64,000 bases of DNA, from positions 2,604,001 to 2,668,000 of the forward strand of contig NZ_LT607754.1 of assembly GCF_900090285.1 (NCBI RefSeq). Reading direction: 5' to 3'. The notes beneath the pieces are model-generated. The model searched no databases. It had not been told where the DNA came from and saw nothing but the letters and a program-made list of their open reading frames with translations. Made by a program: the position numbers and the translations under genes. This DNA is from Micromonospora inositola (GTDB taxonomy: Bacteria > Actinomycetota > Actinomycetes > Mycobacteriales > Micromonosporaceae). Below are positions 1 to 64,000 of this stretch, piece after piece; position 1 is the first letter of the stretch; every line of letters starts with the position of its first letter.

Positions 1-78
1 GGCCTTGTTGCTGTCGCCGTTGCTGTCGACAGCACCGGGCGGCCTGCTCAGACGAGGGCTTCGCCGGCGCGGTCGCCC

Positions 79-423
79 TCAACTCCCGTATCCCGGCAAC
101 CAAGGCAACGAATCGACCTCGGTCGTTCTCCCCTGCAAGACCATTGTGAACAGGTCCATCATCCCGGCCCGCGAGTAGCCATCCATGTACGGCGGGCCGC
201 GGACCTCGTCGTGGTCCTCCCAGATCACAAGCCCTCGGCTTCCCGCGAACACCGACACGCTGTACCCAGCCTCGTTATCGCTGATCCACACGTCAGGATG
301 CTCCGGGTCATCGACCTCTAGCTCATCCAGCAGGTCCGCGAGCTGGTCAACCGACGAAACGTCTTCGCCGCTTCCCCAACGATGCTGGATGGAGCAGCGA
401 ACTGCACTCGGAGTGTCAGCCAT
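79..423 (-). CDS. Imm1-family immunity protein, orphan
   Basis: The 114-residue acidic protein resembles the Imm1 immunity family found in actinobacterial polymorphic-toxin loci. Visible family traits are the central HPDVWISD stretch, a GLVIWED strand and the carboxy-terminal PWLPGYG. Imm1 proteins are small cytoplasmic proteins that bind and neutralise a secreted nuclease or deaminase toxin. The start ATG at 421-423 gives a full-length protein. A partner toxin would normally sit just upstream, that is at higher coordinates on this strand, but nothing toxin-like is visible between 424 and 1600. I therefore see an orphan immunity gene, possibly carried as protection against related strains. 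The family call rests on recalled motif similarity only. Confidence 0.6.
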   Translation of the reverse strand: MADTPSAVRCSIQHRWGSGEDVSSVDQLADLLDELEVDDPEHPDVWISDNEAGYSVSVFAGSRGLVIWEDHDEVRGPPYMDGYSRAGMMDLFTMVLQGRTTEVDSLPWLPGYGS

Positions 424-890
424 AGAAGCAATCCTCGCCTACGCCCAGAGCGCCCCCGCCCTCGGTGCCTACCCGCGACCTACCTTCCGTGGGACTCAGA
501 CGTTGAAGCGGAACTAAGGGCCGCTACGCCGCCACCAGCGGCAACGGACTTCGACACCTGCTCACGGGGCGTCTCGGGCTGCCATCGTTGGTGGCTGGTT
601 GACGACGTTTGACAGTGTCTTGTGCCCCCAGTGTGCCCCACACCGCCAGGGGCTGTGTCCAATCGCCCTGGTCTGCCGGTGCCGTGACCTGCGTCCAGCC
701 GGCAACCCTCCCCGCCAGTCCCCGTCAACCCCCGCCGCGACCGGTCGGCCTGGCACGGATCTGGCACGCGTCGTCGCTTCCCTTCAGTTCACCAACCACA
801 GGTAGTAGACGGCGCGGCCTCCTCGCCGACCAGTTCGGCAGCCGCGCCGTCTACTACCTCGGCGGCATCATGCTCGTCCTCGCCGCACAG
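424..890. other. 467-bp gap with foldback repeat, no intact gene
   Basis: No convincing complete gene is seen here. The first part should hold the promoter of the leftward immunity gene. The right end contains an 18-bp perfect inverted repeat and a short stretch that translates like the last helix of a major-facilitator transporter (both listed separately). Confidence 0.4.
801..858. repeat. 18-bp perfect inverted repeat with 22-nt loop
   Basis: Positions 801-818 are the exact reverse complement of 841-858. The arm reads GGTAGTAGACGGCGCGGC. The right arm lies inside the transporter-like coding remnant, so the left arm probably arose as a foldback copy of it or the pair marks a rearrangement junction. 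It could form a strong RNA or DNA hairpin. Confidence 0.75.
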
Positions 891-941
891 CTAGCCATCG
901 ATAAGCTCGACTTCCTTAGGCGGGGCTTCGCCCTTCTCTAG
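819..941 (+). pseudogene. possible MFS transporter C-terminal fragment
   Basis: In the frame ending at 941 the translation contains LLADQFGSRAVYYLGGIMLV, which resembles the last loop and transmembrane helix of major-facilitator transporters. The rest of the frame upstream does not look like a transporter, so at most a short tail survives. It overlaps the end of the leftward membrane-protein gene. The call depends on about 35 residues and could be chance. Confidence 0.3.
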
Positions 942-1598
942 GAACTCAATACGGTCAAGCCGCCATTCTCGCCACTTCTGACGGTTTTTATACCGTGGCG
1001 GCAGCCCAACCTTCGAGGAGATCCGCTCTGGAAGGTGGACGCTTGCCCAAATCCTCAGCGTAAGCATGGATGGGAGTACGTGACGCTTGCGAATTGATCC
1101 CCAGGAAGTAGAAAAACCATCACTCAGCGCGTAGCGAGATACCTTCACGGGTCTACTGACAATCCGCTTGCCAGAACCGGTGTATGCGACCCCACGAAGC
1201 CAAGCGTCCCGGCCCTTGTTGTGAAACAGCGACAGAACGAACAGCGGGGCGTGGAAGTAGCAGCTTTTCGAGTGGTAGCCCTCCAGTCGAGTAGTCCCAC
1301 TCTTGACTCTGGTCTCACACCTCGTGCCGAGCCGCCATCGGAACCAACCTCGCTTGTAGCTAACCTCAAACCCAACTACCTTGATCTGGATGGCAGCTTG
1401 TCCACTGTTAGTAACAGTGAGGCCAACATGACTTATGGAAGCAACGTTTTTGTTCGCCCTCTCGATTACTCCTTCTACTTCTACGGACAACTGCGGGCCC
1501 GACCGCTTGAAGCTCAAATAGGAGACAATCAAGCTGCCAAGGGAAATTATGACCGCGAAGATTGAGGACGTTAAGGCGGCTAGCTGTTCTGTTGGCAC
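891..1598 (-). CDS. membrane-anchored protein of unknown function
   Basis: I prefer the GTG at 1596-1598, which gives 235 residues. It is preceded by a GGAAGAG Shine-Dalgarno-like run, and the further upstream extension to 1715 looks unstructured. Residues about 8-28 form one transmembrane helix (SIFAVIISLGSLIVSYLSF). The rest is a basic beta-rich domain without motifs I recognise; the section beginning VGLTVTNSGQAAI looks like an immunoglobulin-like strand pattern. Likely topology is an N-terminal anchor with a cytoplasmic basic tail. Base composition is less GC-biased than its neighbours, which fits acquired DNA. Function unknown. Confidence 0.55.
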   Translation of the reverse strand: MPTEQLAALTSSIFAVIISLGSLIVSYLSFKRSGPQLSVEVEGVIERANKNVASISHVGLTVTNSGQAAIQIKVVGFEVSYKRGWFRWRLGTRCETRVKSGTTRLEGYHSKSCYFHAPLFVLSLFHNKGRDAWLRGVAYTGSGKRIVSRPVKVSRYALSDGFSTSWGSIRKRHVLPSMLTLRIWASVHLPERISSKVGLPPRYKNRQKWREWRLDRIEFLEKGEAPPKEVELIDG

Positions 1599-1715
1599 GA
1601 TCGCTCTTCCAAGAGGGTTGGCGGGGGTAGCCCGGCGCGGCAAGACGAGTGGGTTGTGCCTCACCGCACTGTCTCCATGCTCTACGACGAGTTCAAGCAC
1701 CCCGGCCGACATCAT

Positions 1716-2330
1716 CTGCCATCCCGTCTGCCGTCGACCCGCCCTCCCGGGGAGCGGGCCGCCGCCCGGCCCGCCACGTCAAGCGGACCTTGACGGCCGT
1801 TCGGACGCTGGCGGGTCGGGCGGTGGTCTGCTCGGCTTGCCCGGGTCGATGGCAGGCGGGATGGCTTACCGCAACCACCCACGGACCGCGACCCGCCGAC
1901 GGTGCCCCGGCCATCCTGGAGCCGGAGCGCCCCCGCCGGAGGCGCATTAGCCGCAACCCCGCGACCGCCGCCCGCTCGCCGACGCGGCCGGGCGTGCCCT
2001 CTCCTACGCCGCGCGGGCTCGTGGCCGCGCGGCCCGGCCGGCTGCCGGCCCACCACCCCACCGGTCAACGGTCTGTCGTTCTGCGGCGGCCCTCCGGGCT
2101 TCCCGCTGTCCGCGCCAGCCGCCGGGCGTCAGGCGTGACGGCCGCAGAGCGACAGCGGCGCGGCCGGCGCGCGCCCAGGCGACGGCGCGTGCGGCCCGCT
2201 CAGGGCCGCCTTGAAGACGTACAGAAACTTTGAACGACTTCGCCGGCAGGCGGCCGGCTCGTACGTGTGTTCGAGTAGGGTGCTGTCGGTGGAGGTACAC
2301 GGTCGCTACTGGAACGGGTCGTGGGGTCGC
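1716..2330. other. GC-rich gene-free stretch
   Basis: This stretch is extremely GC-rich and open in many frames, but the translations are Pro/Arg/Ala-rich with no domains, so I accept no gene. Near its right end (2191-2214) is a small hairpin repeat that recurs at 16220. Confidence 0.45.
2191..2214. repeat. dispersed hairpin repeat, copy 1
   Basis: The 24-bp segment contains GCGGCCC paired with GGGCCGC and ends in CCTTGA. An almost identical 25-bp segment sits at 16220-16244, where the arms are 9 bp and perfect. The conserved right flank CCTTGA shows this is a common sequence and not just any hairpin. Confidence 0.55.
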
Positions 2331-2546
2331 ATGGCCCGGCGCGACATCTGGTTGGTCTCCGACGGCCGGATCTGGCGCGTCCGTGGCCGCCTCGGTGGCG
2401 ACGGAGGGCAAGAAGTTACCCACGACTTCCCGGATGAAGCAACCGCCCGCTCGATGGTCGACCGGATGATGAAGACCACGGCCGGCACTTGGCGGGATCT
2501 CACGGAGGCGGTCCGGCAGGAAGCAAACCGCCGGCAGACTCACTAG
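2331..2546 (+). CDS. small hypothetical protein
   Basis: The ATG at 2331 gives 71 residues beginning MARRDIWLVSDGRIWRVRGR. The frame is open further upstream to 2211, but that extension starts within the dispersed hairpin repeat and translates poorly. The protein is basic with an aromatic beta-rich first half (W-x-V pattern) and a helical second half (ATARSMVDRMM). I do not recognise the family. The TAG stop at 2544-2546 falls exactly where IS630-type transposase debris begins on the other strand, so the original C-terminus may have been cut by an insertion. Confidence 0.45.
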   Translation: MARRDIWLVSDGRIWRVRGRLGGDGGQEVTHDFPDEATARSMVDRMMKTTAGTWRDLTEAVRQEANRRQTH

Positions 2547-2573
2547 TGCAGCACCGCGCTTGTTCTTCGGGGG

Positions 2574-2681
2574 TCATGCGGCCTTGAGAGGGGTGCCGTC
2601 GTAGGTCCCTCGGTAGGGCTTGGCGGTGGTGTTCTTGTCGATAACGTAGGTTTCGATCTCTCCTGCGAAAGCTCGTCGCAG
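2574..2681 (-). pseudogene. IS630-family transposase C-terminal remnant
   Basis: Reading leftward, the frame ends at TGA 2574-2576 and encodes a tail with TAKPYRGTYDGTPLKAA. This closely resembles the last residues of IS630-family (Tc1/mariner-like DDE) transposases, which typically end with KPYxWTYDGxPLKAA. Only about 35 codons are recognisable. The catalytic DDE core is missing, so the element is dead. The preserved tail sits about 28 bp from a CTAG at 2543-2546. IS630 elements insert at TA or CTAG, which may mark the old insertion point. Confidence 0.55.
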
Positions 2682-2918
2682 CCGGCGAGGTGCATCGACA
2701 TGCACGGCCGGGTACGCCGCGGCGGTCGCGTCGGGGGTGGCGGCCCGATACGGCGGCGCAGCCGAGGCCCTGTTCTAGGGCAGGATGGCCCCGAACGCGG
2801 CTTCGGCACCTCCAGGTATCGCCGGGGCCGCGGCGCTCATCGATTAGTGGAACACTCTGCCTACTACAGCAGAGCGAGCGACTTCCCGTCGCTCCTGCGT
2901 GACCACGGGAGGAAACAG

Positions 2919-3494
2919 ATGAGACGAATGCTGGACGACGGCCCTGCCTTCGACTCCTTCCAGGACGGTCGGCTCACACCCGACGCGACCTCCGCCGGTA
3001 AGGCAGCGCCGGTGCGTGCTCTGGCAAGGTGGGCGCTCCTCGTACTCACGGCCGCGGCTTGCTTACTCGCTCTGAACCCTGCGCCCGCACTGGCGGCGTC
3101 TGCGGTGACTTACTTCCCCACCAGCGGGCAGCTCTGCGCGGATGAGCCGATTTTGGCGTGGGAGCTATGTCCTGCAACCGTCAGCGTGGGGCATTTCACC
3201 TGGTACAACCGCACAACCAGTATCGAGGGATACCTCTGGAACGAGACCGGTTTCGGCTCGGGCAAGGCGGCTGTCATCTTTGAGGCTTACGCCGGCAGCA
3301 CCAAGGTCAACACCTTCGTGACCACCAAGCTGCCGGCCGGCGGCGTTGGTTCGCCGGGGATGTACTACGCCGGGAGCGTCGGTGACACCAACCGAGTTGG
3401 CGGCATCAACCGAATCAAGACGACCGTCTGCTTTTACTGGACCAGTGGAGACGTCAGCTGCGGTGCGAACCACAACGAATACCGTCCCTTCTGA
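2919..3494 (+). CDS. secreted protein of unknown function
   Basis: The ATG at 2919 follows a good ribosome-binding site (GGGAGGAA, 2908-2915) and gives 191 residues; the open frame further upstream is not used. Residues about 38-55 are a strongly hydrophobic signal segment ending in PALA-AS, with probable signal peptidase I cleavage near residue 60. It is preceded by an unusually long 36-residue polar N-region. The mature protein of about 130 residues has four cysteines (two early, two near the end), enough for two disulfides, and is rich in Thr, Gly and Tyr, suggesting a compact beta fold. I recognise no family. It could be a secreted effector or adhesin carried as element cargo. Confidence 0.7.
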   Translation: MRRMLDDGPAFDSFQDGRLTPDATSAGKAAPVRALARWALLVLTAAACLLALNPAPALAASAVTYFPTSGQLCADEPILAWELCPATVSVGHFTWYNRTTSIEGYLWNETGFGSGKAAVIFEAYAGSTKVNTFVTTKLPAGGVGSPGMYYAGSVGDTNRVGGINRIKTTVCFYWTSGDVSCGANHNEYRPF

Positions 3495-3803
3495 CGCCCC
3501 TGGTCCGCCTCGTTGAGGCCATCGACGAGGACTCCCGCCACCGCTGGCCGCAACTGGCCGACGTGTCCGGCCGTTTCCGTGCCGGGTTCGCCTACGCCGA
3601 TGCGACCACCACCGACGGGGACACCATGCGCTGTGCCGGCTCCGGTTCACCGGAGCCGGCACACCTGGGGCTTCGCGATCTGCCTCGCCAGCAGCGACGG
3701 TTACCCAGACAGCGTCCCACCCTCCGACCTGTCCGCTGGCAGGCCCGAAGAGGACCTCGACTGCGCCTGCACCGGATCCGCCCACAAGGGACACCACTTA
3801 GTG
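3495..3803 (+). pseudogene. frameshifted conserved actinobacterial gene
   Basis: Two adjacent frames together encode a protein type common in actinomycete accessory DNA. The first frame gives VRLVEAIDEDSRHRWPQLAD then FRAGFAYADA. After about 3660 the sense moves to another frame with TWGFAICLASSDGYPDSVPP and then PEEDLDCACTG. A shift near 3650-3665 separates the two halves and the gene has no start codon of its own; it begins right after the stop of the secreted protein. The family function is unknown to me. Confidence 0.5.
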
Positions 3804-3916
3804 CCTCGCACGCGGCCACGTGCCCCTCGAAGAACGCCTCCCGGCTCTGTGACGGGTAACAGCGGTGGATCGCCTTACCCGAGAACGACAGCCGCAGTTG
3901 GTGCCAGAATGAAGCC

Positions 3917-4177
3917 GTGGGAGCTGGCCCGGACACGACTGCGGAGTGGTGGACAACCTCCGACGTAGCTGCGTACCTCGGCGTGAAGGTCGCGACGGTG
4001 ACGAACTACCGGAAGCGGGGGCAGATGCCAGAGCCGGATGCCACGGTGGGCCGCACTCACATGTGGCGCCCGAGTCGGGTCGTGTCCTGGCATGAAAGTC
4101 GCCCACGCCCAGGCGTCGGTGGTCGTCCGAGCCGAGTAAGCGGGGGCGGAGACGACGACGGTGTCAGCTCGCGCTGA
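3917..4177 (+). CDS. helix-turn-helix DNA-binding protein
   Basis: An 86-residue protein starting with GTG. Residues 10-55 form a MerR/excisionase-like helix-turn-helix: WWTTSDVAAYLGVKVATVTN followed by a YRKRGQMPEPD wing. The rest is a short Arg/Gly-rich tail. Such proteins bind DNA as excisionases or small regulators. It is convergent with, and overlaps by 14 bp, the end of the XRE/TPR regulator gene. It is separate from the Xis gene next to the integrase, so I read it as a regulator. Confidence 0.7.
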   Translation: MGAGPDTTAEWWTTSDVAAYLGVKVATVTNYRKRGQMPEPDATVGRTHMWRPSRVVSWHESRPRPGVGGRPSRVSGGGDDDGVSSR

Positions 4178-5408
4178 TGGCTCGCACCTCATCGAGGTAT
4201 GAGGTGGCCTCCGGCTCCTTCGGGTATCGCTTCCGCAGCAGGGTGGCCAGCTCCTTCGAGACCATCAGCAGCGAGGGCAGGGACTTGCGATCTCCCTCCA
4301 GCGCCCGTCGCCCGTAGGAGACCGCCCTCTCTAGGTCGCCGGCCCTAGCCGCTGCCACGCCCAGCGTTATCCGGGCTTCCGCTTGGCGCATCGGCTTCCG
4401 GTCGGTCCCGTCCGGGTCGGTCGAGGAACGGATTACCTCACGGGCGTACATCTCTGCGAGGCGGTCTTCGCCTGCGATGCGGTAGCAGTCCATGGCGTAG
4501 AAGTCGAACTTCGCCGGGTCCACTACGAAGTGGTGGTCGGTGTCCTCGGGATATGGCAAGGACTCAAGCAGCGTGCGGCCCTTGTCCAGCGCTGTCTCTA
4601 CCTGTCGCCTGTCGCCGAGTCGTGCCCATGCCTTGGCACGCTGGGCGGCCAGCTGCACAGCCGCCCTGTCATGGGCGGCAACTGCCTCGCCTGCCTCAGC
4701 GGCCGCGATGACGCCTCGATAGTCGCCTTGCGTGAGCGCGTACCAGGCTCGCATCTCGTATGCCCAACCAGAGATGGCGGCATTGCCGGCTTCCTCGCCG
4801 AGCGTCAACGCCGCCTTGCGCGTGCCTTCGGCAACGCGACGGAGGCCCATGTCGTATTCCACGCAACCAACGAGCAACGCGACCCAGCCTGCCAGGGTTA
4901 GCACCTCCTGGTGCTGAGCGAGGGTTAGCCGGCGATCCCTCAGTGCGGTGATCCGGCGCAGCCAGGCACGGCCCTCCACCCGTAGCTGCTCCGGTGCCAT
5001 GTAGGGGTACTCGCAGCACAGCCGGTCAGCGGTTATCCGTAGCGCTTCGAGCGTGGCGTTCGATACGTCGGAGCTACGGAGGCGGGCAAGAATTTCCACC
5101 GTCTCCATGCCGGTTCCCGCGATTAGTTCCGCATCAGCTTCATGCGGTGTCGCCGGCGGGAAGAACGCGGCGGTGACGGTGCCGAACGTCTTGGCGATGA
5201 GGGCCTTGTAGAAGGCATCAGGCTCGGAGCCTCCTGCCTCCCACCGCTTCCAGTTCCGGAGCAGGGTGCTGTCGGCCGGAAGCTGCTCGGCGGCGTGTGC
5301 CCGCATGGCACGCACGGCTTCCCCCTGCGACCACCCCCGTGCGGTGCGCTCAGCCCTCAGCCTGGTTGCCCAGACGGGTCGGTCGAGGTCAGCAGCTACG
5401 TCAGCCAT
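4164..5408 (-). CDS. XRE-family regulator with TPR-like sensor domain
   Basis: The 414-residue protein has an N-terminal XRE/Cro helix-turn-helix (about residues 12-75, with LRAERTARGWSQGEAVRAM) followed by about 300 residues of helical repeats of the TPR type. This layout is typical of actinobacterial regulators that sit beside AICE or secondary-metabolism genes and respond to a peptide or small ligand. It is transcribed away from the transfer and replication genes that begin at 5629. Two perfect palindromes lie in the 220-bp divergent gap, so it may control the element switch. No GntR/KorSA-type gene of the pSAM2 kind is seen in the window. Confidence 0.85.
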   Translation of the reverse strand: MADVAADLDRPVWATRLRAERTARGWSQGEAVRAMRAHAAEQLPADSTLLRNWKRWEAGGSEPDAFYKALIAKTFGTVTAAFFPPATPHEADAELIAGTGMETVEILARLRSSDVSNATLEALRITADRLCCEYPYMAPEQLRVEGRAWLRRITALRDRRLTLAQHQEVLTLAGWVALLVGCVEYDMGLRRVAEGTRKAALTLGEEAGNAAISGWAYEMRAWYALTQGDYRGVIAAAEAGEAVAAHDRAAVQLAAQRAKAWARLGDRRQVETALDKGRTLLESLPYPEDTDHHFVVDPAKFDFYAMDCYRIAGEDRLAEMYAREVIRSSTDPDGTDRKPMRQAEARITLGVAAARAGDLERAVSYGRRALEGDRKSLPSLLMVSKELATLLRKRYPKEPEATSYLDEVRAISAS

Positions 5409-5457
5409 GCGGCCAGTATCGCCCCGATCAAGGGGACATGGCGAGGGGACTAAGACC

Positions 5458-5473
5458 TGTCACCGCAGTGACA
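5458..5473. promoter_or_regulatory. candidate operator, TGTCAC-N4-GTGACA
   Basis: The perfect 6-bp inverted repeat TGTCACCGCAGTGACA lies 50 bp upstream of the XRE gene start. It is bracketed by two direct copies of ACCTGTC (5455-5461 and 5473-5479). The position and symmetry fit an autoregulatory site for the divergent XRE regulator; no binding data exist here. Confidence 0.5.
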
Positions 5474-5552
5474 CCTGTCGTTCTAGCGCAGTGAAGGCGA
5501 TCGTTGTGAGTGCCAGCGAAAGGCCGGAAGAAGTCCGGTTAGAGTCTGGCGT

Positions 5553-5573
5553 AGTACCAACTGAGTTGGTACT
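5553..5573. promoter_or_regulatory. 21-bp perfect palindromic operator before pra-like gene
   Basis: The arms AGTACCAACT and AGTTGGTACT are perfectly complementary around a single G at 5563. The site is about 55 bp upstream of the Pra-like gene. It has the form of a dimeric repressor site. In pSAM2, pra is repressed by the GntR-type KorSA, and this palindrome holds the equivalent position, but no korSA gene is visible in the window. Confidence 0.65.
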
Positions 5574-5628
5574 TTGGCAACGAGGCAGTCATCCATCAGG
5601 GGATGCGCCTAGACACAGGAGGTAGCTC

Positions 5629-5952
5629 GTGAAGCTGTACGTGGACACCCAGAGCAAGCAGGTCCAGGTGACGAAGGACCCCGCGCCGAAGAACGACCCG
5701 AACGGCGGCAACCAGAAGACGGAGAAGGGAACTGGCCGGCCCTTGTGGTCCACCCAGGTCTTCGTGCTCGACGAGACCGGCGGCGAGATCATCACCATCA
5801 CCACGGCGGGTGAGAAGCCGGGCGTGACGGTGGGACAGCTCGTCGCTGTCGAGCAGTTGGAGGCCATTCCGTGGGCGACCAACGGGCGCAACGGCGTCGC
5901 GTTCCGCGCCATCTCGCTGAAGCCGAAGGCGGGTACCTCGGCGGCCAAGTAG
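5629..5952 (+). CDS. Pra-like activator of AICE replication and excision
   Basis: The GTG at 5629 follows AGGAGGTAG. The 107-residue protein has the layout of SCO3933/Pra-type regulators of actinomycete integrative elements: RPLWSTQVFVLDETGGE, then PGVTVGQLVAV and a closing GRNGVAFRA. In pSAM2, Pra activates replication, integration and excision genes. It is the first gene of the rightward element block and follows a palindromic operator. The family assignment is from motif recall. The level of confidence is good for the element context and moderate for the exact role. Confidence 0.7.
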   Translation: MKLYVDTQSKQVQVTKDPAPKNDPNGGNQKTEKGTGRPLWSTQVFVLDETGGEIITITTAGEKPGVTVGQLVAVEQLEAIPWATNGRNGVAFRAISLKPKAGTSAAK

Positions 5953-6196
5953 GTCCTCGATCACCGTGCTGTGTCAGCCACTGGTGTCCGTGGCAACCCG
6001 AAGCGGCTGAGGTCCGCTGAACCATCCAACTGAACAAGGCAGTCCGGGGACGGCTCTGGCGTCCAACGTTCCCGGCCTGGTGACCACGACCGGTGGTCAC
6101 ACCCCGTAAGAGCTGGCGCGGGGTCGGTACTGGCGTCCAAACCTGCCGACCCCGTGCCCTCCAACTCATCCACCCTCGTGCAAGGGAGGACTCGTC
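5953..6196. promoter_or_regulatory. repeat-rich intergenic region, possible cis transfer site
   Basis: This 244-bp gap holds an 8-bp inverted repeat GTGACCAC/GTGGTCAC (6080-6087 and 6093-6100), a second one GGGGTCGG/CCGACCCC (6120-6127 and 6146-6153), and a direct repeat CTGGCGTCCAA at 6056-6066 and 6130-6140. TraB-type conjugation uses a small non-coding locus with short repeats (clt) near the tra gene, so this is a candidate; a leader or terminator is the alternative. Confidence 0.4.
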
Positions 6197-7123
6197 GTGT
6201 CCAAGTCTAGCCCCCGCCGCCCCTTCGGACGGAACACCGGAACGGTGACGGTCATCGAGGCCAAGGTCCACCGTTCCTCGGCACGGAACGCCCGGCTGGC
6301 GTTCATCCTCACGGCGGTCATCGTCGGCCTGCTCGCGGCCGTGGTGGCCGCCTCCTACATGCACCCCATCCTGGCCCTGTTCGTCGGCGCTCTCATCGGC
6401 GCACCGACCGGTGGGCTCGCCTGGGTCCTGGTCCGTATCTGGCCCGTTCTGCGGGTGCTGTGGTGGTGGACCCCCGAAATCGGGATAACCACGCTCCTCG
6501 GTGCTGGCTGGGTCCAGCTCACCAACCACACCCCGACCCCGGTGACCCTGCTCGTGGTCGCCCTGGTCGTCGGCGTCCCGGCCGCCCTGCCGGTCACCCG
6601 CCGCGCCCTGGTCGCCTGGACCTGGTGCCTCGTGGTTCGGCACCGCCTGCGCGTGTGCTTCGCGCAGTTCATCATCGCCAACCAGTCCGGCAGCCTGCCG
6701 CTCATCCTGTGGGCCAAGCCCACCCCAGTCGGTGAGCGGATCTGGGTCTACCTGCGCCCCGGCCTGTCCCTCGCCGACCTGGAAGGCCGTCTCGACCGGA
6801 TCGCGGTCGCCTGCCACGCCTCCACCGCACTGATCGAGCGGGCCTCCGACGGCAACGCCGCCTACCTGCGCTTCGACATCAAACGCCGCGAGGTCCTCAC
6901 CGCCACGGTGGGCTCCCCGCTGGTCGACGTCATCACCCCGGAAACCCCGGCAACCGAGCGGGTCACCGGCACCGTGCCGACCGCCCTGGACCTGCCCGAC
7001 GTCGACGTCCCCACCGTCACCCTGCCGATCCAGAAGAAGCCGGCCACCACCAACTCGGCCAACGGCAGCAAGCCCGCGGCTTCGTCCTCCACGCCTGAGG
7101 ACGATATCTCCGACTGGATCTGA
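6197..7123 (+). CDS. TraB/TraSA-type N-terminal membrane protein
   Basis: The GTG at 6197 follows GGGAGGA. The 308-residue protein has hydrophobic helices at about residues 33-60 and 62-80, 95-110 and 115-135, then a soluble part with [20 protein letters not shown] and a Ser/Thr/Pro-rich tail. This matches the membrane and pore-forming N-terminal portion of the single-protein DNA translocators (TraB/TraSA) of Streptomyces elements, with the FtsK-type ATPase encoded separately 240 bp downstream. I infer that the two act together to move double-stranded DNA between hyphae. Confidence 0.65.
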   Translation: MSKSSPRRPFGRNTGTVTVIEAKVHRSSARNARLAFILTAVIVGLLAAVVAASYMHPILALFVGALIGAPTGGLAWVLVRIWPVLRVLWWWTPEIGITTLLGAGWVQLTNHTPTPVTLLVVALVVGVPAALPVTRRALVAWTWCLVVRHRLRVCFAQFIIANQSGSLPLILWAKPTPVGERIWVYLRPGLSLADLEGRLDRIAVACHASTALIERASDGNAAYLRFDIKRREVLTATVGSPLVDVITPETPATERVTGTVPTALDLPDVDVPTVTLPIQKKPATTNSANGSKPAASSSTPEDDISDWI

Positions 7124-7126
7124 CCC

Positions 7127-7276
7127 ATGACACAGATCGAGTACGACGAGGCCACCGACGGCTTCTACTTCCACTGCTACGACTGCGGCCGCGAAGGCCG
7201 CTCGTGGGACTACCGCCGTGACGCCGAGCTCGACGCCGACCGGCACGACGAGCAGCACGACGACGGCCTGATCTAA
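7127..7276 (+). CDS. 49-residue acidic mini-protein with zinc-finger-like spacing
   Basis: Starting 4 bp after the stop of the TraB-like gene, this ORF runs from ATG 7127 to TAA 7274-7276. It encodes an acidic peptide with FHCYDCGREG in the middle and DRHDEQHDD near the end. The Cys-x2-Cys plus His-x3-His arrangement could bind one zinc ion. It is probably translated by coupling with the gene before it. Such short Cys/His proteins between transfer genes are frequent in these elements, with no known function that I can name. Confidence 0.6.
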   Translation: MTQIEYDEATDGFYFHCYDCGREGRSWDYRRDAELDADRHDEQHDDGLI

Positions 7277-7295
7277 CCGCCTACCCAACCCGGAC

Positions 7296-7333
7296 GCGAG
7301 GAGCCCTGCGGGCTCGTTCGTGTAGCTCCTCGC
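7296..7333. promoter_or_regulatory. overlapping alternative hairpins before ftsK-like gene
   Basis: GCGAGGAGC (7296-7304) pairs with GCTCCTCGC (7325-7333). The inner GAGCCC (7301-7306) pairs with GGGCTC (7310-7315) and competes for the same bases. The two folds are mutually exclusive, as in attenuators or ribosome-controlled leaders. The site sits between the mini-gene stop and the ATPase start at 7364. Confidence 0.45.
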
Positions 7334-7363
7334 GCCCACTTCCTCGCCCAAGGAGGGCATCCC

Positions 7364-8236
7364 ATGACCACCGCTACCGCCCCGACCGCCGGGATTCCGG
7401 TGGGGCCTGGCCTGTCGATGTTCGACCCCATCTTCGTCGGCATCGACGAGTTCGGTCACCCCGTCTACATCACCCTCGCCTACCGCAACCTCCTCGCTGG
7501 TGGCGAACCCGGCGGAGGCAAGTCCGGCCTGCTCAACACCATCGCCGCCCACGCCGCCCTCTCCGTCGACAGCCGCTTGGTGCTGCTGGACGGCAAGCTC
7601 GTCGAGCTCGGCCAGTGGGAGGACTGCGCCGATGCGTTCATCGGACCCGACATCACCGCCGCCCTCGACGTCCTCAAGCGGCTGCAGGTCGTGATGAACA
7701 ACCGCTACGCCTGGCTCCGCGCCCACGGGCGCCGCAAGCTCACCGCCGCCGACGGCCTGTCGGTCATCACCGTCCTGGTCGACGAGATCGCCTTCTACTC
7801 CGCCACCGTCGGCAGCAAGCAGGAGCAGGAAGAGTTCGTCGCCCTGCTCCGCGACCTGGTCGCCCGGGGCCGGGCCGCCGGCATCCCGGTCGTCGCCGCC
7901 ACCCAGCGGCCGTCGTTCGACATCATCCCCACCAGCCTGCGGGACCTGTTCGGCTACCGGGCCGCGTTCCGCTGCACCACCCCGAACAGCTCGAACATCG
8001 TCCTGGGCCACGGCTGGGCCGAGCAGGGCTACACCGCCACCGACATCTCCCCGTCGAATCAGGGCGCGGCGTACCTGATCGCCGAAGGCGGCACCCCGCA
8101 GCGCATCAAGGTCGCCTACCTGTCCGACAGCCAGATCGCCGGCATCGCCGACTACGCCGCCTGGATCCGCCGGCCCCGGCCGTTACCGGCCCTCGTTCCC
8201 GACCTCACCCGCGTCGACCTGGGGATGGCGGCATGA
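7364..8236 (+). CDS. FtsK/SpoIIIE-type DNA translocase (TraB/TraSA motor)
   Basis: The 290-residue protein is an FtsK/SpoIIIE motor domain. The Walker A motif GEPGGGKS is at residues 47-54 and the Walker B motif VITVLVDE at 134-141. ATQRPSFDIIPTSLRDLFGY follows, as in other Tra motors. It lacks any membrane segment, so it should depend on the membrane protein encoded just upstream. ATP-driven transfer of double-stranded DNA during conjugation is the expected job. Its stop codon overlaps the next start (ATGA at 8233-8236). In pSAM2 the membrane and motor parts are one protein; here they are two genes. Confidence 0.85.
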   Translation: MTTATAPTAGIPVGPGLSMFDPIFVGIDEFGHPVYITLAYRNLLAGGEPGGGKSGLLNTIAAHAALSVDSRLVLLDGKLVELGQWEDCADAFIGPDITAALDVLKRLQVVMNNRYAWLRAHGRRKLTAADGLSVITVLVDEIAFYSATVGSKQEQEEFVALLRDLVARGRAAGIPVVAATQRPSFDIIPTSLRDLFGYRAAFRCTTPNSSNIVLGHGWAEQGYTATDISPSNQGAAYLIAEGGTPQRIKVAYLSDSQIAGIADYAAWIRRPRPLPALVPDLTRVDLGMAA

Positions 8237-8442
8237 CCACCCGGGAGCGCACCTACACCCGCGCCAACCAGCAACGGGCCGCGCAGTACGCCGAAATCTG
8301 GATCATCGCCCAACCGGCGGAAATCGCCGCCATGGTCCAGGTCGCCTCCGCCAGCGGCCGACTCGTCTACGTCGGCCCACCCCAACTCATGGGCGGCGAG
8401 GACACCCGCCACCGCCGCTACCTGCGGCTGCGCACCACCTGA
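8233..8442 (+). CDS. small AICE protein, unknown function
   Basis: Translationally coupled to the motor gene through ATGA, this encodes 69 residues beginning MTTRERTYTRANQQRAAQYA. It has a short helical start, a central IWIIAQPAEIAAMVQVA segment and a basic end. Similar small proteins follow the Tra motor in many actinomycete elements. I know no function for it. Coupling and the shared strand support that it is real. Confidence 0.6.
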   Translation: MTTRERTYTRANQQRAAQYAEIWIIAQPAEIAAMVQVASASGRLVYVGPPQLMGGEDTRHRRYLRLRTT

Positions 8443-8451
8443 ATCGGCCGA

Positions 8452-8490
8452 CGGAACCGGCTCACGCCCTGCAAAGCCGATCCGGTTCCG
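8452..8490 (+). terminator. hairpin after transfer genes
   Basis: CGGAACCGG (8452-8460) pairs perfectly with CCGGTTCCG (8482-8490) across a 21-nt loop. Flanking TCGG and CCGA can extend the stem past a bulge. There is no U tract. It sits in the only sizeable gap between the tra genes and the next gene set. Confidence 0.4.
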
Positions 8491-8531
8491 CCGACCTCCA
8501 CCAACAGCCCTACCGAAAGGACGTGGCTGCC

Positions 8532-8972
8532 ATGAAGGCTACCCAGAACACACCCACCGGAGTCCAGGTCACCCCTGCTGATCTGCTGCGGATGGCTGCC
8601 CTCTACCTGCGCCGGCACGGCTGGCACCAGGGCACCTACTACGCCACCACCACCGACACGCCCACCCCGCCGGCCTGCGCCGTCGGGGCCATCGGCATGG
8701 CCTGCGCCGGATACCCGGTCCACCACTTCTCCGACCTCGACACGGACGACCGGCCCACCTACCTCGGCGCGGTCGCGGCCCTGACCGACTACCTCGACCA
8801 GCACTACCCCATCAACCTCGTCGACGACGACGGCTTCTGGCTCGACGAACACACCTCGCCCTACTCGTGGAACGACGACCCGCTCTGCACCGCGGAGCAC
8901 GTCATCGCCGCCCTGGAAGGCGCGGCGAAGGAGTGGGACCGCCTCCACACCCAGGGAGGCGAGAACCGATGA
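8532..8972 (+). CDS. DUF6197-family protein
   Basis: I prefer the ATG at 8532 (146 residues) over the GTG at 8523, because the AAAGGA at 8516-8521 is better spaced for it. Diagnostic stretches are LLRMAALYLRRHGWHQGTYY and CAVGAIGMACAGYP, which match a small domain of unknown function often present in actinomycete mobile elements. No catalytic motif is evident. It opens a run of five genes that overlap or abut each other, and it overlaps the next start (ATGA). Confidence 0.6.
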   Translation: MKATQNTPTGVQVTPADLLRMAALYLRRHGWHQGTYYATTTDTPTPPACAVGAIGMACAGYPVHHFSDLDTDDRPTYLGAVAALTDYLDQHYPINLVDDDGFWLDEHTSPYSWNDDPLCTAEHVIAALEGAAKEWDRLHTQGGENR

Positions 8973-9268
8973 GCACTGTCAAGCACACCTTGACGCACAT
9001 CCCTCGATCTCGCCGCCGGCGTGAGGTCGTCGAGAACGACGAATTCGCGGCGTTCGCACGCCGCATCATCCGCGCCCACGGCCGCCGCGTCGCCACCGGC
9101 GACGTCGAAGCCCTCCGCGACCTCGTCGCCCTCTCCGCTGTCATCGACGACGCCATCGGCGAAGCCGTCATCGGCCTCCGCGCCTTCGGCTACTCCTGGG
9201 CCGAGATCGGTGCCCGGCTCGGCATCTCCCGCCAGGCCGCCCAGCAGCGCTGGGGAGGCCAGCCATGA
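8969..9268 (+). CDS. small helix-turn-helix (sigma-region-4-like) protein
   Basis: The ATG at 8969 overlaps the preceding stop. The 99-residue basic protein ends in FGYSWAEIGARLGISRQAAQ, a helix-turn-helix like region 4 of sigma factors. The N-terminal part is Arg-rich. It is probably a DNA-binding accessory or regulator of the element. It overlaps the next gene by four bases. Confidence 0.65.
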   Translation: MSTVKHTLTHIPRSRRRREVVENDEFAAFARRIIRAHGRRVATGDVEALRDLVALSAVIDDAIGEAVIGLRAFGYSWAEIGARLGISRQAAQQRWGGQP

Positions 9269-9615
9269 CCACCGTCTACGACCGGACCGGCACCGAAACC
9301 GGATTCCCGACCTTCCCCTTCCGGATGGCCCCGGACGGCCTGGCCACTCGCCGGCAACTGCGCGCCGCCGGCCTACGACCCGGAGGACACGACCCGGTAG
9401 CGCAGATCCTCTGGCGGCGCGGCAAGCGCGTCGCCTACCTCTACCGCCTCGACCTCGCCGCACCCAAGCGGACCGCCACCCCCGCCCAGCGGGAGGCCAT
9501 CGCCAAGGCCCTACGCGCCCGGCGCACCTGCCGCCACTGCGGCCACCTGAAGCCCTACTACATCCCCCGCCGTACCGGCTCCTGCCTCGACTGCACCCCG
9601 GGAGGTGCTCGATGA
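9265..9615 (+). CDS. RRQRL-motif-type zinc-binding protein
   Basis: A 116-residue basic protein with MAPDGLATRRQLRAAGLRPG near the N-terminus and a C-terminal cysteine cluster, CRHCGHLKPYYI then CLDC, which should bind one zinc ion. The pattern matches a family annotated in actinomycete elements as RRQRL motif-containing zinc-binding proteins, of unknown function. It overlaps its neighbours at both ends, so it is co-translated in this operon. Confidence 0.65.
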   Translation: MTTVYDRTGTETGFPTFPFRMAPDGLATRRQLRAAGLRPGGHDPVAQILWRRGKRVAYLYRLDLAAPKRTATPAQREAIAKALRARRTCRHCGHLKPYYIPRRTGSCLDCTPGGAR

Positions 9616-9905
9616 CCACCGCCGTCACCAACCTCGCCGCTCAGGAGCGGATGACGCCGGACGACTACGTCGTCACCGCCCTCGCCCAGGATTTCGCCGC
9701 ACGCGGTGAGCTGTCCTTCGAGCGGTTCCTGTCCGGCTACTACGCCGAGTCCCTGCGCATCGTCCAGGAAGCCCACCTCGCCGACTGCACCGTCCCCGAC
9801 GGGCAGGGCTGCAACACCTGTGCCGGTATCCGGGTCGGCCTCGCCGGCCTGGCCGCCGAACAACGCGCCGTCACCTCCGGGGAGGTGACCACCCATGGCC
9901 GCTGA
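9612..9905 (+). CDS. hypothetical AICE protein
   Basis: Starting with ATG 9612 inside the previous stop, this encodes 97 residues with DYVVTALAQDFAARGELSFE and a CTVPDGQGCNTCAG cysteine group. It is mildly acidic and mainly helical. I do not recognise a family. It overlaps the next gene by 11 bp, which points to tight coupling. Confidence 0.55.
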   Translation: MTTAVTNLAAQERMTPDDYVVTALAQDFAARGELSFERFLSGYYAESLRIVQEAHLADCTVPDGQGCNTCAGIRVGLAGLAAEQRAVTSGEVTTHGR

Positions 9906-10605
9906 CCGCCCCACCACGGGCACCCGCGTCGAGGGCCTGGTCCTGGTCCTCATCCTGCTCACCGTAGCCGGCTTCGCCGGAGCCGCTTCCTTCACGCATG
10001 TCAAGGACTGGACCCTCGCCAACTCCCCGACCGGCACCGGGGCATGGTTCGGCTGGGCCAACGCCGTCATCTCCGAACTCGTCCCCATCGCCTGCCTCCT
10101 CACCATCCGCCGACGGCGCCGCACTGGCGCGCCGATCGGCTACCCGCTGGCCCTGCTCATCGCCGCCGCCGGCCTCTCCCTCGCCGCCCAGTTGGCGGTC
10201 GCCAAGCCGGGCATCTCCGGCTGGCTCCTGTCCGCCGTACCCGCGCTGGCCTTCATGGCCCTGGTCAAGCTCGTTCTCGCCCCGGCACCGACGCCGGAGC
10301 ACACCACGGCCGCTGCGGCGGCTGAGCCGATCCGAGTCCAGGGGGCCGAGCAGGTCACCGAGCCGCCGGCTGCCATCAGTCCGGCCACCGCGCCAAGCCC
10401 GGCCGTCGAGCGGGAGCCCGTCACCGCACCGGCCGAGCCGGTCGACGTCCCTGCCCACCTGCTGCCGATGGCCCGCTTCGCGGGTGTGCAGCACGAACAG
10501 TCCACCGGGGCACCCATCACCGCCGTCGAGCTGGCCGACCGCCTCGACGTTCCCCCGCCCGTCGCCGGGCAGCTCCTCACCACCCTGACCGGTGGTGCCC
10601 GATGA
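9895..10605 (+). CDS. DUF2637 membrane protein (Spd-like)
   Basis: The 236-residue protein has four hydrophobic helices within residues 12-130 and then a Pro/Ala-rich linker and a soluble end with ELADRLDVPPPVAGQLLTTL, which resembles a small winged-helix. The membrane part resembles DUF2637, present in spread (Spd) proteins of Streptomyces plasmids and AICEs. Those proteins help distribute the element along the mycelium after transfer. The position between the Tra and Rep genes fits this role. Confidence 0.7.
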   Translation: MAADRPTTGTRVEGLVLVLILLTVAGFAGAASFTHVKDWTLANSPTGTGAWFGWANAVISELVPIACLLTIRRRRRTGAPIGYPLALLIAAAGLSLAAQLAVAKPGISGWLLSAVPALAFMALVKLVLAPAPTPEHTTAAAAAEPIRVQGAEQVTEPPAAISPATAPSPAVEREPVTAPAEPVDVPAHLLPMARFAGVQHEQSTGAPITAVELADRLDVPPPVAGQLLTTLTGGAR

Positions 10606-10868
10606 CCATCTACCTCGTCGACGTCGAGCAGGTCATCCACACCTGCCCCGCACACCCGGACCCGCACCCCTACGACACCCGCCGGGTACTCGCCGACGTC
10701 ATCCCCGGCGGACCCTGCCGGGCACCGGTCACCATCCGCTGCGGCGGACAGACCGCACTCATTCCCTGCCATCGGCACGAGCCGGCCAAACGCCAATGCG
10801 GCGCCTGCCGGGTCATCGTCACCGAACGCACCATCACCAACCACCACCCCACCGGGGCGGCGGCCTGA
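10602..10868 (+). CDS. Cys/His-rich small protein
   Basis: This 88-residue protein is coupled to its neighbours by ATGA overlap at 10602-10605 and by a one-base overlap with the rep start at 10868. It has several Cys and His residues (CPAHPDPHP, CHRHEPAKRQCGACR), suggesting a zinc-stabilised fold. It immediately precedes the replication initiator. I know no specific function for it. Confidence 0.6.
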   Translation: MTIYLVDVEQVIHTCPAHPDPHPYDTRRVLADVIPGGPCRAPVTIRCGGQTALIPCHRHEPAKRQCGACRVIVTERTITNHHPTGAAA

Positions 10869-12652
10869 TGGCCTCGACGCTGGACCTCACCCCCCGCGCC
10901 TCCACGGCCCGGGGGGTGGGCTCGAACGCCGACACCATCGTCTACAGCTACACCGCCGCCGGCTCCGCGTTCGAACGCGCCACCCGCCCCGACTACTTCG
11001 GCTGGCTCGAACACGTCCGCTCCGCCGCCGGCTGCACCCGCCCCATCCGCCTCGCCGGCCAACTCCTCACCGTCGACCCCGCCACCGGCCGCGTCCTCGA
11101 CTCCCGGCACACCGACGCCATGCCCGACGCCGCGATCTACACCGCCTGCGGCAACCGCCGCGCCACCGTCTGCCCCTCCTGCGCCCAGACCTACCAGCGA
11201 GACGCGTTCCAACTCCTGCGCGCCGGCCTGGTCGGCGGCAAGGGCGTCCCCGAGACGGTCGCCTCGCATCCGGCCGTGTTCGCCACCTTCACCGCCCCGT
11301 CGTTTGGGACGGTTCATGCCCGGGTGGTGAAGCGGCACACCTGCGTCAACCGGAAGCGTTGCGACTGCCGCGCCGAGCCGTGCCACGCCCGCCGGGATGT
11401 CGGCGTCTGCGCCCATGGCCGCCCCGCCGTCTGCTGGGCCCGCCACGAAACCGGCGACGCCGTGCTCGGGCGGCCGTTGTGCCTGGACTGCTACGACCAC
11501 GACCACCAGGTCGTGTGGAACCTGTTCTCCGGCGAGCTGTGGCACCGCACCCAGCAAGCCGCGGAACGATGGCTGGCCAAGCTCGCCCGCCGCCGGGGCA
11601 TCCCCCGCGTCGAGGTCGTCACCGCATCTGGGCGCACTCGGAAGGTGTCGCCGGTGCGGCTGACGCCGGGGAAGGTCGCCGAACTCCAAGCCCGGGGAGC
11701 CGTGCATTTCCACGCCATCGCCCGCCTCGACGGCGTCGACCCCCTCGACCCCGACAAGGTAGTGCCGCCGCCGGCCGGGTTCACCGTCGCCGACCTCGTC
11801 GACGCGCTCCGCCACGCCGCCGCGCAGATCGCCTTCCACACGCCCTCACACCCGGACCGGCCCGAGGGCTGGTCGATCGCTTGGGGCGAGCAGGTCGACC
11901 TGGAGCCCATCGCCACCGACGGGACCGGTGAGGTCACCGACGGCATGGTCGCCGGATACCTTGCCAAGTACGCCACCAAGAGCACCGAGGCCACCGGGCA
12001 CACCTCCACCCGCCTGACTGCGGACAGCATCGACGACTACGCCGACCCCGACGGCGACCACACCGCCCGCCTCATCGACGCCTGCTGGCGCATCGGCCGC
12101 CCCACGGGAACCCCGGCCCCGCTGTCCCAGCGGCGCCGCGACCCTCGGCCCCGGCCCGGCTTCGTCGACCGCTGGGAGTGCCCCGACTGCGGCACCCACA
12201 CCCGCTACGCCGCCTGCCCCACCTGCACCGCCGCCCGTCAAGCCGCCCTTGACACCCAACCGGCGAAACCCGCGACGGCCAACCCTTACGCCCGGCTGCG
12301 GCGGTGGGCGCACATGCTCGGCTACGGCGGCCACTTCCTCACCAAAGGCCGCCGCTACTCGGTGACGTTCCAACTCCTGCGGGGCACCCGCGTCGCCTAC
12401 CGCCGTCATGAGGACCAGGCCCACGAGCATCCGGCCGCCGGCGGCCAGCCCGTCGACCAACTCGGCGAAGAAACCACGCTCATCGTCGGCACCCTCACCT
12501 TCGCCGGCGTCGGCTGGCACACCACCGGAGACGCCCTCCTCGCCAACACCGCCGCCGCCCTCGCCCGCGAACGACGAACCACCGGCCGCGAAGAACTCGC
12601 CCACGAACTCGCCACCACCCCCGTCGCCGGCACAGCGCCGGCCGCTGCCTAG
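10868..12652 (+). CDS. RepSA-type HUH replication initiator
   Basis: The ATG at 10868 gives 594 residues. Landmarks are AVFATFTAPSFGTVHARV, a zinc-binding Cys/His cluster around residues 160-215, the HUH metal motif HFH at residues 280-282, and GYLAKYATKSTE with Y364, K367 and Y368, where the nicking tyrosine should be. This is the layout of the rolling-circle initiator RepSA of pSAM2, which nicks the double-strand origin and lets the excised circle replicate before transfer. A second Cys cluster, CPDCGTHTRYAACPTC, lies near residue 440. It is followed at once by xis and int, as in pSAM2. Confidence 0.85.
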   Translation: MASTLDLTPRASTARGVGSNADTIVYSYTAAGSAFERATRPDYFGWLEHVRSAAGCTRPIRLAGQLLTVDPATGRVLDSRHTDAMPDAAIYTACGNRRATVCPSCAQTYQRDAFQLLRAGLVGGKGVPETVASHPAVFATFTAPSFGTVHARVVKRHTCVNRKRCDCRAEPCHARRDVGVCAHGRPAVCWARHETGDAVLGRPLCLDCYDHDHQVVWNLFSGELWHRTQQAAERWLAKLARRRGIPRVEVVTASGRTRKVSPVRLTPGKVAELQARGAVHFHAIARLDGVDPLDPDKVVPPPAGFTVADLVDALRHAAAQIAFHTPSHPDRPEGWSIAWGEQVDLEPIATDGTGEVTDGMVAGYLAKYATKSTEATGHTSTRLTADSIDDYADPDGDHTARLIDACWRIGRPTGTPAPLSQRRRDPRPRPGFVDRWECPDCGTHTRYAACPTCTAARQAALDTQPAKPATANPYARLRRWAHMLGYGGHFLTKGRRYSVTFQLLRGTRVAYRRHEDQAHEHPAAGGQPVDQLGEETTLIVGTLTFAGVGWHTTGDALLANTAAALARERRTTGREELAHELATTPVAGTAPAAA

Positions 12653-12666
12653 TAGCTAAGGAGGTC

Positions 12667-12855
12667 ATGTTGAACAAGCTGCTCACGACGAAGGAGGTTC
12701 TTGTCCTGCTGGGAGACGTGCCACGGTCTACCTTCTATCGCTGGCGTCAGCTTGGCCTGGGGCCTCGCTCCATCAAGCTGCCCAATGGTGAGATCCGCTA
12801 CCGCCCGGCTGATGTCGACAAATGGCTTCGCGAGCATGAAGAGGCCGCTGCGTGA
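12667..12855 (+). CDS. xis: excisionase (Xis)
   Basis: A 62-residue MerR-like helix-turn-helix protein with LTTKEVLVLLGDVPRSTFYR and a C-terminal RYRPADVDKWL, the typical AlpA/Xis form. Together with Int it directs excision of the element. The strong AAGGAGGT (12658-12665) is only one base from ATG 12667 and is better spaced for TTG 12670, so the true start may be two residues' worth of codons apart (MNKLL rather than MLNKLL). Its stop overlaps the int start. Confidence 0.85.
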   Translation: MLNKLLTTKEVLVLLGDVPRSTFYRWRQLGLGPRSIKLPNGEIRYRPADVDKWLREHEEAAA

Positions 12856-14318
12856 GCACGTACAACGTCAAGATCCATGACATCAGCAAGCGGGCTGACC
12901 GGGGGAAGAGCAAGGCCTACCGGGTCCGCTGGGCCGTTGCCGGTCAGCGTCGCGAGCGGTCGTTCATCACCAAGGCACTCGCGGACCGCTTTCGGGCCGA
13001 CCTTATGCAGGCGGTGAAGGCAGGCACCCCGTTCGACGAGCTGACTGGCCTGCCCGAGAAGTCAGCCGCCGAGCAGAGCCGCGTCACCTGGTACGCCCAC
13101 GCCCGCGCCTATATTGAGGTGAAGTGGCCAAGCCTTGCCGCGAAATCTCGTCGCTCGGCTGCCGAGGCTCTCGTTACCGTCTCCGCCGCTCTCGTCGCTG
13201 GCACGCGCGGCGCTCCACAGGCTGACGTTCTGCGCGAGGCCCTCTACTCCTGGGCGTTCAACCCGAACCGACAAGACGTCCCGCAACGGCGAGAGATCGC
13301 GGACGCACTGACGTGGATTGGCCGGGCATCCCGTCCTGTTAGTGATCTCGCCAAGGCCGACGTCCTCCGACAAGCGTTGATCGCATGTGCTCGCAAGCTC
13401 GATGGCAAGCCAGCCTCCGCTCGCACTGTGCAGCGCAAGCGGGCAACCCTGTACAACGCGCTGCGCTTTGCAGTCGAGCAAGACCTCCTGGACTACAACC
13501 CCCTCGACAAGATTCAGTGGAAGGCGCCGGAGGTTGGGGAGACCGTTGACCGCCGGGTTGTCGCCAACGCTGGTCAGGTCGAGGCAATCCTGGCGGCAAT
13601 CCCGGACGTCGTCCGCGACGGTGGTCGGTTCGTCGGATTCTTTGGCTGCCTCTACTACGCCGGCCTCCGGCCCTCTGAGGCAGCGAGCCTGCGCCGGACG
13701 GATTGTGATCTTCCGCCAACAGGCTGGGGCCGAATCGTCCTCGCTGAAACCAACCCCTACGCGGGAGCGAGTTGGAGCGAGACGGATGACGGCCGCGAAC
13801 TGCGTGGACTGAAGCACCGGGGCCAAGGGGAGACCCGGACTATCCCGATTCCCCCAGAGCTGGTCGGGTTGATTTGTGAGCACCTTGAGCGGTACGGGAC
13901 GACGCCCGACGGACGCCTGTTTCGGGGCCTCCGCGGTGGTCCGCTCGCCTCCTCGACGTACGACCGGGTCTGGAAAGAGGCGCGGGCCCACGCCCTCACA
14001 ACCGAGATTGCCGCGTCACCGCTTGCCAGGCGGCCGTACGACCTTCGGCATGCTGCCGTGTCGCTCTGGCTGAACGGGGGAGTACCGGCAACCGAGGTTG
14101 CTCGACGAGCTGGCCACAGCGTCGCCGTCTTGCTGAAGGTCTACGCCAACTGCATCGACGGGGAGGAAGAGGCGGTCAATGACAAGATCAGTCAGGCTCT
14201 ATCAGCCAGTCGGGGGCGGGGGCGTATCGGGGGGAAGACTGCCCGCTCTCGCCCTGTCCGTATCGCAAAAGCCCAGATCAGGTGGGTTGCAAGCAGGCGG
14301 AACGGCAACGCCCTGTAA
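12852..14318 (+). CDS. int: tyrosine site-specific integrase
   Basis: The GTG at 12852 overlaps the xis stop, giving 488 residues. N-terminal DNA-binding and SAM-like domains precede the catalytic domain. Visible active-site residues are R273 (YYAGLRPSEA), R399 (RPYDLRHAAVS), H422 (RRAGHS) and the nucleophile Y431 (KVYAN). The enzyme integrates the circular element into the 3' end of a tRNA-Tyr gene. The final codon TAA (14316-14318) overlaps the tRNA anticodon loop inside the attachment core, so the gene end is written by the tRNA sequence. It appears intact and is probably functional. Confidence 0.95.
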   Translation: MSTYNVKIHDISKRADRGKSKAYRVRWAVAGQRRERSFITKALADRFRADLMQAVKAGTPFDELTGLPEKSAAEQSRVTWYAHARAYIEVKWPSLAAKSRRSAAEALVTVSAALVAGTRGAPQADVLREALYSWAFNPNRQDVPQRREIADALTWIGRASRPVSDLAKADVLRQALIACARKLDGKPASARTVQRKRATLYNALRFAVEQDLLDYNPLDKIQWKAPEVGETVDRRVVANAGQVEAILAAIPDVVRDGGRFVGFFGCLYYAGLRPSEAASLRRTDCDLPPTGWGRIVLAETNPYAGASWSETDDGRELRGLKHRGQGETRTIPIPPELVGLICEHLERYGTTPDGRLFRGLRGGPLASSTYDRVWKEARAHALTTEIAASPLARRPYDLRHAAVSLWLNGGVPATEVARRAGHSVAVLLKVYANCIDGEEEAVNDKISQALSASRGRGRIGGKTARSRPVRIAKAQIRWVASRRNGNAL

Positions 14319-14364
14319 ATCCGTCGCGAAAGCTACAGAGGTTCGAATCCTCTACCCGCCACCA
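14313..14364 (+). repeat. attachment core 1: tRNA-Tyr 3' half
   Basis: This 52-bp segment runs from the anticodon loop (GTA anticodon at 14315-14317) through a long variable arm, the T arm AGAGGTTCGAATCCTCT and the acceptor strand ending in CCACCA. No 5' half of the tRNA precedes it; instead there is the int gene. It is the right attachment site of the element. An identical 52-bp copy lies at 17298-17349. Confidence 0.9.
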
Positions 14365-14373
14365 GGCAACGGC

Positions 14374-14411
14374 AAGGCCCCTGACCTGCGAAAACGCAAG
14401 TCAGGGGCCTT
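14374..14411 (+). terminator. terminator-like hairpin after attachment core 1
   Basis: AAGGCCCCTGAC (14374-14385) pairs with GTCAGGGGCCTT (14400-14411), with an inner GCG/CGC pairing around AAAA. It begins 10 bp after the tRNA CCA, as expected for a tRNA terminator carried along with the attachment site. Confidence 0.7.
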
Positions 14412-14767
14412 CGTCCTCTCCTGCCGCGGTTGACCGTTGTTGCCCCTGCTCGACCGGCCGATAGGGCATGCAACGGGCACGTTGGATCTTGGGGTTTCCC
14501 ACCAATCGTTGGTCGCGCCCTGGTCCTCGGTCTCGCGCGTGGCGTGGGGTGGGTCGCGGTGGACTTTCTCCATCCAGTCCCGGGATCGCTCTGGGGACCT
14601 TCCATGCCCACTCGTGGGCCGCGCTGTCCTATCAAGGGTGGCTGAGACCGGCCGGTTAGGAGGACACCGCACGCGCCTTCTCTCGTCGGCCCGGAGCAGA
14701 TACTGCTTCTTGCGTCGCTCTTTGCTCGCCGACAGTATGAGCCGACCACGAGTAGGGAGACCCCGGC
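14412..14767. other. gene-free stretch after the element end
   Basis: Open frames on both strands here give no recognisable protein, and none has a good ribosome-binding site with plausible composition. It is probably residual element DNA. Confidence 0.4.
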
Positions 14768-15022
14768 ATGCAGGTAGACCCACCGGAAAACCGGGGCATG
14801 GCTGCCCTCATGGTCGCTTCCGGCGTTGGCGGGCTGATACTGCTGCTTGCTGGCAATGGTGGGCGCTCATCAATTCTTGCCTTGGTGGCCTTCGCCTGCT
14901 TCATCGTCTGCGTTGCCCTGCTTGGCTTGAGTTCGGTGTTGCAGGAGCACGAGCGATGGCGCGCAGACCTCGAACGGCAGCGGCTAAGCGAGCAGGCTGC
15001 GGGCGACAACGCGAAGCGGTAG
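14768..15022 (+). CDS. small two-helix membrane protein
   Basis: The 84-residue protein begins MQVDPPENRGMAALMVASGV. Two transmembrane helices occupy about residues 12-28 and 35-57, followed by a charged helical tail (EHERWRADLERQR). A weak GGGAGA lies 12 bp upstream of the ATG. Function unknown. It stands alone between the two tRNA-Tyr fragments. Confidence 0.5.
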   Translation: MQVDPPENRGMAALMVASGVGGLILLLAGNGGRSSILALVAFACFIVCVALLGLSSVLQEHERWRADLERQRLSEQAAGDNAKR

Positions 15023-15334
15023 GTCGAAGTCCAGGGTCGATCGCACCGTCAGTTTGGAAGAGCGTGCTCAAGCGGTCGTGATGCCCGAAACGCCTGCGGG
15101 CGGCGGTCGGCCCGGTTGCGTCTCGTGCCCGCTCGTGCCCGCTGCGCGCCACGGTTACTGGCCCACGGATGGCCCATGCTGGCCTTCGGATTAAAGAAGA
15201 TCGCGGATGGCGGGTAAGGCGTTTGCACCCCTGGCCGGTACATCCGCTGTTGTCGGGTAGCGCCGATGTCTGGGGGTTCTCTTGGCTGTATGGCCGGCCA
15301 ACGCGTGGCCAGGGAGAGCCCTAGGCTCACGCCC
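15023..15334. other. gene-free stretch
   Basis: About 310 bp with no supported gene. It presumably contains the promoter of the anchored protein that starts at 15335. Confidence 0.35.
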
Positions 15335-15943
15335 ATGTCGGCGGAGCACGAAGTGATTGACCTAGACGAGCACGATCACCCGCCGGCGGAGTCGGGCGGC
15401 ACCACCCCTGACCGCCTCGGGGCCAGACGAAAGATGAATGTACGGCTTGTCGCTGCCTTCGTGGTCGGCGCTGTGCTCGGCGGTGTCGGGGTCAGCGGGC
15501 TGCGAGACTCGCGGGACGAGCGGGAGCGGAATGCTTCGGTCTCGCTCGTGGCCTTCCCTGAATACAGCGGTAGCAGGCGTACGGACATCGAGACAATCAC
15601 GGCCGTCGTTCAGATGGGCGGGCAACTGGCAGTGATCAACGCTGGCCCCGCGCCGATCACGGTTCGTGCGGCTGCAGGTCAACGACCCGGCATCCAGGTC
15701 CGTGACACCGGCCAGTCTCGGCTGCTACGCCCTGGCGGCACCGGCTGGATCGATGTCCAGCTGCGCATCGAGTGCTCTACCGCGTTCGAGAGCGAGCCGT
15801 TGTCGATACGGTTCTCGGTCGAGACCGCCGACCGACAGGTCAGAGAGGTCAGCTACCCCGTCGCCGTAAAAGGAAGCGCCTGGGACCGGGGGGCCGAGCA
15901 GCCATGCACGTTCATCACTGACTTGGCGAGGCGTGGCGGCTAG
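15335..15943 (+). CDS. membrane-anchored protein, unknown
   Basis: From the ATG at 15335 the product is 202 residues. An acidic His-containing N-terminus (IDLDEHDHPPAES) is followed by one transmembrane helix at about residues 35-55 (RLVAAFVVGAVLGGVGVSGL). An extracytoplasmic beta-rich domain follows with two cysteines (near residues 151 and 192). The Shine-Dalgarno-like GGGAGAG is 16 bp away, so a later start such as the ATG at 15434 is possible. I recognise no family. A large nested inverted repeat follows its stop. Confidence 0.55.
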   Translation: MSAEHEVIDLDEHDHPPAESGGTTPDRLGARRKMNVRLVAAFVVGAVLGGVGVSGLRDSRDERERNASVSLVAFPEYSGSRRTDIETITAVVQMGGQLAVINAGPAPITVRAAAGQRPGIQVRDTGQSRLLRPGGTGWIDVQLRIECSTAFESEPLSIRFSVETADRQVREVSYPVAVKGSAWDRGAEQPCTFITDLARRGG

Positions 15944-15950
15944 CGCTGAA

Positions 15951-16088
15951 GCGGATCTCCTCGTCGGGCAGTCGTAGACCTTCCAGCCTCCCCGGACGGG
16001 GACAAGGTGGAGCGCCCTACCGGACGAACGACCTTGGCCCCGTCCGGGGAGGCTGGTAGCCCTTGTGGTGCCCGACGAGGTGATCTGC
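15951..16088. repeat. 138-bp nested inverted repeat
   Basis: The outer arms CCTCGTCGGGCA (15959-15970) and TGCCCGACGAGG (16069-16080) extend outward to about 20 bp with two mismatches. The inner arms 15983-16001 and 16038-16056 are a perfect 19-bp pair (CCAGCCTCCCCGGACGGGG). They extend inward to 26 bp with one mismatch. The two stems are separated by 12-bp unpaired stretches on each side. It begins 8 bp after a stop codon, so a structured RNA, an unusual terminator or a small non-autonomous mobile element are all possible. Confidence 0.8.
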
Positions 16089-16219
16089 GGCGGCATCTCT
16101 GAGGAGGGTCGGGGTTCGGGGCGGAGCCCTGAGGTCTTCCAGGTCTTGTGTCCCAAGCGTGGCCGGCCGGCTCGGCCGATGCCGGCCGGAGGTCGCCAGC
16201 AGGCCGGGGCCGGGCCGGC

Positions 16220-16244
16220 GCGGCCCGCTTGCGGGCCGCCTTGA
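16220..16244. repeat. dispersed hairpin repeat, copy 2
   Basis: GCGGCCCGC, TT, GCGGGCCGC, then CCTTGA-type flank: a perfect 9-bp hairpin nearly identical to 2191-2214. It lies at the point where the N-terminal part of the adjacent integrase pseudogene is missing, so it may mark a recombination junction. Confidence 0.55.
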
Positions 16245-16328
16245 TCTTAAAGAGGTCAATTCGGCAACAGCCGTCGGTTGAACTATGTCGTGTCTCGGCT
16301 GATCCTTTACCGTCGTTTGAACTAGAGG

Positions 16329-17240
16329 GTGTCTGCCACAGGCGCACCACAGACCCGGCACACCTACCGATCGCTGCTGGCTCCGATGATCCTTCCGCGT
16401 TTCGGCAACGTGGTGATCTCCGCCGTCCTGCCGATGACCGTGGGGCGCTGGGTGGCCGACCTGAATACCCGGGTTGGTGCCTCCCAGGTTCGGCAGGCGT
16501 ACCGGCTGCTGTCGCAGATCATGGGCTCTGCCGTTGACAACGGGGCTGATCCCGGTGACCCCGTGCCGTGGCGTCAAGCTGCCCCGCCTGCCTGAGCCGA
16601 ACCCGACCATCCTCACCGCCGAGCACGTCAACCAGCTGGTGGCCGAGCTCTCTCCGCCGGATGATCTCCTGGGCCTGGTCCTCCCCTACGGCGGGCTGCG
16701 GATCGGGGAAGCGCTCTGTTTGCGGCGTCGGCATGTCGACGTGGCCGATGGTCGCGTGATGGTCGCTGAGTCGGTGGCTCAGCTGCCCGGTGGCCCGGTG
16801 ATTGACACGCCGAAGAGTCACCAGCGCCAGAACTCGCCCTGCCGGCCTTCATGATCGACCGGCTGCGGCAGCACCTCGCCGAGCTGCCTGAGGACCCGGA
16901 CGCCTTCCTCTTCCCCGGTCGCCAGCAACGGACCGCCGGCCGGCCGCAGAGCTACAACGGCTGGAAGTACCGATTCGACCGGGCGGTCGAGCAGGCCGGT
17001 CTGACCGACCTAATCCCGCATGAACTTCGGGCGACGCACGGTAGCTGGGTGGCGGACTCCCACGGCGTCCTGTTCGCCGCCCGCCGGCTGGGCCACTCCA
17101 ACGCCAGCGTCATGACCCGGCACTACGCCCGCGCGGTCGACGGACGGGGCCGCCTTCCTGAATCAAGCACGTTGGTCCGGCGACGTCTCCGAAGGGGCAC
17201 GCAACGGGCATGCGGGGGAGTCCGGGAGGTCCGCCGATGC
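16329..17240 (+). pseudogene. tyrosine integrase pseudogene, copy 1
   Basis: Three frames in succession encode parts of one tyrosine recombinase. The first has RHTYRSLLAPMILPRFGNVV, the second LTAEHVNQLVAEL and YGGLRIGEAL (catalytic Arg), the third LIPHELRATHGSW and LGHSNASVMTRHYAR (His/Arg box and nucleophile Tyr). An extra G in the run at 16542-16545 causes one shift, and a base is missing near 16826-16840. The N-terminal arm-binding domain is absent. It ends about 60 bp before attachment core 2, the normal int-att order, so it is the dead integrase of an older element. Confidence 0.85.
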
Positions 17241-17297
17241 CCCAAAACGTCCCTGAGCTGCCCAGACTTCCATCGGCAACCTTGACAACGGGCAAAA

Positions 17298-17349
17298 CTG
17301 TAAATCCGTCGCGAAAGCTACAGAGGTTCGAATCCTCTACCCGCCACCA
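17298..17349 (+). repeat. attachment core 2: tRNA-Tyr 3' half
   Basis: Identical over 52 bp to 14313-14364, again with the GTA anticodon loop, the T arm and an encoded CCA, and no 5' half. It follows integrase pseudogene 1. The 2.9 kb between the two identical cores is therefore framed like an integrated element of its own. Confidence 0.9.
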
Positions 17350-17357
17350 AATGCGAG

Positions 17358-17397
17358 AACGGCCCTGTGAGCTGCGGAAACGCGCTACGGGGCCGTT
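17358..17397 (+). terminator. terminator-like hairpin after attachment core 2
   Basis: AACGGCCC (17358-17365) pairs with GGGCCGTT (17390-17397), with further inner pairing around GAAA and a TTTCGTCT tail. It starts 9 bp after the CCA, parallel to the hairpins after the other two cores. Confidence 0.65.
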
Positions 17398-17524
17398 TCG
17401 TCTGAGGGTGATCCCTGCGGCCCTTCCGAGCGTCAGGGGCGGGTTCTATGGATGACCTGGGTAGTGGGCACACCTCGGTGGCCCGGGGATACGCTCCCCG
17501 GGCCACCGTCGCTCTGTCGGTGGC

Positions 17525-17878
17525 TCAGTGACGTGCCTTGCGCTCCTCTTGGCTGCGGTGGTTGCTTCCGGCCTTGGCCAGACCGCGGCTACCCAGGTAG
17601 CCGAGGGTCAGCAGTGTGATGAGGAACCAGGCCTGGTTGGCGCGGAAGATGTCCACGCCGACCGAGTTCTTGCCGACCAACTGGGATGCGGCCAGCACGC
17701 CGATCACTGCCGCGATGTAGACCCAGAACTCGGTTGTCCGTAGCGACGGCTTGGTCTCCGTTCCGGGCGCCTGCATCGGGCGTTCTGCGTCCATCATCAT
17801 CGGCGCGTAACGGGGTGCTTCCTGCACTCCCACCGCCCGGTCGGGTGCCTGCTGTCTGGATGCAGTCTGTGTGCTCAT
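17525..17878 (-). CDS. conserved two-helix membrane protein
   Basis: The start ATG at 17876-17878 has an excellent AGGAGGAAAG just before it, giving 117 residues; longer upstream readings are not needed. After a Pro/Met-rich soluble N-terminus come two transmembrane helices, TEFWVYIAAVIGVLAASQLV and AWFLITLLTLGYLGSRGLAK, then a charged tail. Proteins of this layout are common in actinobacteria and of unknown function. It may be host DNA, because it lies just beyond the second tRNA-Tyr fragment and looks intact. Confidence 0.75.
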   Translation of the reverse strand: MSTQTASRQQAPDRAVGVQEAPRYAPMMMDAERPMQAPGTETKPSLRTTEFWVYIAAVIGVLAASQLVGKNSVGVDIFRANQAWFLITLLTLGYLGSRGLAKAGSNHRSQEERKARH

Positions 17879-18154
17879 CTTTCCTCCTGGATGCGATGAG
17901 TCGTTCCTGCACTCCCTCGCCCCGATGCCGAGTTCGGCCTCGGCACGGTTCGTATTCATGGCGAGGTCACCCACGTCTACCCGACCCCTCGGAGCGGTAA
18001 CGCCTCCCACCGAACGGAGACCCGGATCGGGGAGGCAACTCGGATGAGGTGTTTCCGGCTGCGGGAACATCACGGGAACGGGAGAGGCCCTGCCTACAAG
18101 ATCATTGCAAAGCTGCTGGTCACGCATGGTGAGCCACCCGAGATCAGGCGCTCT

Positions 18155-18205
18155 CTGTAAATCCGGGCGAAAGCTACAGAGGTTCGCATCCTCTACCTGC
18201 CACCA
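18155..18205 (+). repeat. attachment core 3: degenerate tRNA-Tyr 3' half
   Basis: The 51-bp segment matches the two other cores except for CCGGGCG in place of CCGTCGCG, C for A in the T loop, and T for C in the acceptor strand. The CCA is kept. The T-loop and stem changes show it is not under selection as a tRNA. It is an older, decayed attachment site. Confidence 0.8.
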
Positions 18206-18207
18206 GG

Positions 18208-18243
18208 CGGCCCCCGACCAGCAGAGATGCCGGTCGGGGGCCG
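18208..18243 (+). terminator. terminator-like hairpin after attachment core 3
   Basis: CGGCCCCCGACC (18208-18219) pairs perfectly with GGTCGGGGGCCG (18232-18243), loop 12 nt. It has the same position relative to the tRNA CCA as at the other cores. Confidence 0.65.
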
Positions 18244-18245
18244 AC

Positions 18246-18517
18246 ACGGCCGGCGACGGACTGCCCGGCTACCGCTGCACCTACGCTCCGCTCTCGGCAG
18301 GCGAAACGAGCAACCTGCTGACCGTAGCGGCCGAGATCTCCGGGGCGCAGCCCGGCGACGTCCTCGACATGGTCGCCATCGACTCGGCCGAGTCGGACCT
18401 GGTCTACTACGACAACCTCTCGGCATCAGCAGGTACGGCTACAGCGGCTGGGTGACCCTGGCAGGCGGGAAGGAGGCCGTGGTCGACGCCGCCGTGGTCT
18501 CCAAGTACCTGTACTGA
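18246..18517 (+). pseudogene. frameshifted fragment of an unknown protein
   Basis: One frame reads YRCTYAPLSAGETSNLLTVA and continues to SDLVYYDNL near 18420. The sense then appears to pass into a second frame that reads RYGYSGWVTLAGGKEAVVDA and ends at TGA 18515-18517. The composition of both halves is protein-like, but there is no start codon. I read it as a decayed gene with a single shift near 18420-18430. I do not recognise the family. Confidence 0.35.
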
Positions 18518-18583
18518 CAGTTCGGCAACGCACGGGCCCAGGACCGGGGGTAGCCCGAGGGCCTGGGCCCTTGACGTTGGGTT

Positions 18584-18626
18584 GGAGCCCCCGGCCGGGA
18601 TCGAATCGGCGACATCTCGCTTACAT
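18584..18626 (-). repeat. fossil tRNA-Thr(UGU) 3' half
   Basis: On the minus strand these 43 bases fit tRNA positions 34 to 76: anticodon TGT, AA, stem GCGAG, a 5-base variable loop, T arm GCCGA-TTCGATC-CCGGC with one broken pair, acceptor CGGGGGC, discriminator T and an encoded CCA. No 5' half exists. It begins exactly at the anticodon, as integrase attachment fragments do, so it looks like the relic attachment site of an element that used a tRNA-Thr gene. Confidence 0.6.
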
Positions 18627-18861
18627 GCTTTCTGCGGAGCATCCGGCGACGTTCTTCTGCGTCGCCCACCTTTGAGCCGTCGTCCGTCGGCAGGCGGCGC
18701 TGGATGCCGTTATCTCAGCTCGCACGTCGGACGCGTTTTAAAGATTCCTCGTCGGCTGGCTTGGCTCCGTCGGTGGCTCCATTGCAGACAGCGGCACGGT
18801 GACACCGCTTCAAAGATCGGCTAGCCTCATGCTCCGCGACCCACCGCTGACAAGGAAAAGC

Positions 18862-20598
18862 GTGAAGATTGCACAGGCAACACGTGGGGCCGCCGTAGGA
18901 GTTCTGTCTCTGCTGAGCATCGCCGCGTGTTCACCGAGCGCCGCCAGCAGGCCGGAGCCTCTGCGCAGGCCGGCTCAGGCGACAGCTGATGCGGCCGACG
19001 CCCGCATCGAGCAGGACATCAGAGAGCAAGTTGCCGATCAGGTGCCTGCAAACGCGGCGACGGAGCCGGCGCCCCCCAAGACCACCGTCATACAGACCGA
19101 GGCGGCCGCGCCACAGATCAGGGTGGCGACTTCCGCTGGCCGCGCTATGCCCAGGTTCGATATGGATGGTGATGGCAAAGACGAGCTGGTCATTGGCAGT
19201 TCTGCCAGTCCGGGCGGGTTCGTCTTGCACGTTCAGTACTCCCGCCTCCCCCGTCGGGATACCTTGACCGCGCCCGCCACCGCCGAACCCACGCACAAAC
19301 TCTCGCACCAATTCGCCGCCGGTGACTTTAATGGTGACGGCTTCCAGGACCTTGCGGTTGCCAGCTATCGGACGCTTTCCCAAGGTGTCTTCGAGCACGG
19401 GATCTTCGTGTACGACGGCGGCTCCGGCGGGCTTGATCGCGACCATGTGAAATACCTGGCGGGGCTGCACGTTGGCGCACTCGCCTCGGGTGACCTCAAC
19501 AACGACGGCAGAGATGAACTGGCCGTCACCGACGGCGGCGCGAACCCGGACCGCGACGGGCCGTTCCGGGGCTCGGTGACGGTGCTGTCGGGCACCAGGA
19601 ACGGGCTCACCCTCGACGGCTCAGTGAAGGTTTATCAGGTTGTGCCCCGCTGGTCGGGCTTGGTGGAGGAGAACTTCGGCACTCAGCTGGCGATGGGTGA
19701 CTTCACCGGCGACGGCTACGACGACCTTGTCGTCAACGGGTCTAGACGCGGCACGACCGAGTCCGACTGGCATGGCATGGTGACGCTCTTCCCTGGCTCG
19801 GTTAACGGGCCAAGCGTCGCCAACGTCACGAAAATCGAAGGTCAAAGCGACACCGGGGGTGACAGCATCCCCGTAGACGTGATGGTGATGTCGGACATGG
19901 ACCAGGATGGACGTGAGGACCTCGTCCTTGGGCTTCCCCGTAGCTCAGGTGGAAGGGTCATCTATATCCGCGGCGCGGTCTCCGGGCTTGGATGGGCGCA
20001 GCACCGTGTGATCGACCAGGACACCCCGGGGGTTCCCGGTCAACCGGACAACGACTCAAACGGCGGCCTCTTCGGCCACTCGCTCGCGACCGGCGACGCG
20101 ACCGGCGACGGCATACCGGACCTGCTGGTCGGCGCGATGGCGATGACAGTGGGAGCGGTGGCGGATGCTGGTTCAGTCACGTTGATTCCCGGCACGCCGC
20201 AGGGCCCGACCGGGGCTGGCTCGGCCATCTATACCCAGAACGTCGTGGCCCGGAACTGGCCCAAGCCGCAAGCCGAGTTCGAGGACTGGGTCAGCGCGAT
20301 CAGCGATCGCCCGGAACCTGGCGACTACCTCGGGTCGTCCGTGGCGATTCTCGACCTGGACGGAACCGGACCGCTGGAGATGTTCGCCGAGTCAAAATTC
20401 GAGGACATCTGGCAGCAAGCGCCCGGGGAGCCTTACGGCCTCGTCACGACGCTGCGACTCCAAGCTCCTACGCTCCGGCGCGGTTCTTCGCAGCCGCCCG
20501 CGTTTCGCTTCGTGCCGGTGAAGCAGCAGCGCCCGGCGGACTTCTCGGATCTCGGGTTCCGCGTCGTCCACTTCGGATATGGCCTGCTGAGTAACTGA
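18862..20598 (+). CDS. FG-GAP repeat lipoprotein
   Basis: The GTG at 18862 follows AAGGAAAAG and gives 578 residues; the ATG at 18829 is an alternative. The first 23 residues form a lipoprotein signal ending in the lipobox SIAAC (acylated Cys at residue 23). Seven calcium-binding FG-GAP-type units follow, with cores DMDGDGKDELVIG, DFNGDGFQDLAVA, DLNNDGRDELAVT, DFTGDGYDDLVVN, DMDQDGREDLVLG, DATGDGIPDLLVG and DLDGTGPLEMF. Seven units suggest a complete integrin-alpha-like beta-propeller on the cell surface. Its ligand is unknown. A clean hairpin terminator follows, so it is transcribed alone. Confidence 0.85.
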   Translation: MKIAQATRGAAVGVLSLLSIAACSPSAASRPEPLRRPAQATADAADARIEQDIREQVADQVPANAATEPAPPKTTVIQTEAAAPQIRVATSAGRAMPRFDMDGDGKDELVIGSSASPGGFVLHVQYSRLPRRDTLTAPATAEPTHKLSHQFAAGDFNGDGFQDLAVASYRTLSQGVFEHGIFVYDGGSGGLDRDHVKYLAGLHVGALASGDLNNDGRDELAVTDGGANPDRDGPFRGSVTVLSGTRNGLTLDGSVKVYQVVPRWSGLVEENFGTQLAMGDFTGDGYDDLVVNGSRRGTTESDWHGMVTLFPGSVNGPSVANVTKIEGQSDTGGDSIPVDVMVMSDMDQDGREDLVLGLPRSSGGRVIYIRGAVSGLGWAQHRVIDQDTPGVPGQPDNDSNGGLFGHSLATGDATGDGIPDLLVGAMAMTVGAVADAGSVTLIPGTPQGPTGAGSAIYTQNVVARNWPKPQAEFEDWVSAISDRPEPGDYLGSSVAILDLDGTGPLEMFAESKFEDIWQQAPGEPYGLVTTLRLQAPTLRRGSSQPPAFRFVPVKQQRPADFSDLGFRVVHFGYGLLSN

Positions 20599-20614
20599 GT
20601 GCCATGGATGGTCG

Positions 20615-20643
20615 AGCTCCGCCAGCCTTCTGCTGGCGGAGCT
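20615..20643 (+). terminator. terminator of FG-GAP gene
   Basis: AGCTCCGCCAGC (20615-20626) pairs with GCTGGCGGAGCT (20632-20643) across a 5-nt loop, 17 bp after the stop codon. No U tract is present, as is usual for this GC-rich genome. Confidence 0.7.
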
Positions 20644-20944
20644 TGACCCCTTCGATGGACTGTCAGAGGCGGGCGCGCCTTAAGGAACGGCCGAACAACC
20701 CCTCGCACCCGCCTGTTTCGTCGGTGAATTCGAAGTCGACGCTACCCGTTGCCGCTCTGCCCCGACCGGCCGGCGTGCCTTTGCATTACGAGATCAAGTT
20801 GTCCACCCGTGCGACCTGCACGCGGCAGCGGCTAGCAGGGGAAGGCAGGTCCGGCCCCTGGCTTGCAAAGTCGACGCGGTCTCTCGGCCGTATTTCGGAA
20901 GTGGTCGGGTCCAGGCTGAAACCAGGGCTGGAAAGATCGCATGC
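20644..20944. other. gene-free stretch
   Basis: About 300 bp without a supported gene. It may hold the promoter of the genes that follow. Confidence 0.35.
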
Positions 20945-21031
20945 ATGACCTCTCTGCCCCAACCCGACGACCTGGCGTCCCTGGTCTTGCGCACCGGCTT
21001 CAACGACGACCCGGCCCGGGCGGTTCGGTGA
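20945..21031 (+). pseudogene. truncated DUF6924-like gene
   Basis: ATG 20945 opens a 28-codon frame reading MTSLPQPDDLASLVLRTGFN, then DDPAR and a stop at 21029-21031. This is the typical N-terminus of DUF6924-type actinobacterial proteins, which normally continue for well over 100 residues. The remainder is missing, and the next gene begins at the break. Confidence 0.5.
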
Positions 21032-21747
21032 ATCCCAACAGAGCGACCCCTCGGATCGTGAGCGAAGAGGATCTCGTCGGCTTCACAGCCGGCCAGTTCC
21101 TGGGCGTGATGAAAGCCCTCACGGTGATCCTGACCCTGCCTCAGTCAGCAGCCGACCACGTCGACGCAGTCGTCATAGCCATCGGTCAGGGCGAAGAATG
21201 GCGTCTCACTCATGCGATCCGTAACTGGGAGGCGAACCCAAAGCTCCGCTACCTTTTAGTAGCGAACGGGAACCCGGCTGAAGAGACCTATGTCAAGATC
21301 ACGCTCGACTACCTGCGGAGCCTCGGCCTTCGTCGCGTCAATGGGGTCTACCTCCAAGCCGAGCCGGCCCCCAACACCGGCATGCAGGCCGCATGGATCG
21401 TCAACCAGGTCCAAGCCCGCGGCATCACAAGCCTCGCGCTCATTGTCTCCCCCTATCACCTGGCCCGCGTCTACCTCACGGTCCTCAAAGCATTCATCAG
21501 GAGTGGTATTCGCCTCCCCATCATCCCGCTCCCCGTGGCCGTCCCCCCAGACACACCCGTCCCGGAAACCGGAGCGACCGCCTACGACCTCGTACCCGGG
21601 GAAGTCAAACGCATCCTCACCTACATGGGCAAAGGATGGGTCGCCACACCGGAGGAAGTACAGCAGTACCTGCAGTGGCTATGGAGCCATCACAAGGCCC
21701 TCCTCGTCAGAGCCCGGTCTGAGGCTCAAAGCCCACCATTCCAATAG
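21028..21747 (+). CDS. DUF218/YdcF-like protein
   Basis: From the GTG at 21028 the product is 239 residues; GTG 21058 is also possible and neither has a clear ribosome-binding site. The sequence VVIAIGQGEEWRLTHAIRNW, then NTGMQAAWIVNQVQARGITS and LALIVSPYHLARVYLTVLKA resembles the DUF218 fold of YdcF, SanA and ElyC (Rossmann-like, S-adenosylmethionine-binding in YdcF). It lacks the usual membrane helices, so it should be cytoplasmic. The start lies on the scar of the truncated DUF6924 gene, so its original N-terminus may be lost. Confidence 0.6.
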   Translation: MNPNRATPRIVSEEDLVGFTAGQFLGVMKALTVILTLPQSAADHVDAVVIAIGQGEEWRLTHAIRNWEANPKLRYLLVANGNPAEETYVKITLDYLRSLGLRRVNGVYLQAEPAPNTGMQAAWIVNQVQARGITSLALIVSPYHLARVYLTVLKAFIRSGIRLPIIPLPVAVPPDTPVPETGATAYDLVPGEVKRILTYMGKGWVATPEEVQQYLQWLWSHHKALLVRARSEAQSPPFQ

Positions 21748-21865
21748 GCCTTCAACTCCGGCCCGAGCTGCCTCGACCTGTCCGTTCACCCCTCTGGTAC
21801 CTACCGCACCTGATGATCTCCGAGAAGGGTCGCGGTTCGGGGCGGAGCCCCGAGGTCTTCAGGGA

Positions 21866-22990
21866 CTTGTGTTCCTTCAGCGTGGGCGCTGGCAGGTGCG
21901 CTATCGGGGACCGGACGGCTGAGACCACCCTGCCCCGACCACCTTCGAGAGCAAGCGGCTCGCTGAGCGGTTCCTCGCCTTGGCCGAGGCGGACATCGCC
22001 CAGGGCCGGTGGATCGCGCCGCAGGCGAGCCGGACGACAGTAGGGGAGTGGGCCGAGGAGTGGTTCGCCGCCTCTACCCCGAGGCTCAAGGCGAAGACCC
22101 GCCACACCTGCCGGTCCCTGCTAACCCGGATGATCCTTCCGCGCGTGGTGCTCGCCGCCGTCCTGCCCGATGACCGTGGCCTGCTGGGGGGCCGACCTGA
22201 CGACCCGGGTTGGTGCCTCGCAGGTTCGGCAGGCGTACCGGCTGTTGTCGCAGATCATGGGTGCGGCTGTCGACAACGGGCTGATTCCGGTGACCGTGCC
22301 GTGGCATCAAGCTGCCTCGTCTACCTGAGCCGAACCCGACCATCCTCACCGCCGAGCACGTTGACCGCCTGGTGGCCGAGCTGTCGCCGCCGGATGACCT
22401 CCTGGTCCCGGTCCTCGCCGACGGCGGGCTGCGGATCGGGGAAGCACTCTGTCTGCGGCGCCGCCACCTCGACCTCAGCGATGGCCGCATGACCGTCGCC
22501 GAGTCGGTGGCCCAGCTCCCGGGCGGCCCTGTCATCGACACTCCGAAGAGTCACCAGCGGCGGGACTCGCCCTGCCGGCGTTCGTGATCGAGCGGCTCCG
22601 TCAGCACCTCGCCGAGCGGCCCGAGGACCTGGACGCCTTCCTCTCTCCTGGTCGACAGCAGCGGACCGCCGGCCGGCGGCAGAGCCACAACGGCTGGACG
22701 TACAAATTTGACCGTGCGGTCGAGGGCGCCGGCCTGACCGACCTGATTCCGCACGACCTTCGGGCAGCACACGGTAGCTGGGTGGCTGATTCGCACGGCG
22801 TCCTGGTCGCCGCCCGCGGGCTGGGCCACTCGAACGCTAGCGCCACGACCCGGCACTACGCCCGCGGTGAACGGCCGGGATGCGGAGGTGGCGGCCTTCC
22901 TGAGCCGGGAACGCCGGGCCGGGAACGCCTCCGAAGGGGCACGCAACGGGCACGCGGGGGAGCCTGTGCAGGTCGGCGAGACCAAAGAGT
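21866..22990 (+). pseudogene. tyrosine integrase pseudogene, copy 2
   Basis: This is a paralogue of copy 1 with the N-terminal domain still present: GRWQVRYRGPDG, an in-frame TGA at about 21920, then TTFESKRLAERFLALAEADI and GEWAEEWFAASTPRLKAKTR. The core is broken by indels around 22140-22210 and 22276. The catalytic part continues as DGGLRIGEAL, DLIPHDLRAAHGSW and HSNASATTRHYAR in two frames. The frame break at about 22560-22575 is at the same place and of the same length as in copy 1. The downstream tRNA half is gone; only a flank-like GGGCAAAAC and GGGGCCTTCGTC remain near 23030-23065. Confidence 0.85.
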
Positions 22991-23029
22991 GGCCCCGAGC
23001 TGCGGAAACATCGAGCGATGATCGCGATA

Positions 23030-23448
23030 ACGGGCAAAACGGCAAACGGTCGGGGGCCTTCGTCATGTCCGGGCGCGGGTAGATCCCGGTCGTCCCGGGG
23101 CCGTCCGATCCACCGCGCCCCGGGCGCGTACGGATCCGACGGCCGGTGCGGCCGGGCGGGTGTCGCGGATCGGTCAGACGTGCCGGTGAACGACTGGTTG
23201 CGTGCCCGCTACGGGTGGTAGAGGATCTAGATGCCGATTCTGACGTTAGGTCGGTTTTTGGGACTACCGGCGACGGGGGAACCGACAAAGATTCTGGCCA
23301 CAAGACTGACGCGTCCAACCAGACGGCTTGAGCCGTCCCTGCCAGCGTCTCGAGCGCGGTGCTGCAGCTTTCCAGGCTGAGCAGGCTGTGGCACCATCAT
23401 GGAATCTCCATTGTTTTCTGCACCCCCCCTGCCGACAGGAGCACAGTG
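23030..23448. other. scar of a lost attachment site and leader region
   Basis: The first 40 bp join the sequence that precedes attachment core 2 (AACGGGCAAAAC) to one like that following core 1 (GGGGCCTTCGTC), as if the tRNA fragment had been deleted. The rest has no clear gene. A 49-codon frame from ATG 23231, preceded by AGAGGA, is open, but I cannot support it as a gene. Confidence 0.4.
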
Positions 23449-23601
23449 ATGTCTGGTCGTAGGTCCGGCCGGCTGCTCGGCGTGACGCTGGCGTTCGTTG
23501 CCCTTGCCGCCCTCGTCGGCGGTGTCCTCGGTGTCGACCCCGACCTGCACCAGTTTGAGTACGACTGGTCCGCCGCGATCGTCACCGCGCTCGTTCCGTA
23601 A
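23449..23601 (+). CDS. 50-residue single-helix membrane peptide
   Basis: ATG 23449 is preceded by AGGAG at a spacing of 7. The product begins MSGRRSGRLLGVTLAFVALA, with one transmembrane helix at about residues 9-27 and then a short DPDLHQFEYDW tail. It ends 60 bp before the GGDEF-EAL gene on the same strand. The basic N-terminus also fits an uncleaved signal. Function unknown. Confidence 0.55.
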   Translation: MSGRRSGRLLGVTLAFVALAALVGGVLGVDPDLHQFEYDWSAAIVTALVP

Positions 23602-23660
23602 CCTCCCGCGGCACACGCGTCCTGGCGGGTCCGTCCAGGCGTCACTCTCTGAGGAGCGGG

Positions 23661-26201
23661 ATGGCAACGAGTCGACCGTCGCCACGGCCGACGACGGATT
23701 CAGCCTGGCTGATCACCGGTCCGCTCGCGCTGATCACCGTCGTCGGCCTCATCATCCTGAGCCTGGCCACCCCGCCGACCGCGCAGGACGCCCTGGCGGC
23801 TCCCGTCCTGCTCTTCGTCCTGGTGGCCGCGGGCACCCAGGTCCTCCAGTTCATCGTGCTCCGGCAGGGACTCTCCGTCACGCTGACGGAGATCCCACTT
23901 GTGCTGGCCTTCCACTACCTCCAACCGGTCACCGTCGTCCTGGTGGCCGCGCTCGCCGCGCTGATCGGCCAGATGAGACGCCGGCTCACCCCGACCAAGG
24001 TGTGGTTCAACGTGGCGAAGGCCGGGGCCGCCGCCACGGTGGCCAGCCTGGTGCTGCTCGCCATGCGGCCGGTCGAGGGCGTCGGGCCGCCGACCTGGGG
24101 GGTGCTCTTCCTCGCGGTCAGCACGTACACGCTGGTCACGCTCGTGGCCGTGGGTGGCGTGATCAGCCTGCTTCAGGGGTGGCAGGCCGGGTGGCAGGTG
24201 GTCCGGACGGCGGCGCCCACGCTGCTGGCCGCGGCGGTCAACGTCGCCATCGGTCTGGTCATCCTGATCGTGCTCACCAGCAGCGGGTGGGCGATCCTCC
24301 TGCTCGCCGCGGTGGCGGTGGCGGTGGCCTTCGTCTACCGGTCCTACTCCCGGTTCTTCCGGCAACACCGCACTCTCGCCGACCTGTACGACCTGACCAA
24401 GGCCGTGACCCAGAGCGGCCAGGACGGCACCCTGGTCGACGCGCTGCTCGGCCGGATCCGCAGCCTCATGCAGGCCGAGTACGCCACGCTCTGGCTGCCG
24501 CCGCAGGGACGGCATCCGGAGGTGCTGCTGACCGCCCGGGTCGACGATCCCGGCCTGCTCGACTTTGCACCCGGGCCGGCGGCGATCCGGCAGCGGGTGC
24601 TCGAGTCGGGTCAGCGCGTGGCTGCCGGGCGGAAGCTCGGCGACGACCGGGATTTGCCCAGGTCCGGCTCGGGCCCCGCCAAGGACGTCCTGGTCGTGCC
24701 GCTGCGGTCCGGTCAGGCCGTGATCGGCACCCTGGAGATCGTCAACCGGCTCGGCGACACCAACCATCTCACCTCGGCCGACATCCCCGTCTTCGAGACG
24801 GTGGCCGCGCACGTCGCCGTTGCCCTGGAGAATTCCCGCCTGGTCGACCGGCTGCGCCACGACGCGTACCACGACGCGCTGACCAAGCTGCCCAACCGGC
24901 GGCGGATCACCGCCGCGCTGGACGAGGCGGTGAAGATCTGGGCACCCGGTGAGGTGGTCGCGGTGCTGCTCTTCGACGTGGACGGGCTGCGCCAGGTCAA
25001 CGAGTCGCTCGGGCACGCCGCGGGGGACAAGGTCCTGGCCGAGGTGGCCGACCGGCTGCGCGCCTCGGCCCCCTCCTCGGCGCTGGTGGGCCGGCCCGGC
25101 GGCGACGAGTTCCTGGTGACGCTGCGGCTGGAGAACGCCGAGGCGGCCCTGGAGCTCGCCGCCGAGCTGCGCGAGCAGATCCGCGACGAGATGGTCTTCG
25201 ACTCGCTGACCCTCGACGTGGACACCGCCGTCGGGGTGGCCGTACACCCGGATCACGGCAGCGACGCCGCAAGCCTGCTGCAACGGGTCGACCTGGCCGC
25301 GACGGCGGCCAAGTCGGTGCCGGGCAGCGTGCAGCTGTTCAACCCGGCGCTGGAGTCCCGGTCGCTGCGCCGCCTCGGCCTCGCCGGCGACCTGCGGCGC
25401 GCCCTCGACGAGGGTGCGCTGGAGGTCTACTTCCAGCCGAAGGTGACGTTGCGGGACCGGCGGCTGCTCGGCGTCGAGTGCCTGGCCCGCTGGGAGCATC
25501 CGACGCACGGCACGGTCGCCCCGGAGGACTTCGTCGCGGTGGCCGAGCACACCGGCCAGCTCGGCCGGCTCACCGAGGTGGTGCTCCGGGAGGGGCTGCG
25601 GCGCAGTCGGGACTGGGCCCACGCCGAGCAGCCGCTCGCCGTCGCGGTCAACCTCTCCGCGCGTACGCTCACCGACCCGCACTTCCCGGACCAGGTACGC
25701 GAGCTGCTCGACGAGTACGGCGTGCCGCCGCAGCGGCTCACCTTCGAGATCCGCGAGGCCGGGGTGCTGGACGGCACCGACCGGCCGATACCGACCCTGC
25801 ACCGGCTGCGTGACCTCGGCGTACGGCTGTCGGTGGACGACTTCGGGACGGGCTCCTCGTCCCTGGCCTACCTGCGCCGGCTGCCGGTGCACGAGGTGAA
25901 GGTGGACCGCTCGTTCGTGCAGGGCATGGCGACCGACCCGGGCGACCTGGCGATCGTCAACGCCGTGGTGACGCTCTCCCAGCAGTTCGGCCTCGCGGTG
26001 GTCGCCGAGGGGGTGGAGAGCGAGCTGACCCTCGAGCTGCTCCAGGACATCGGCTGCGAGATCGGCCAGGGCTTCCTGTTCAGCCGGCCGCTGCCGTACG
26101 AGCGGCTGCAGGCGTGGTTCGGCGCGCAGGTGGAGCCGGAGGCCGCAGCCGAGGCACCCCGGCTGCGGGTGGTCCCGGACCGCTCGGCGACCCTGCTCTG
26201 A
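23661..26201 (+). CDS. membrane GGDEF-EAL cyclic-di-GMP enzyme with GAF-like domain
   Basis: The 846-residue protein has about seven transmembrane helices in residues 15-235, a GAF-like sensor segment at about 240-400, a GGDEF diguanylate cyclase domain with an intact GGDEF at residues 480-484, and an EAL phosphodiesterase domain. The EAL signature reads ECL at 606-608, a common active variant. VNLSAR, FEIREAG, VDDFGTGSSSLAYL and KVDRSF retain the metal and catalytic acids. It could make or degrade cyclic di-GMP in response to a membrane or ligand signal. It is probably core chromosome and lies upstream of the tRNA-Thr gene. Confidence 0.9.
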   Translation: MATSRPSPRPTTDSAWLITGPLALITVVGLIILSLATPPTAQDALAAPVLLFVLVAAGTQVLQFIVLRQGLSVTLTEIPLVLAFHYLQPVTVVLVAALAALIGQMRRRLTPTKVWFNVAKAGAAATVASLVLLAMRPVEGVGPPTWGVLFLAVSTYTLVTLVAVGGVISLLQGWQAGWQVVRTAAPTLLAAAVNVAIGLVILIVLTSSGWAILLLAAVAVAVAFVYRSYSRFFRQHRTLADLYDLTKAVTQSGQDGTLVDALLGRIRSLMQAEYATLWLPPQGRHPEVLLTARVDDPGLLDFAPGPAAIRQRVLESGQRVAAGRKLGDDRDLPRSGSGPAKDVLVVPLRSGQAVIGTLEIVNRLGDTNHLTSADIPVFETVAAHVAVALENSRLVDRLRHDAYHDALTKLPNRRRITAALDEAVKIWAPGEVVAVLLFDVDGLRQVNESLGHAAGDKVLAEVADRLRASAPSSALVGRPGGDEFLVTLRLENAEAALELAAELREQIRDEMVFDSLTLDVDTAVGVAVHPDHGSDAASLLQRVDLAATAAKSVPGSVQLFNPALESRSLRRLGLAGDLRRALDEGALEVYFQPKVTLRDRRLLGVECLARWEHPTHGTVAPEDFVAVAEHTGQLGRLTEVVLREGLRRSRDWAHAEQPLAVAVNLSARTLTDPHFPDQVRELLDEYGVPPQRLTFEIREAGVLDGTDRPIPTLHRLRDLGVRLSVDDFGTGSSSLAYLRRLPVHEVKVDRSFVQGMATDPGDLAIVNAVVTLSQQFGLAVVAEGVESELTLELLQDIGCEIGQGFLFSRPLPYERLQAWFGAQVEPEAAAEAPRLRVVPDRSATLL

Positions 26202-26245
26202 GCTGGGACGACGGAAACCGCTCCCGGTATTGGGGGGGATCCGAT

Positions 26246-26274
26246 TTCACCTCGGCGGCGGGGTCGTGTACTGT
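26246..26274 (+). promoter_or_regulatory. sigma70-type promoter of tRNA-Thr/Met
   Basis: TTCACC (26246-26251), a 17-bp spacer and TACTGT (26269-26274) lie 37 bp before the tRNA-Thr gene. The form matches the other housekeeping promoters in this window. Confidence 0.55.
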
Positions 26275-26310
26275 TTCTCCTGCGCGACGCCCTCCGGGGT
26301 GATCGGGTAG

Positions 26311-26383
26311 GCCCCCTTAGCTCAGTCGGCAGAGCGTCTCCATGGTAAGGAGAAGGTCTACGGTTCGATTCCGTAAGGGGGCT
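26311..26383 (+). tRNA. tRNA-Thr(GGT)
   Basis: All four arms pair. The acceptor GCCCCCT pairs with AGGGGGC, the anticodon loop is ATGGTAA with anticodon GGT, and the T arm is TACGG-TTCGATT-CCGTA. The 73-nt gene has no encoded CCA. It is adjacent to tRNA-Met, as in other actinobacteria. Confidence 0.95.
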
Positions 26384-26408
26384 CACAGGGTCCGGCTGGA
26401 CCCGCCAC

Positions 26409-26481
26409 GGCGGTGTAGCTCAGATGGCAGAGCAAGCGGCTCATAATCGCTGTGTCGCCGGTTCAAGTCCGGCCACCGCTA
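26409..26481 (+). tRNA. tRNA-Met(CAT), elongator type
   Basis: The acceptor GGCGGTG pairs with CACCGCT (first pair G-U). The anticodon loop is CTCATAA with CAT, and the T arm is GCCGG-TTCAAGT-CCGGC. The 73-nt gene lacks an encoded CCA. The first pair and the position next to tRNA-Thr and rpmG support elongator tRNA-Met. Confidence 0.93.
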
Positions 26482-26516
26482 CTCTCGTCCTCCGGGCTCC
26501 CCGGCGGTCGGTGGGA

Positions 26517-26535
26517 TGGGCGCCACAGGCGCCCA
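26517..26535 (+). terminator. terminator after tRNA-Thr/Met
   Basis: TGGGCGCC (26517-26524) pairs with GGCGCCCA (26528-26535) over a 3-nt loop and is followed by CTTTG. It lies 36 bp beyond tRNA-Met. Confidence 0.6.
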
Positions 26536-26611
26536 CTTTGCATGTCCGCGCCGTCAGTCCGTAGGCTGATGCGCCGTAGTTGTTATCCGTTAGCGAGGAA
26601 GGCACTCCGCC

Positions 26612-26779
26612 GTGGCGAAGGCGACCGATGTCCGGCCGAAGATCACTTTGGCGTGTGTGGAGTGCAAGGAGCGCAACTACATCACGCGCAAGAACCGCCG
26701 TAACGACCCGGACCGCATCGAGCTGAAGAAGTTCTGCCCCCGGGACGGCAAGCACACCATCCACCGCGAGACCCGCTGA
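26612..26779 (+). CDS. rpmG: 50S ribosomal protein L33
   Basis: The GTG at 26612 follows GAGGAAGG and gives 55 residues: [20 protein letters not shown] and a HRETR end, the normal length for the family. It is a large-subunit protein near the E site. The first zinc pair CVEC is present, but the second reads CPRD instead of CPRC, so one of four zinc ligands is missing. The gene order rpmG, MaoC, MaoC, tRNA-Trp, secE is the standard actinobacterial one. Confidence 0.93.
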
Positions 26780-26902
26780 CCCGCGGCCGGCTCGGCCGGC
26801 CCGGTCCCGCAGCATTCCCCGAACGCCGGTCCGCACGGACGACGGCCCTCAGCCGCCGCCCCGTACGGATCGGCGTTCGTGTTTTCCGTGTAGGTTCGCG
26901 GC

Positions 26903-27349
26903 ATGTCCCTGGACCCGTCCTTCGTCGGCCGGACCTATCCGCCGACCGCCCCCTACCAGGTGGGCCGAGAAAAGATCCGCGAGTTCGCCACGGCCATCGG
27001 CGCCACCGACCCGGCCCACCACGACCCGGAGGCGGCCCGCGCGCTCGGGCACCCCGACGTGGTCGCGCCACCGACCTTCCCCGTGGTGGTCACCATGGCC
27101 GCCAGCCGGCAGATCATCGAGGATCCCGCCCTCGGCGTGGACTACAGCCGGGTGGTCCACGGCGACCAGCGGTTCGCGTACACCCGTCCGGTGGTGGCCG
27201 GTGACGAGCTGGTCTGCGTGAACACCATCGAGGAGATCACCAGCCGGGGCGGGCACGGCTTCCTGACCACCCGCACGGACGTGAGCACCGCCGCCGGCGA
27301 GCCGGTGGTCGCCGTCTGGTCCAAGATCGTCGTACGCGGGGAGGCCTGA
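26903..27349 (+). CDS. MaoC-like dehydratase, HadA-type subunit
   Basis: The 148-residue single hot-dog-domain protein carries GRTYPPTAPYQVGREKIREF and YSRVVHGDQRFAYTRPVVAG. By position it corresponds to HadA of mycobacteria (rpmG-hadA-hadB-tRNA-Trp-secE). HadA-type subunits lack the catalytic dyad and help bind the acyl chain in a (3R)-hydroxyacyl-ACP dehydratase heterodimer. It is followed after 1 bp by the HadB-type partner, so they are co-translated. Function in fatty-acid elongation is inferred from family and order. Confidence 0.85.
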   Translation: MSLDPSFVGRTYPPTAPYQVGREKIREFATAIGATDPAHHDPEAARALGHPDVVAPPTFPVVVTMAASRQIIEDPALGVDYSRVVHGDQRFAYTRPVVAGDELVCVNTIEEITSRGGHGFLTTRTDVSTAAGEPVVAVWSKIVVRGEA

Positions 27350-27350
27350 C

Positions 27351-27743
27351 ATGGAACTGCCCACCCAGACGTTCCAGGTGACCCGCGCGGACCTGGTCCG
27401 ATACGCGGGCGCCTCCGGCGACTTCAACCCCATCCACTGGAGCGACCGGTTCGCCACCAAGGTCGGCCTGCCGGGGGTGATCGGCCACGGCATGTTCACC
27501 ATGGCGCTGGTCGGCCGGGCGGTCACCACATGGGCCGGCGCGCCGGACGCGGTGGTCGACTTCGGCGTCCGGTTCACCCGTCCGGTGGTCGTCCCGGACG
27601 ACGACCAGGGCACCGAGATCGAGGTCTCGGCGGTGGTCAAGGAGGTCACCGATGCGGGCCTGACTAGGCTCGACGTGACCGCGACCTGCCTGGGGGAGAA
27701 GGTGCTCTCGCAGGCCCGGGCGACCATCCGGACGCCCCGCTGA
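27351..27743 (+). CDS. MaoC-like dehydratase, HadB-type catalytic subunit
   Basis: A 130-residue hot-dog protein with the catalytic R-hydratase motif YAGASGDFNPIHWSD (Asp and His of the dyad) and GVIGHGMFTMAL. It is the active subunit expected to pair with the protein encoded just upstream, dehydrating 3-hydroxyacyl-ACP. No HadC-type third gene follows; the next gene is tRNA-Trp. Confidence 0.88.
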   Translation: MELPTQTFQVTRADLVRYAGASGDFNPIHWSDRFATKVGLPGVIGHGMFTMALVGRAVTTWAGAPDAVVDFGVRFTRPVVVPDDDQGTEIEVSAVVKEVTDAGLTRLDVTATCLGEKVLSQARATIRTPR

Positions 27744-27774
27744 GGGGCGTTCCGACGCGCTGGGGGCAGACCGG

Positions 27775-27804
27775 TTGGGAAAGTCGTACGACTACCCGTA
27801 CACT
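27775..27804 (+). promoter_or_regulatory. sigma70-type promoter of tRNA-Trp/secE region
   Basis: TTGGGA (27775-27780), an 18-bp spacer and TACACT (27799-27804) lie 68 bp before tRNA-Trp. The TACACT -10 recurs at the rpoB and infA promoters. Confidence 0.6.
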
Positions 27805-27871
27805 GGTCCGCCGTGGGGCAAGTGACCCCTGCGCGGCCGTGCATGGCCGGGTGGGGCGAGAGTTGCCGCAC

Positions 27872-27944
<73 letters not shown>

Positions 27945-28157
27945 CGCCTCAGGCCTGACCGTTCCCGTGGGTCGCGCCGCCGAACGGCGGCGTCCGGCCC
28001 GTGGTGGTGGCGCCGGCGGGGTGGTTCCGAGGCAATCGGAGCCCCTCCTGGTCGGTCCGCCGGCCGCGGCCCGTCGCGGGACGGTTGGTCCGGCCGGCGT
28101 GACCAAACGCCGCGCACGCCCATCGGCGTGCGACCCGATACCCGCACGGAGGGCGAA

Positions 28158-28550
28158 GTGGCCGAGAGCAAGCGGCGCGGCGAGGACGCCGGCGACGAGC
28201 GTCTGCGCGAAGACGCGGTCGTCGACGACGTGGCCGACGACGACGCCACCGAGGCGGACGAGCCGGTCTCCCGGGGCGGTACCGCGACCCGCGCGCGGGC
28301 CCGGGCCGAGTCGGCCGACGGTCGGAAGACCCGCAAGGACACCGACCGGGTGGGCCTGTTCGCCCGCATCGCGCGGTTCTTCCGCGAGGTCGTGGCCGAG
28401 CTGCGTAAGGTCATCTGGCCGACGCGCAAGGAGTTGCTGACCTACACCGCCGTGGTGGTCACCTTCGTCGCGGTGATGCTGACGATCGTGGGCCTTCTCG
28501 ACTTCGCGTTCGCGAAGGGCGTGCTGTGGGTCTTCGGCAACCCCAGCTGA
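28158..28550 (+). CDS. secE: preprotein translocase subunit SecE
   Basis: The GTG at 28158 follows GGAGGGCGAA, giving 130 residues. A long charged N-terminal extension of about 65 residues precedes the conserved FFREVVAELRKVIWPTRKEL and a single transmembrane helix (VVVTFVAVMLTIVGLLDFAF). It clamps SecY in the membrane. It stands directly upstream of nusG as in nearly all bacteria. Confidence 0.95.
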   Translation: MAESKRRGEDAGDERLREDAVVDDVADDDATEADEPVSRGGTATRARARAESADGRKTRKDTDRVGLFARIARFFREVVAELRKVIWPTRKELLTYTAVVVTFVAVMLTIVGLLDFAFAKGVLWVFGNPS

Positions 28551-28588
28551 CCGGCTGACTGTGCCGATAGTGACGGAAGTGAGCGAGC

Positions 28589-29311
28589 GTGCCTGAGTAC
28601 GACGAGACCGCCGAGACCACGGACGAGCAGTCCACGGTGGCGACGGCGGCCAACGATGAGTCGGTCGAGGCCGCCAGCGAGCCGGAATTCCCGACCACCG
28701 AGCCCGCGCCGGACGAGGAGTACGACCCGGTCGCCGAGCTGCGCCAGAAGCTGCGCTACGCGCCCGGCGACTGGTACGTGGTGCACTCCTACGCCGGCTA
28801 CGAGAACAAGGTCAAGACCAACCTCGAGACCCGGATCACCTCCCTCGACATGGAGGACTTCATCTACCAGGTCGAGGTGCCGACCCGGGAAGAGGTCGAG
28901 GTCAAGAACGGCAAGCGGTCCCAGGTCCAGGCGAAGGTCTTCCCGGGCTACATCCTGGTCCGGATGGAGCTGACCGCCGAGTCCTACTCCTGCGTCCGGA
29001 ACACCCCGGGGGTCACCGGCTTCGTGGGGGCGACGGACCGGGCCGACCGGCCGGCGCCGCTGAGCCTCGACGAGGTGCTGAAGTGGCTGGCTCCGGCGGT
29101 CGAGGCCGTGGAGAAGAAGGCCAAGCCCGAGGTCAGGGTCCTCGACTTCGAGGTCGGCGACTCGGTCACCGTCACCGACGGCGCCTTCGCCTCGCTGCCG
29201 GCCACGATCAGTGAGATCAACGCCGACCAGCAGAAGCTCAAGGTGCTGGTGTCGATCTTCGGCCGGGAGACGCCGGTCGAGCTGAACTTCAACCAGGTCG
29301 CCAAGATCTGA
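28589..29311 (+). CDS. nusG: transcription termination/antitermination factor NusG
   Basis: The 240-residue protein starts with GTG. After an acidic extension of about 55 residues comes the NGN domain ([31 protein letters not shown]) and a C-terminal KOW domain ([20 protein letters not shown]). NusG links RNA polymerase to Rho or to the ribosome. The acidic extension is typical of actinobacteria. Confidence 0.96.
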
Positions 29312-29494
29312 CGTACGGTCGCGGCGGCGGTGGGCTTTCGGCCCGCCGCCGGTGCGTCGTTTCGCCCGCCCGCCGGACCTCGGCGGCGGGGGCGGCGGAA
29401 GTCTGCGCTACCCTAGAACGTCGGCTGTCGCACCGCGCTGACCGTGCGCGCCCGCTGCCGGCATCTTTCCCAGTTCCAAGCCCCAGGAAGAGAC

Positions 29495-29926
29495 ATGCCT
29501 CCGAAGAAGAAGCTCGTCAAGACGTTCACGCTTCAGCTGCCGGCGGGCCAGGCCACGCCGGCGCCGCCGGTCGGCCCCGCGCTCGGCCAGCACGGCGTGA
29601 ACATCATGGAGTTCTGCAAGTCCTACAACGCGCAGACCGAGTCCCAGCGGGGCGACATCGTCCCCGCCGAGATCAGCGTGTACGAGGACCGGACCTTCAC
29701 CTTCGTCCTGAAGACCCCGCCCGCCGCCCGGCTGCTGATCAAGGCCGCCGGTGTGCAGAAGGGCTCGGGCGTCCCGCACACGGAGAAGGTCGGTTCCGTG
29801 ACCCGCGCCCAGCTGCGCGAGATCGCCGAGAAGAAGATGGCCGACCTCAACGCCAACGACATCGACCAGGCTGAGAAGATCATCGCCGGCACCGCCCGGT
29901 CGATGGGTCTGACCGTCTCCGACTGA
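29495..29926 (+). CDS. rplK: 50S ribosomal protein L11
   Basis: ATG 29495 gives 143 residues beginning [20 protein letters not shown], with the [19 protein letters not shown] motif of the thiostrepton-binding protein of the GTPase centre. A TACCCT -10-like box at 29409-29414 may start the rplKA transcript. Confidence 0.97.
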
Positions 29927-30008
29927 CGTCGGACACCACTCACCCGATCAGTTCGTGGGAGGGCGCGCGGTCACCGCGGCCCGCCATAGACCACAGGAGT
30001 AACCAGAA

Positions 30009-30725
30009 ATGCAGCGCAGCAAGAGCTACCGCAAGGCCGCCGAGGTCATCGACCGGTCGAAGCTCTACACCCCCGCCGAGGCCGTCAAGCTGGCCAAGGA
30101 GACCACCAACGTCAAGTTCGACGCCACGGTCGAGGTCGCCATGCGCCTCGGCGTCGACCCCCGCAAGGCGGACCAGATGGTCCGCGGCACGGTCAACCTG
30201 CCGCACGGCACCGGTAAGACCGCCCGCGTGATCGTCTTCGCCGCCGGCGCGAAGGCCGAAGAGGCCGCCGCGGCGGGCGCGGACGAGGTGGGCGCCGACG
30301 AGCTGGTCGCCCGGATCCAGGGCGGTTGGCTGGACTTCGACGCGGCGATCGCCACGCCTGACCAGATGGCCAAGATCGGCCGGATCGCGCGGATCCTGGG
30401 CCCGCGCGGCCTGATGCCGAACCCGAAGACGGGCACGGTGACCATGGACGTCACCAAGGCCGTCGCGGACATCAAGGGCGGTAAGATCACCTTCCGGGTG
30501 GACAAGCACTCGAACCTGCACCTGATCCTCGGTAAGGCCTCGTTCTCCGAGTCGCAGCTGATCGACAACTACGCTGCCGTCCTCGACGAGGTGCTGCGGG
30601 CCAAGCCGTCCTCGGCCAAGGGCAAGTACCTCAAGAAGGTCGTCCTGACCACCACCATGGGTCCGGGCGTCCCGGTCGACCCGAACGTGGTGAAGAACCT
30701 GCAGGAGACCTCGACCGAGGGCTGA
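30009..30725 (+). CDS. rplA: 50S ribosomal protein L1
   Basis: The 238-residue protein carries the L1 signature [20 protein letters not shown] and [20 protein letters not shown] at the N-terminus. It forms the L1 stalk at the E site and in other bacteria represses its own operon. A very strong hairpin terminator follows 15 bp after the stop. Confidence 0.97.
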
Positions 30726-30740
30726 GCACGCCTGGAGTGA

Positions 30741-30771
30741 GGGGCCCCGCCACGACTCGTGGCGGGGCCCC
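30741..30771 (+). terminator. rplKA terminator
   Basis: GGGGCCCCGCCACGA (30741-30755) is the exact reverse complement of 30757-30771, giving a near-continuous stem. It is placed 15 bp after the rplA stop. No U tract follows. Confidence 0.85.
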
Positions 30772-30802
30772 CGTCGTCTGTCCGCTGTGGCAGGCTCGCG
30801 GC

Positions 30803-30997
30803 ATGCGGCTGGAGAACGTCTGGTTGCGGTACCACCGACGCGGCCCGTGGGTGCTGCGGGAGACGGTGATGGCGACCGCCCGGGCGCTGACCGGCTCGTT
30901 GGCCGCGCCGACGGTGCTGCTGCTGTCGCTCTGGGCCGCGGCGTGGGCCGCGGTGGCGCTCGCCGGCTACGCCTGGCGGCGCCGCTCCCGGGCCTGA
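30803..30997 (+). pseudogene. ABC-transporter deletion remnant
   Basis: ATG 30803 opens 64 codons. The first 19 residues, MRLENVWLRYHRRGPWVLR, are the usual first strands of an ABC ATPase, including the aromatic A-loop Tyr. They run without Walker motifs straight into MATARALTGSLAAPTVLLLS and a membrane helix ending in RRRSRA, like the end of an ABC permease. I infer that an ATPase-permease gene pair was fused by an in-frame deletion. The short protein could still be made, but it cannot be a transporter. Confidence 0.5.
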
Positions 30998-31027
30998 GCG
31001 GGTGACCGGGCGCACTCCGGGGGCGAT

Positions 31028-31057
31028 TTGGCGGTACGCGGACCCGTCGCGTAACCT
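31028..31057 (+). promoter_or_regulatory. promoter of rplJL
   Basis: TTGGCG (31028-31033), 18-bp spacer, TAACCT (31052-31057). It lies about 255 bp upstream of rplJ, leaving a long leader. Confidence 0.5.
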
Positions 31058-31074
31058 GATGCGGTAGTTCCACC

Positions 31075-31230
31075 CAGAGACCGCTGGTCACCGTGCCCCG
31101 GCACGGTCGAAGGTCCCGCGATGACGGGCGACCCGCGCAGGGCGGCAAGCGAAAATCGGTTCTTCCCGTGGTCCGCCGACCATGGTGATCAGGCCGGCCC
31201 TCGCCCCGCGCGCCCTGCGCCGGGGCTTTT
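31075..31230 (+). promoter_or_regulatory. L10-type leader with terminator hairpin
   Basis: The roughly 240-nt untranslated leader of rplJ ends in GCCCCG (31203-31208) pairing with CGGGGC (31221-31226) followed by TTTTCTC, one of the few hairpins in this window with a U tract. Upstream of it the leader can fold further. Binding of the L10-L7/L12 complex to such leaders controls rplJL in other bacteria by attenuation. The ligand-binding fold is not resolved by eye here. Confidence 0.55.
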
Positions 31231-31313
31231 CTCGTTGTCGTGATGCCTCCGGCGCCGTCGCAGAGCTTCGCTCGTCGACGGCGACCAGCCTCGAGCAACG
31301 AGAGAGGAGGGAC

Positions 31314-31859
31314 ATGGCGGACAAGCCGATCCGGGCCGACAAGGCCACGGCCGTCGCTGAGCTCACCGACAGCTTCCGCAACGCGGGGGCCGCGGTGCTC
31401 ACCGAGTACCGTGGTCTGACGGTTTCCCAGCTCACCCAGCTGCGGCGCTCACTCGGCAAGGAGACCACCTACACGGTCGCGAAGAACACGCTGGCCAAGC
31501 GTGCGGCGACCGAGGCGGGCATCTCCGGCCTCGATGAGCTGTTCACCGGTCCTACCGCGCTGACTTTCGTTTCGGGCGACGTCGTCGAGGCGGCGAAGGG
31601 GCTTCGCGACTTTGCGAAGGCCAACCCGAAGCTCGTCATCAAGGGCGGTGTCTTCGAGGGCAAGGCCATTTCCGCGGCCGAGGTCACGAAGCTCGCCGAC
31701 CTGGAGTCCCGCGAGGTGCTGCTGGCCAAGCTGGCCGGCGCGATGAAGGGCAACCTGAGCAAGGCCGCAGCCCTGTTCCAGGCGCCGCTCTCCAAGACCG
31801 CCCGTCTGGCGGCCGCCCTGCAGGACAAGCGCGAGAAGGAGAGCGCCGAGGCGGCCTGA
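31314..31859 (+). CDS. rplJ: 50S ribosomal protein L10
   Basis: ATG 31314 follows GAGAGGAGGG, giving 181 residues, with [20 protein letters not shown] and a C-terminal helix that binds L7/L12 dimers. It anchors the stalk and, with L7/L12, probably binds its own leader. The rplL gene follows 54 bp downstream. Confidence 0.97.
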
Positions 31860-31913
31860 GGCCTCCCGGCGCACCCACGTTCTTAGTTTTCACTTTTAGA
31901 AAGGACGCCAGAC

Positions 31914-32297
31914 ATGGCGAAGCTCAGCACCGACGAGCTGCTCGACGCGTTCAAGGAGATGACGCTGATCGAGCTCTCCGAGTTCGTGAAGCAGTTCGAG
32001 GAGACCTTCGAGGTTACCGCCGCGGCCCCGGTCGCGATGGGCGTTGCCGCCCCGGGTGCCGCCCCGGCCGAGGCCGAGCCGGAGAAGGACGAGTTCGACG
32101 TCATCCTCGACGCCGACGGTGGCAAGAAGATCCAGGTCATCAAGGTCGTGCGTGAGCTGACCGGCCTGGGCCTCAAGGAGGCCAAGGACCTGGTCGAGGC
32201 TGCTCCGAAGGCCGTCCTGGAGAAGGCCAACAAGGAGACCGCCGAGAAGGCCAAGGCCAAGCTCGAGGGCGAGGGCGCCAAGGTCACCCTCAAGTGA
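31914..32297 (+). CDS. rplL: 50S ribosomal protein L7/L12
   Basis: The 127-residue protein has the N-terminal dimerisation helix, an Ala/Pro-rich hinge ([11 protein letters not shown]) and the conserved [20 protein letters not shown] factor-binding domain. It recruits translation GTPases. A strong terminator follows before rpoB. Confidence 0.97.
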
Positions 32298-32355
32298 CCT
32301 TGGGTACGACCTGACGCGCGTCCGGCTCACGTGAGCCGCGGCACACCGCGTCGCG

Positions 32356-32389
32356 GCGGGCGGTGATCCGGGAACGGATCACCGCCCGC
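32356..32389 (+). terminator. rplJL terminator
   Basis: GCGGGCGGTGATCCG (32356-32370) and CGGATCACCGCCCGC (32375-32389) form a perfect 15-bp stem closed by GGAA. Confidence 0.85.
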
Positions 32390-32716
32390 TGGTCGTTGGT
32401 GGTTCCGGTGGCAGCGGCGTCAGCAGGCCGTCCGGCGTCCGGCGTGCCGCCGCGCAGCGGGTCCTGTCGGTAGTCCGTCGGTGGGAAAGACACCCCGACC
32501 GGTAACCGGCCCTTGACGCGAGACCGGGCTGACAGGCACGCTGACACCAGCAAGACCTTCCGCGCTTGCAACGGCCACCTCTTGGGTAATGGCAGCGGCA
32601 GCACCATCGGCCGCACCACCCGAGCGGACCGGCAGGAACGTCGCGTTCGGAGCGCCCGGTGAGACCCGTTTTCCAGGGGTCCCGAGGCAAGTTCCGCGAC
32701 GACCTGCGGGGTGGGC
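32390..32716. other. gene-free leader region before rpoB
   Basis: No gene is supported between the rplL terminator and the rpoB promoter. Open frames on the minus strand have no family features. Confidence 0.45.
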
Positions 32717-32745
32717 TGGACAGCGGTTAGCCTCTCGGCTACACT
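32717..32745 (+). promoter_or_regulatory. rpoBC promoter
   Basis: TGGACA (32717-32722), an exact 17-bp spacer and TACACT (32740-32745) lie about 130 bp before the rpoB start. It is the best sigma70-type match in the 575-bp gap. Confidence 0.65.
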
Positions 32746-32872
32746 GCTAGTTTGCGCTGCCTTCCGACTTGACCCCTGCTCGGAAATGTCCGTTTACGGA
32801 TAATTCTGGTGGGGTCATTGGAGTGCACGCGTACCAGCCGTTCTGCAGCACCGGTCCTCGGAAGGACGCATC

Positions 32873-36304
<3,432 letters not shown>

Positions 36305-36312
36305 GGTGAGTG

Positions 36313-36340
36313 GTCGGGAGCCGGCTCGCCGGCTCCCGAC
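36313..36340 (+). terminator. rpoB-rpoC intergenic hairpin
   Basis: GTCGGGAGCCGG (36313-36324) and CCGGCTCCCGAC (36329-36340) form a perfect 12-bp stem with a CTCG loop. Because rpoC has no other visible promoter, it is more likely an RNA-stabilising or partial-termination hairpin than a full terminator. Confidence 0.6.
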
Positions 36341-36385
36341 CCCACCCACTAGCTAAGCAGTACAGACGACGACATAGGGGACATA

Positions 36386-40273
<3,888 letters not shown>

Positions 40274-40284
40274 GCAGTAGAAGA

Positions 40285-40320
40285 CGACGAGGCCCCCGGC
40301 ACCCGCCGGGGGCCTCGTCG
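40285..40320 (+). terminator. rpoBC terminator
   Basis: A perfect 16-bp stem (40285-40300 with 40305-40320) and an ACCC loop begin 12 bp after the rpoC stop. The arm starts CGACGAGGCCCCCGGC. Confidence 0.88.
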
Positions 40321-40409
40321 CGTCCCTGGAGCCTGCGGAACGCGGGGCGCGTGGGGGAGCCGGCGGGCGATCCGGACTGTCGGCCGCGCCGACGAGGCAT
40401 GATGAGGGC

Positions 40410-40778
40410 ATGACGACCGCACCCGGGCCGGCCCCCGTCACCCAGCACGGGCCGCGTCATCCGCTCGATCCTGAGCCGACCCGGTCGACGAAGGCCCGCG
40501 CGGTCTTCGCCCTGGGCCTGATCGGGGCGTTGACCGGGCTCTTCGTCGGCGGGGTGGTGCCGTCGACGATCGCCCTCCAGCTCGCCCGGCAGGCCCGTCG
40601 GGAGGCGTACGCCTCGGGTGGCTTCCTGACCGGCGGGGACCGGCTGCGGCGCGGGGAGTGGCTGGCCTGGACCGGTCTGGTGCTGACGGCCGTCGCGGTG
40701 GTGGCGGCGGTGGTGATCGGGGTGGTCCGGCTCGCCGAGGCCCCCTTCGGGCACGACTACGCCCCGAACGTCGACTGA
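40410..40778 (+). CDS. two-helix membrane protein, unknown
   Basis: A 122-residue protein with a Pro/Thr-rich N-terminus and two transmembrane helices (ALGLIGALTGLFVGGVVPST and LVLTAVAVVAAVVIGVV) separated by a basic loop. It resembles DUF4190-like small membrane proteins that surround this operon in related genomes. It is located between rpoC and the str operon on the same strand. Function unknown. Confidence 0.65.
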   Translation: MTTAPGPAPVTQHGPRHPLDPEPTRSTKARAVFALGLIGALTGLFVGGVVPSTIALQLARQARREAYASGGFLTGGDRLRRGEWLAWTGLVLTAVAVVAAVVIGVVRLAEAPFGHDYAPNVD

Positions 40779-40884
40779 CCGGGGGGAGGCGTCCGCGCCC
40801 GGGCCCGCCGGTGGGAGCGGCGACGGTAGCCTGGCCGGTGTCCGCCGCGCCGTGGTGGGCCAGGCGTGTCGACAGGAGGACCTC

Positions 40885-41757
40885 GTGACGGAACCGGCCG
40901 CACCGTCGGACGGCGAGCCGATCCGGTCCGGTCAGGACCCGGCCCGGTCCGCGCCGCTCGACTCCGCTCCGGACTCGGGTCCGACCAGCCCGTGGGCCGC
41001 GCCGGGCGCCGCGGTCGACGAGGGGCCGAGTGCGCCGCCGGAGGTCGCCCCCGTCGGGTACGCGCCGCCGCCCGTCACCCCGCCGTCCGCCCCGCCCGGG
41101 TCGTATCCGCCCGTGGACCCGTCGACCCCGGGCACCGCGGGCCGACCGCCGGCTCCGCCTGGTGTTCCGCCCCACTACGTCGGGTACCCCCAGCCGACCC
41201 GCCCCGGGGGGTACTCCGCAGCGCCGGCCGCCCCTGGCGGATGGGCGACGCCGGGGGCGTACCCGAACAACGCGCCGCCGCCCGGCGTCGGCTGGGGGCC
41301 GATGCCGCCGGCGGTGGGTCCCCGGCCCGGGCCGGTGCCGCCGCCCCCGCGCGAGCCGGCCCGCCCACCGAAGCGGGTCGACCCGCTCCCCGGCACGCCC
41401 TTCGGCGTGGTCCACCTGGACGTGCCGCCGGTGACCTCGGGGCTGGCCGTGGGGTCGCTGGTGACCGGGATCGCCGCCATCCTGGTCTCGCTCCTGGTGC
41501 TCTGCTTCGGGATCGCCGGTCCGGACTACGGCGGCGCCTGGGCCGCCGGGGCGTTCACCGTGCTCGGCGCGTTGGCCGGGACGGCGGCGATCGTCGCCGG
41601 TCTGCTGGCGCGGCGGCAGATCCGGCGGGCGGCGCCCCCGCCCGCGGTCCGCTTCACCGGCAACGGGCTTGCCGTCGCCGGCCTGAGCTGCGGCGGGGTG
41701 GGGTTGCTGCTCAGCCTGCTCGGGCTCGGCCTGGCGCTGGTCGTCCAAGTGATGTGA
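40885..41757 (+). CDS. Pro-rich DUF4190-like membrane protein
   Basis: I choose the GTG at 40885, which follows CAGGAGGACCTC; the product is 290 residues. About 170 residues of Pro/Gly/Ala-rich low-complexity sequence precede LAVGSLVTGIAAILVSLLVL and two further hydrophobic helices, a layout of DUF4190-type proteins. The disordered part should be cytoplasmic. Function unknown. Confidence 0.65.
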   Translation: MTEPAAPSDGEPIRSGQDPARSAPLDSAPDSGPTSPWAAPGAAVDEGPSAPPEVAPVGYAPPPVTPPSAPPGSYPPVDPSTPGTAGRPPAPPGVPPHYVGYPQPTRPGGYSAAPAAPGGWATPGAYPNNAPPPGVGWGPMPPAVGPRPGPVPPPPREPARPPKRVDPLPGTPFGVVHLDVPPVTSGLAVGSLVTGIAAILVSLLVLCFGIAGPDYGGAWAAGAFTVLGALAGTAAIVAGLLARRQIRRAAPPPAVRFTGNGLAVAGLSCGGVGLLLSLLGLGLALVVQVM

Positions 41758-41960
41758 CCGGACTCACCATCCGGCCGGGTCGTCCGTGACCTTGCCGTAC
41801 GGGCGGACCTGGGCGTTTCGGCATCCGGGCGGAACCGGGGCCGCCGGGCCGGTCCGTGGGTAAGCCGGTACACTTGTCACCGTAGGTGCCCATCGCGGGT
41901 GGGCAGGTATGACGGGTTCGGCGGGCGGGCTGCGGCACAGTCCTCCCGGACCGCTCCGTT

Positions 41961-41989
41961 TTGACCTGCGCGGCTGTGGTAGGTACTCT
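41961..41989 (+). promoter_or_regulatory. str operon promoter
   Basis: TTGACC (41961-41966), a 17-bp spacer and TACTCT (41984-41989) form a near-consensus sigma70-type promoter about 300 bp upstream of rpsL. Confidence 0.7.
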
Positions 41990-42156
41990 TTCCCCTTGTG
42001 CCCGGGCCAGCCCGGGCAATGCGTGCGTGTGCTGGAACCGGTCCACCGGTGATCGCGCGGGGCACGATCAAAGCCAAAAGATCCGGTGCTCGGTGATCCG
42101 CGTGCCGGTGACACCCGGTACGACGCGCAAGCGCCGCGACCGGGACCGCGATCCGG

Positions 42157-42176
42157 GCGACACGCCCGACCGCGGG
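42157..42176 (+). repeat. shared ribosomal-operon leader element, rpsL copy
   Basis: GCGACACGCCCGACCGCGGG is identical to 46980-46999 in the leader of rpsJ. Two leaders in different operons sharing exactly 20 bp suggests common control. Confidence 0.65.
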
Positions 42177-42288
42177 TGCTGGGGCCTCCGTCAGGTGGCC
42201 CTGGTTGGAAGGTAGGAGAGCCGACCATCAGGCGGCTACGAGCAGACGGTGCGGCCGCGACAGCGGCCGAAGGGAGCGGAGAAACCCG

Positions 42289-42663
42289 GTGCCCACGATC
42301 CAGCAGTTGGTCCGAAAGGGCCGCCAGGCCAAGACGACCAAGACCAAGACCCCGGCGCTGAAGGGCAGTCCTCAGCGGCGCGGTGTGTGCACCCGCGTGT
42401 ACACCACCACCCCCAAGAAGCCGAACTCGGCGCTCCGCAAGGTCGCTCGTGTCAAGCTCAGCAGCCAGATCGAGGTGACCGCCTACATCCCGGGCGTGGG
42501 TCACAACCTGCAGGAGCACTCGATCGTGCTCGTCCGCGGTGGCCGGGTGAAGGACCTCCCCGGCGTGCGTTACAAGATCGTCCGCGGTTCGCTGGACACC
42601 CAGGGTGTCCGCAACCGCAAGCAGGCGCGCAGCCGTTACGGCGCGAAGAAGGAGAAGAGCTGA
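42289..42663 (+). CDS. rpsL: 30S ribosomal protein S12
   Basis: GTG 42289 gives the standard 124 residues. K43 ([12 protein letters not shown]) and K88 ([10 protein letters not shown]), the residues changed in streptomycin-resistant mutants, are wild type. It is a decoding-centre protein and opens the str operon; rpsG follows after 1 bp. Confidence 0.98.
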
Positions 42664-42664
42664 C

Positions 42665-43135
42665 ATGCCGCGTAAGGGACCCGCTCCGCGGAAGCCGCTG
42701 GTCGCTGACCCGGTGTACAACTCGCCGTTGGTCACCCAGTTGGTGAACAAGATCCTGATGCGCGGCAAGCGTCAGCTCGCCGAGCGCATCGTGTACGCCG
42801 CCCTGGAGGGCTGCCGCGAGAAGTCCGGCACCGACCCGGTCGTCACGCTCAAGCGCGCGATGGACAACGTCAAGCCGACCCTCGAGGTCCGCAGCCGCCG
42901 TGTCGGTGGCGCGACCTACCAGGTGCCGGTCGAGGTCCGTCCGGTCCGGGCGACCACCCTCGGGCTGCGCTGGCTGGTGACGTACTCCAAGGCGCGTCGT
43001 GAGAAGACCATGGTCGAGCGGCTGATGAACGAGCTGCTGGACGCGAGCAACGGTCTGGGCGCCGCCGTCAAGCGGCGTGAGGACACGCACAAGATGGCCG
43101 AGTCGAACAAGGCCTTCGCGCACTACCGCTGGTAA
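42665..43135 (+). CDS. rpsG: 30S ribosomal protein S7
   Basis: ATG 42665 gives 156 residues with [20 protein letters not shown] and [18 protein letters not shown]7 starts assembly of the 30S head and regulates the str operon in E. coli. A 10-bp hairpin (43142-43170) separates it from fusA. Confidence 0.98.
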
Positions 43136-43141
43136 CACCCT

Positions 43142-43170
43142 GGTTCCGGCGTCGGACCGGCGCCGGAACC
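43142..43170 (+). terminator. rpsG-fusA hairpin
   Basis: GGTTCCGGCG (43142-43151) pairs with CGCCGGAACC (43161-43170). It probably stabilises or partly ends the transcript. Confidence 0.5.
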
Positions 43171-43210
43171 GCCACCAGTTGTGTCGAGACGACGATAAGT
43201 AGGGATTGAA

Positions 43211-45307
43211 GTGGCCGCCGCAGACGCGCTCGCCAACGTACGCAACATCGGCATCATGGCCCACATCGATGCCGGCAAGACCACGACCACCGAGCGGATC
43301 CTGTTCTACACCGGTATCACGTACAAGATCGGTGAGGTCCACGAGGGCGCTGCCGTCATGGACTGGATGGAGCAGGAGCAGGAGCGTGGTATCACCATCA
43401 CCTCCGCTGCCACCAAGTGTGAGTGGAAGGGCCACACGATCCAGATCATCGACACGCCCGGTCACGTCGACTTCACGGTCGAGGTCGAGCGGTCGCTGCG
43501 GGTGCTGGATGGTGCGGTTGCGGTCTACGACGGTGTCGCCGGCGTGGAGCCGCAGACGGAGAACGTCTGGCGTCAGGCCGACAAGTACCACGTCCCCCGG
43601 ATGTGCTTCGTCAACAAGCTCGACCGGACCGGCGCCGACTTCTTCCGCTGTGTGCAGATGATGATCGACCGGCTCAACGCCACTCCGCTGGTGCTCCAGA
43701 TCCCGATCGGGCTCGAGGGTGACCACATCGGTGTCGTGGACCTGATCGAAATGAAGGCGCTCACCTGGCGCGGGGAGACCCAGAAGGGTGAGGACTACGC
43801 CATCGAGGAGATTCCGGCCGAGCTGGCCGACTCCGCGGCCGAGTGGCGCGAGAAGCTGGTGGAGACCCTGGCCGACGTCGACGACTCGGTGATGGAGAAG
43901 TACCTGGAGGGCGAGGAGATCTCCGTCGTGGAGATCAAGGCCGCCATCCGGCGCGCCACCATCGCCAGCAAGGCCAACCCGGTGCTCTGCGGCTCGGCGT
44001 TCAAGAACAAGGGCGTTCAGCCCATGCTCGACGCCGTGGTCGACTTCCTGCCGTCGCCGCTGGACGTCCCGGCCATCGAGGGCACCGCCACCGACGGTGA
44101 GACCCCGATGCAGCGGAAGCCGTCGAAGTCCGAGCCGTTCTCGGGCCTGGCCTTCAAGATCCAGACCGACAAGCACCTCGGCAAGCTCACCTACGTCCGG
44201 GTCTACTCCGGCACGGTCGAGACCGGTACCCAGGTGGTCAACTCCACCAAGGACCGCAAGGAGCGGATCGGCAAGATCTACCAGATGCACGCCAACAAGC
44301 GGGAAGAGCGTGGCTCTGCCCAGGCTGGCGACATCATCGCGGTGCAGGGCCTCAAGCAGACCACCACCGGCGACACGCTCTGCGACCCGGCGAACCCGGT
44401 CATCCTGGAGTCGATGACCTTCCCGGAGCCGGTCATCGAGGTCGCGATCGAGCCGAAGACCAAGGCCGACCAGGAGAAGCTCAGCACCGCCATCCAGCGG
44501 CTGGCCGAGGAGGACCCGACCTTCCGCGTCAAGCTGGACGAGGAGACCGGTCAGACGGTCATCTCCGGCATGGGCGAGCTGCACCTGGACATCCTGGTCG
44601 ACCGGATGCGCCGCGAGTTCAACGTCGAGGCGAACATCGGTAAGCCGCAGGTGGCGTACCGCGAGACGATCCGCCGCAAGGTGGAGAAGATCGAGTACAC
44701 CCACAAGAAGCAGACCGGTGGTTCCGGCCAGTACGCCCGCGTGATCGTGAGCATCGAGCCGCTGCCGCTGGACAACGACTCGCCGACCTACGAGTTCGCG
44801 AACGCCGTCACCGGCGGCCGCATCCCCCGGGAGTTCATCCCGTCGGTGGACGCGGGCGCCCAGGACGCCATGCAGTACGGCATTCTCGCCGGCTTCCCGC
44901 TGGTGGGTGTCAAGCTGACGCTGCTGGACGGCCAGTACCACGAGGTCGACTCGTCGGAAATGGCATTCAAGATCGCCGGCTCGATGGTGATGAAGGAGGC
45001 GGCCCGCAAGGCCGACCCCGCGCTGCTCGAGCCGATGATGGCCGTTGAAGTCACCACTCCGGAGGAGAACATGGGTGACGTCATCGGCGACCTCAACTCC
45101 CGCCGCGGCATCATCCAGGCGATGGAGGAGCGCAGCGGCGCCCGCATCGTCCGGGCTCTGGTGCCGTTGTCGGAGATGTTCGGCTACGTCGGCGACCTGC
45201 GGTCGAAGACCCAGGGCCGGGCTAGCTACAGCATGCAGTTCGACTCCTACGCCGAGGTTCCGCAGAGCGTGGCGAAGGAGATCATCGCCAAGGCGACGGG
45301 TGAGTGA
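43211..45307 (+). CDS. fusA: elongation factor G
   Basis: GTG 43211, 698 residues. GTPase motifs are [10 protein letters not shown] (P loop), DTPGHVD and NKLD, followed by the usual EF-G domains. It drives ribosomal translocation. It stands in normal order between rpsG and tuf. Confidence 0.98.
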
Positions 45308-45529
45308 CGCTCACCTGAGCTGATCCGATGGTCCGAGGCTGGTCGCGGGAGGGTGCTTCCCGCCCGCGGCCACCTCGATCGGGTTGCGTGAGACCGGGCC
45401 TGTAGGCTTCATCGCCGCAGAACCCACAAAAGCGCTCCGGCCGCCAGGCCGGAACGGCTGTCGACAGAGTCCTAAGCGCCGACCGGCGCGCCGGGGCGAA
45501 CGAACCAAGAAGTCCACAGGAGGACACCA

Positions 45530-46723
45530 GTGGCGAAGGCTAAGTTCGAGCGGACTAAGCCGCACGTCAACATCGGCACCATTGGTCACATCGACCACGG
45601 TAAGACGACGCTGACGGCGGCCATCACCAAGGTCCTGCACGACAGGTATCCGGATGTCAACCCCTACACGCCGTTCGACGAGATCGACAAGGCGCCGGAG
45701 GAGAAGGCCCGCGGTATCACGATCTCGATCGCACACGTCGAGTACCAGACCGAGGCGCGGCACTACGCACACGTCGACTGCCCCGGTCACGCCGACTACA
45801 TCAAGAACATGATCACCGGTGCCGCGCAGATGGACGGCGCGATCCTGGTGGTGGCGGCGACCGACGGCCCGATGCCGCAGACCCGCGAGCACGTGCTGCT
45901 GGCCCGACAGGTCGGCGTGCCCTACATCGTCGTGGCGCTGAACAAGAGCGACATGGTCGATGACGAGGAGCTGCTCGAGCTCGTCGAGCTCGAGGTCCGC
46001 GAGCTGCTGTCGGCGCAGGAGTACCCGGGCGACGACCTGCCGGTCGTGCGCGTCTCGGCGCTGAAGGCGCTCGAGGGCGAGCCGGAGTGGACCGACCGGC
46101 TCATGGAGCTGATGAACGCGGTTGACACTGCGATTCCGCAGCCCGAGCGGGAGACCGAGAAGCCGTTCCTCATGCCGATCGAGGACGTCTTCACGATCAC
46201 CGGTCGTGGCACGGTCGTCACCGGTCGCGCCGAGCGCGGCATCCTCAAGCCGAACGAGGAGGTGGAGATCGTCGGCATCCGTGAGAAGTCGATGAAGACC
46301 ACCTGCACCGGCATCGAGATGTTCCGCAAGCTGCTCGACGAGGCCCGCGCGGGTGAGAACGTCGGTCTGCTGCTGCGTGGCATCAAGCGCGAGGACGTCG
46401 AGCGCGGCATGGTGGTCGTCAAGCCGGGCACCAGCACCCCGCACACCGAGTTCGAGGCGACGGTCTACATCCTCTCCAAGGAGGAGGGCGGCCGGCACAC
46501 CCCGTTCTTCCAGAACTACCGTCCGCAGTTCTACTTCCGGACCACGGACGTCACCGGCGTCGTCACGCTGCCCGAGGGCACCGAGATGGTAATGCCGGGC
46601 GACAACACCACGATGACCGTGAAGCTGATCCAGCCCATCGCGATGGAGGACAACCTCAAGTTCGCGATCCGGGAGGGTGGCCGTACGGTCGGCGCGGGTC
46701 GCGTCACCAAGATCATCAAGTGA
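45530..46723 (+). CDS. tuf: elongation factor Tu
   Basis: GTG 45530, 397 residues. GHIDHGKTT (P loop), DCPGHAD and NKSD are intact. It delivers aminoacyl-tRNA to the ribosome. The 222-bp gap before it may hold a second promoter, but I see none that fits well. Confidence 0.98.
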
Positions 46724-46845
46724 GCTGGGTAACCCCGATTAGCGCGGCCGTCAGTCGTACGGCATACTAGTCAGGTTGCGTAACGACGGTTAGTCGCCCG
46801 CGTCCGGTGAATACTGGACCTCCGGAAGACGAGCAGTCGCGCGCA

Positions 46846-46879
46846 GGGTGGTTGATCGCCACTGGGCGGTCAACCACCC
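46846..46879 (+). terminator. tuf-rpsJ hairpin
   Basis: GGGTGGTTGA (46846-46855) pairs with TCAACCACCC (46870-46879), with inner CGCC/GGCG pairing. It could be the str operon terminator or part of the S10 leader. Confidence 0.55.
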
Positions 46880-46979
46880 TCGCACGGCGTCCAGGTCGCG
46901 GAGACGCGATCGGCGCCATGACCCACCGCATGGTCAGAGAATCGCTCCGGAGCCTCGGGGCGGAGCCTGGTCCGAGGGC

Positions 46980-46999
46980 GCGACACGCCCGACCGCGGG
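46980..46999 (+). repeat. shared ribosomal-operon leader element, rpsJ copy
   Basis: Exactly the same 20 bases as 42157-42176, here 78 bp before the rpsJ start and followed by GGGTCGG, which pairs with the internal CCGACC. Confidence 0.65.
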
Positions 47000-47077
47000 G
47001 GTCGGCGAAGTGGGGCTCTACCAGCCGGTATGGGCGCCCGCAACACAGCGGCATCGAGAGAAGGAACAGAAGCCACC

Positions 47078-47386
47078 ATGGCGGGACAGAAGATCCGCAT
47101 CCGGCTCAAGGCCTATGACCACGAGGTCGTCGACTCCTCGGCTCGGAAGATCGTCGAGACGGTGACGCGCACCGGGGCGCAGGTCGCAGGCCCGGTGCCG
47201 CTGCCCACGGAGATCAACCGTTTCTGCGTCATCCGCTCGCCGCACAAGTACAAGGACTCGCGCGAGCACTTCGAGATGCGTACGCACAAGCGTCTGATCG
47301 ACATCATCGACCCGACCCCGAAGACGGTCGACTCGCTCATGCGCCTCGACCTGCCGGCTGGCGTCGACATCGAGATCAAGCTGTAG
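47078..47386 (+). CDS. rpsJ: 30S ribosomal protein S10
   Basis: ATG 47078, 102 residues, with [20 protein letters not shown] and [18 protein letters not shown]. It is also NusE, a partner of NusB and NusG in antitermination. It opens the S10 operon. Confidence 0.98.
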
Positions 47387-47397
47387 GGACCGGACAA

Positions 47398-48063
47398 ATG
47401 GACAGGCAAGTCAAGGGGATCCTGGGCGCAAAGCTCGGCATGACCCAGGTCTGGGACAACAACCGCGTTGTTCCGGTGACCGTGGTTCAGGCCGGCCCCT
47501 GCGTCATCAGCCAGGTTCGTAACGCCGACAAGGACGGTTACTCAGCGGTCCAGCTGGCGTACGGCACGATCGACCCGCGCAAGGTCAAGAAGCCGATCAG
47601 CGGGCACTACGCGAAGGCAGACGTGGCGCCGCGCCGGCACATCGTCGAGCTGCGCACCGCGGACGCCGCGGACTACTCGCTGGGCCAGGAGGTCACGGTC
47701 GAGGAGTTCCCCGCCGGGATCTCGATCGACGTGACCGGCAAGACCAAGGGCAAGGGCTACGCCGGCCCGATGAAGCGGCACGGCTTCCACGGTCTGCGCG
47801 CCAGCCACGGTGTCGAGCGCAAGCACCGCTCGCCCGGCTCCATCGGCGCCTGCGCCACCCCGGGTCGGGTCTTCAAGGGCACCCGGATGGCCGGCCGGAT
47901 GGGTGGCGTGCGCTACACCGTTCAGAACCTGACCGTTCAGGCGGTCGACACCGAGAACAACCTCCTGCTCGTCCGTGGTGCCATTCCCGGCCCCAAGGGC
48001 GCGCTGGTCCTGGTCCGTACCGCGGCCAAGACCAAGGCGAAGAAGGGCGGTGCGGCCAAGTGA
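47398..48063 (+). CDS. rplC: 50S ribosomal protein L3
   Basis: ATG 47398, 221 residues, beginning [20 protein letters not shown]; its long loop reaches the peptidyl-transferase centre. It overlaps rplD by 4 bp. Confidence 0.98.
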
Positions 48064-48710
48064 CCACCGTTGACGTCCTCACCGTCGAAGGCGCCAAGAG
48101 CGGCTCTGTCGAGCTGCCCGGCGACATCTTCGACGTCCAGGCCAACGTCGCGCTGATGCACCAGGTCGTGGTGGGTCAGCTCGCGGCCGCCCGGCAGGGC
48201 ACGCACAAGGTCAAGACCCGCGGCGAGGTCGCCGGTGGCGGCAAGAAGCCGTACAAGCAGAAGGGCACCGGTCGTGCCCGGCAGGGCTCGATCCGCGCTC
48301 CGCAGTTCGCCGGCGGTGGCGTGGTGCACGGCCCGGTCCCGCGCGACTACAGCCAGCGCACCCCGAAGAAGATGAAGGCCGCCGCCCTGCGTGGCGCCCT
48401 CTCCGACCGGGCGCGCGCCGGCCAGGTGCACGTCGTCGAGGCGTTCGTCTCGGGCGAGAAGCCGTCGACCAAGGCCGCGCTGGCCGCGCTGGCCAAGTTC
48501 ACCGAGGCCCGTCGGGTCCTGGTCGTGCTGAGCAGCACCGACGAGCTGAACTGGGTGTCGCTGCGCAACGAGCCGCGGGTGCACCTGATCGAGGCCGGCC
48601 AGCTCAACACGTACGACGTGCTGGTGGCCGACGACGTGGTCTTCACCAAGGACGCCCTGGACGAGTTCCTGGGTGTTCCCGCCGAGACCACCGAGGAGGG
48701 TGGCAAGTGA
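48060..48710 (+). CDS. rplD: 50S ribosomal protein L4
   Basis: GTG 48060 overlaps the rplC stop. The 216-residue protein has the loop [18 protein letters not shown] that lines the exit tunnel. L4 represses the S10 operon in E. coli; that has not been shown in actinobacteria. Confidence 0.97.
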
Positions 48711-49009
48711 GCACGATCGCCGATCCGCGCGACATCATCGTCGCGCCGGTCGTCTCGGAGAAGAGCTACAGCGAGCTGAACCGGAACTGGTACACCTTCC
48801 TGGTGCACCCGGACGCGAACAAGACCGAGATCAAGATCGCTATTCAGCAGATCTTCGACGTCCGCGTTCTGACGGTCAACACGCTCAACCGTCAGGGCAA
48901 GCGCAAGCGCACCAAGACCGGCTTCGGTCAGCGCAAGGCCACCAAGCGGGCGATCGTGAAGCTGGCTGACGGAGACCGTATCGAGGCCTTCGGCGGCCCG
49001 GTCAGCTGA
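48707..49009 (+). CDS. rplW: 50S ribosomal protein L23
   Basis: GTG 48707, 100 residues, with [20 protein letters not shown]. It sits at the tunnel exit and binds trigger factor and SRP. It overlaps rplD by 4 bp. Confidence 0.97.
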
Positions 49010-49021
49010 GGGGTGTAGACA

Positions 49022-49861
49022 ATGGCTATCCGTAAGTACAAGCCGACGACGCCGGGCCGTCGTGGCTCCAGCGTCGCCGACTTCGCCGAGATCACCCGGT
49101 CGACGCCGGAGAAGTCGCTGCTGGCTCCGCTGCCGAAGAAGGGCGGGCGTAACGCCCACGGCCGGATCACCACGCGGCACCACGGTGGCGGCCACAAGCG
49201 CCAGTACCGTCTGATCGACTTCAAGCGGGTCGACAAGGACGGCGTGCCGGCGAAGGTCGCCCACATCGAGTACGACCCGAACCGCACCGCGCGGATCGCG
49301 CTGCTGCACTACGCCGACGGCGAGAAGCGCTACATCATCGCGCCGAAGGACCTGAAGCAGGGCGACGCTGTCGAGTCCGGTCCGGGCGCCGACATCAAGC
49401 CGGGCAACAACCTGCCGCTGCGCAACATCCCGGTCGGTACCACCATCCACGCGGTGGAGCTGCGTCCGGGCGGCGGGGCCAAGATGGCCCGCTCGGCCGG
49501 CGTCGGCATCCAGCTGCTGGGCCGTGAGGGCGCGTACGCGACCCTCCGCATGCCGTCCGGTGAGATCCGGCGGGTCGACGTTCGTTGCCGCGCCAGCATC
49601 GGCGAGATCGGCAACGCCGAGCAGTCGAACATCAACTGGGGCAAGGCCGGCCGGATGCGGTGGAAGGGCAAGCGCCCGACTGTCCGTGGTGTCGCGATGA
49701 ACCCGGTCGACCACCCGCATGGTGGTGGTGAGGGTAAGACCTCCGGTGGTCGCCACCCGGTCAACCCGCAGGGTAAGCCCGAGGGCCGCACCCGTCGTAA
49801 GGGCCAGCCGAGTGACCGGCTGATCGTCCGCCGCCGCTACGCCACGCGTAAGCGCGGCTGA
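49022..49861 (+). CDS. rplB: 50S ribosomal protein L2
   Basis: ATG 49022, 279 residues. The motif [20 protein letters not shown], with the His that is important for peptidyl transfer, is intact. Confidence 0.98.
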
Positions 49862-49873
49862 GGGAGATAGAAC

Positions 49874-50155
49874 ATGCCTCGCAGCCTTAAGAAGGGCCCG
49901 TTCGTCGACGACCACCTGCTCAAGAAGGTGGAGACGCAGAACGACAAGGGCTCGAAGAACGTCATCAAGACCTGGTCGCGGCGCTCGACGATCATCCCGG
50001 AGATGCTGGGTCACACGATCGCCGTGCACGACGGACGCAAGCACGTCCCGGTGTTCGTGACCGAGGCGATGGTCGGGCACAAGCTCGGCGAGTTCGCGCT
50101 GACCCGCACGTTCAAGGGTCACGAGAAGGACGACCGGAAGAGCCGTCGGCGCTGA
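49874..50155 (+). CDS. rpsS: 30S ribosomal protein S19
   Basis: ATG 49874, 93 residues, [20 protein letters not shown]. It is a 30S head protein that contacts the A-site finger. Confidence 0.97.
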
Positions 50156-50195
50156 CGCCGCGGGCATACGGATAGAGGAACAAGGGGTTACAGCG

Positions 50196-50657
50196 ATGCC
50201 AGGAAAGGGCGACGCTCCGGTGCTTCCGGGCGCGCGGGCGGTTGCGCGGCACGTGCGCATCTCGCCGACGAAGGCGCGCCGGGTGGTCAACCTCGTCCGC
50301 GGCCTGCCCGCGAAGGAGGCGCTCACGGTGCTGCAGTTCGCGCCGCAGGCGGCGAGCGAGCAGGTGTACAAGGTGCTCGCGAGCGCGATCGCCAACGCGG
50401 AGAACAACGAGCGGCTGGACCCCGATGCGCTGCTCGTCAGCGAGGCGTTCGTCGACGAGGGCCCGACCATGAAGCGGTTCCGGCCGCGGGCGCAGGGCCG
50501 GGCGTACCGGATCCGCAAGCGCACCTGCCACATCACCATGGCGGTCGAGGCGGTGGCTCCGGCCACGCCGAAGAAGTCCGCGGCGGCGAAGAAGGCGGCC
50601 CCGGCGAAGCAGGCCGAGCCGGCTGACACGCAGAGCAAGACGGAGGGCGCCGAGTAA
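50196..50657 (+). CDS. rplV: 50S ribosomal protein L22
   Basis: ATG 50196, 153 residues. The core [20 protein letters not shown] and HITMAVEAV is followed by an about 30-residue Lys/Ala-rich C-terminal tail, which is longer than in most bacteria and typical of actinomycetes. Its TAA stop shares one base with the rpsC start. Confidence 0.97.
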
Positions 50658-51541
50658 TGGGTCAGAAGGTTCACCCCACTGGATTCCGGCTCGGCATCTC
50701 GACCGACTGGAAGTCCCGTTGGTTCGCGGACAAGCTCTACAAGGACTACATCGGCGAGGACGTCAAGATTCGCCGGATGATGTCCAAGGGCCTGGAGCGG
50801 GCCGGCATCTCGAAGGTCGACATCGAGCGCACCCGGGATCGGGTCCGCGTCGACATCCACACCGCCCGGCCGGGCATCGTCATCGGCCGTAAGGGTGCGG
50901 AGGCCGACCGGATCCGCGGCGAGCTGGAGAAGCTCACCGGCAAGCAGGTGCAGCTGAACATCATCGAGGTGAAGAACCCCGAGTCGGACGCGCAGCTGGT
51001 CGCCCAGGGTGTGGCCGAGCAGCTGTCCAGCCGGGTCAGCTTCCGTCGGGCGATGCGCAAGTCGATGCAGTCGGCCATGAAGAACCCGGTCTGCAAGGGC
51101 ATTCGGGTCCAGGTCTCGGGTCGTCTCGGCGGCGCCGAGATGAGCCGGACCGAGTTCTACCGCGAGGGCCGCGTCCCGCTGCACACGCTGCGGGCGAACA
51201 TCGAGTACGGCTTCTTCGAGGCCCGTACCACCTTCGGCCGGATCGGCGTGAAGGTCTGGATCTACAAGGGCGACTTCGTCCCGGGCCGGGAGGCTCCGGC
51301 TGAGACCGGTCCCGCCCGCCCGCGTCGTGACCGTGGCGACCGCCCCGAGCGTCCGCGCCGTGGTCGGTCGGGTTCGTCGGGCACCACCGCCGGCGGCACC
51401 GAGGCCGGCCGGGCCGCCGCGACCACGATCGCGCAGCAGGCCGAGACGCCGAGCGGCGAGCCGGTTGACGCCGGCGCTGTCGCCGCGGCCGCGACGGCTC
51501 CGGCCGCCACGCAGCCGGCAGAAACGCAGCAGGAGGGCTGA
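50657..51541 (+). CDS. rpsC: 30S ribosomal protein S3
   Basis: ATG 50657, 294 residues. The KH domain ([20 protein letters not shown]) is normal. About 75 extra C-terminal residues are Arg- then Ala/Thr-rich low complexity. It lines the mRNA entry tunnel. Confidence 0.97.
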
Positions 51542-51544
51542 CAG

Positions 51545-51970
51545 ATGCTGATGCCGCGCAAGCCCCCGAAGGGCTTCCGCAAGCCGCACCACCCGGACCG
51601 CCACGGCGCGTCCAAGGGTGGTAACCGGGTGGTGTTCGGCGAGTTCGGGATCCAGGCTCTCGAGCCGGCGTACGTGACCAACCGCCAGATCGAGTCGGCG
51701 CGTATCGCGATGACCCGCCACATCAAGCGTGGCGGCAAGGTCTGGATCACGATCTTCCCGGACCAGGCGCTGACCAAGAAGCCGGCCGAAACCCGGATGG
51801 GCTCCGGTAAGGGTTCGCCCGAGTGGTGGGTCGCGAACGTCAAGCCGGGGCGGGTTCTCTTCGAGATGTCCTTCCCCAACGAGCAGATCGCGCGAGAGGC
51901 TATGCGTCGCGCGATCCACAAGCTCCCGATGAAGTGCCGCATTGTTACGCGCGAAGTGGGTGAATCCTGA
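51545..51970 (+). CDS. rplP: 50S ribosomal protein L16
   Basis: ATG 51545 (an in-frame ATG at 51551 would give the more usual [10 protein letters not shown] start). 141 residues with [20 protein letters not shown]. It contacts the A-site tRNA. Its last base is the first of rpmC. Confidence 0.96.
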
Positions 51971-52206
51971 TGGCAGCGGGCGTTAAGGCCACCGAGCTGC
52001 GTGAGCTCTCCGAAGAGGAGCTGGTCACGAAGCTGCGGGAGGCCAAGGCGGAGCTGTTCAACCTCCGCGTGCAGGCCGCGACCGGGCAGCTGGACAACAA
52101 CCGACGGCTGCAGGTCATCCGTCGGGAGATCGCCCGGATCTACACGATCATGCGTGAGCGCGAGCTGGGGCTCTCGGCCGCGCCGACTGAGGTGACTGCA
52201 TCATGA
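51970..52206 (+). CDS. rpmC: 50S ribosomal protein L29
   Basis: ATG 51970, 78 residues, with [20 protein letters not shown]. It lies at the tunnel exit. Overlaps rpsQ by 4 bp. Confidence 0.96.
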
Positions 52207-52481
52207 GCGAGAACACCACCGCCGCCGCCGCGCGGGCCCGCCGCAAGGTGCGTGAGGGCCTCGTGGTCAGCGACAAGATGGACAAGACCGTCGTGGTCGA
52301 GGTCGAGGACCGGGTCAGGCACGCGCTGTACGGCAAGATCATGCGCCGGACCAGCAAGCTGAAGGTGCACGACGAGCAGAACTCCGCCGGGATCGGCGAC
52401 CGGGTCATCATCATGGAGACCCGGCCGCTCTCCGCCACCAAGCGTTGGCGGCTCGTGGAGATCCTCGAGAAGGCCAAGTAG
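52203..52481 (+). CDS. rpsQ: 30S ribosomal protein S17
   Basis: ATG 52203, 92 residues, with [20 protein letters not shown]. Last gene of the S10 cluster proper. An 11-bp hairpin (52529-52554) follows. Confidence 0.96.
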
Positions 52482-52528
52482 CGAAGGCTCGAGCTCGGCC
52501 GGCAAGGTCGGGCGCAGGTTCCGCCAGG

Positions 52529-52554
52529 CTCCGGCCGCCTCCGGGCGGCCGGAG
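52529..52554 (+). terminator. S10-spc boundary hairpin
   Basis: CTCCGGCCGCC (52529-52539) pairs with GGCGGCCGGAG (52544-52554). It lies in the 97-bp gap between rpsQ and rplN, the usual boundary between the S10 and spc operons. Confidence 0.55.
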
Positions 52555-52578
52555 AACCGGCAGACATAGGAGATAGAC

Positions 52579-52947
52579 GTGATTCAGCAGGAGTCGCGAC
52601 TGCGCGTCGCCGACAACACGGGTGCCCGGGAGATCCTGTGCATCCGGGTTCTCGGTGGCTCCGGTCGGCGCTACGCGAGCATCGGCGACGTCATCGTGGC
52701 CACGGTCAAGGACGCGATCCCCGGTGCCGGTGTGAAGAAGGGCGACGTCGTCAAGGCTGTCGTCGTTCGCACCGCCAAGGAGAGGCGGCGGCCGGACGGC
52801 TCGTACATCCGCTTCGACGAGAACGCCGCCGTCATCATCAAGGACGGTGGGGACCCGCGCGGTACCCGTATCTTCGGCCCGGTGGGTCGGGAGCTGCGGG
52901 ACAAGCGGTTCATGAAGATCATCTCTCTCGCGCCGGAGGTGTTGTGA
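52579..52947 (+). CDS. rplN: 50S ribosomal protein L14
   Basis: GTG 52579, 122 residues, beginning [20 protein letters not shown]. It forms part of the intersubunit bridge. Overlaps rplX by 4 bp. Confidence 0.97.
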
Positions 52948-53264
52948 CCGTGAAGGTCAAGAAGGGCGACACGGTCGTCGTCATCGCCGGCAAGGACAAG
53001 GGTGCCAAGGGTAAGGTCATCATGGCCTACCCGCGGCAGGACAAGGTCCTGGTCGAGGGCGTGAACCGGGTCAAGAAGCACACCCGCATCAGCACCACCC
53101 AGCGTGGCGCCAAGACCGGTGGCATCGTCACCCAGGAGGCCCCGATCCACGTCTCGAACGTGCAGGTCCTGGACTCCGAAGGGAAGCCGACCCGGGTCGG
53201 TTACCGGATCGACGACAACGGCCAGAAGGTCCGCATCGCGCGTAGCACCGGTAAGGACCTGTGA
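52944..53264 (+). CDS. rplX: 50S ribosomal protein L24
   Basis: GTG 52944 inside the rplN stop gives 106 residues; the KOW motif [20 protein letters not shown] is at the N-terminus. It initiates 50S assembly. Confidence 0.96.
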
Positions 53265-53833
53265 TGACCACGGCTACCGAAACCAAGACCATGCCGCGCC
53301 TCAAGGAGCGGTACCGCAACGAGATCGTGGCCGAGCTGCAGAAGCAGCACAACTACGGCAACCCCATGCAGGTGCCGCGGTTGGTCAAGATCGTCGTCAA
53401 CATGGGTGTCGGCGAGGCCGCTCGGGACGCCAAGCTGATTGACGGCGCCGTCCGCGACCTGGCCACCATCACCGGCCAGAAGCCGCAGGTGCGGCGGGCG
53501 ACCAAGTCCATCGCGCAGTTCAAGCTGCGTGAGGGCATGCCGATCGGCGCGAAGGTGACCCTGCGCGGCGACCGGATGTGGGAGTTCATGGACCGGCTGC
53601 TGTCCATCGCGCTGCCGCGTATCCGCGACTTCCGCGGCCTGGACGGGCGCAAGCTCGACGGGCACGGCAACTACACGTTCGGTCTGACCGAGCAGTCGGT
53701 GTTCCACGAGATCGACCAGGACCGGATCGATCGCCAGCGGGGCATGGACATCACGGTGGTCACGACCGCCACGACCGACGACGAGGGCCGGGCGCTGCTC
53801 AAGCTCCTGGGCTTCCCGTTCAAGGAGAACTGA
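53264..53833 (+). CDS. rplE: 50S ribosomal protein L5
   Basis: I choose ATG 53264 (189 residues); a GTG lies one codon earlier. Conserved [20 protein letters not shown]. It binds 5S rRNA and contacts the P-site tRNA. Confidence 0.96.
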
Positions 53834-53834
53834 G

Positions 53835-54020
53835 ATGGCCAAGAAGGCGCTGATCATCAAGGCGGCCGCGAAGCCGAAGTTCTCGGTTCGCGCGTACACC
53901 CGCTGCCAGCGGTGCGGGCGTCCGAAGGCGGTCTACCGCAAGTTCGGGCTCTGCCGGGTGTGCCTCCGGGAGATGGCCCACCGCGGTGAGCTGCCCGGCG
54001 TGTCCAAGGCTTCCTGGTAA
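53835..54020 (+). CDS. rpsZ: 30S ribosomal protein S14, zinc (type Z) form
   Basis: ATG 53835, 61 residues. Two pairs CQRC and CRVC bind zinc, marking the zinc-dependent form. It closes with [10 protein letters not shown] 95-bp gap with a small hairpin (54069-54087) precedes rpsH. Confidence 0.97.
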
Positions 54021-54115
54021 TAGCTCAGCGCGCTCTGCGCGTTGGCTGAACTGTCTCTTCGCCGTAGGCCCCGGGCGATGCCCGGGGAACCCCGGCGAGA
54101 AAGGTTGACGAATTC

Positions 54116-54523
54116 ATGACGATGACCGACCCGATCGCAGACATGCTCACGCGTCTGCGTAACGCCAACCAGGCGTACCACGACCGGGTGACGATGCCCT
54201 ACTCGAAGATCAAGGCGAACCTCGCCGAGGTCCTCAAGGCCGAGGGTTACATCGCCACCTGGTCGGTCGAGGAGCCCGAGGAGGGCGCCGTCGGCAGGCG
54301 ACTGGTCGTCGAGCTGAAGTACGGCCAGAACCGGGAGCGGAGCCTGGCCGGCATCAAGCGCGTGTCCAAGCCCGGTCTGCGGGTTTATGCCAAGTCGGAC
54401 GGGCTCCCGCGGGTGCTCGGCGGGCTGGGCGTGGCGATCATTTCGACGTCCCAGGGGCTGCTCACCGACCGGCAGGCCCGCAAGCGGAGCGTTGGCGGGG
54501 AAGTCCTCGCCTTCGTCTGGTAA
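54116..54523 (+). CDS. rpsH: 30S ribosomal protein S8
   Basis: ATG 54116, 135 residues, [20 protein letters not shown]. In E. coli S8 represses the spc operon. Confidence 0.97.
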
Positions 54524-54539
54524 CGGGAGACAGGTAGAA

Positions 54540-55082
54540 ATGTCGCGTATTGGACGTAAGTCGATCCCGGTACCAGCCGGCGTCGACATCATGATCGAGG
54601 GCCAGACCGTGAAGGTCAAGGGACCCAAGGGCGAGCTGAGCCACGTCCTCGCCGAGCCGATCAAGGCGGAGCGGGGCGAGGACGGCGCGCTGCACGTCAA
54701 CCGGCCCAACGACGAGCGCAAGGCCAAGGAGCTCCACGGCCTGAGCCGTACGCTGGTCGCCAACATGATCGTCGGGGTGACCGAGGGCTACCGCAAGAGC
54801 CTCGAGATCGCCGGCACCGGTTACCGCGTCACCGCCAAGGGCAAGGACCTGGAGTTCGCGCTCGGGTTCTCGCACCCGGTGCTGGTCCCCGCCCCGGACG
54901 GCATCACCTTCACGGTGGAGCGGCCGACCCTGTTCCACGTGGCCGGCATCGACAAGCAGCAGGTCGGCGAGGTCGCCGCCAACATCCGGAAGATCCGCCC
55001 GCCGGAGCCCTACAAGGGCAAGGGCGTGAAGTACCAGGGCGAGGTCATCCGCCGCAAGGCTGGAAAGGCAGGTAAGAAGTGA
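54540..55082 (+). CDS. rplF: 50S ribosomal protein L6
   Basis: ATG 54540, 180 residues, [20 protein letters not shown] and the [12 protein letters not shown] signature. It supports the GTPase centre. Overlaps rplR by 4 bp. Confidence 0.97.
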
Positions 55083-55468
55083 GCGCCACGCTGCTCAAGC
55101 GCCGCCGCGGCGTCGCCGCCAAGCGCGCCGTCGGGCGTGCGCGCCGACACTTCCGGGTCCGCAAGAACATCAGCGGCACCACCGAGCGTCCCCGCCTGGT
55201 CGTCACCCGCTCCCTGCGGCACATCGTCGCCCAGATCGTGGACGACACCAAGGGTCACACCCTGGCGTCGGCCTCGAGCCTGGACGCCTCGCTGCGCGGC
55301 GCCGAGGGCGACAAGAGCGCCCTGGCCGGCAAGGTCGGCGCCCTGCTTGCCGAGCGGGCCAAGGCCGCCGGCATCTCGAAGGTCGTCTTCGACCGCGGTG
55401 GCAACCGGTACGCGGGGCGGGTCGCCGCGCTTGCCGACGCCGCCCGCGAAGCCGGGCTCGAGTTCTAG
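55079..55468 (+). CDS. rplR: 50S ribosomal protein L18
   Basis: GTG 55079, 129 residues, with [20 protein letters not shown] and [20 protein letters not shown]. It binds 5S rRNA. Confidence 0.97.
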
Positions 55469-55501
55469 AAACCCCGTCACGAGAGATAAGGAAGGCTGCT
55501 G

Positions 55502-56116
55502 ATGCCAGGTCAACAGCGCCGTGGCGGCGGGTCCGGTGGCAACGAGGGTGGTCGCCGCGACAACCGCCGTGAGGGCGGCCGCGGAAACGCGCCCGCCGAG
55601 AAGACCCCGCACCTCGAGCGGGTCGTCGCGATCAACCGCGTCGCCAAGGTCGTGAAGGGTGGTCGTCGCTTCAGCTTCACCGCCCTGGTGATCGTGGGCG
55701 ACGGCGACGGCACCGTCGGTGTGGGCTACGGAAAGGCCAAGGAGGTGCCCGCGGCTATCGCCAAGGGTGTCGAGGAGGCCAAGAAGCACTTCTTCAAGGT
55801 GCCGCGGATCGGCCAGTCGATCCCGCACCCGGTGCAGGGCGAGGCCGCGGCCGGTGTGGTGCTGCTCAAGCCGGCCTCGGCCGGTACGGGCGTCATCGCC
55901 GGTGGTCCGGTGCGTGCCGTGCTGGAGTGCGCGGGCATCCACGACGTGCTCTCCAAGAGCCTCGGCTCGTCCAACCCGATCAACATCGTGCACGCCACGG
56001 TGGCGGCGCTGAAGGGGCTCGAGTCCCCGGAGGCCGTCGCGGCCCGTCGTGGTCTGCCGGTCGAGGACGTCGCGCCGGCCGCCATGCTGGCGTCGCGGGC
56101 GGGGGTGGCTTCCTGA
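55502..56116 (+). CDS. rpsE: 30S ribosomal protein S5
   Basis: ATG 55502, 204 residues. A Gly/Arg-rich N-terminal extension of about 40 residues precedes [20 protein letters not shown]. Important for decoding accuracy. Its stop shares one base with rpmD. Confidence 0.97.
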
Positions 56117-56298
56117 TGGCTCGCCTGAAGGTCACCCAGGTCCGGTCCGAGATCGGGACCAAGCAGAACCAGCGTGACTCGCTGCGTTCGCTCGGTCTCA
56201 AGCGGATCAACGACGTGGTGGTCAAGGAGGACCGTCCGGAGATCCGCGGCATGATCTTCACGGTCAACCACCTCGTGAAGGTCGAGGAGGTCGAGTAA
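56116..56298 (+). CDS. rpmD: 50S ribosomal protein L30
   Basis: ATG 56116, 60 residues, [20 protein letters not shown] and a VEEVE end. Shares one base with both neighbours. Confidence 0.97.
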
Positions 56299-56741
56299 TG
56301 ACGATCAAGGTCCACCACCTGCGCCCGGCGCCCGGTGCCAAGACCGCGAAGACCCGCGTGGGTCGCGGTGAGGGCTCCAAGGGCAAGACCGCCGGTCGCG
56401 GTACCAAGGGTTCGAAGGCCCGGAAGAACATCTCGGCGGCGTTCGAGGGTGGGCAGATGCCCATCCACATGCGTCTGCCGAAGCTGAAGGGCTTCAAGAA
56501 CAAGTTCAAGGTCGTCTTCCAGGTGGTCAACCTGGACCGGCTCGCCGAGCTCTTCCCGAACGGCGGCCAGGTCGGCCCCGTCGAGCTGGTCGAGGCCGGC
56601 GCGGTCCGCAAGGGCCAGCCGGTCAAGGTCCTCGGCACCGGCGACCTCGGCGGGGTGGCCCTCCAGGTGTCGGCGCACGCGTTCAGCGCGTCGGCCAAGG
56701 AGAAGATCACCGCCGCCGGTGGCTCGGTCACCGAGCTGTAA
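56298..56741 (+). CDS. rplO: 50S ribosomal protein L15
   Basis: ATG 56298, 147 residues; Gly/Lys-rich N-terminus ([20 protein letters not shown]) that penetrates the rRNA. A strong terminator follows, so secY probably has its own promoter. Confidence 0.97.
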
Positions 56742-56756
56742 GGCAGAGGTACCCGT

Positions 56757-56792
56757 GGCGCCCGCTCAGTTGTCTGCGACTGGGCGGGCGCC
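56757..56792 (+). terminator. spc operon terminator
   Basis: GGCGCCCGCTCAGT (56757-56770) pairs with ACTGGGCGGGCGCC (56779-56792), 14 bp with one U-G pair. It begins 15 bp after the rplO stop. Confidence 0.8.
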
Positions 56793-56976
56793 GTGGTCTA
56801 CCCGGCCCGTGTGCGCCGGGTAACATCGGATTCGGTTTATGTAGCCGGGCACGTCTGCCCGGACCGGGAGCGGGCTGTTAGAGTCCCATCCCAGCTATGG
56901 ATATCGGGCACTCGCCCGGCACCCACCCCGACCCGCCAGGGATCACCGGCGGCCCGCCTCGCGCAGGAGGAAGAAG

Positions 56977-58305
56977 TTGCTGTCCGCCTTTCTCAGTGCG
57001 TTCCGTACGCCTGACCTGCGCAAGAAGCTGCTGTTCACAGTAGGCATCATCGCGGTCTACCGGATGGGCGCCACGCTGCCCAGCCCGGGTGTCTCGTACG
57101 GCAACGTGCAGAAGTGCCTCGACACCATCCAGGGCAGCGGCACCGGCGTGCTGAACCTGCTGGACCTCTTCTCCGGCGGCGCGCTGCTGCAGCTCTCGGT
57201 CTTCGCGCTGGGCATCATGCCCTACATCACCGCGTCGATCATCCTGCAGCTGCTGACGGTGGTCATCCCGCGGCTGGAGCAGCTCCGCAAGGAGGGCCAG
57301 GCCGGCCAGGCGAAGATCACCCAGTACACCCGCTACCTGACGCTGGGCCTGGGCATCCTCCAGTCCTCGGCGTTCGTGGCGCTGGCCCGCTCCGGGCAGC
57401 TCTTCCAGAACAGGTGCGACCAGTTCCCGATCGTCCCCAGGGGCACCGGGATCCCGGACTGGCTGACCCTGACCATCCTGGTCATGACGATGACCGCCGG
57501 CACCGGCGTGGTGATGTGGCTCGGTGAGCTGATCACCGACCGGGGCGTCGGCAACGGCATGTCCGTGCTGATCTTCACCTCGATCGCAGCCCGGCTGCCC
57601 AGCGAGGGCTGGAAGATCAAGACCACCAAGGGCTGGGGGATGTTCGCCCTGGTGATCGTGCTGGTCCTGCTGGTCATCACCGCGGTCACCTTCATCGAGC
57701 AGGCGCAGCGCCGGATCCCGGTGCAGTACGCCAAGCGCATGATCGGCCGGCGGATGTACGGCGGCACCTCCACCTACATCCCGCTCAAGGTGAACCAGGC
57801 CGGTGTCATCCCGGTCATCTTCGCCTCGTCGCTGCTCTACCTGCCGACGCTCGCGCTCCAGTTCTTCAGCCAGACCAACCCGGGCAAGACCCAGGCCTGG
57901 ATCCAGAACCACATCGTGAAGGCGAGCGCGCCGGAGCACATCGCGATCTACTTCCTGCTGATCATCTTCTTCACGTACTTCTACGTGTCCATCACGTTCA
58001 ACCCGACCGAGGTCGCGGACAACATGAAGAAGTACGGCGGCTTCGTGCCGGGCATCCGCCCCGGCAAGCCGACCGCCGAGTACCTCGACTTCATCCTCAG
58101 CCGGATCACCCTGCCGGGCGCGCTCTACCTGGGCATCATCGCGATCCTGCCGAACTTCTTCTTCATCTGGTTGGACAACCAGCAGTTCCAGAACTTCCCA
58201 TTCGGCGGCACCGCTGTGCTCATCATGGTCGGCGTCGGTCTGGAGACCGTGAAGCAGATCGAGAGCCAACTCATGCAGCGGAACTACGAAGGGTTCCTGC
58301 GGTAG
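56977..58305 (+). CDS. secY: preprotein translocase subunit SecY
   Basis: The start is TTG at 56977, with AGGAGGAAG directly upstream, giving 442 residues and ten transmembrane helices. The plug, the GGALLQLSVFALGIMPYITA signature and the basic C5 loop region are present. It is the pore of the Sec translocon and pairs with SecE encoded at 28158. The adk start follows its stop with no gap. Confidence 0.97.
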   Translation: MLSAFLSAFRTPDLRKKLLFTVGIIAVYRMGATLPSPGVSYGNVQKCLDTIQGSGTGVLNLLDLFSGGALLQLSVFALGIMPYITASIILQLLTVVIPRLEQLRKEGQAGQAKITQYTRYLTLGLGILQSSAFVALARSGQLFQNRCDQFPIVPRGTGIPDWLTLTILVMTMTAGTGVVMWLGELITDRGVGNGMSVLIFTSIAARLPSEGWKIKTTKGWGMFALVIVLVLLVITAVTFIEQAQRRIPVQYAKRMIGRRMYGGTSTYIPLKVNQAGVIPVIFASSLLYLPTLALQFFSQTNPGKTQAWIQNHIVKASAPEHIAIYFLLIIFFTYFYVSITFNPTEVADNMKKYGGFVPGIRPGKPTAEYLDFILSRITLPGALYLGIIAILPNFFFIWLDNQQFQNFPFGGTAVLIMVGVGLETVKQIESQLMQRNYEGFLR

Positions 58306-58959
58306 ATGCGACTCGTTCTGGTTGGCCCGCCGGGCGCGGGCAAGGGCACACAGGCGGAGTTCATCGCCGCCCACCTGTCGGTGCCGAAGATCTCGACCGG
58401 TGACATCTTCCGGGCCAACGTCTCCCAGGGCACGCCCCTGGGAGTTGAGGCCAAGCGGTACATGGACGCCGGCAAGCTGGTCCCGGACGAGGTCACCATC
58501 AACATGGTGCGGGACCGGCTCGCCGAGCCGGACGCCGCCGAGGGCTTCCTGCTCGACGGCTTCCCGCGGACCACGCCGCAGGCCGCCGCGCTGGACAAGC
58601 TCCTCGCCGACCTCGGCACCGCGCTGGACCTGGTGCTGGAGCTGGTCGTCGACGACGACGAGGTGATCCGGCGGCTCTCCGGCCGGCGGACCTGCCGGGG
58701 CTGCGGCAAGATCTGGCACGTCGAGTTCGACGCGACCACCCGCGAGGGCGTCTGCGACCGCTGCGGCGCCGAGCTGTTCCAGCGCGACGACGACAAGCCG
58801 GAGACGATCGCCGCCCGCCTCCGGGAGTACGCGGAGAAGACCGCGCCGCTGGTCGACTACTACGGCGCCCAGGGCAAGCTCGTCGGCATCGACGCGACCG
58901 GGCCGGTGGAGGATGTCACCGTCCGCGCAATCGACGCCCTGCGCTCGTACGGCGGCTGA
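58306..58959 (+). CDS. adk: adenylate kinase, zinc-lid type
   Basis: ATG 58306, 217 residues. P loop [18 protein letters not shown] and a lid with two cysteine pairs (CRGC, CDRC) that binds zinc. It interconverts AMP, ADP and ATP. The zinc lid is more often seen in Gram-positive thermophiles and actinomycetes of this family. Confidence 0.97.
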
Positions 58960-58990
58960 CGGCCCGCCGGGTCTCCGGCGGATAGAGTGC

Positions 58991-59025
58991 GAACAGCGGG
59001 GTACGTCCGACGTGCCCCGCTGTTC
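58991..59025 (+). terminator. secY-adk terminator
   Basis: GAACAGCGGGGTACGTC (58991-59007) pairs with GACGTGCCCCGCTGTTC (59009-59025): 17 bp with one U-G pair and almost no loop. It lies between adk and map. Confidence 0.7.
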
Positions 59026-59050
59026 CGCGCGACGAAAGGTAACGGCTCCG

Positions 59051-59902
59051 ATGCGTCGTCCCCAGCTGGACATCCAGCTGAAGACTCCAGACCAGATCGA
59101 GAAGATGCGGGCCGCCGGTCTGGTGGTCGCTCGTGCGCTGCGTCTGATGCGGGAGGCGGTAGCCCCCGGGGTCAGCACCGCCGACCTCGACGCCATCGCC
59201 GAGTCGACCATCCGCGAGGCCGGCGCGACCCCGTCGTTCAAGGGCTACCACGGCTTCCCGGCGTCCATCTGCTCCTCGGTCAACGAGCAGGTCGTGCACG
59301 CGATCCCGTCGTCGCACCAGGTGCTCCGCGAGGGGGATCTGATCTCGATCGACTGCGGCGCGGTGCTGAACGGCTGGCACGGCGACGCCGCCATCACCGT
59401 CGGAGTCGGCGAGGTCGACCCGGCCCTGCTGAAGATGGCCGCGGTCGCCGAGGACGCGATGTGGGCCGGAATCGCCGCCGCCGCCCGGGGCGCGGCGAGC
59501 GGCAAGGGGCGGCTCACCGACATCTCGCACGCGGTGGAGAACGCGGTCCGCAAGGGGGGCCGGTACGGCATCGTCGACGGGTACGGCGGGCACGGCATCG
59601 GCACCGAGATGCACCAGGACCCGCACGTGCTCAACCACGGGCGGCCGGGCAAGGGTCCTCACCTCGTCCCCGGGCTGGCGCTGGCGATCGAGCCGATGAT
59701 CACCATGGGCTCCCCGCGCACCGTGGAGCTGGCCGACGGCTGGACCGTGGTGACCCGGGACGGGTCGATGGCGGCGCACGTCGAGCACTCGATGGCGCTG
59801 CTGGACGACGGCGTCTGGGTGCTGACCGCCGAGGACGGCGGCCGAGCCCGCCTCGGCGAACTGGTCACCGCTCGCCAGTCGGCCGACTCCCCGGCCCGTT
59901 GA
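59051..59902 (+). CDS. map: methionine aminopeptidase, type I
   Basis: ATG 59051, 283 residues. The five metal ligands are visible: Asp in SIDCGA, Asp in HGDAAI, His in GGHGIG, Glu in AIEPM and Glu in VEHSMA. It removes the initiator Met from new proteins. The length matches class Ia/Ic enzymes. Confidence 0.96.
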   Translation: MRRPQLDIQLKTPDQIEKMRAAGLVVARALRLMREAVAPGVSTADLDAIAESTIREAGATPSFKGYHGFPASICSSVNEQVVHAIPSSHQVLREGDLISIDCGAVLNGWHGDAAITVGVGEVDPALLKMAAVAEDAMWAGIAAAARGAASGKGRLTDISHAVENAVRKGGRYGIVDGYGGHGIGTEMHQDPHVLNHGRPGKGPHLVPGLALAIEPMITMGSPRTVELADGWTVVTRDGSMAAHVEHSMALLDDGVWVLTAEDGGRARLGELVTARQSADSPAR

Positions 59903-60058
59903 CCCGTCGGGTCGGCTGAGCGCGGGCGGGCGTCCACGGCGACACCTTCGGGCCGCTTCGTTCCCGTTGTCCGGGTATCCGGCTGTGGCCGCAGCGGCCC
60001 GCCGGCGAACGGGTGGCGGGCCGGTGGCATGCTTGCCGCCATGGAGGGGCGGGACGGG

Positions 60059-60583
60059 ATGCGGGCGGCCGACGCGGATCGGCAGCAGACGGCGGAACGG
60101 CTCCGGGTCGCGCTCGAAGAGGGCCGGATCGACCTGTACGAGTACGACGAGCGGCTGCAGCGGGCCTACGGGGCCAAGACGTACGGGGAACTGGGCCAGG
60201 TGCTGGCCGATCTGCCCGGACCGGCGCCGCTGGAACGCTCGGCGCTGGCTCCGCGGCAGCCGGGCCCGGCCGACGTCGCCGCGCCCGGGCCGGTGCCGCC
60301 GCCGGCCGCGCCGGCGTCCGGGCCGGTGCCGTCCGGCGCCCGGACCGGCTGGCTGTTCGAGGTGTGGATGCCGTGGCTGCGGGTCGCGGCGATCCTGACC
60401 GCGATCTGGGTGCTGTCCGCCGTCGGCGCCCGGGAACTGGTCTTCTACTGGCCGGTCTGGGCGCTCGGGCCGTGGGGCGCGCTGCTGTTGATGCGGACGG
60501 CGGGCGGCCTGGCGACCGGTGAGCCTCGACACCGGCACGACCGGCGGGAGCGCCGCCGGGCCCGCCGGGCGGGGGAGCGGTAG
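60059..60583 (+). CDS. DUF1707 and 2TM domain protein
   Basis: I choose ATG 60059, after GGAGGGG, giving 174 residues beginning MRAADADRQQTAERLRVALE, the standard DUF1707 start. This helical domain (to about residue 50, with YEYDERLQRAYGAKTYGELG) is followed by a Pro-rich linker and two transmembrane helices, then an Arg-rich tail. DUF1707 proteins are abundant in actinobacteria and of unknown function. It separates map from infA. Confidence 0.8.
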   Translation: MRAADADRQQTAERLRVALEEGRIDLYEYDERLQRAYGAKTYGELGQVLADLPGPAPLERSALAPRQPGPADVAAPGPVPPPAAPASGPVPSGARTGWLFEVWMPWLRVAAILTAIWVLSAVGARELVFYWPVWALGPWGALLLMRTAGGLATGEPRHRHDRRERRRARRAGER

Positions 60584-60843
60584 CGTCGTCGCTCGTCAGG
60601 GCGCGGATCCGCGCCGGGTGTCCGGTTTCCCCGGGCGGGTGACCTGCGGGGCGGCCGGTTTGGCGACGGCCCGCGGGCGGGCGTACACTTTCTGATCGGC
60701 GCACAGCGTCCACTCCGGCATGCCCACCCTGCGCTTCGGTGGGAGTCGGAGCCGCGGCTGGCTCGGGCCCGGCGATTCTCGTCGGAGCCTGTGTAAGACG
60801 TTGTGGGCCGTCCGGAGTAACCGACGTCAGGACAGCGGAGGAC
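60584..60843. other. infA leader and promoter region
   Basis: No gene is seen in this 260-bp gap. It contains the TTGGCG/TACACT promoter at 60660-60689. Confidence 0.5.
60660..60689 (+). promoter_or_regulatory. infA-rpoA operon promoter
   Basis: TTGGCG (60660-60665), an 18-bp spacer and TACACT (60684-60689), about 155 bp before infA. The -10 is identical to those of rpoB and tRNA-Trp. Confidence 0.65.
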
Positions 60844-61065
60844 ATGCCGAAAAAAGACGGAGCCATCGAGATCGAGGGTCGGGTCATCGAGCCCCTGCCG
60901 AACGCCATGTTCCGGGTGGAGCTCGCGAACGGTCACAAGGTGCTGGCTCACATCAGCGGCAAGATGCGGCAGCACTACATCCGCATCCTGCCGGAGGACC
61001 GGGTCGTCGTCGAACTCTCGCCGTACGACCTGACCCGCGGGCGCATCGTCTACCGCTACAAGTAA
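60844..61065 (+). CDS. infA: translation initiation factor IF-1
   Basis: ATG 60844, 73 residues with the OB-fold sequence [20 protein letters not shown]. It blocks the ribosomal A site during initiation. Confidence 0.98.
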
Positions 61066-61159
61066 GCCTGACGACGGCCGGGAACGTCCCCGTGTCCGTC
61101 TTCGACGTCCGGCGTCGCGCGTCGTCGCGCCTCCGGGCCAGATGGGAAGTAAGGCAACC

Positions 61160-61276
61160 GTGAAGGTCAAGCCGAGCGTCAAGAGGATCTGCAACAACTG
61201 CCGGGTTATTCGCCGGCACGGCCGGGTCATGGTCATCTGCAGCAGCGACCCGCGCCACAAGCAGCGCCAGGGCTGA
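61160..61276 (+). CDS. rpmJ: 50S ribosomal protein L36
   Basis: GTG 61160 gives 38 residues, one more than the usual 37. The zinc ligands are CNNC, a third Cys and a His, but VICSSDPRH places five residues between the third Cys and the His instead of four, through a tandem AGC codon. Zinc-containing (C+) form. It lies at its normal place between infA and rpsM. Confidence 0.95.
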
Positions 61277-61541
61277 ACCAGTCCCACCGGTCGTGACACG
61301 GCCGGTCGGATCGGCCCGGGTGTCGTAGATCCCGACAGCACACCACCAGCTCGTCCCAGCCGCGAGCGGTACGCAGCGCGTACTGGATCGTGGTTGACCC
61401 CCGGTCGGAGGCCGGGGCCCGCTCGGGCAGCGACCGATCCCGGTCGCCGGCGCTGACAGCGTCGGAAGGACAGGGACGGCCGGTAGCGGGGTGGGACGGG
61501 TCCACACCTCCGCCACAACATCACGAGGAGTACGCCCGCAC

Positions 61542-61922
61542 ATGGCACGTCTAGCCGGCGTGGATCTCCCCCGCGAGAAGCGGATGGAGATCGCGCTCAC
61601 CTACATCTTCGGGGTCGGTCGTACCCGCGCCCTGGAGACGCTCGCCGCCACCGGCATCTCGCCGGACAAGCGCGCTCGGGACCTCACGGACGAGGAGCTG
61701 GTCCAGCTCCGCAACCACATCGAGGGCAACTACAAGGTAGAAGGCGACCTGCGCCGCGAGGTCGCCGCTGACATCCGCCGCAAGGTCGAGATCGGCTGCT
61801 ACGCGGGTATCCGGCACCGCCGGGGCCTGCCCGTTCGTGGCCAGCGGACCAAGACCAACGCGCGGACCCGGAAGGGCCCGAAGCGGACCGTCGCCGGCAA
61901 GAAGAAGCCCGGCAAGAAGTAA
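61542..61922 (+). CDS. rpsM: 30S ribosomal protein S13
   Basis: ATG 61542, 126 residues, beginning [20 protein letters not shown] with [20 protein letters not shown]. It contacts the P-site tRNA and the 50S head bridge. Confidence 0.97.
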
Positions 61923-61940
61923 CTAGGAGCGCACAGACTT

Positions 61941-62348
61941 ATGCCACCGAAGGCTCGTGCCGGAGCCGCCGTCAAGAAGGTCCGGCGCAAGGAACGCAAG
62001 AACGTCGCCCACGGGCAGGCGCACATCAAGAGCACCTTCAACAACACCATCGTGTCGATCACGGACCCGACCGGTGCGGTCATCTCCTGGGCCTCCGCCG
62101 GCCAGGTCGGCTTCAAGGGCTCGCGCAAGTCGACCCCGTTCGCCGCGCAGCTGGCCGCCGAGGCCGCCGCGCGTCGGGCGATGGATCACGGCATGCGCAA
62201 GGTCGACGTGTTCGTCAAGGGCCCCGGCTCCGGCCGGGAGACCGCCATCCGTTCGCTGCAGGCCGTCGGGCTGGAGGTCGGGCAGATCTCCGACGTCACC
62301 CCGCAGCCGCACAACGGGTGCCGTCCGCCGAAGCGTCGCCGGGTCTGA
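61941..62348 (+). CDS. rpsK: 30S ribosomal protein S11
   Basis: ATG 61941, 135 residues, with [20 protein letters not shown] and the [13 protein letters not shown] end. Platform protein of the 30S subunit. Confidence 0.97.
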
Positions 62349-62361
62349 GAGGTAGAGAGAG

Positions 62362-62988
62362 ATGGCTCGTTACACCGGTGCTGACTGCCGCCGTTGCCGG
62401 CGGGAGAAGATGAAGCTGTTCCTCAAGGGCAGCAAGTGCGATGGTCCGAAGTGCCCGTTCGAGTCCCGGCCGTTCCCGCCCGGACAGCACGGCCGCGGCC
62501 GCACCAAGGAGACGGAGTACCTGCTCCAGCTCCGTGAGAAGCAGAAGGCCCGCCGCGTCTACGGCGTGCTGGAGAAGCAGTTCCGCGGTTACTACGAGGA
62601 GGCCGTGGGCAAGCAGGCCAAGACCGGTGAGGTCCTCCTGCAGATCCTCGAGTCGCGGCTGGACAACGTGGTCTACCGGGCCGGCTTCGCCACCTCCCGG
62701 GACATGGCCCGCCAGCTGGTCAAGCACGGCCACTTCACCGTGAACGGCAAGAAGGTCGACATCCCGTCGTACCGCGTCAAGGAGCACGACATCATCGAGG
62801 TCCGGGGCAAGAGCAAGGAGCTCACCCCGTTCATCGTGGCGCAGGCTCAGGCCGGCTCCAAGAGCGTTCCGGCGTGGCTCGAGGCCATCCCCAGCCAGAT
62901 GAAGGTTCTCGTGCACTCGCTCCCGGCCCGCCAGGTGATCGACACCCAGGTCCAGGAGCAGCTGATCGTCGAGCTCTACTCCAAGTAA
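62362..62988 (+). CDS. rpsD: 30S ribosomal protein S4
   Basis: ATG 62362, 208 residues. An N-terminal cysteine pair region (CRRCRREKMK...CPFE) marks the zinc-containing form, and an S4 RNA-binding domain follows. It primes 30S assembly. Confidence 0.97.
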   Translation: MARYTGADCRRCRREKMKLFLKGSKCDGPKCPFESRPFPPGQHGRGRTKETEYLLQLREKQKARRVYGVLEKQFRGYYEEAVGKQAKTGEVLLQILESRLDNVVYRAGFATSRDMARQLVKHGHFTVNGKKVDIPSYRVKEHDIIEVRGKSKELTPFIVAQAQAGSKSVPAWLEAIPSQMKVLVHSLPARQVIDTQVQEQLIVELYSK

Positions 62989-62999
62989 GGGCTCGTTGC

Positions 63000-63028
63000 G
63001 GTGGCCCGCCCCCGGTGGGCGGGCCACC
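63000..63028 (+). terminator. rpsD-rpoA hairpin
   Basis: GGTGGCCCGCC (63000-63010) and GGCGGGCCACC (63018-63028) form an 11-bp stem. As rpoA normally belongs to the same transcript, this may be a processing or partial-termination site. Confidence 0.6.
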
Positions 63029-63085
63029 GGAACAGTTTGTGTCGTGGGCGTCATATAGCGGGCGTCCCGGAAGAGAAGAGAAGAA

Positions 63086-64000
63086 ATGCTCATCAGCCAG
63101 CGACCGTCTCTCTCCGAAGAGTCGATCAACGAGACCCGCTCCCGGTTCACCATCGAGCCGCTGGAGCCGGGCTTCGGCTACACCCTGGGCAACTCGCTGC
63201 GTCGTACGCTGCTGTCGTCCATCCCGGGCGCGGCGGTCACCTCGATCAAGATCGACGGTGTGCTGCACGAGTTCACCACGATCCCCGGTGTCAAGGAGGA
63301 CGTGGTCGAGCTCGTCATGAACATCAAGGAGCTCTGCGTCAGCTCCGAGCACGACGAGCCGGTCAGCATGTACCTGCGCAAGCAGGGCCCGGGCGACGTG
63401 ACCGCCGGTGACATCCAGCCCCCGGCCGGTGTCTCGGTGCACAACCCGGACCTGAAGCTCGCCACCCTGAACGGCAAGGGCCGGCTCGACATGGAGCTGA
63501 CCGTCGAGCGGGGCCGGGGCTACGTCACGGCCGCGCAGAACAAGCAGGCCGGCGCCGAGATCGGCCGGATCCCGGTCGACTCGATCTACTCGCCGGTGCT
63601 CAAGGTGACGTACCGCGTCGAGGCGACCCGCGTCGAGCAGCGGACCGACTTCGACCGGCTGATCATCGATGTCGAGACCAAGCCGTCGATGGGCCCGCGT
63701 ACCGCGCTGGCCTCGGCCGGCTCGACGCTGGTGGAGCTCTTCGGGCTGGCCCGGGAGCTGGACGAGACCGCCGAGGGCATCGACATCGGGCCGTCCCCGC
63801 AGGACGCCCAGCTGGCGGCGGACCTGGCTCTGCCGATCGAGGAGCTGGACCTCACCGTCCGCTCCTACAACTGCCTCAAGCGCGAGGGCATCAACTCCGT
63901 TGGTGAGCTCATCGGGCGTACCGAGGCCGACCTCCTCGACATCCGGAATTTCGGTCAGAAGTCGATCGACGAGGTCAAGATGAAGCTCGCCGGGATGGGT
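63086..64000 (+). CDS. rpoA: RNA polymerase alpha subunit, 3' end cut by window
   Basis: ATG 63086 after AAGAGAAGAGAAGAA starts [20 protein letters not shown]. 305 codons are open to the window edge. The N-terminal dimerisation domain ([20 protein letters not shown]) is complete and the C-terminal domain ([17 protein letters not shown]) is nearly so. The stop lies beyond 64000. Confidence 0.97.

Follow-up and report, generated by a model that had tools for sequence, protein, structure and literature searches.

Serial accretion of an apparently intact AICE and older relics at a tRNA-Tyr gene of Micromonospora inositola

The integrative element SLP1 uses a tRNA-Tyr gene, and tandem accretion in streptococci was reportedly described by Pavlovic et al. 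in 2004. AICEs of the pSAM2/SLP1 type, as portrayed in PMC3218068 and PMC3364876, carry a tyrosine integrase, xis, RepSA, and an FtsK-domain Tra, follow the order att-tra-rep-int-att, and insert at the 3′ end of a tRNA gene, and in all of this they resemble element 1 of the present locus. They also have repeats flanking the att core, to which a repeat near the ends of element 1 may correspond. According to Ghinet et al. (2011, PMC3218068), most Frankia AICEs have this gene order, and pSAM2 and pACPL are described as having arm-type integrase sites that flank attP on either side. AICEs and defective AICEs have accreted at a Streptomyces tRNA-Arg gene, in an array that PMC9513070 describes as between one and three elements, from different families, plus an ancient trace. 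As here, those elements are stacked between identical direct repeats and have different integrases; the array studied here, however, lies at tRNA-Tyr, consists of one apparently intact element followed by three relics, and was ordered by comparison with native DNA and with a related strain. That AICEs accrete serially at tRNA genes is already on record, and the present array is a new, well-stratified case. A literature search pairing Micromonospora with tRNA-Tyr returned no papers, which does not in itself prove absence in print.

The locus was analyzed in a 64,000-nucleotide stretch of the genome, called the window below. The sequence argues, with a probability of about 0.93, for one apparently intact element together with no fewer than three decayed, older elements that would have inserted serially at the same tRNA-Tyr gene; att-bounded segments stand there in series, delimited by the gene, by cores A, B, and C, and by a collapsed core E (Table 1). 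A sequence-only reading had proposed serial integration at one such gene and predicted an intact copy left of the window with the same 52-bp ending. Both proposals were borne out by a gene at G000:C1:2596481-2596564, 7.4 kb left of the window start (2604001), which is complete according to ARAGORN and whose bases 33-84 are identical to cores A and B. Pattern searches of the genome found no second copy, although a tRNA-Tyr of other sequence would escape them. The first 20 bases of the gene had one exact copy and no other at up to 2 mismatches; 11 further places appeared at 3 mismatches, and a reversed control matched 9 places within the limit of 3. The 5′ part of the gene, joined to core A and its right flank, yields a complete tRNA-Tyr, which probably represents the state before element 1.

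A 44-nt core pattern, allowed up to 3 mismatches, matched four places in the 6.7-Mb genome, namely cores A and B, the tRNA gene itself, and an ectopic site; since its reversed control gave none, the core repeats are not due to chance. Cores A, B, and C share their start base. The exact recurrence at B and the altered copy at C, as well as the three right ends claimed earlier, proved real, but the right ends number at least four, a decayed one near 23041 having been overlooked together with relic 4. Read by position, cores A and B are perfect, core C carries four changes, and core E has collapsed, its identification being provisional because it is drawn from few bases.

Table 1. Features of the tRNA-Tyr array and adjoining native DNA (window coordinates unless prefixed).
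Feature	Position	Strand	Remarks
Element 1, apparently intact AICE, window part	1..14364	+	remainder left of window
FtsK/SpoIIIE-domain transfer protein, 290 aa	7364..8236	+	PF01580, 6.9e-12, 45.7 bits (cut-off 24)
RepSA-type replication initiator	10592..12652	+	PF20199, 4.1e-142
Xis-like excisionase, 62 aa	12667..12855	+	HTH_17, 2.3e-9, 37.8 bits (cut-off 27)
Intact tyrosine integrase, 488 aa, one open frame	12852..14318	+	PF00589, 3.5e-9, 37.1 bits (cut-off 27.1)
Candidate right arm-type repeat GCGGGGGCGTATCGGGGGG	14216..14234	+	left copy G000:C1:2596660-2596678
Core A, attR of element 1	14313..14364	+	tRNA-Tyr 3′ half, 52/52
Hairpin after core A	14365..14424	+	-35.1 kcal/mol, z -5.9
Relic 2	14365..17297	+	first ~320 bp common to relative G043
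Dead tyrosine integrase, relic 2	16351..17285	+	PF00589; pieces in different frames
Core B	17298..17349	+	tRNA-Tyr 3′ half, 52/52
Hairpin after core B	17350..17409	+	-33.3 kcal/mol, z -4.5
Relic 3	17350..18154	+	no integrase detected
Core C	18155..18205	+	tRNA-Tyr 3′ half, three substitutions and one deletion
Relic 4	18206..23066	+	right of C
Hairpin after core C	18206..18265	+	-41.3 kcal/mol, z -5.6
FG-GAP repeat gene, relic 4	18799-20598
DUF218-like gene, relic 4	20941-21747		under Pfam cut-off
Dead integrase, relic 4	22095..23046 (approx.)	+	PF00589, 1e-5 on C-terminal piece, just under cut-off
Core E, fourth, collapsed (putative)	23041..23066	+	first few core bases, then apparent 3′ arm of hairpin
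Native GAF-GGDEF-EAL gene	23661..26201	+	separates tRNA-Tyr from tRNA-Thr in relatives
tRNA-Thr(ggt), native right-hand landmark	26311..26384	+

The 60 nt located 3′ of the tRNA-Tyr gene and of cores A, B, and C were predicted to fold with -33 to -41 kcal/mol (z -4.5 to -5.9), and none of 200 shuffles was equally strong. A scan for stems with T-runs across 14250-18350 was uninformative as a terminator search, with one site against 2.1 expected, and this site was not at a core; the hairpins are therefore terminator-like but lack a T-run. Folding in this way upheld, for A, B, and C, the earlier claim of a hairpin after every core.

Element 1 measures 21,800 bp from core to core and starts at G000:C1:2596513, inside the tRNA-Tyr gene; it is larger than the AICEs of 10.9-17.3 kb that are drawn in PMC3364876, the pACPL paper. 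Its recombinase gene adjoins att, a RepSA Rep and an FtsK/SpoIIIE-domain protein are encoded, and the xis-like gene beside int overlaps the int start, a position from which the HTH_17 protein presumably acts as the excisionase. The element occupies the 3′ end of a tRNA gene that stays intact, with the 52-bp direct repeat at both ends, and core A opens with the six bases that encode the last Leu and the stop of the integrase (CTG TAA). With up to 1 mismatch allowed, the 19-bp repeat near both ends matches four places genome-wide, and its reversed control none. Element 1 would be the newest arrival, with key genes apparently intact, and may still be excised and transferred at present.

The sequence-only reading had placed an intact integrase before A, a dead one before B, and none before C, and this gradation was confirmed by a single 488-aa frame, by split frames, and by a tblastn search with both integrases that found no integrase remains between B and C, respectively. 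The relic 2 integrase matched PF00589 above the cut-off with its C-terminal piece (1.2e-8) and below it with its N-terminal piece (0.0081). The dead integrase of relic 4 ends in the mostly deleted core. Of the four right ends, three (A, B, and E) are preceded by an integrase or its remains. The relic 2 and relic 4 integrases share 82% DNA identity; the element 1 integrase had no match to either at 1e-6, which indicates that at least two integrase lineages have used the site. The G+C content (67.7% in element 1, 64.8-66.8% in the relics, 72.5% in the GGDEF gene, and 68.4% in the window right of 30000) is a weak marker.

Native DNA resumes by ~23151. The interval from tRNA-Tyr to tRNA-Thr, 33.7-33.8 kb here, is the longest among the 58 genomes measured; in the 57 relatives, measured between the midpoints of the hits, it spans 3.4-29.7 kb, with a gap of 3.3 kb between the genes in the relative G040. 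Because the two genes are natively at least ~3.3 kb apart in relatives, about 30 of the 33.7 kb is, judged by this sequence comparison, added DNA. DNA of the GGDEF/EAL gene lay between the two tRNAs in all ten intervals compared, which, together with the shortest interval of 3.4 kb, led to rejection of an adjacent Tyr-Thr-Met cluster as the ancestral state; the earlier expectation of adjacent Tyr and Thr genes in element-free relatives thus failed. At least one extra tRNA-Tyr 3′ half was found in the interval of 28 of the 57 relatives, and at least two in six, making the locus a recurrent target across the genus.

The closest of the ten intervals, that of G043, shows 93.6% identity in the native DNA right of 23151. 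Core A and the flank to its right are also present there, at 92% identity over 375 bp, core included. A core remnant adjoins the same native DNA; at the place that matches E, the final 10 bases of the core are kept, along with a hairpin-like stretch. Element 1 is absent from the tRNA-Tyr locus of this strain. That G043 shares both this flank and the native end supports the proposed order, older toward the right, as does core decay; the arrival order of each single relic is not proven.

In the mechanism that we propose, the attachment site of these tyrosine-recombinase elements would be the 3′ part of the tRNA-Tyr gene, and the circular form of an element would carry the last 52 bp of the gene and the hairpin. 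Crossover probably takes place at the start of the cores, in the anticodon loop. Through recombination the tRNA gene would receive its 3′ half and hairpin anew from the element, while its previous 3′ half would end up at the distal end of the element; the gene so restored would again be a target, and each newcomer would therefore land left of the previous one. Relics 2, 3, and 4 would be earlier arrivals that lost most genes, kept their right ends, and are on the whole less preserved rightward; they may be carried in cis. The array would then document, in order, how elements visited one tRNA gene repeatedly, a known mode of growth for such genomes, and strain comparison at the array makes the dating of AICE arrivals straightforward. 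The perfect cores A and B predict that a relic might be co-excised by its intact neighbor. The streptococcal case (PMC7168690) is likewise one of site-specific serial accretion of integrative elements, but relic movement by an intact neighbor is, in the present array, only a prediction.

Core B is no more decayed than core A, which counts against a strict order and would suit entry of some relics at a displaced 3′ half (A, B, or C) rather than at the tRNA gene, in which case position would be no strict clock. Stacked AICEs and relics at one tRNA gene do vary between strains in the account of PMC9513070; nevertheless, decay grows rightward overall, and G043 has the A flank and the native end yet lacks element 1 there, so we regard such entry as unlikely. 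The 82% identity of the relic 2 and relic 4 integrases is what old duplicates could show, had a single composite element arrived once, undergone internal deletions, and acquired its internal cores by duplication. This course of events is very improbable, given that the hairpins after the different cores differ in sequence, that the element 1 integrase lacks a detected match to those of the relics, and that G043 has some boundaries without the others. Passive tRNA duplication or misassembly, with no recombinase action, has scarcely any likelihood: assembly redundancy is conceivable, as the two ends of the record overlap by 17.7 kb, but the common start base of A, B, and C, the integrases or remains upstream of most right ends, and the extra 3′ halves in nearly half of the relatives all speak against it.

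Serial accretion alone does not account for a set of ectopic left ends, consisting of the tRNA-Tyr 3′ part, the hairpin, and in some the 19-bp repeat, that lie far from tRNA-Tyr. Three were found in this genome (D at 6687692, F at 6382696, and one at 2522749), and four more were examined in relatives. No empty site was found for D, whose flank matches were partial (best 81% over 376 bases in G014), or for F, whose flank matches in G043 were in another order. Left flanks were scored against the tRNA 5′ half with 20,000 genomic 40-mers as background, leaving out F and the 2522749 copy, both of which are cut inside the 3′ half. The p values were < 0.0001 in G056, 0.0003 in G052 (degenerate core aligned by hand), 0.0028 in G043, 0.036 in G014, and 0.157 for D. 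Right-end controls gave 0.017 for A, 0.53 for B, 1.0 for C, and 1.0 and 0.30 for two G043 cores; the middle ectopic values are weak because control A reaches 0.017. Tentatively, these ends may be landings at non-tRNA secondary sites, or mark lost second tRNA-Tyr genes that formerly served as landing sites; if true, they would be hidden traces of mobile elements driving the turnover of tRNA genes.

Relatives of the element 1 integrase lie at Tyr, Arg, or Ser tRNAs. The integrase protein search covered the best 120 of 2667 matches, with 8000 candidates scored. A scan of named genomes with the integrase yielded 26 stretches that matched a pattern, and three loci were confirmed: one in a MAG, where no tRNA was found, and two in Streptomyces, both of which carry tRNA-Ser. 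Genomes G001-G060 contain 26 integrase places, and for 17 of these a tRNA-Tyr or its 3′ half is no more than 3 kb away.

A complete tRNA-Tyr(gta) gene was called by ARAGORN at G000:C1:2596481-2596564 of the strain's own genome, 7.4 kb left of the window, and it ends in the same 3′ half as cores A and B. The sequence-only reading had predicted an intact tRNA-Tyr on this side, and with the gene located there, and no second copy of its first 20 bases in the genome at ≤2 mismatches, that prediction holds; the opposite arrangement, a tRNA-Tyr elsewhere and no 3′ half at the left, was not what was found. A 44-nt core pattern occurs at four places in the whole genome, all exact although ≤3 mismatches were allowed (reversed control, 0), and none of the cores A, B and C was called as a tRNA by ARAGORN. 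Joining the 5′ part of the gene to core A and its flank yields a complete tRNA-Tyr, which would represent the state preceding element 1, the apparently intact AICE between gene and core A.

Tyrosine tRNA 3′ parts and associated features (window positions unless a genome is named)
Feature	Position	Description
Core A	14313-14364	Identical to tRNA-Tyr gene bases 33-84, anticodon loop to CCA
Core B	17298-17349	Identical to tRNA-Tyr gene bases 33-84, anticodon loop to CCA
Core C	18155-18205	tRNA-Tyr 3′ half with three substitutions and one deletion
Relic 2	14365-17297	Dead integrase at end; C-terminal piece 1.2e-8 against PF00589
Second dead integrase, right of C	22095-23046	82% DNA identity to relic 2 integrase, 965 aligned positions
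tRNA-Tyr 3′ part with element left flank, own genome	G000:C1:6687692, 6382696 (-), 2522749 (L007, L008, L009)	Away from any tRNA-Tyr
tRNA-Tyr 3′ part with element left flank, relatives	G043 C1:126109, G014 C213:297, G052 C1:2074236, G056 C1:3782	

The 60-nt stretches 3′ of the tRNA gene and of cores A, B and C have folding energies of -37.5, -35.1, -33.3 and -41.3 kcal/mol, respectively, equalled by 0 of 200 shuffles in each case. A scan across all three cores placed no stem with a T-run at any of these cores. The hairpin sequences differ from core to core, as expected if every element carried in its own.

Measured from the tRNA-gene core to core A, element 1 is 21,800 bp long. It encodes, in order, an FtsK/SpoIIIE protein, RepSA, a 62-aa xis-like protein and a tyrosine integrase of 488 aa; the cargo includes genes for an ASCH-domain protein and a fatty-acid desaturase. 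Four of the ten proteins first scanned in its window part had no Pfam match at 0.01. The closest named integrases among the matches listed are from Micromonospora (88%), which suggests this as the host genus. At the left end, the 19-bp repeat CCGGGGGCGTATCGGGGGG begins 147 bp to the right of where the core starts, and its right-end copy, with one mismatch, begins 97 bp to the left of core A; only four places in the genome carry it at ≤1 mismatch. It resembles the arm-type repeats of pSAM2 and pACPL, as described in PMC3364876. The integrase frame closes inside core A, where its last Leu codon and stop take up core bases 1-6 (window 14313-14318). The stop codon is supplied by the tRNA anticodon loop, so the att core begins with coding sequence.

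The three 3′ halves of the sequence-only reading were confirmed as A, B and C, but it missed the second dead integrase and a probable collapsed right end to the right of C. The likeness of this integrase to that of relic 2 extends into the first core bases at 23041, beyond which the sequence switches abruptly to what looks like a hairpin 3′ arm; we read this as a probable collapsed fourth right end (core E). No integrase was found in relic 3 (17350-18154) by tblastn with the integrases. The element 1 integrase matched neither relic integrase at 1e-6, so at least two integrase lineages used the one tRNA-Tyr site. Different integrases at one site are reported for tRNA-Arg in Streptomyces in PMC9513070. 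Relic 2 also contains a 138-bp imperfect palindrome (75%) at 15951-16088.

The order of arrival was addressed by G043, the closest of the ten intervals compared. Its locus has three cores, spaced from left to right by 1.06 and 4.7 kb; after a further ~3.1 kb come the last ten core bases, a hairpin-like stretch and native DNA. Its second core and right flank match A (92% over 375 bp, core included), and its last remnant adjoins the same native junction as E. Element 1 is absent from the G043 tRNA-Tyr locus, its place being taken by a short fragment from a related integrase (77% across 74 residues). The flank of A, and probably the outermost remnant, were thus in place before the two strains diverged; element 1 either arrived later in the own lineage or was lost in that of G043. 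Serial accretion at tRNA-Tyr is well supported, and its mechanism we infer from this anatomy and from known AICEs.

In 57 of 60 genus genomes, tRNA-Tyr and tRNA-Thr lie near each other on one contig (G015 and G053, with the tRNAs on different contigs, and G042, with the two ~4 Mb apart on its contig, were left out). The interval spans 3.4-29.7 kb, median 7.5 kb, between hit midpoints; the own interval, 33.8 kb with three extra 3′ halves by the same count, is the largest of 58. At least one extra 3′ half was found in 28 of the 57 and at least two in six, lower bounds since at most 13 candidates per genome were scored. Core E is too decayed to enter this count, and 16 match rows, mostly hairpin alone, were left out (one at 61.7 bits, 15 at ≤47.3 bits). 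In each of the ten intervals compared from relatives, the stretch between the two tRNAs includes DNA of the native GGDEF/EAL gene; in the window, native DNA starts again at ~23151 (93.6% against G043).

Integrase relatives at 1e-60 occur in 61 of 160 genus genomes, own included. At 33 loci (30 from this search, three from a named-genome scan) ARAGORN called tRNA-Arg at 12, Ser at 10, Tyr at five and none at six, the last including the window's own locus, which has a tRNA-Tyr 3′ half. The tRNAs adjoined are Arg(cct), Arg(ccg), Ser(tga) and Tyr(gta). Among G001-G060, 17 of 26 integrase places, counted after merging split matches, lie ≤3 kb from tRNA-Tyr or its 3′ half, and nine do not.

Left ends also occur away from tRNA-Tyr. 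Two of the three own-genome copies carry the 19-bp repeat exactly, and the G043 copy is 93% identical to the element 1 left end over 829 bp. That of G056 is preceded by a nearly whole tRNA; the others have a tRNA 5′ half that is decayed, missing or ambiguous. Further candidate left ends lie in G010, G015 and G056 (C92). Flank comparison with relatives found no empty sites for 6687692 and 6382696. In Ghinet et al. (PMC3218068), two AICEs share att sequence with tRNA-site relatives though no tRNA gene was identified, and tRNA remnants were proposed as AICE sites. In the G014 copy (L011:297-421) the T-stem is, by eye, altered on both strands with pairing kept.

A 516-bp stretch at window 1718-2227 shows 91% identity to one in a tRNA-Val element region, and resembles segments close to other element ends or reps. 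At the contig ends, G000:C1:6688870-6707994 repeats positions 1-17693 at 99.8-99.9%, which would be either a circular overlap left untrimmed or a duplication in tandem. This repeat contains a RepSA relative and an integrase adjoining tRNA-Val; the exception is a 1.4-kb stretch at one end only, whose long frame is transposase-like by eye.
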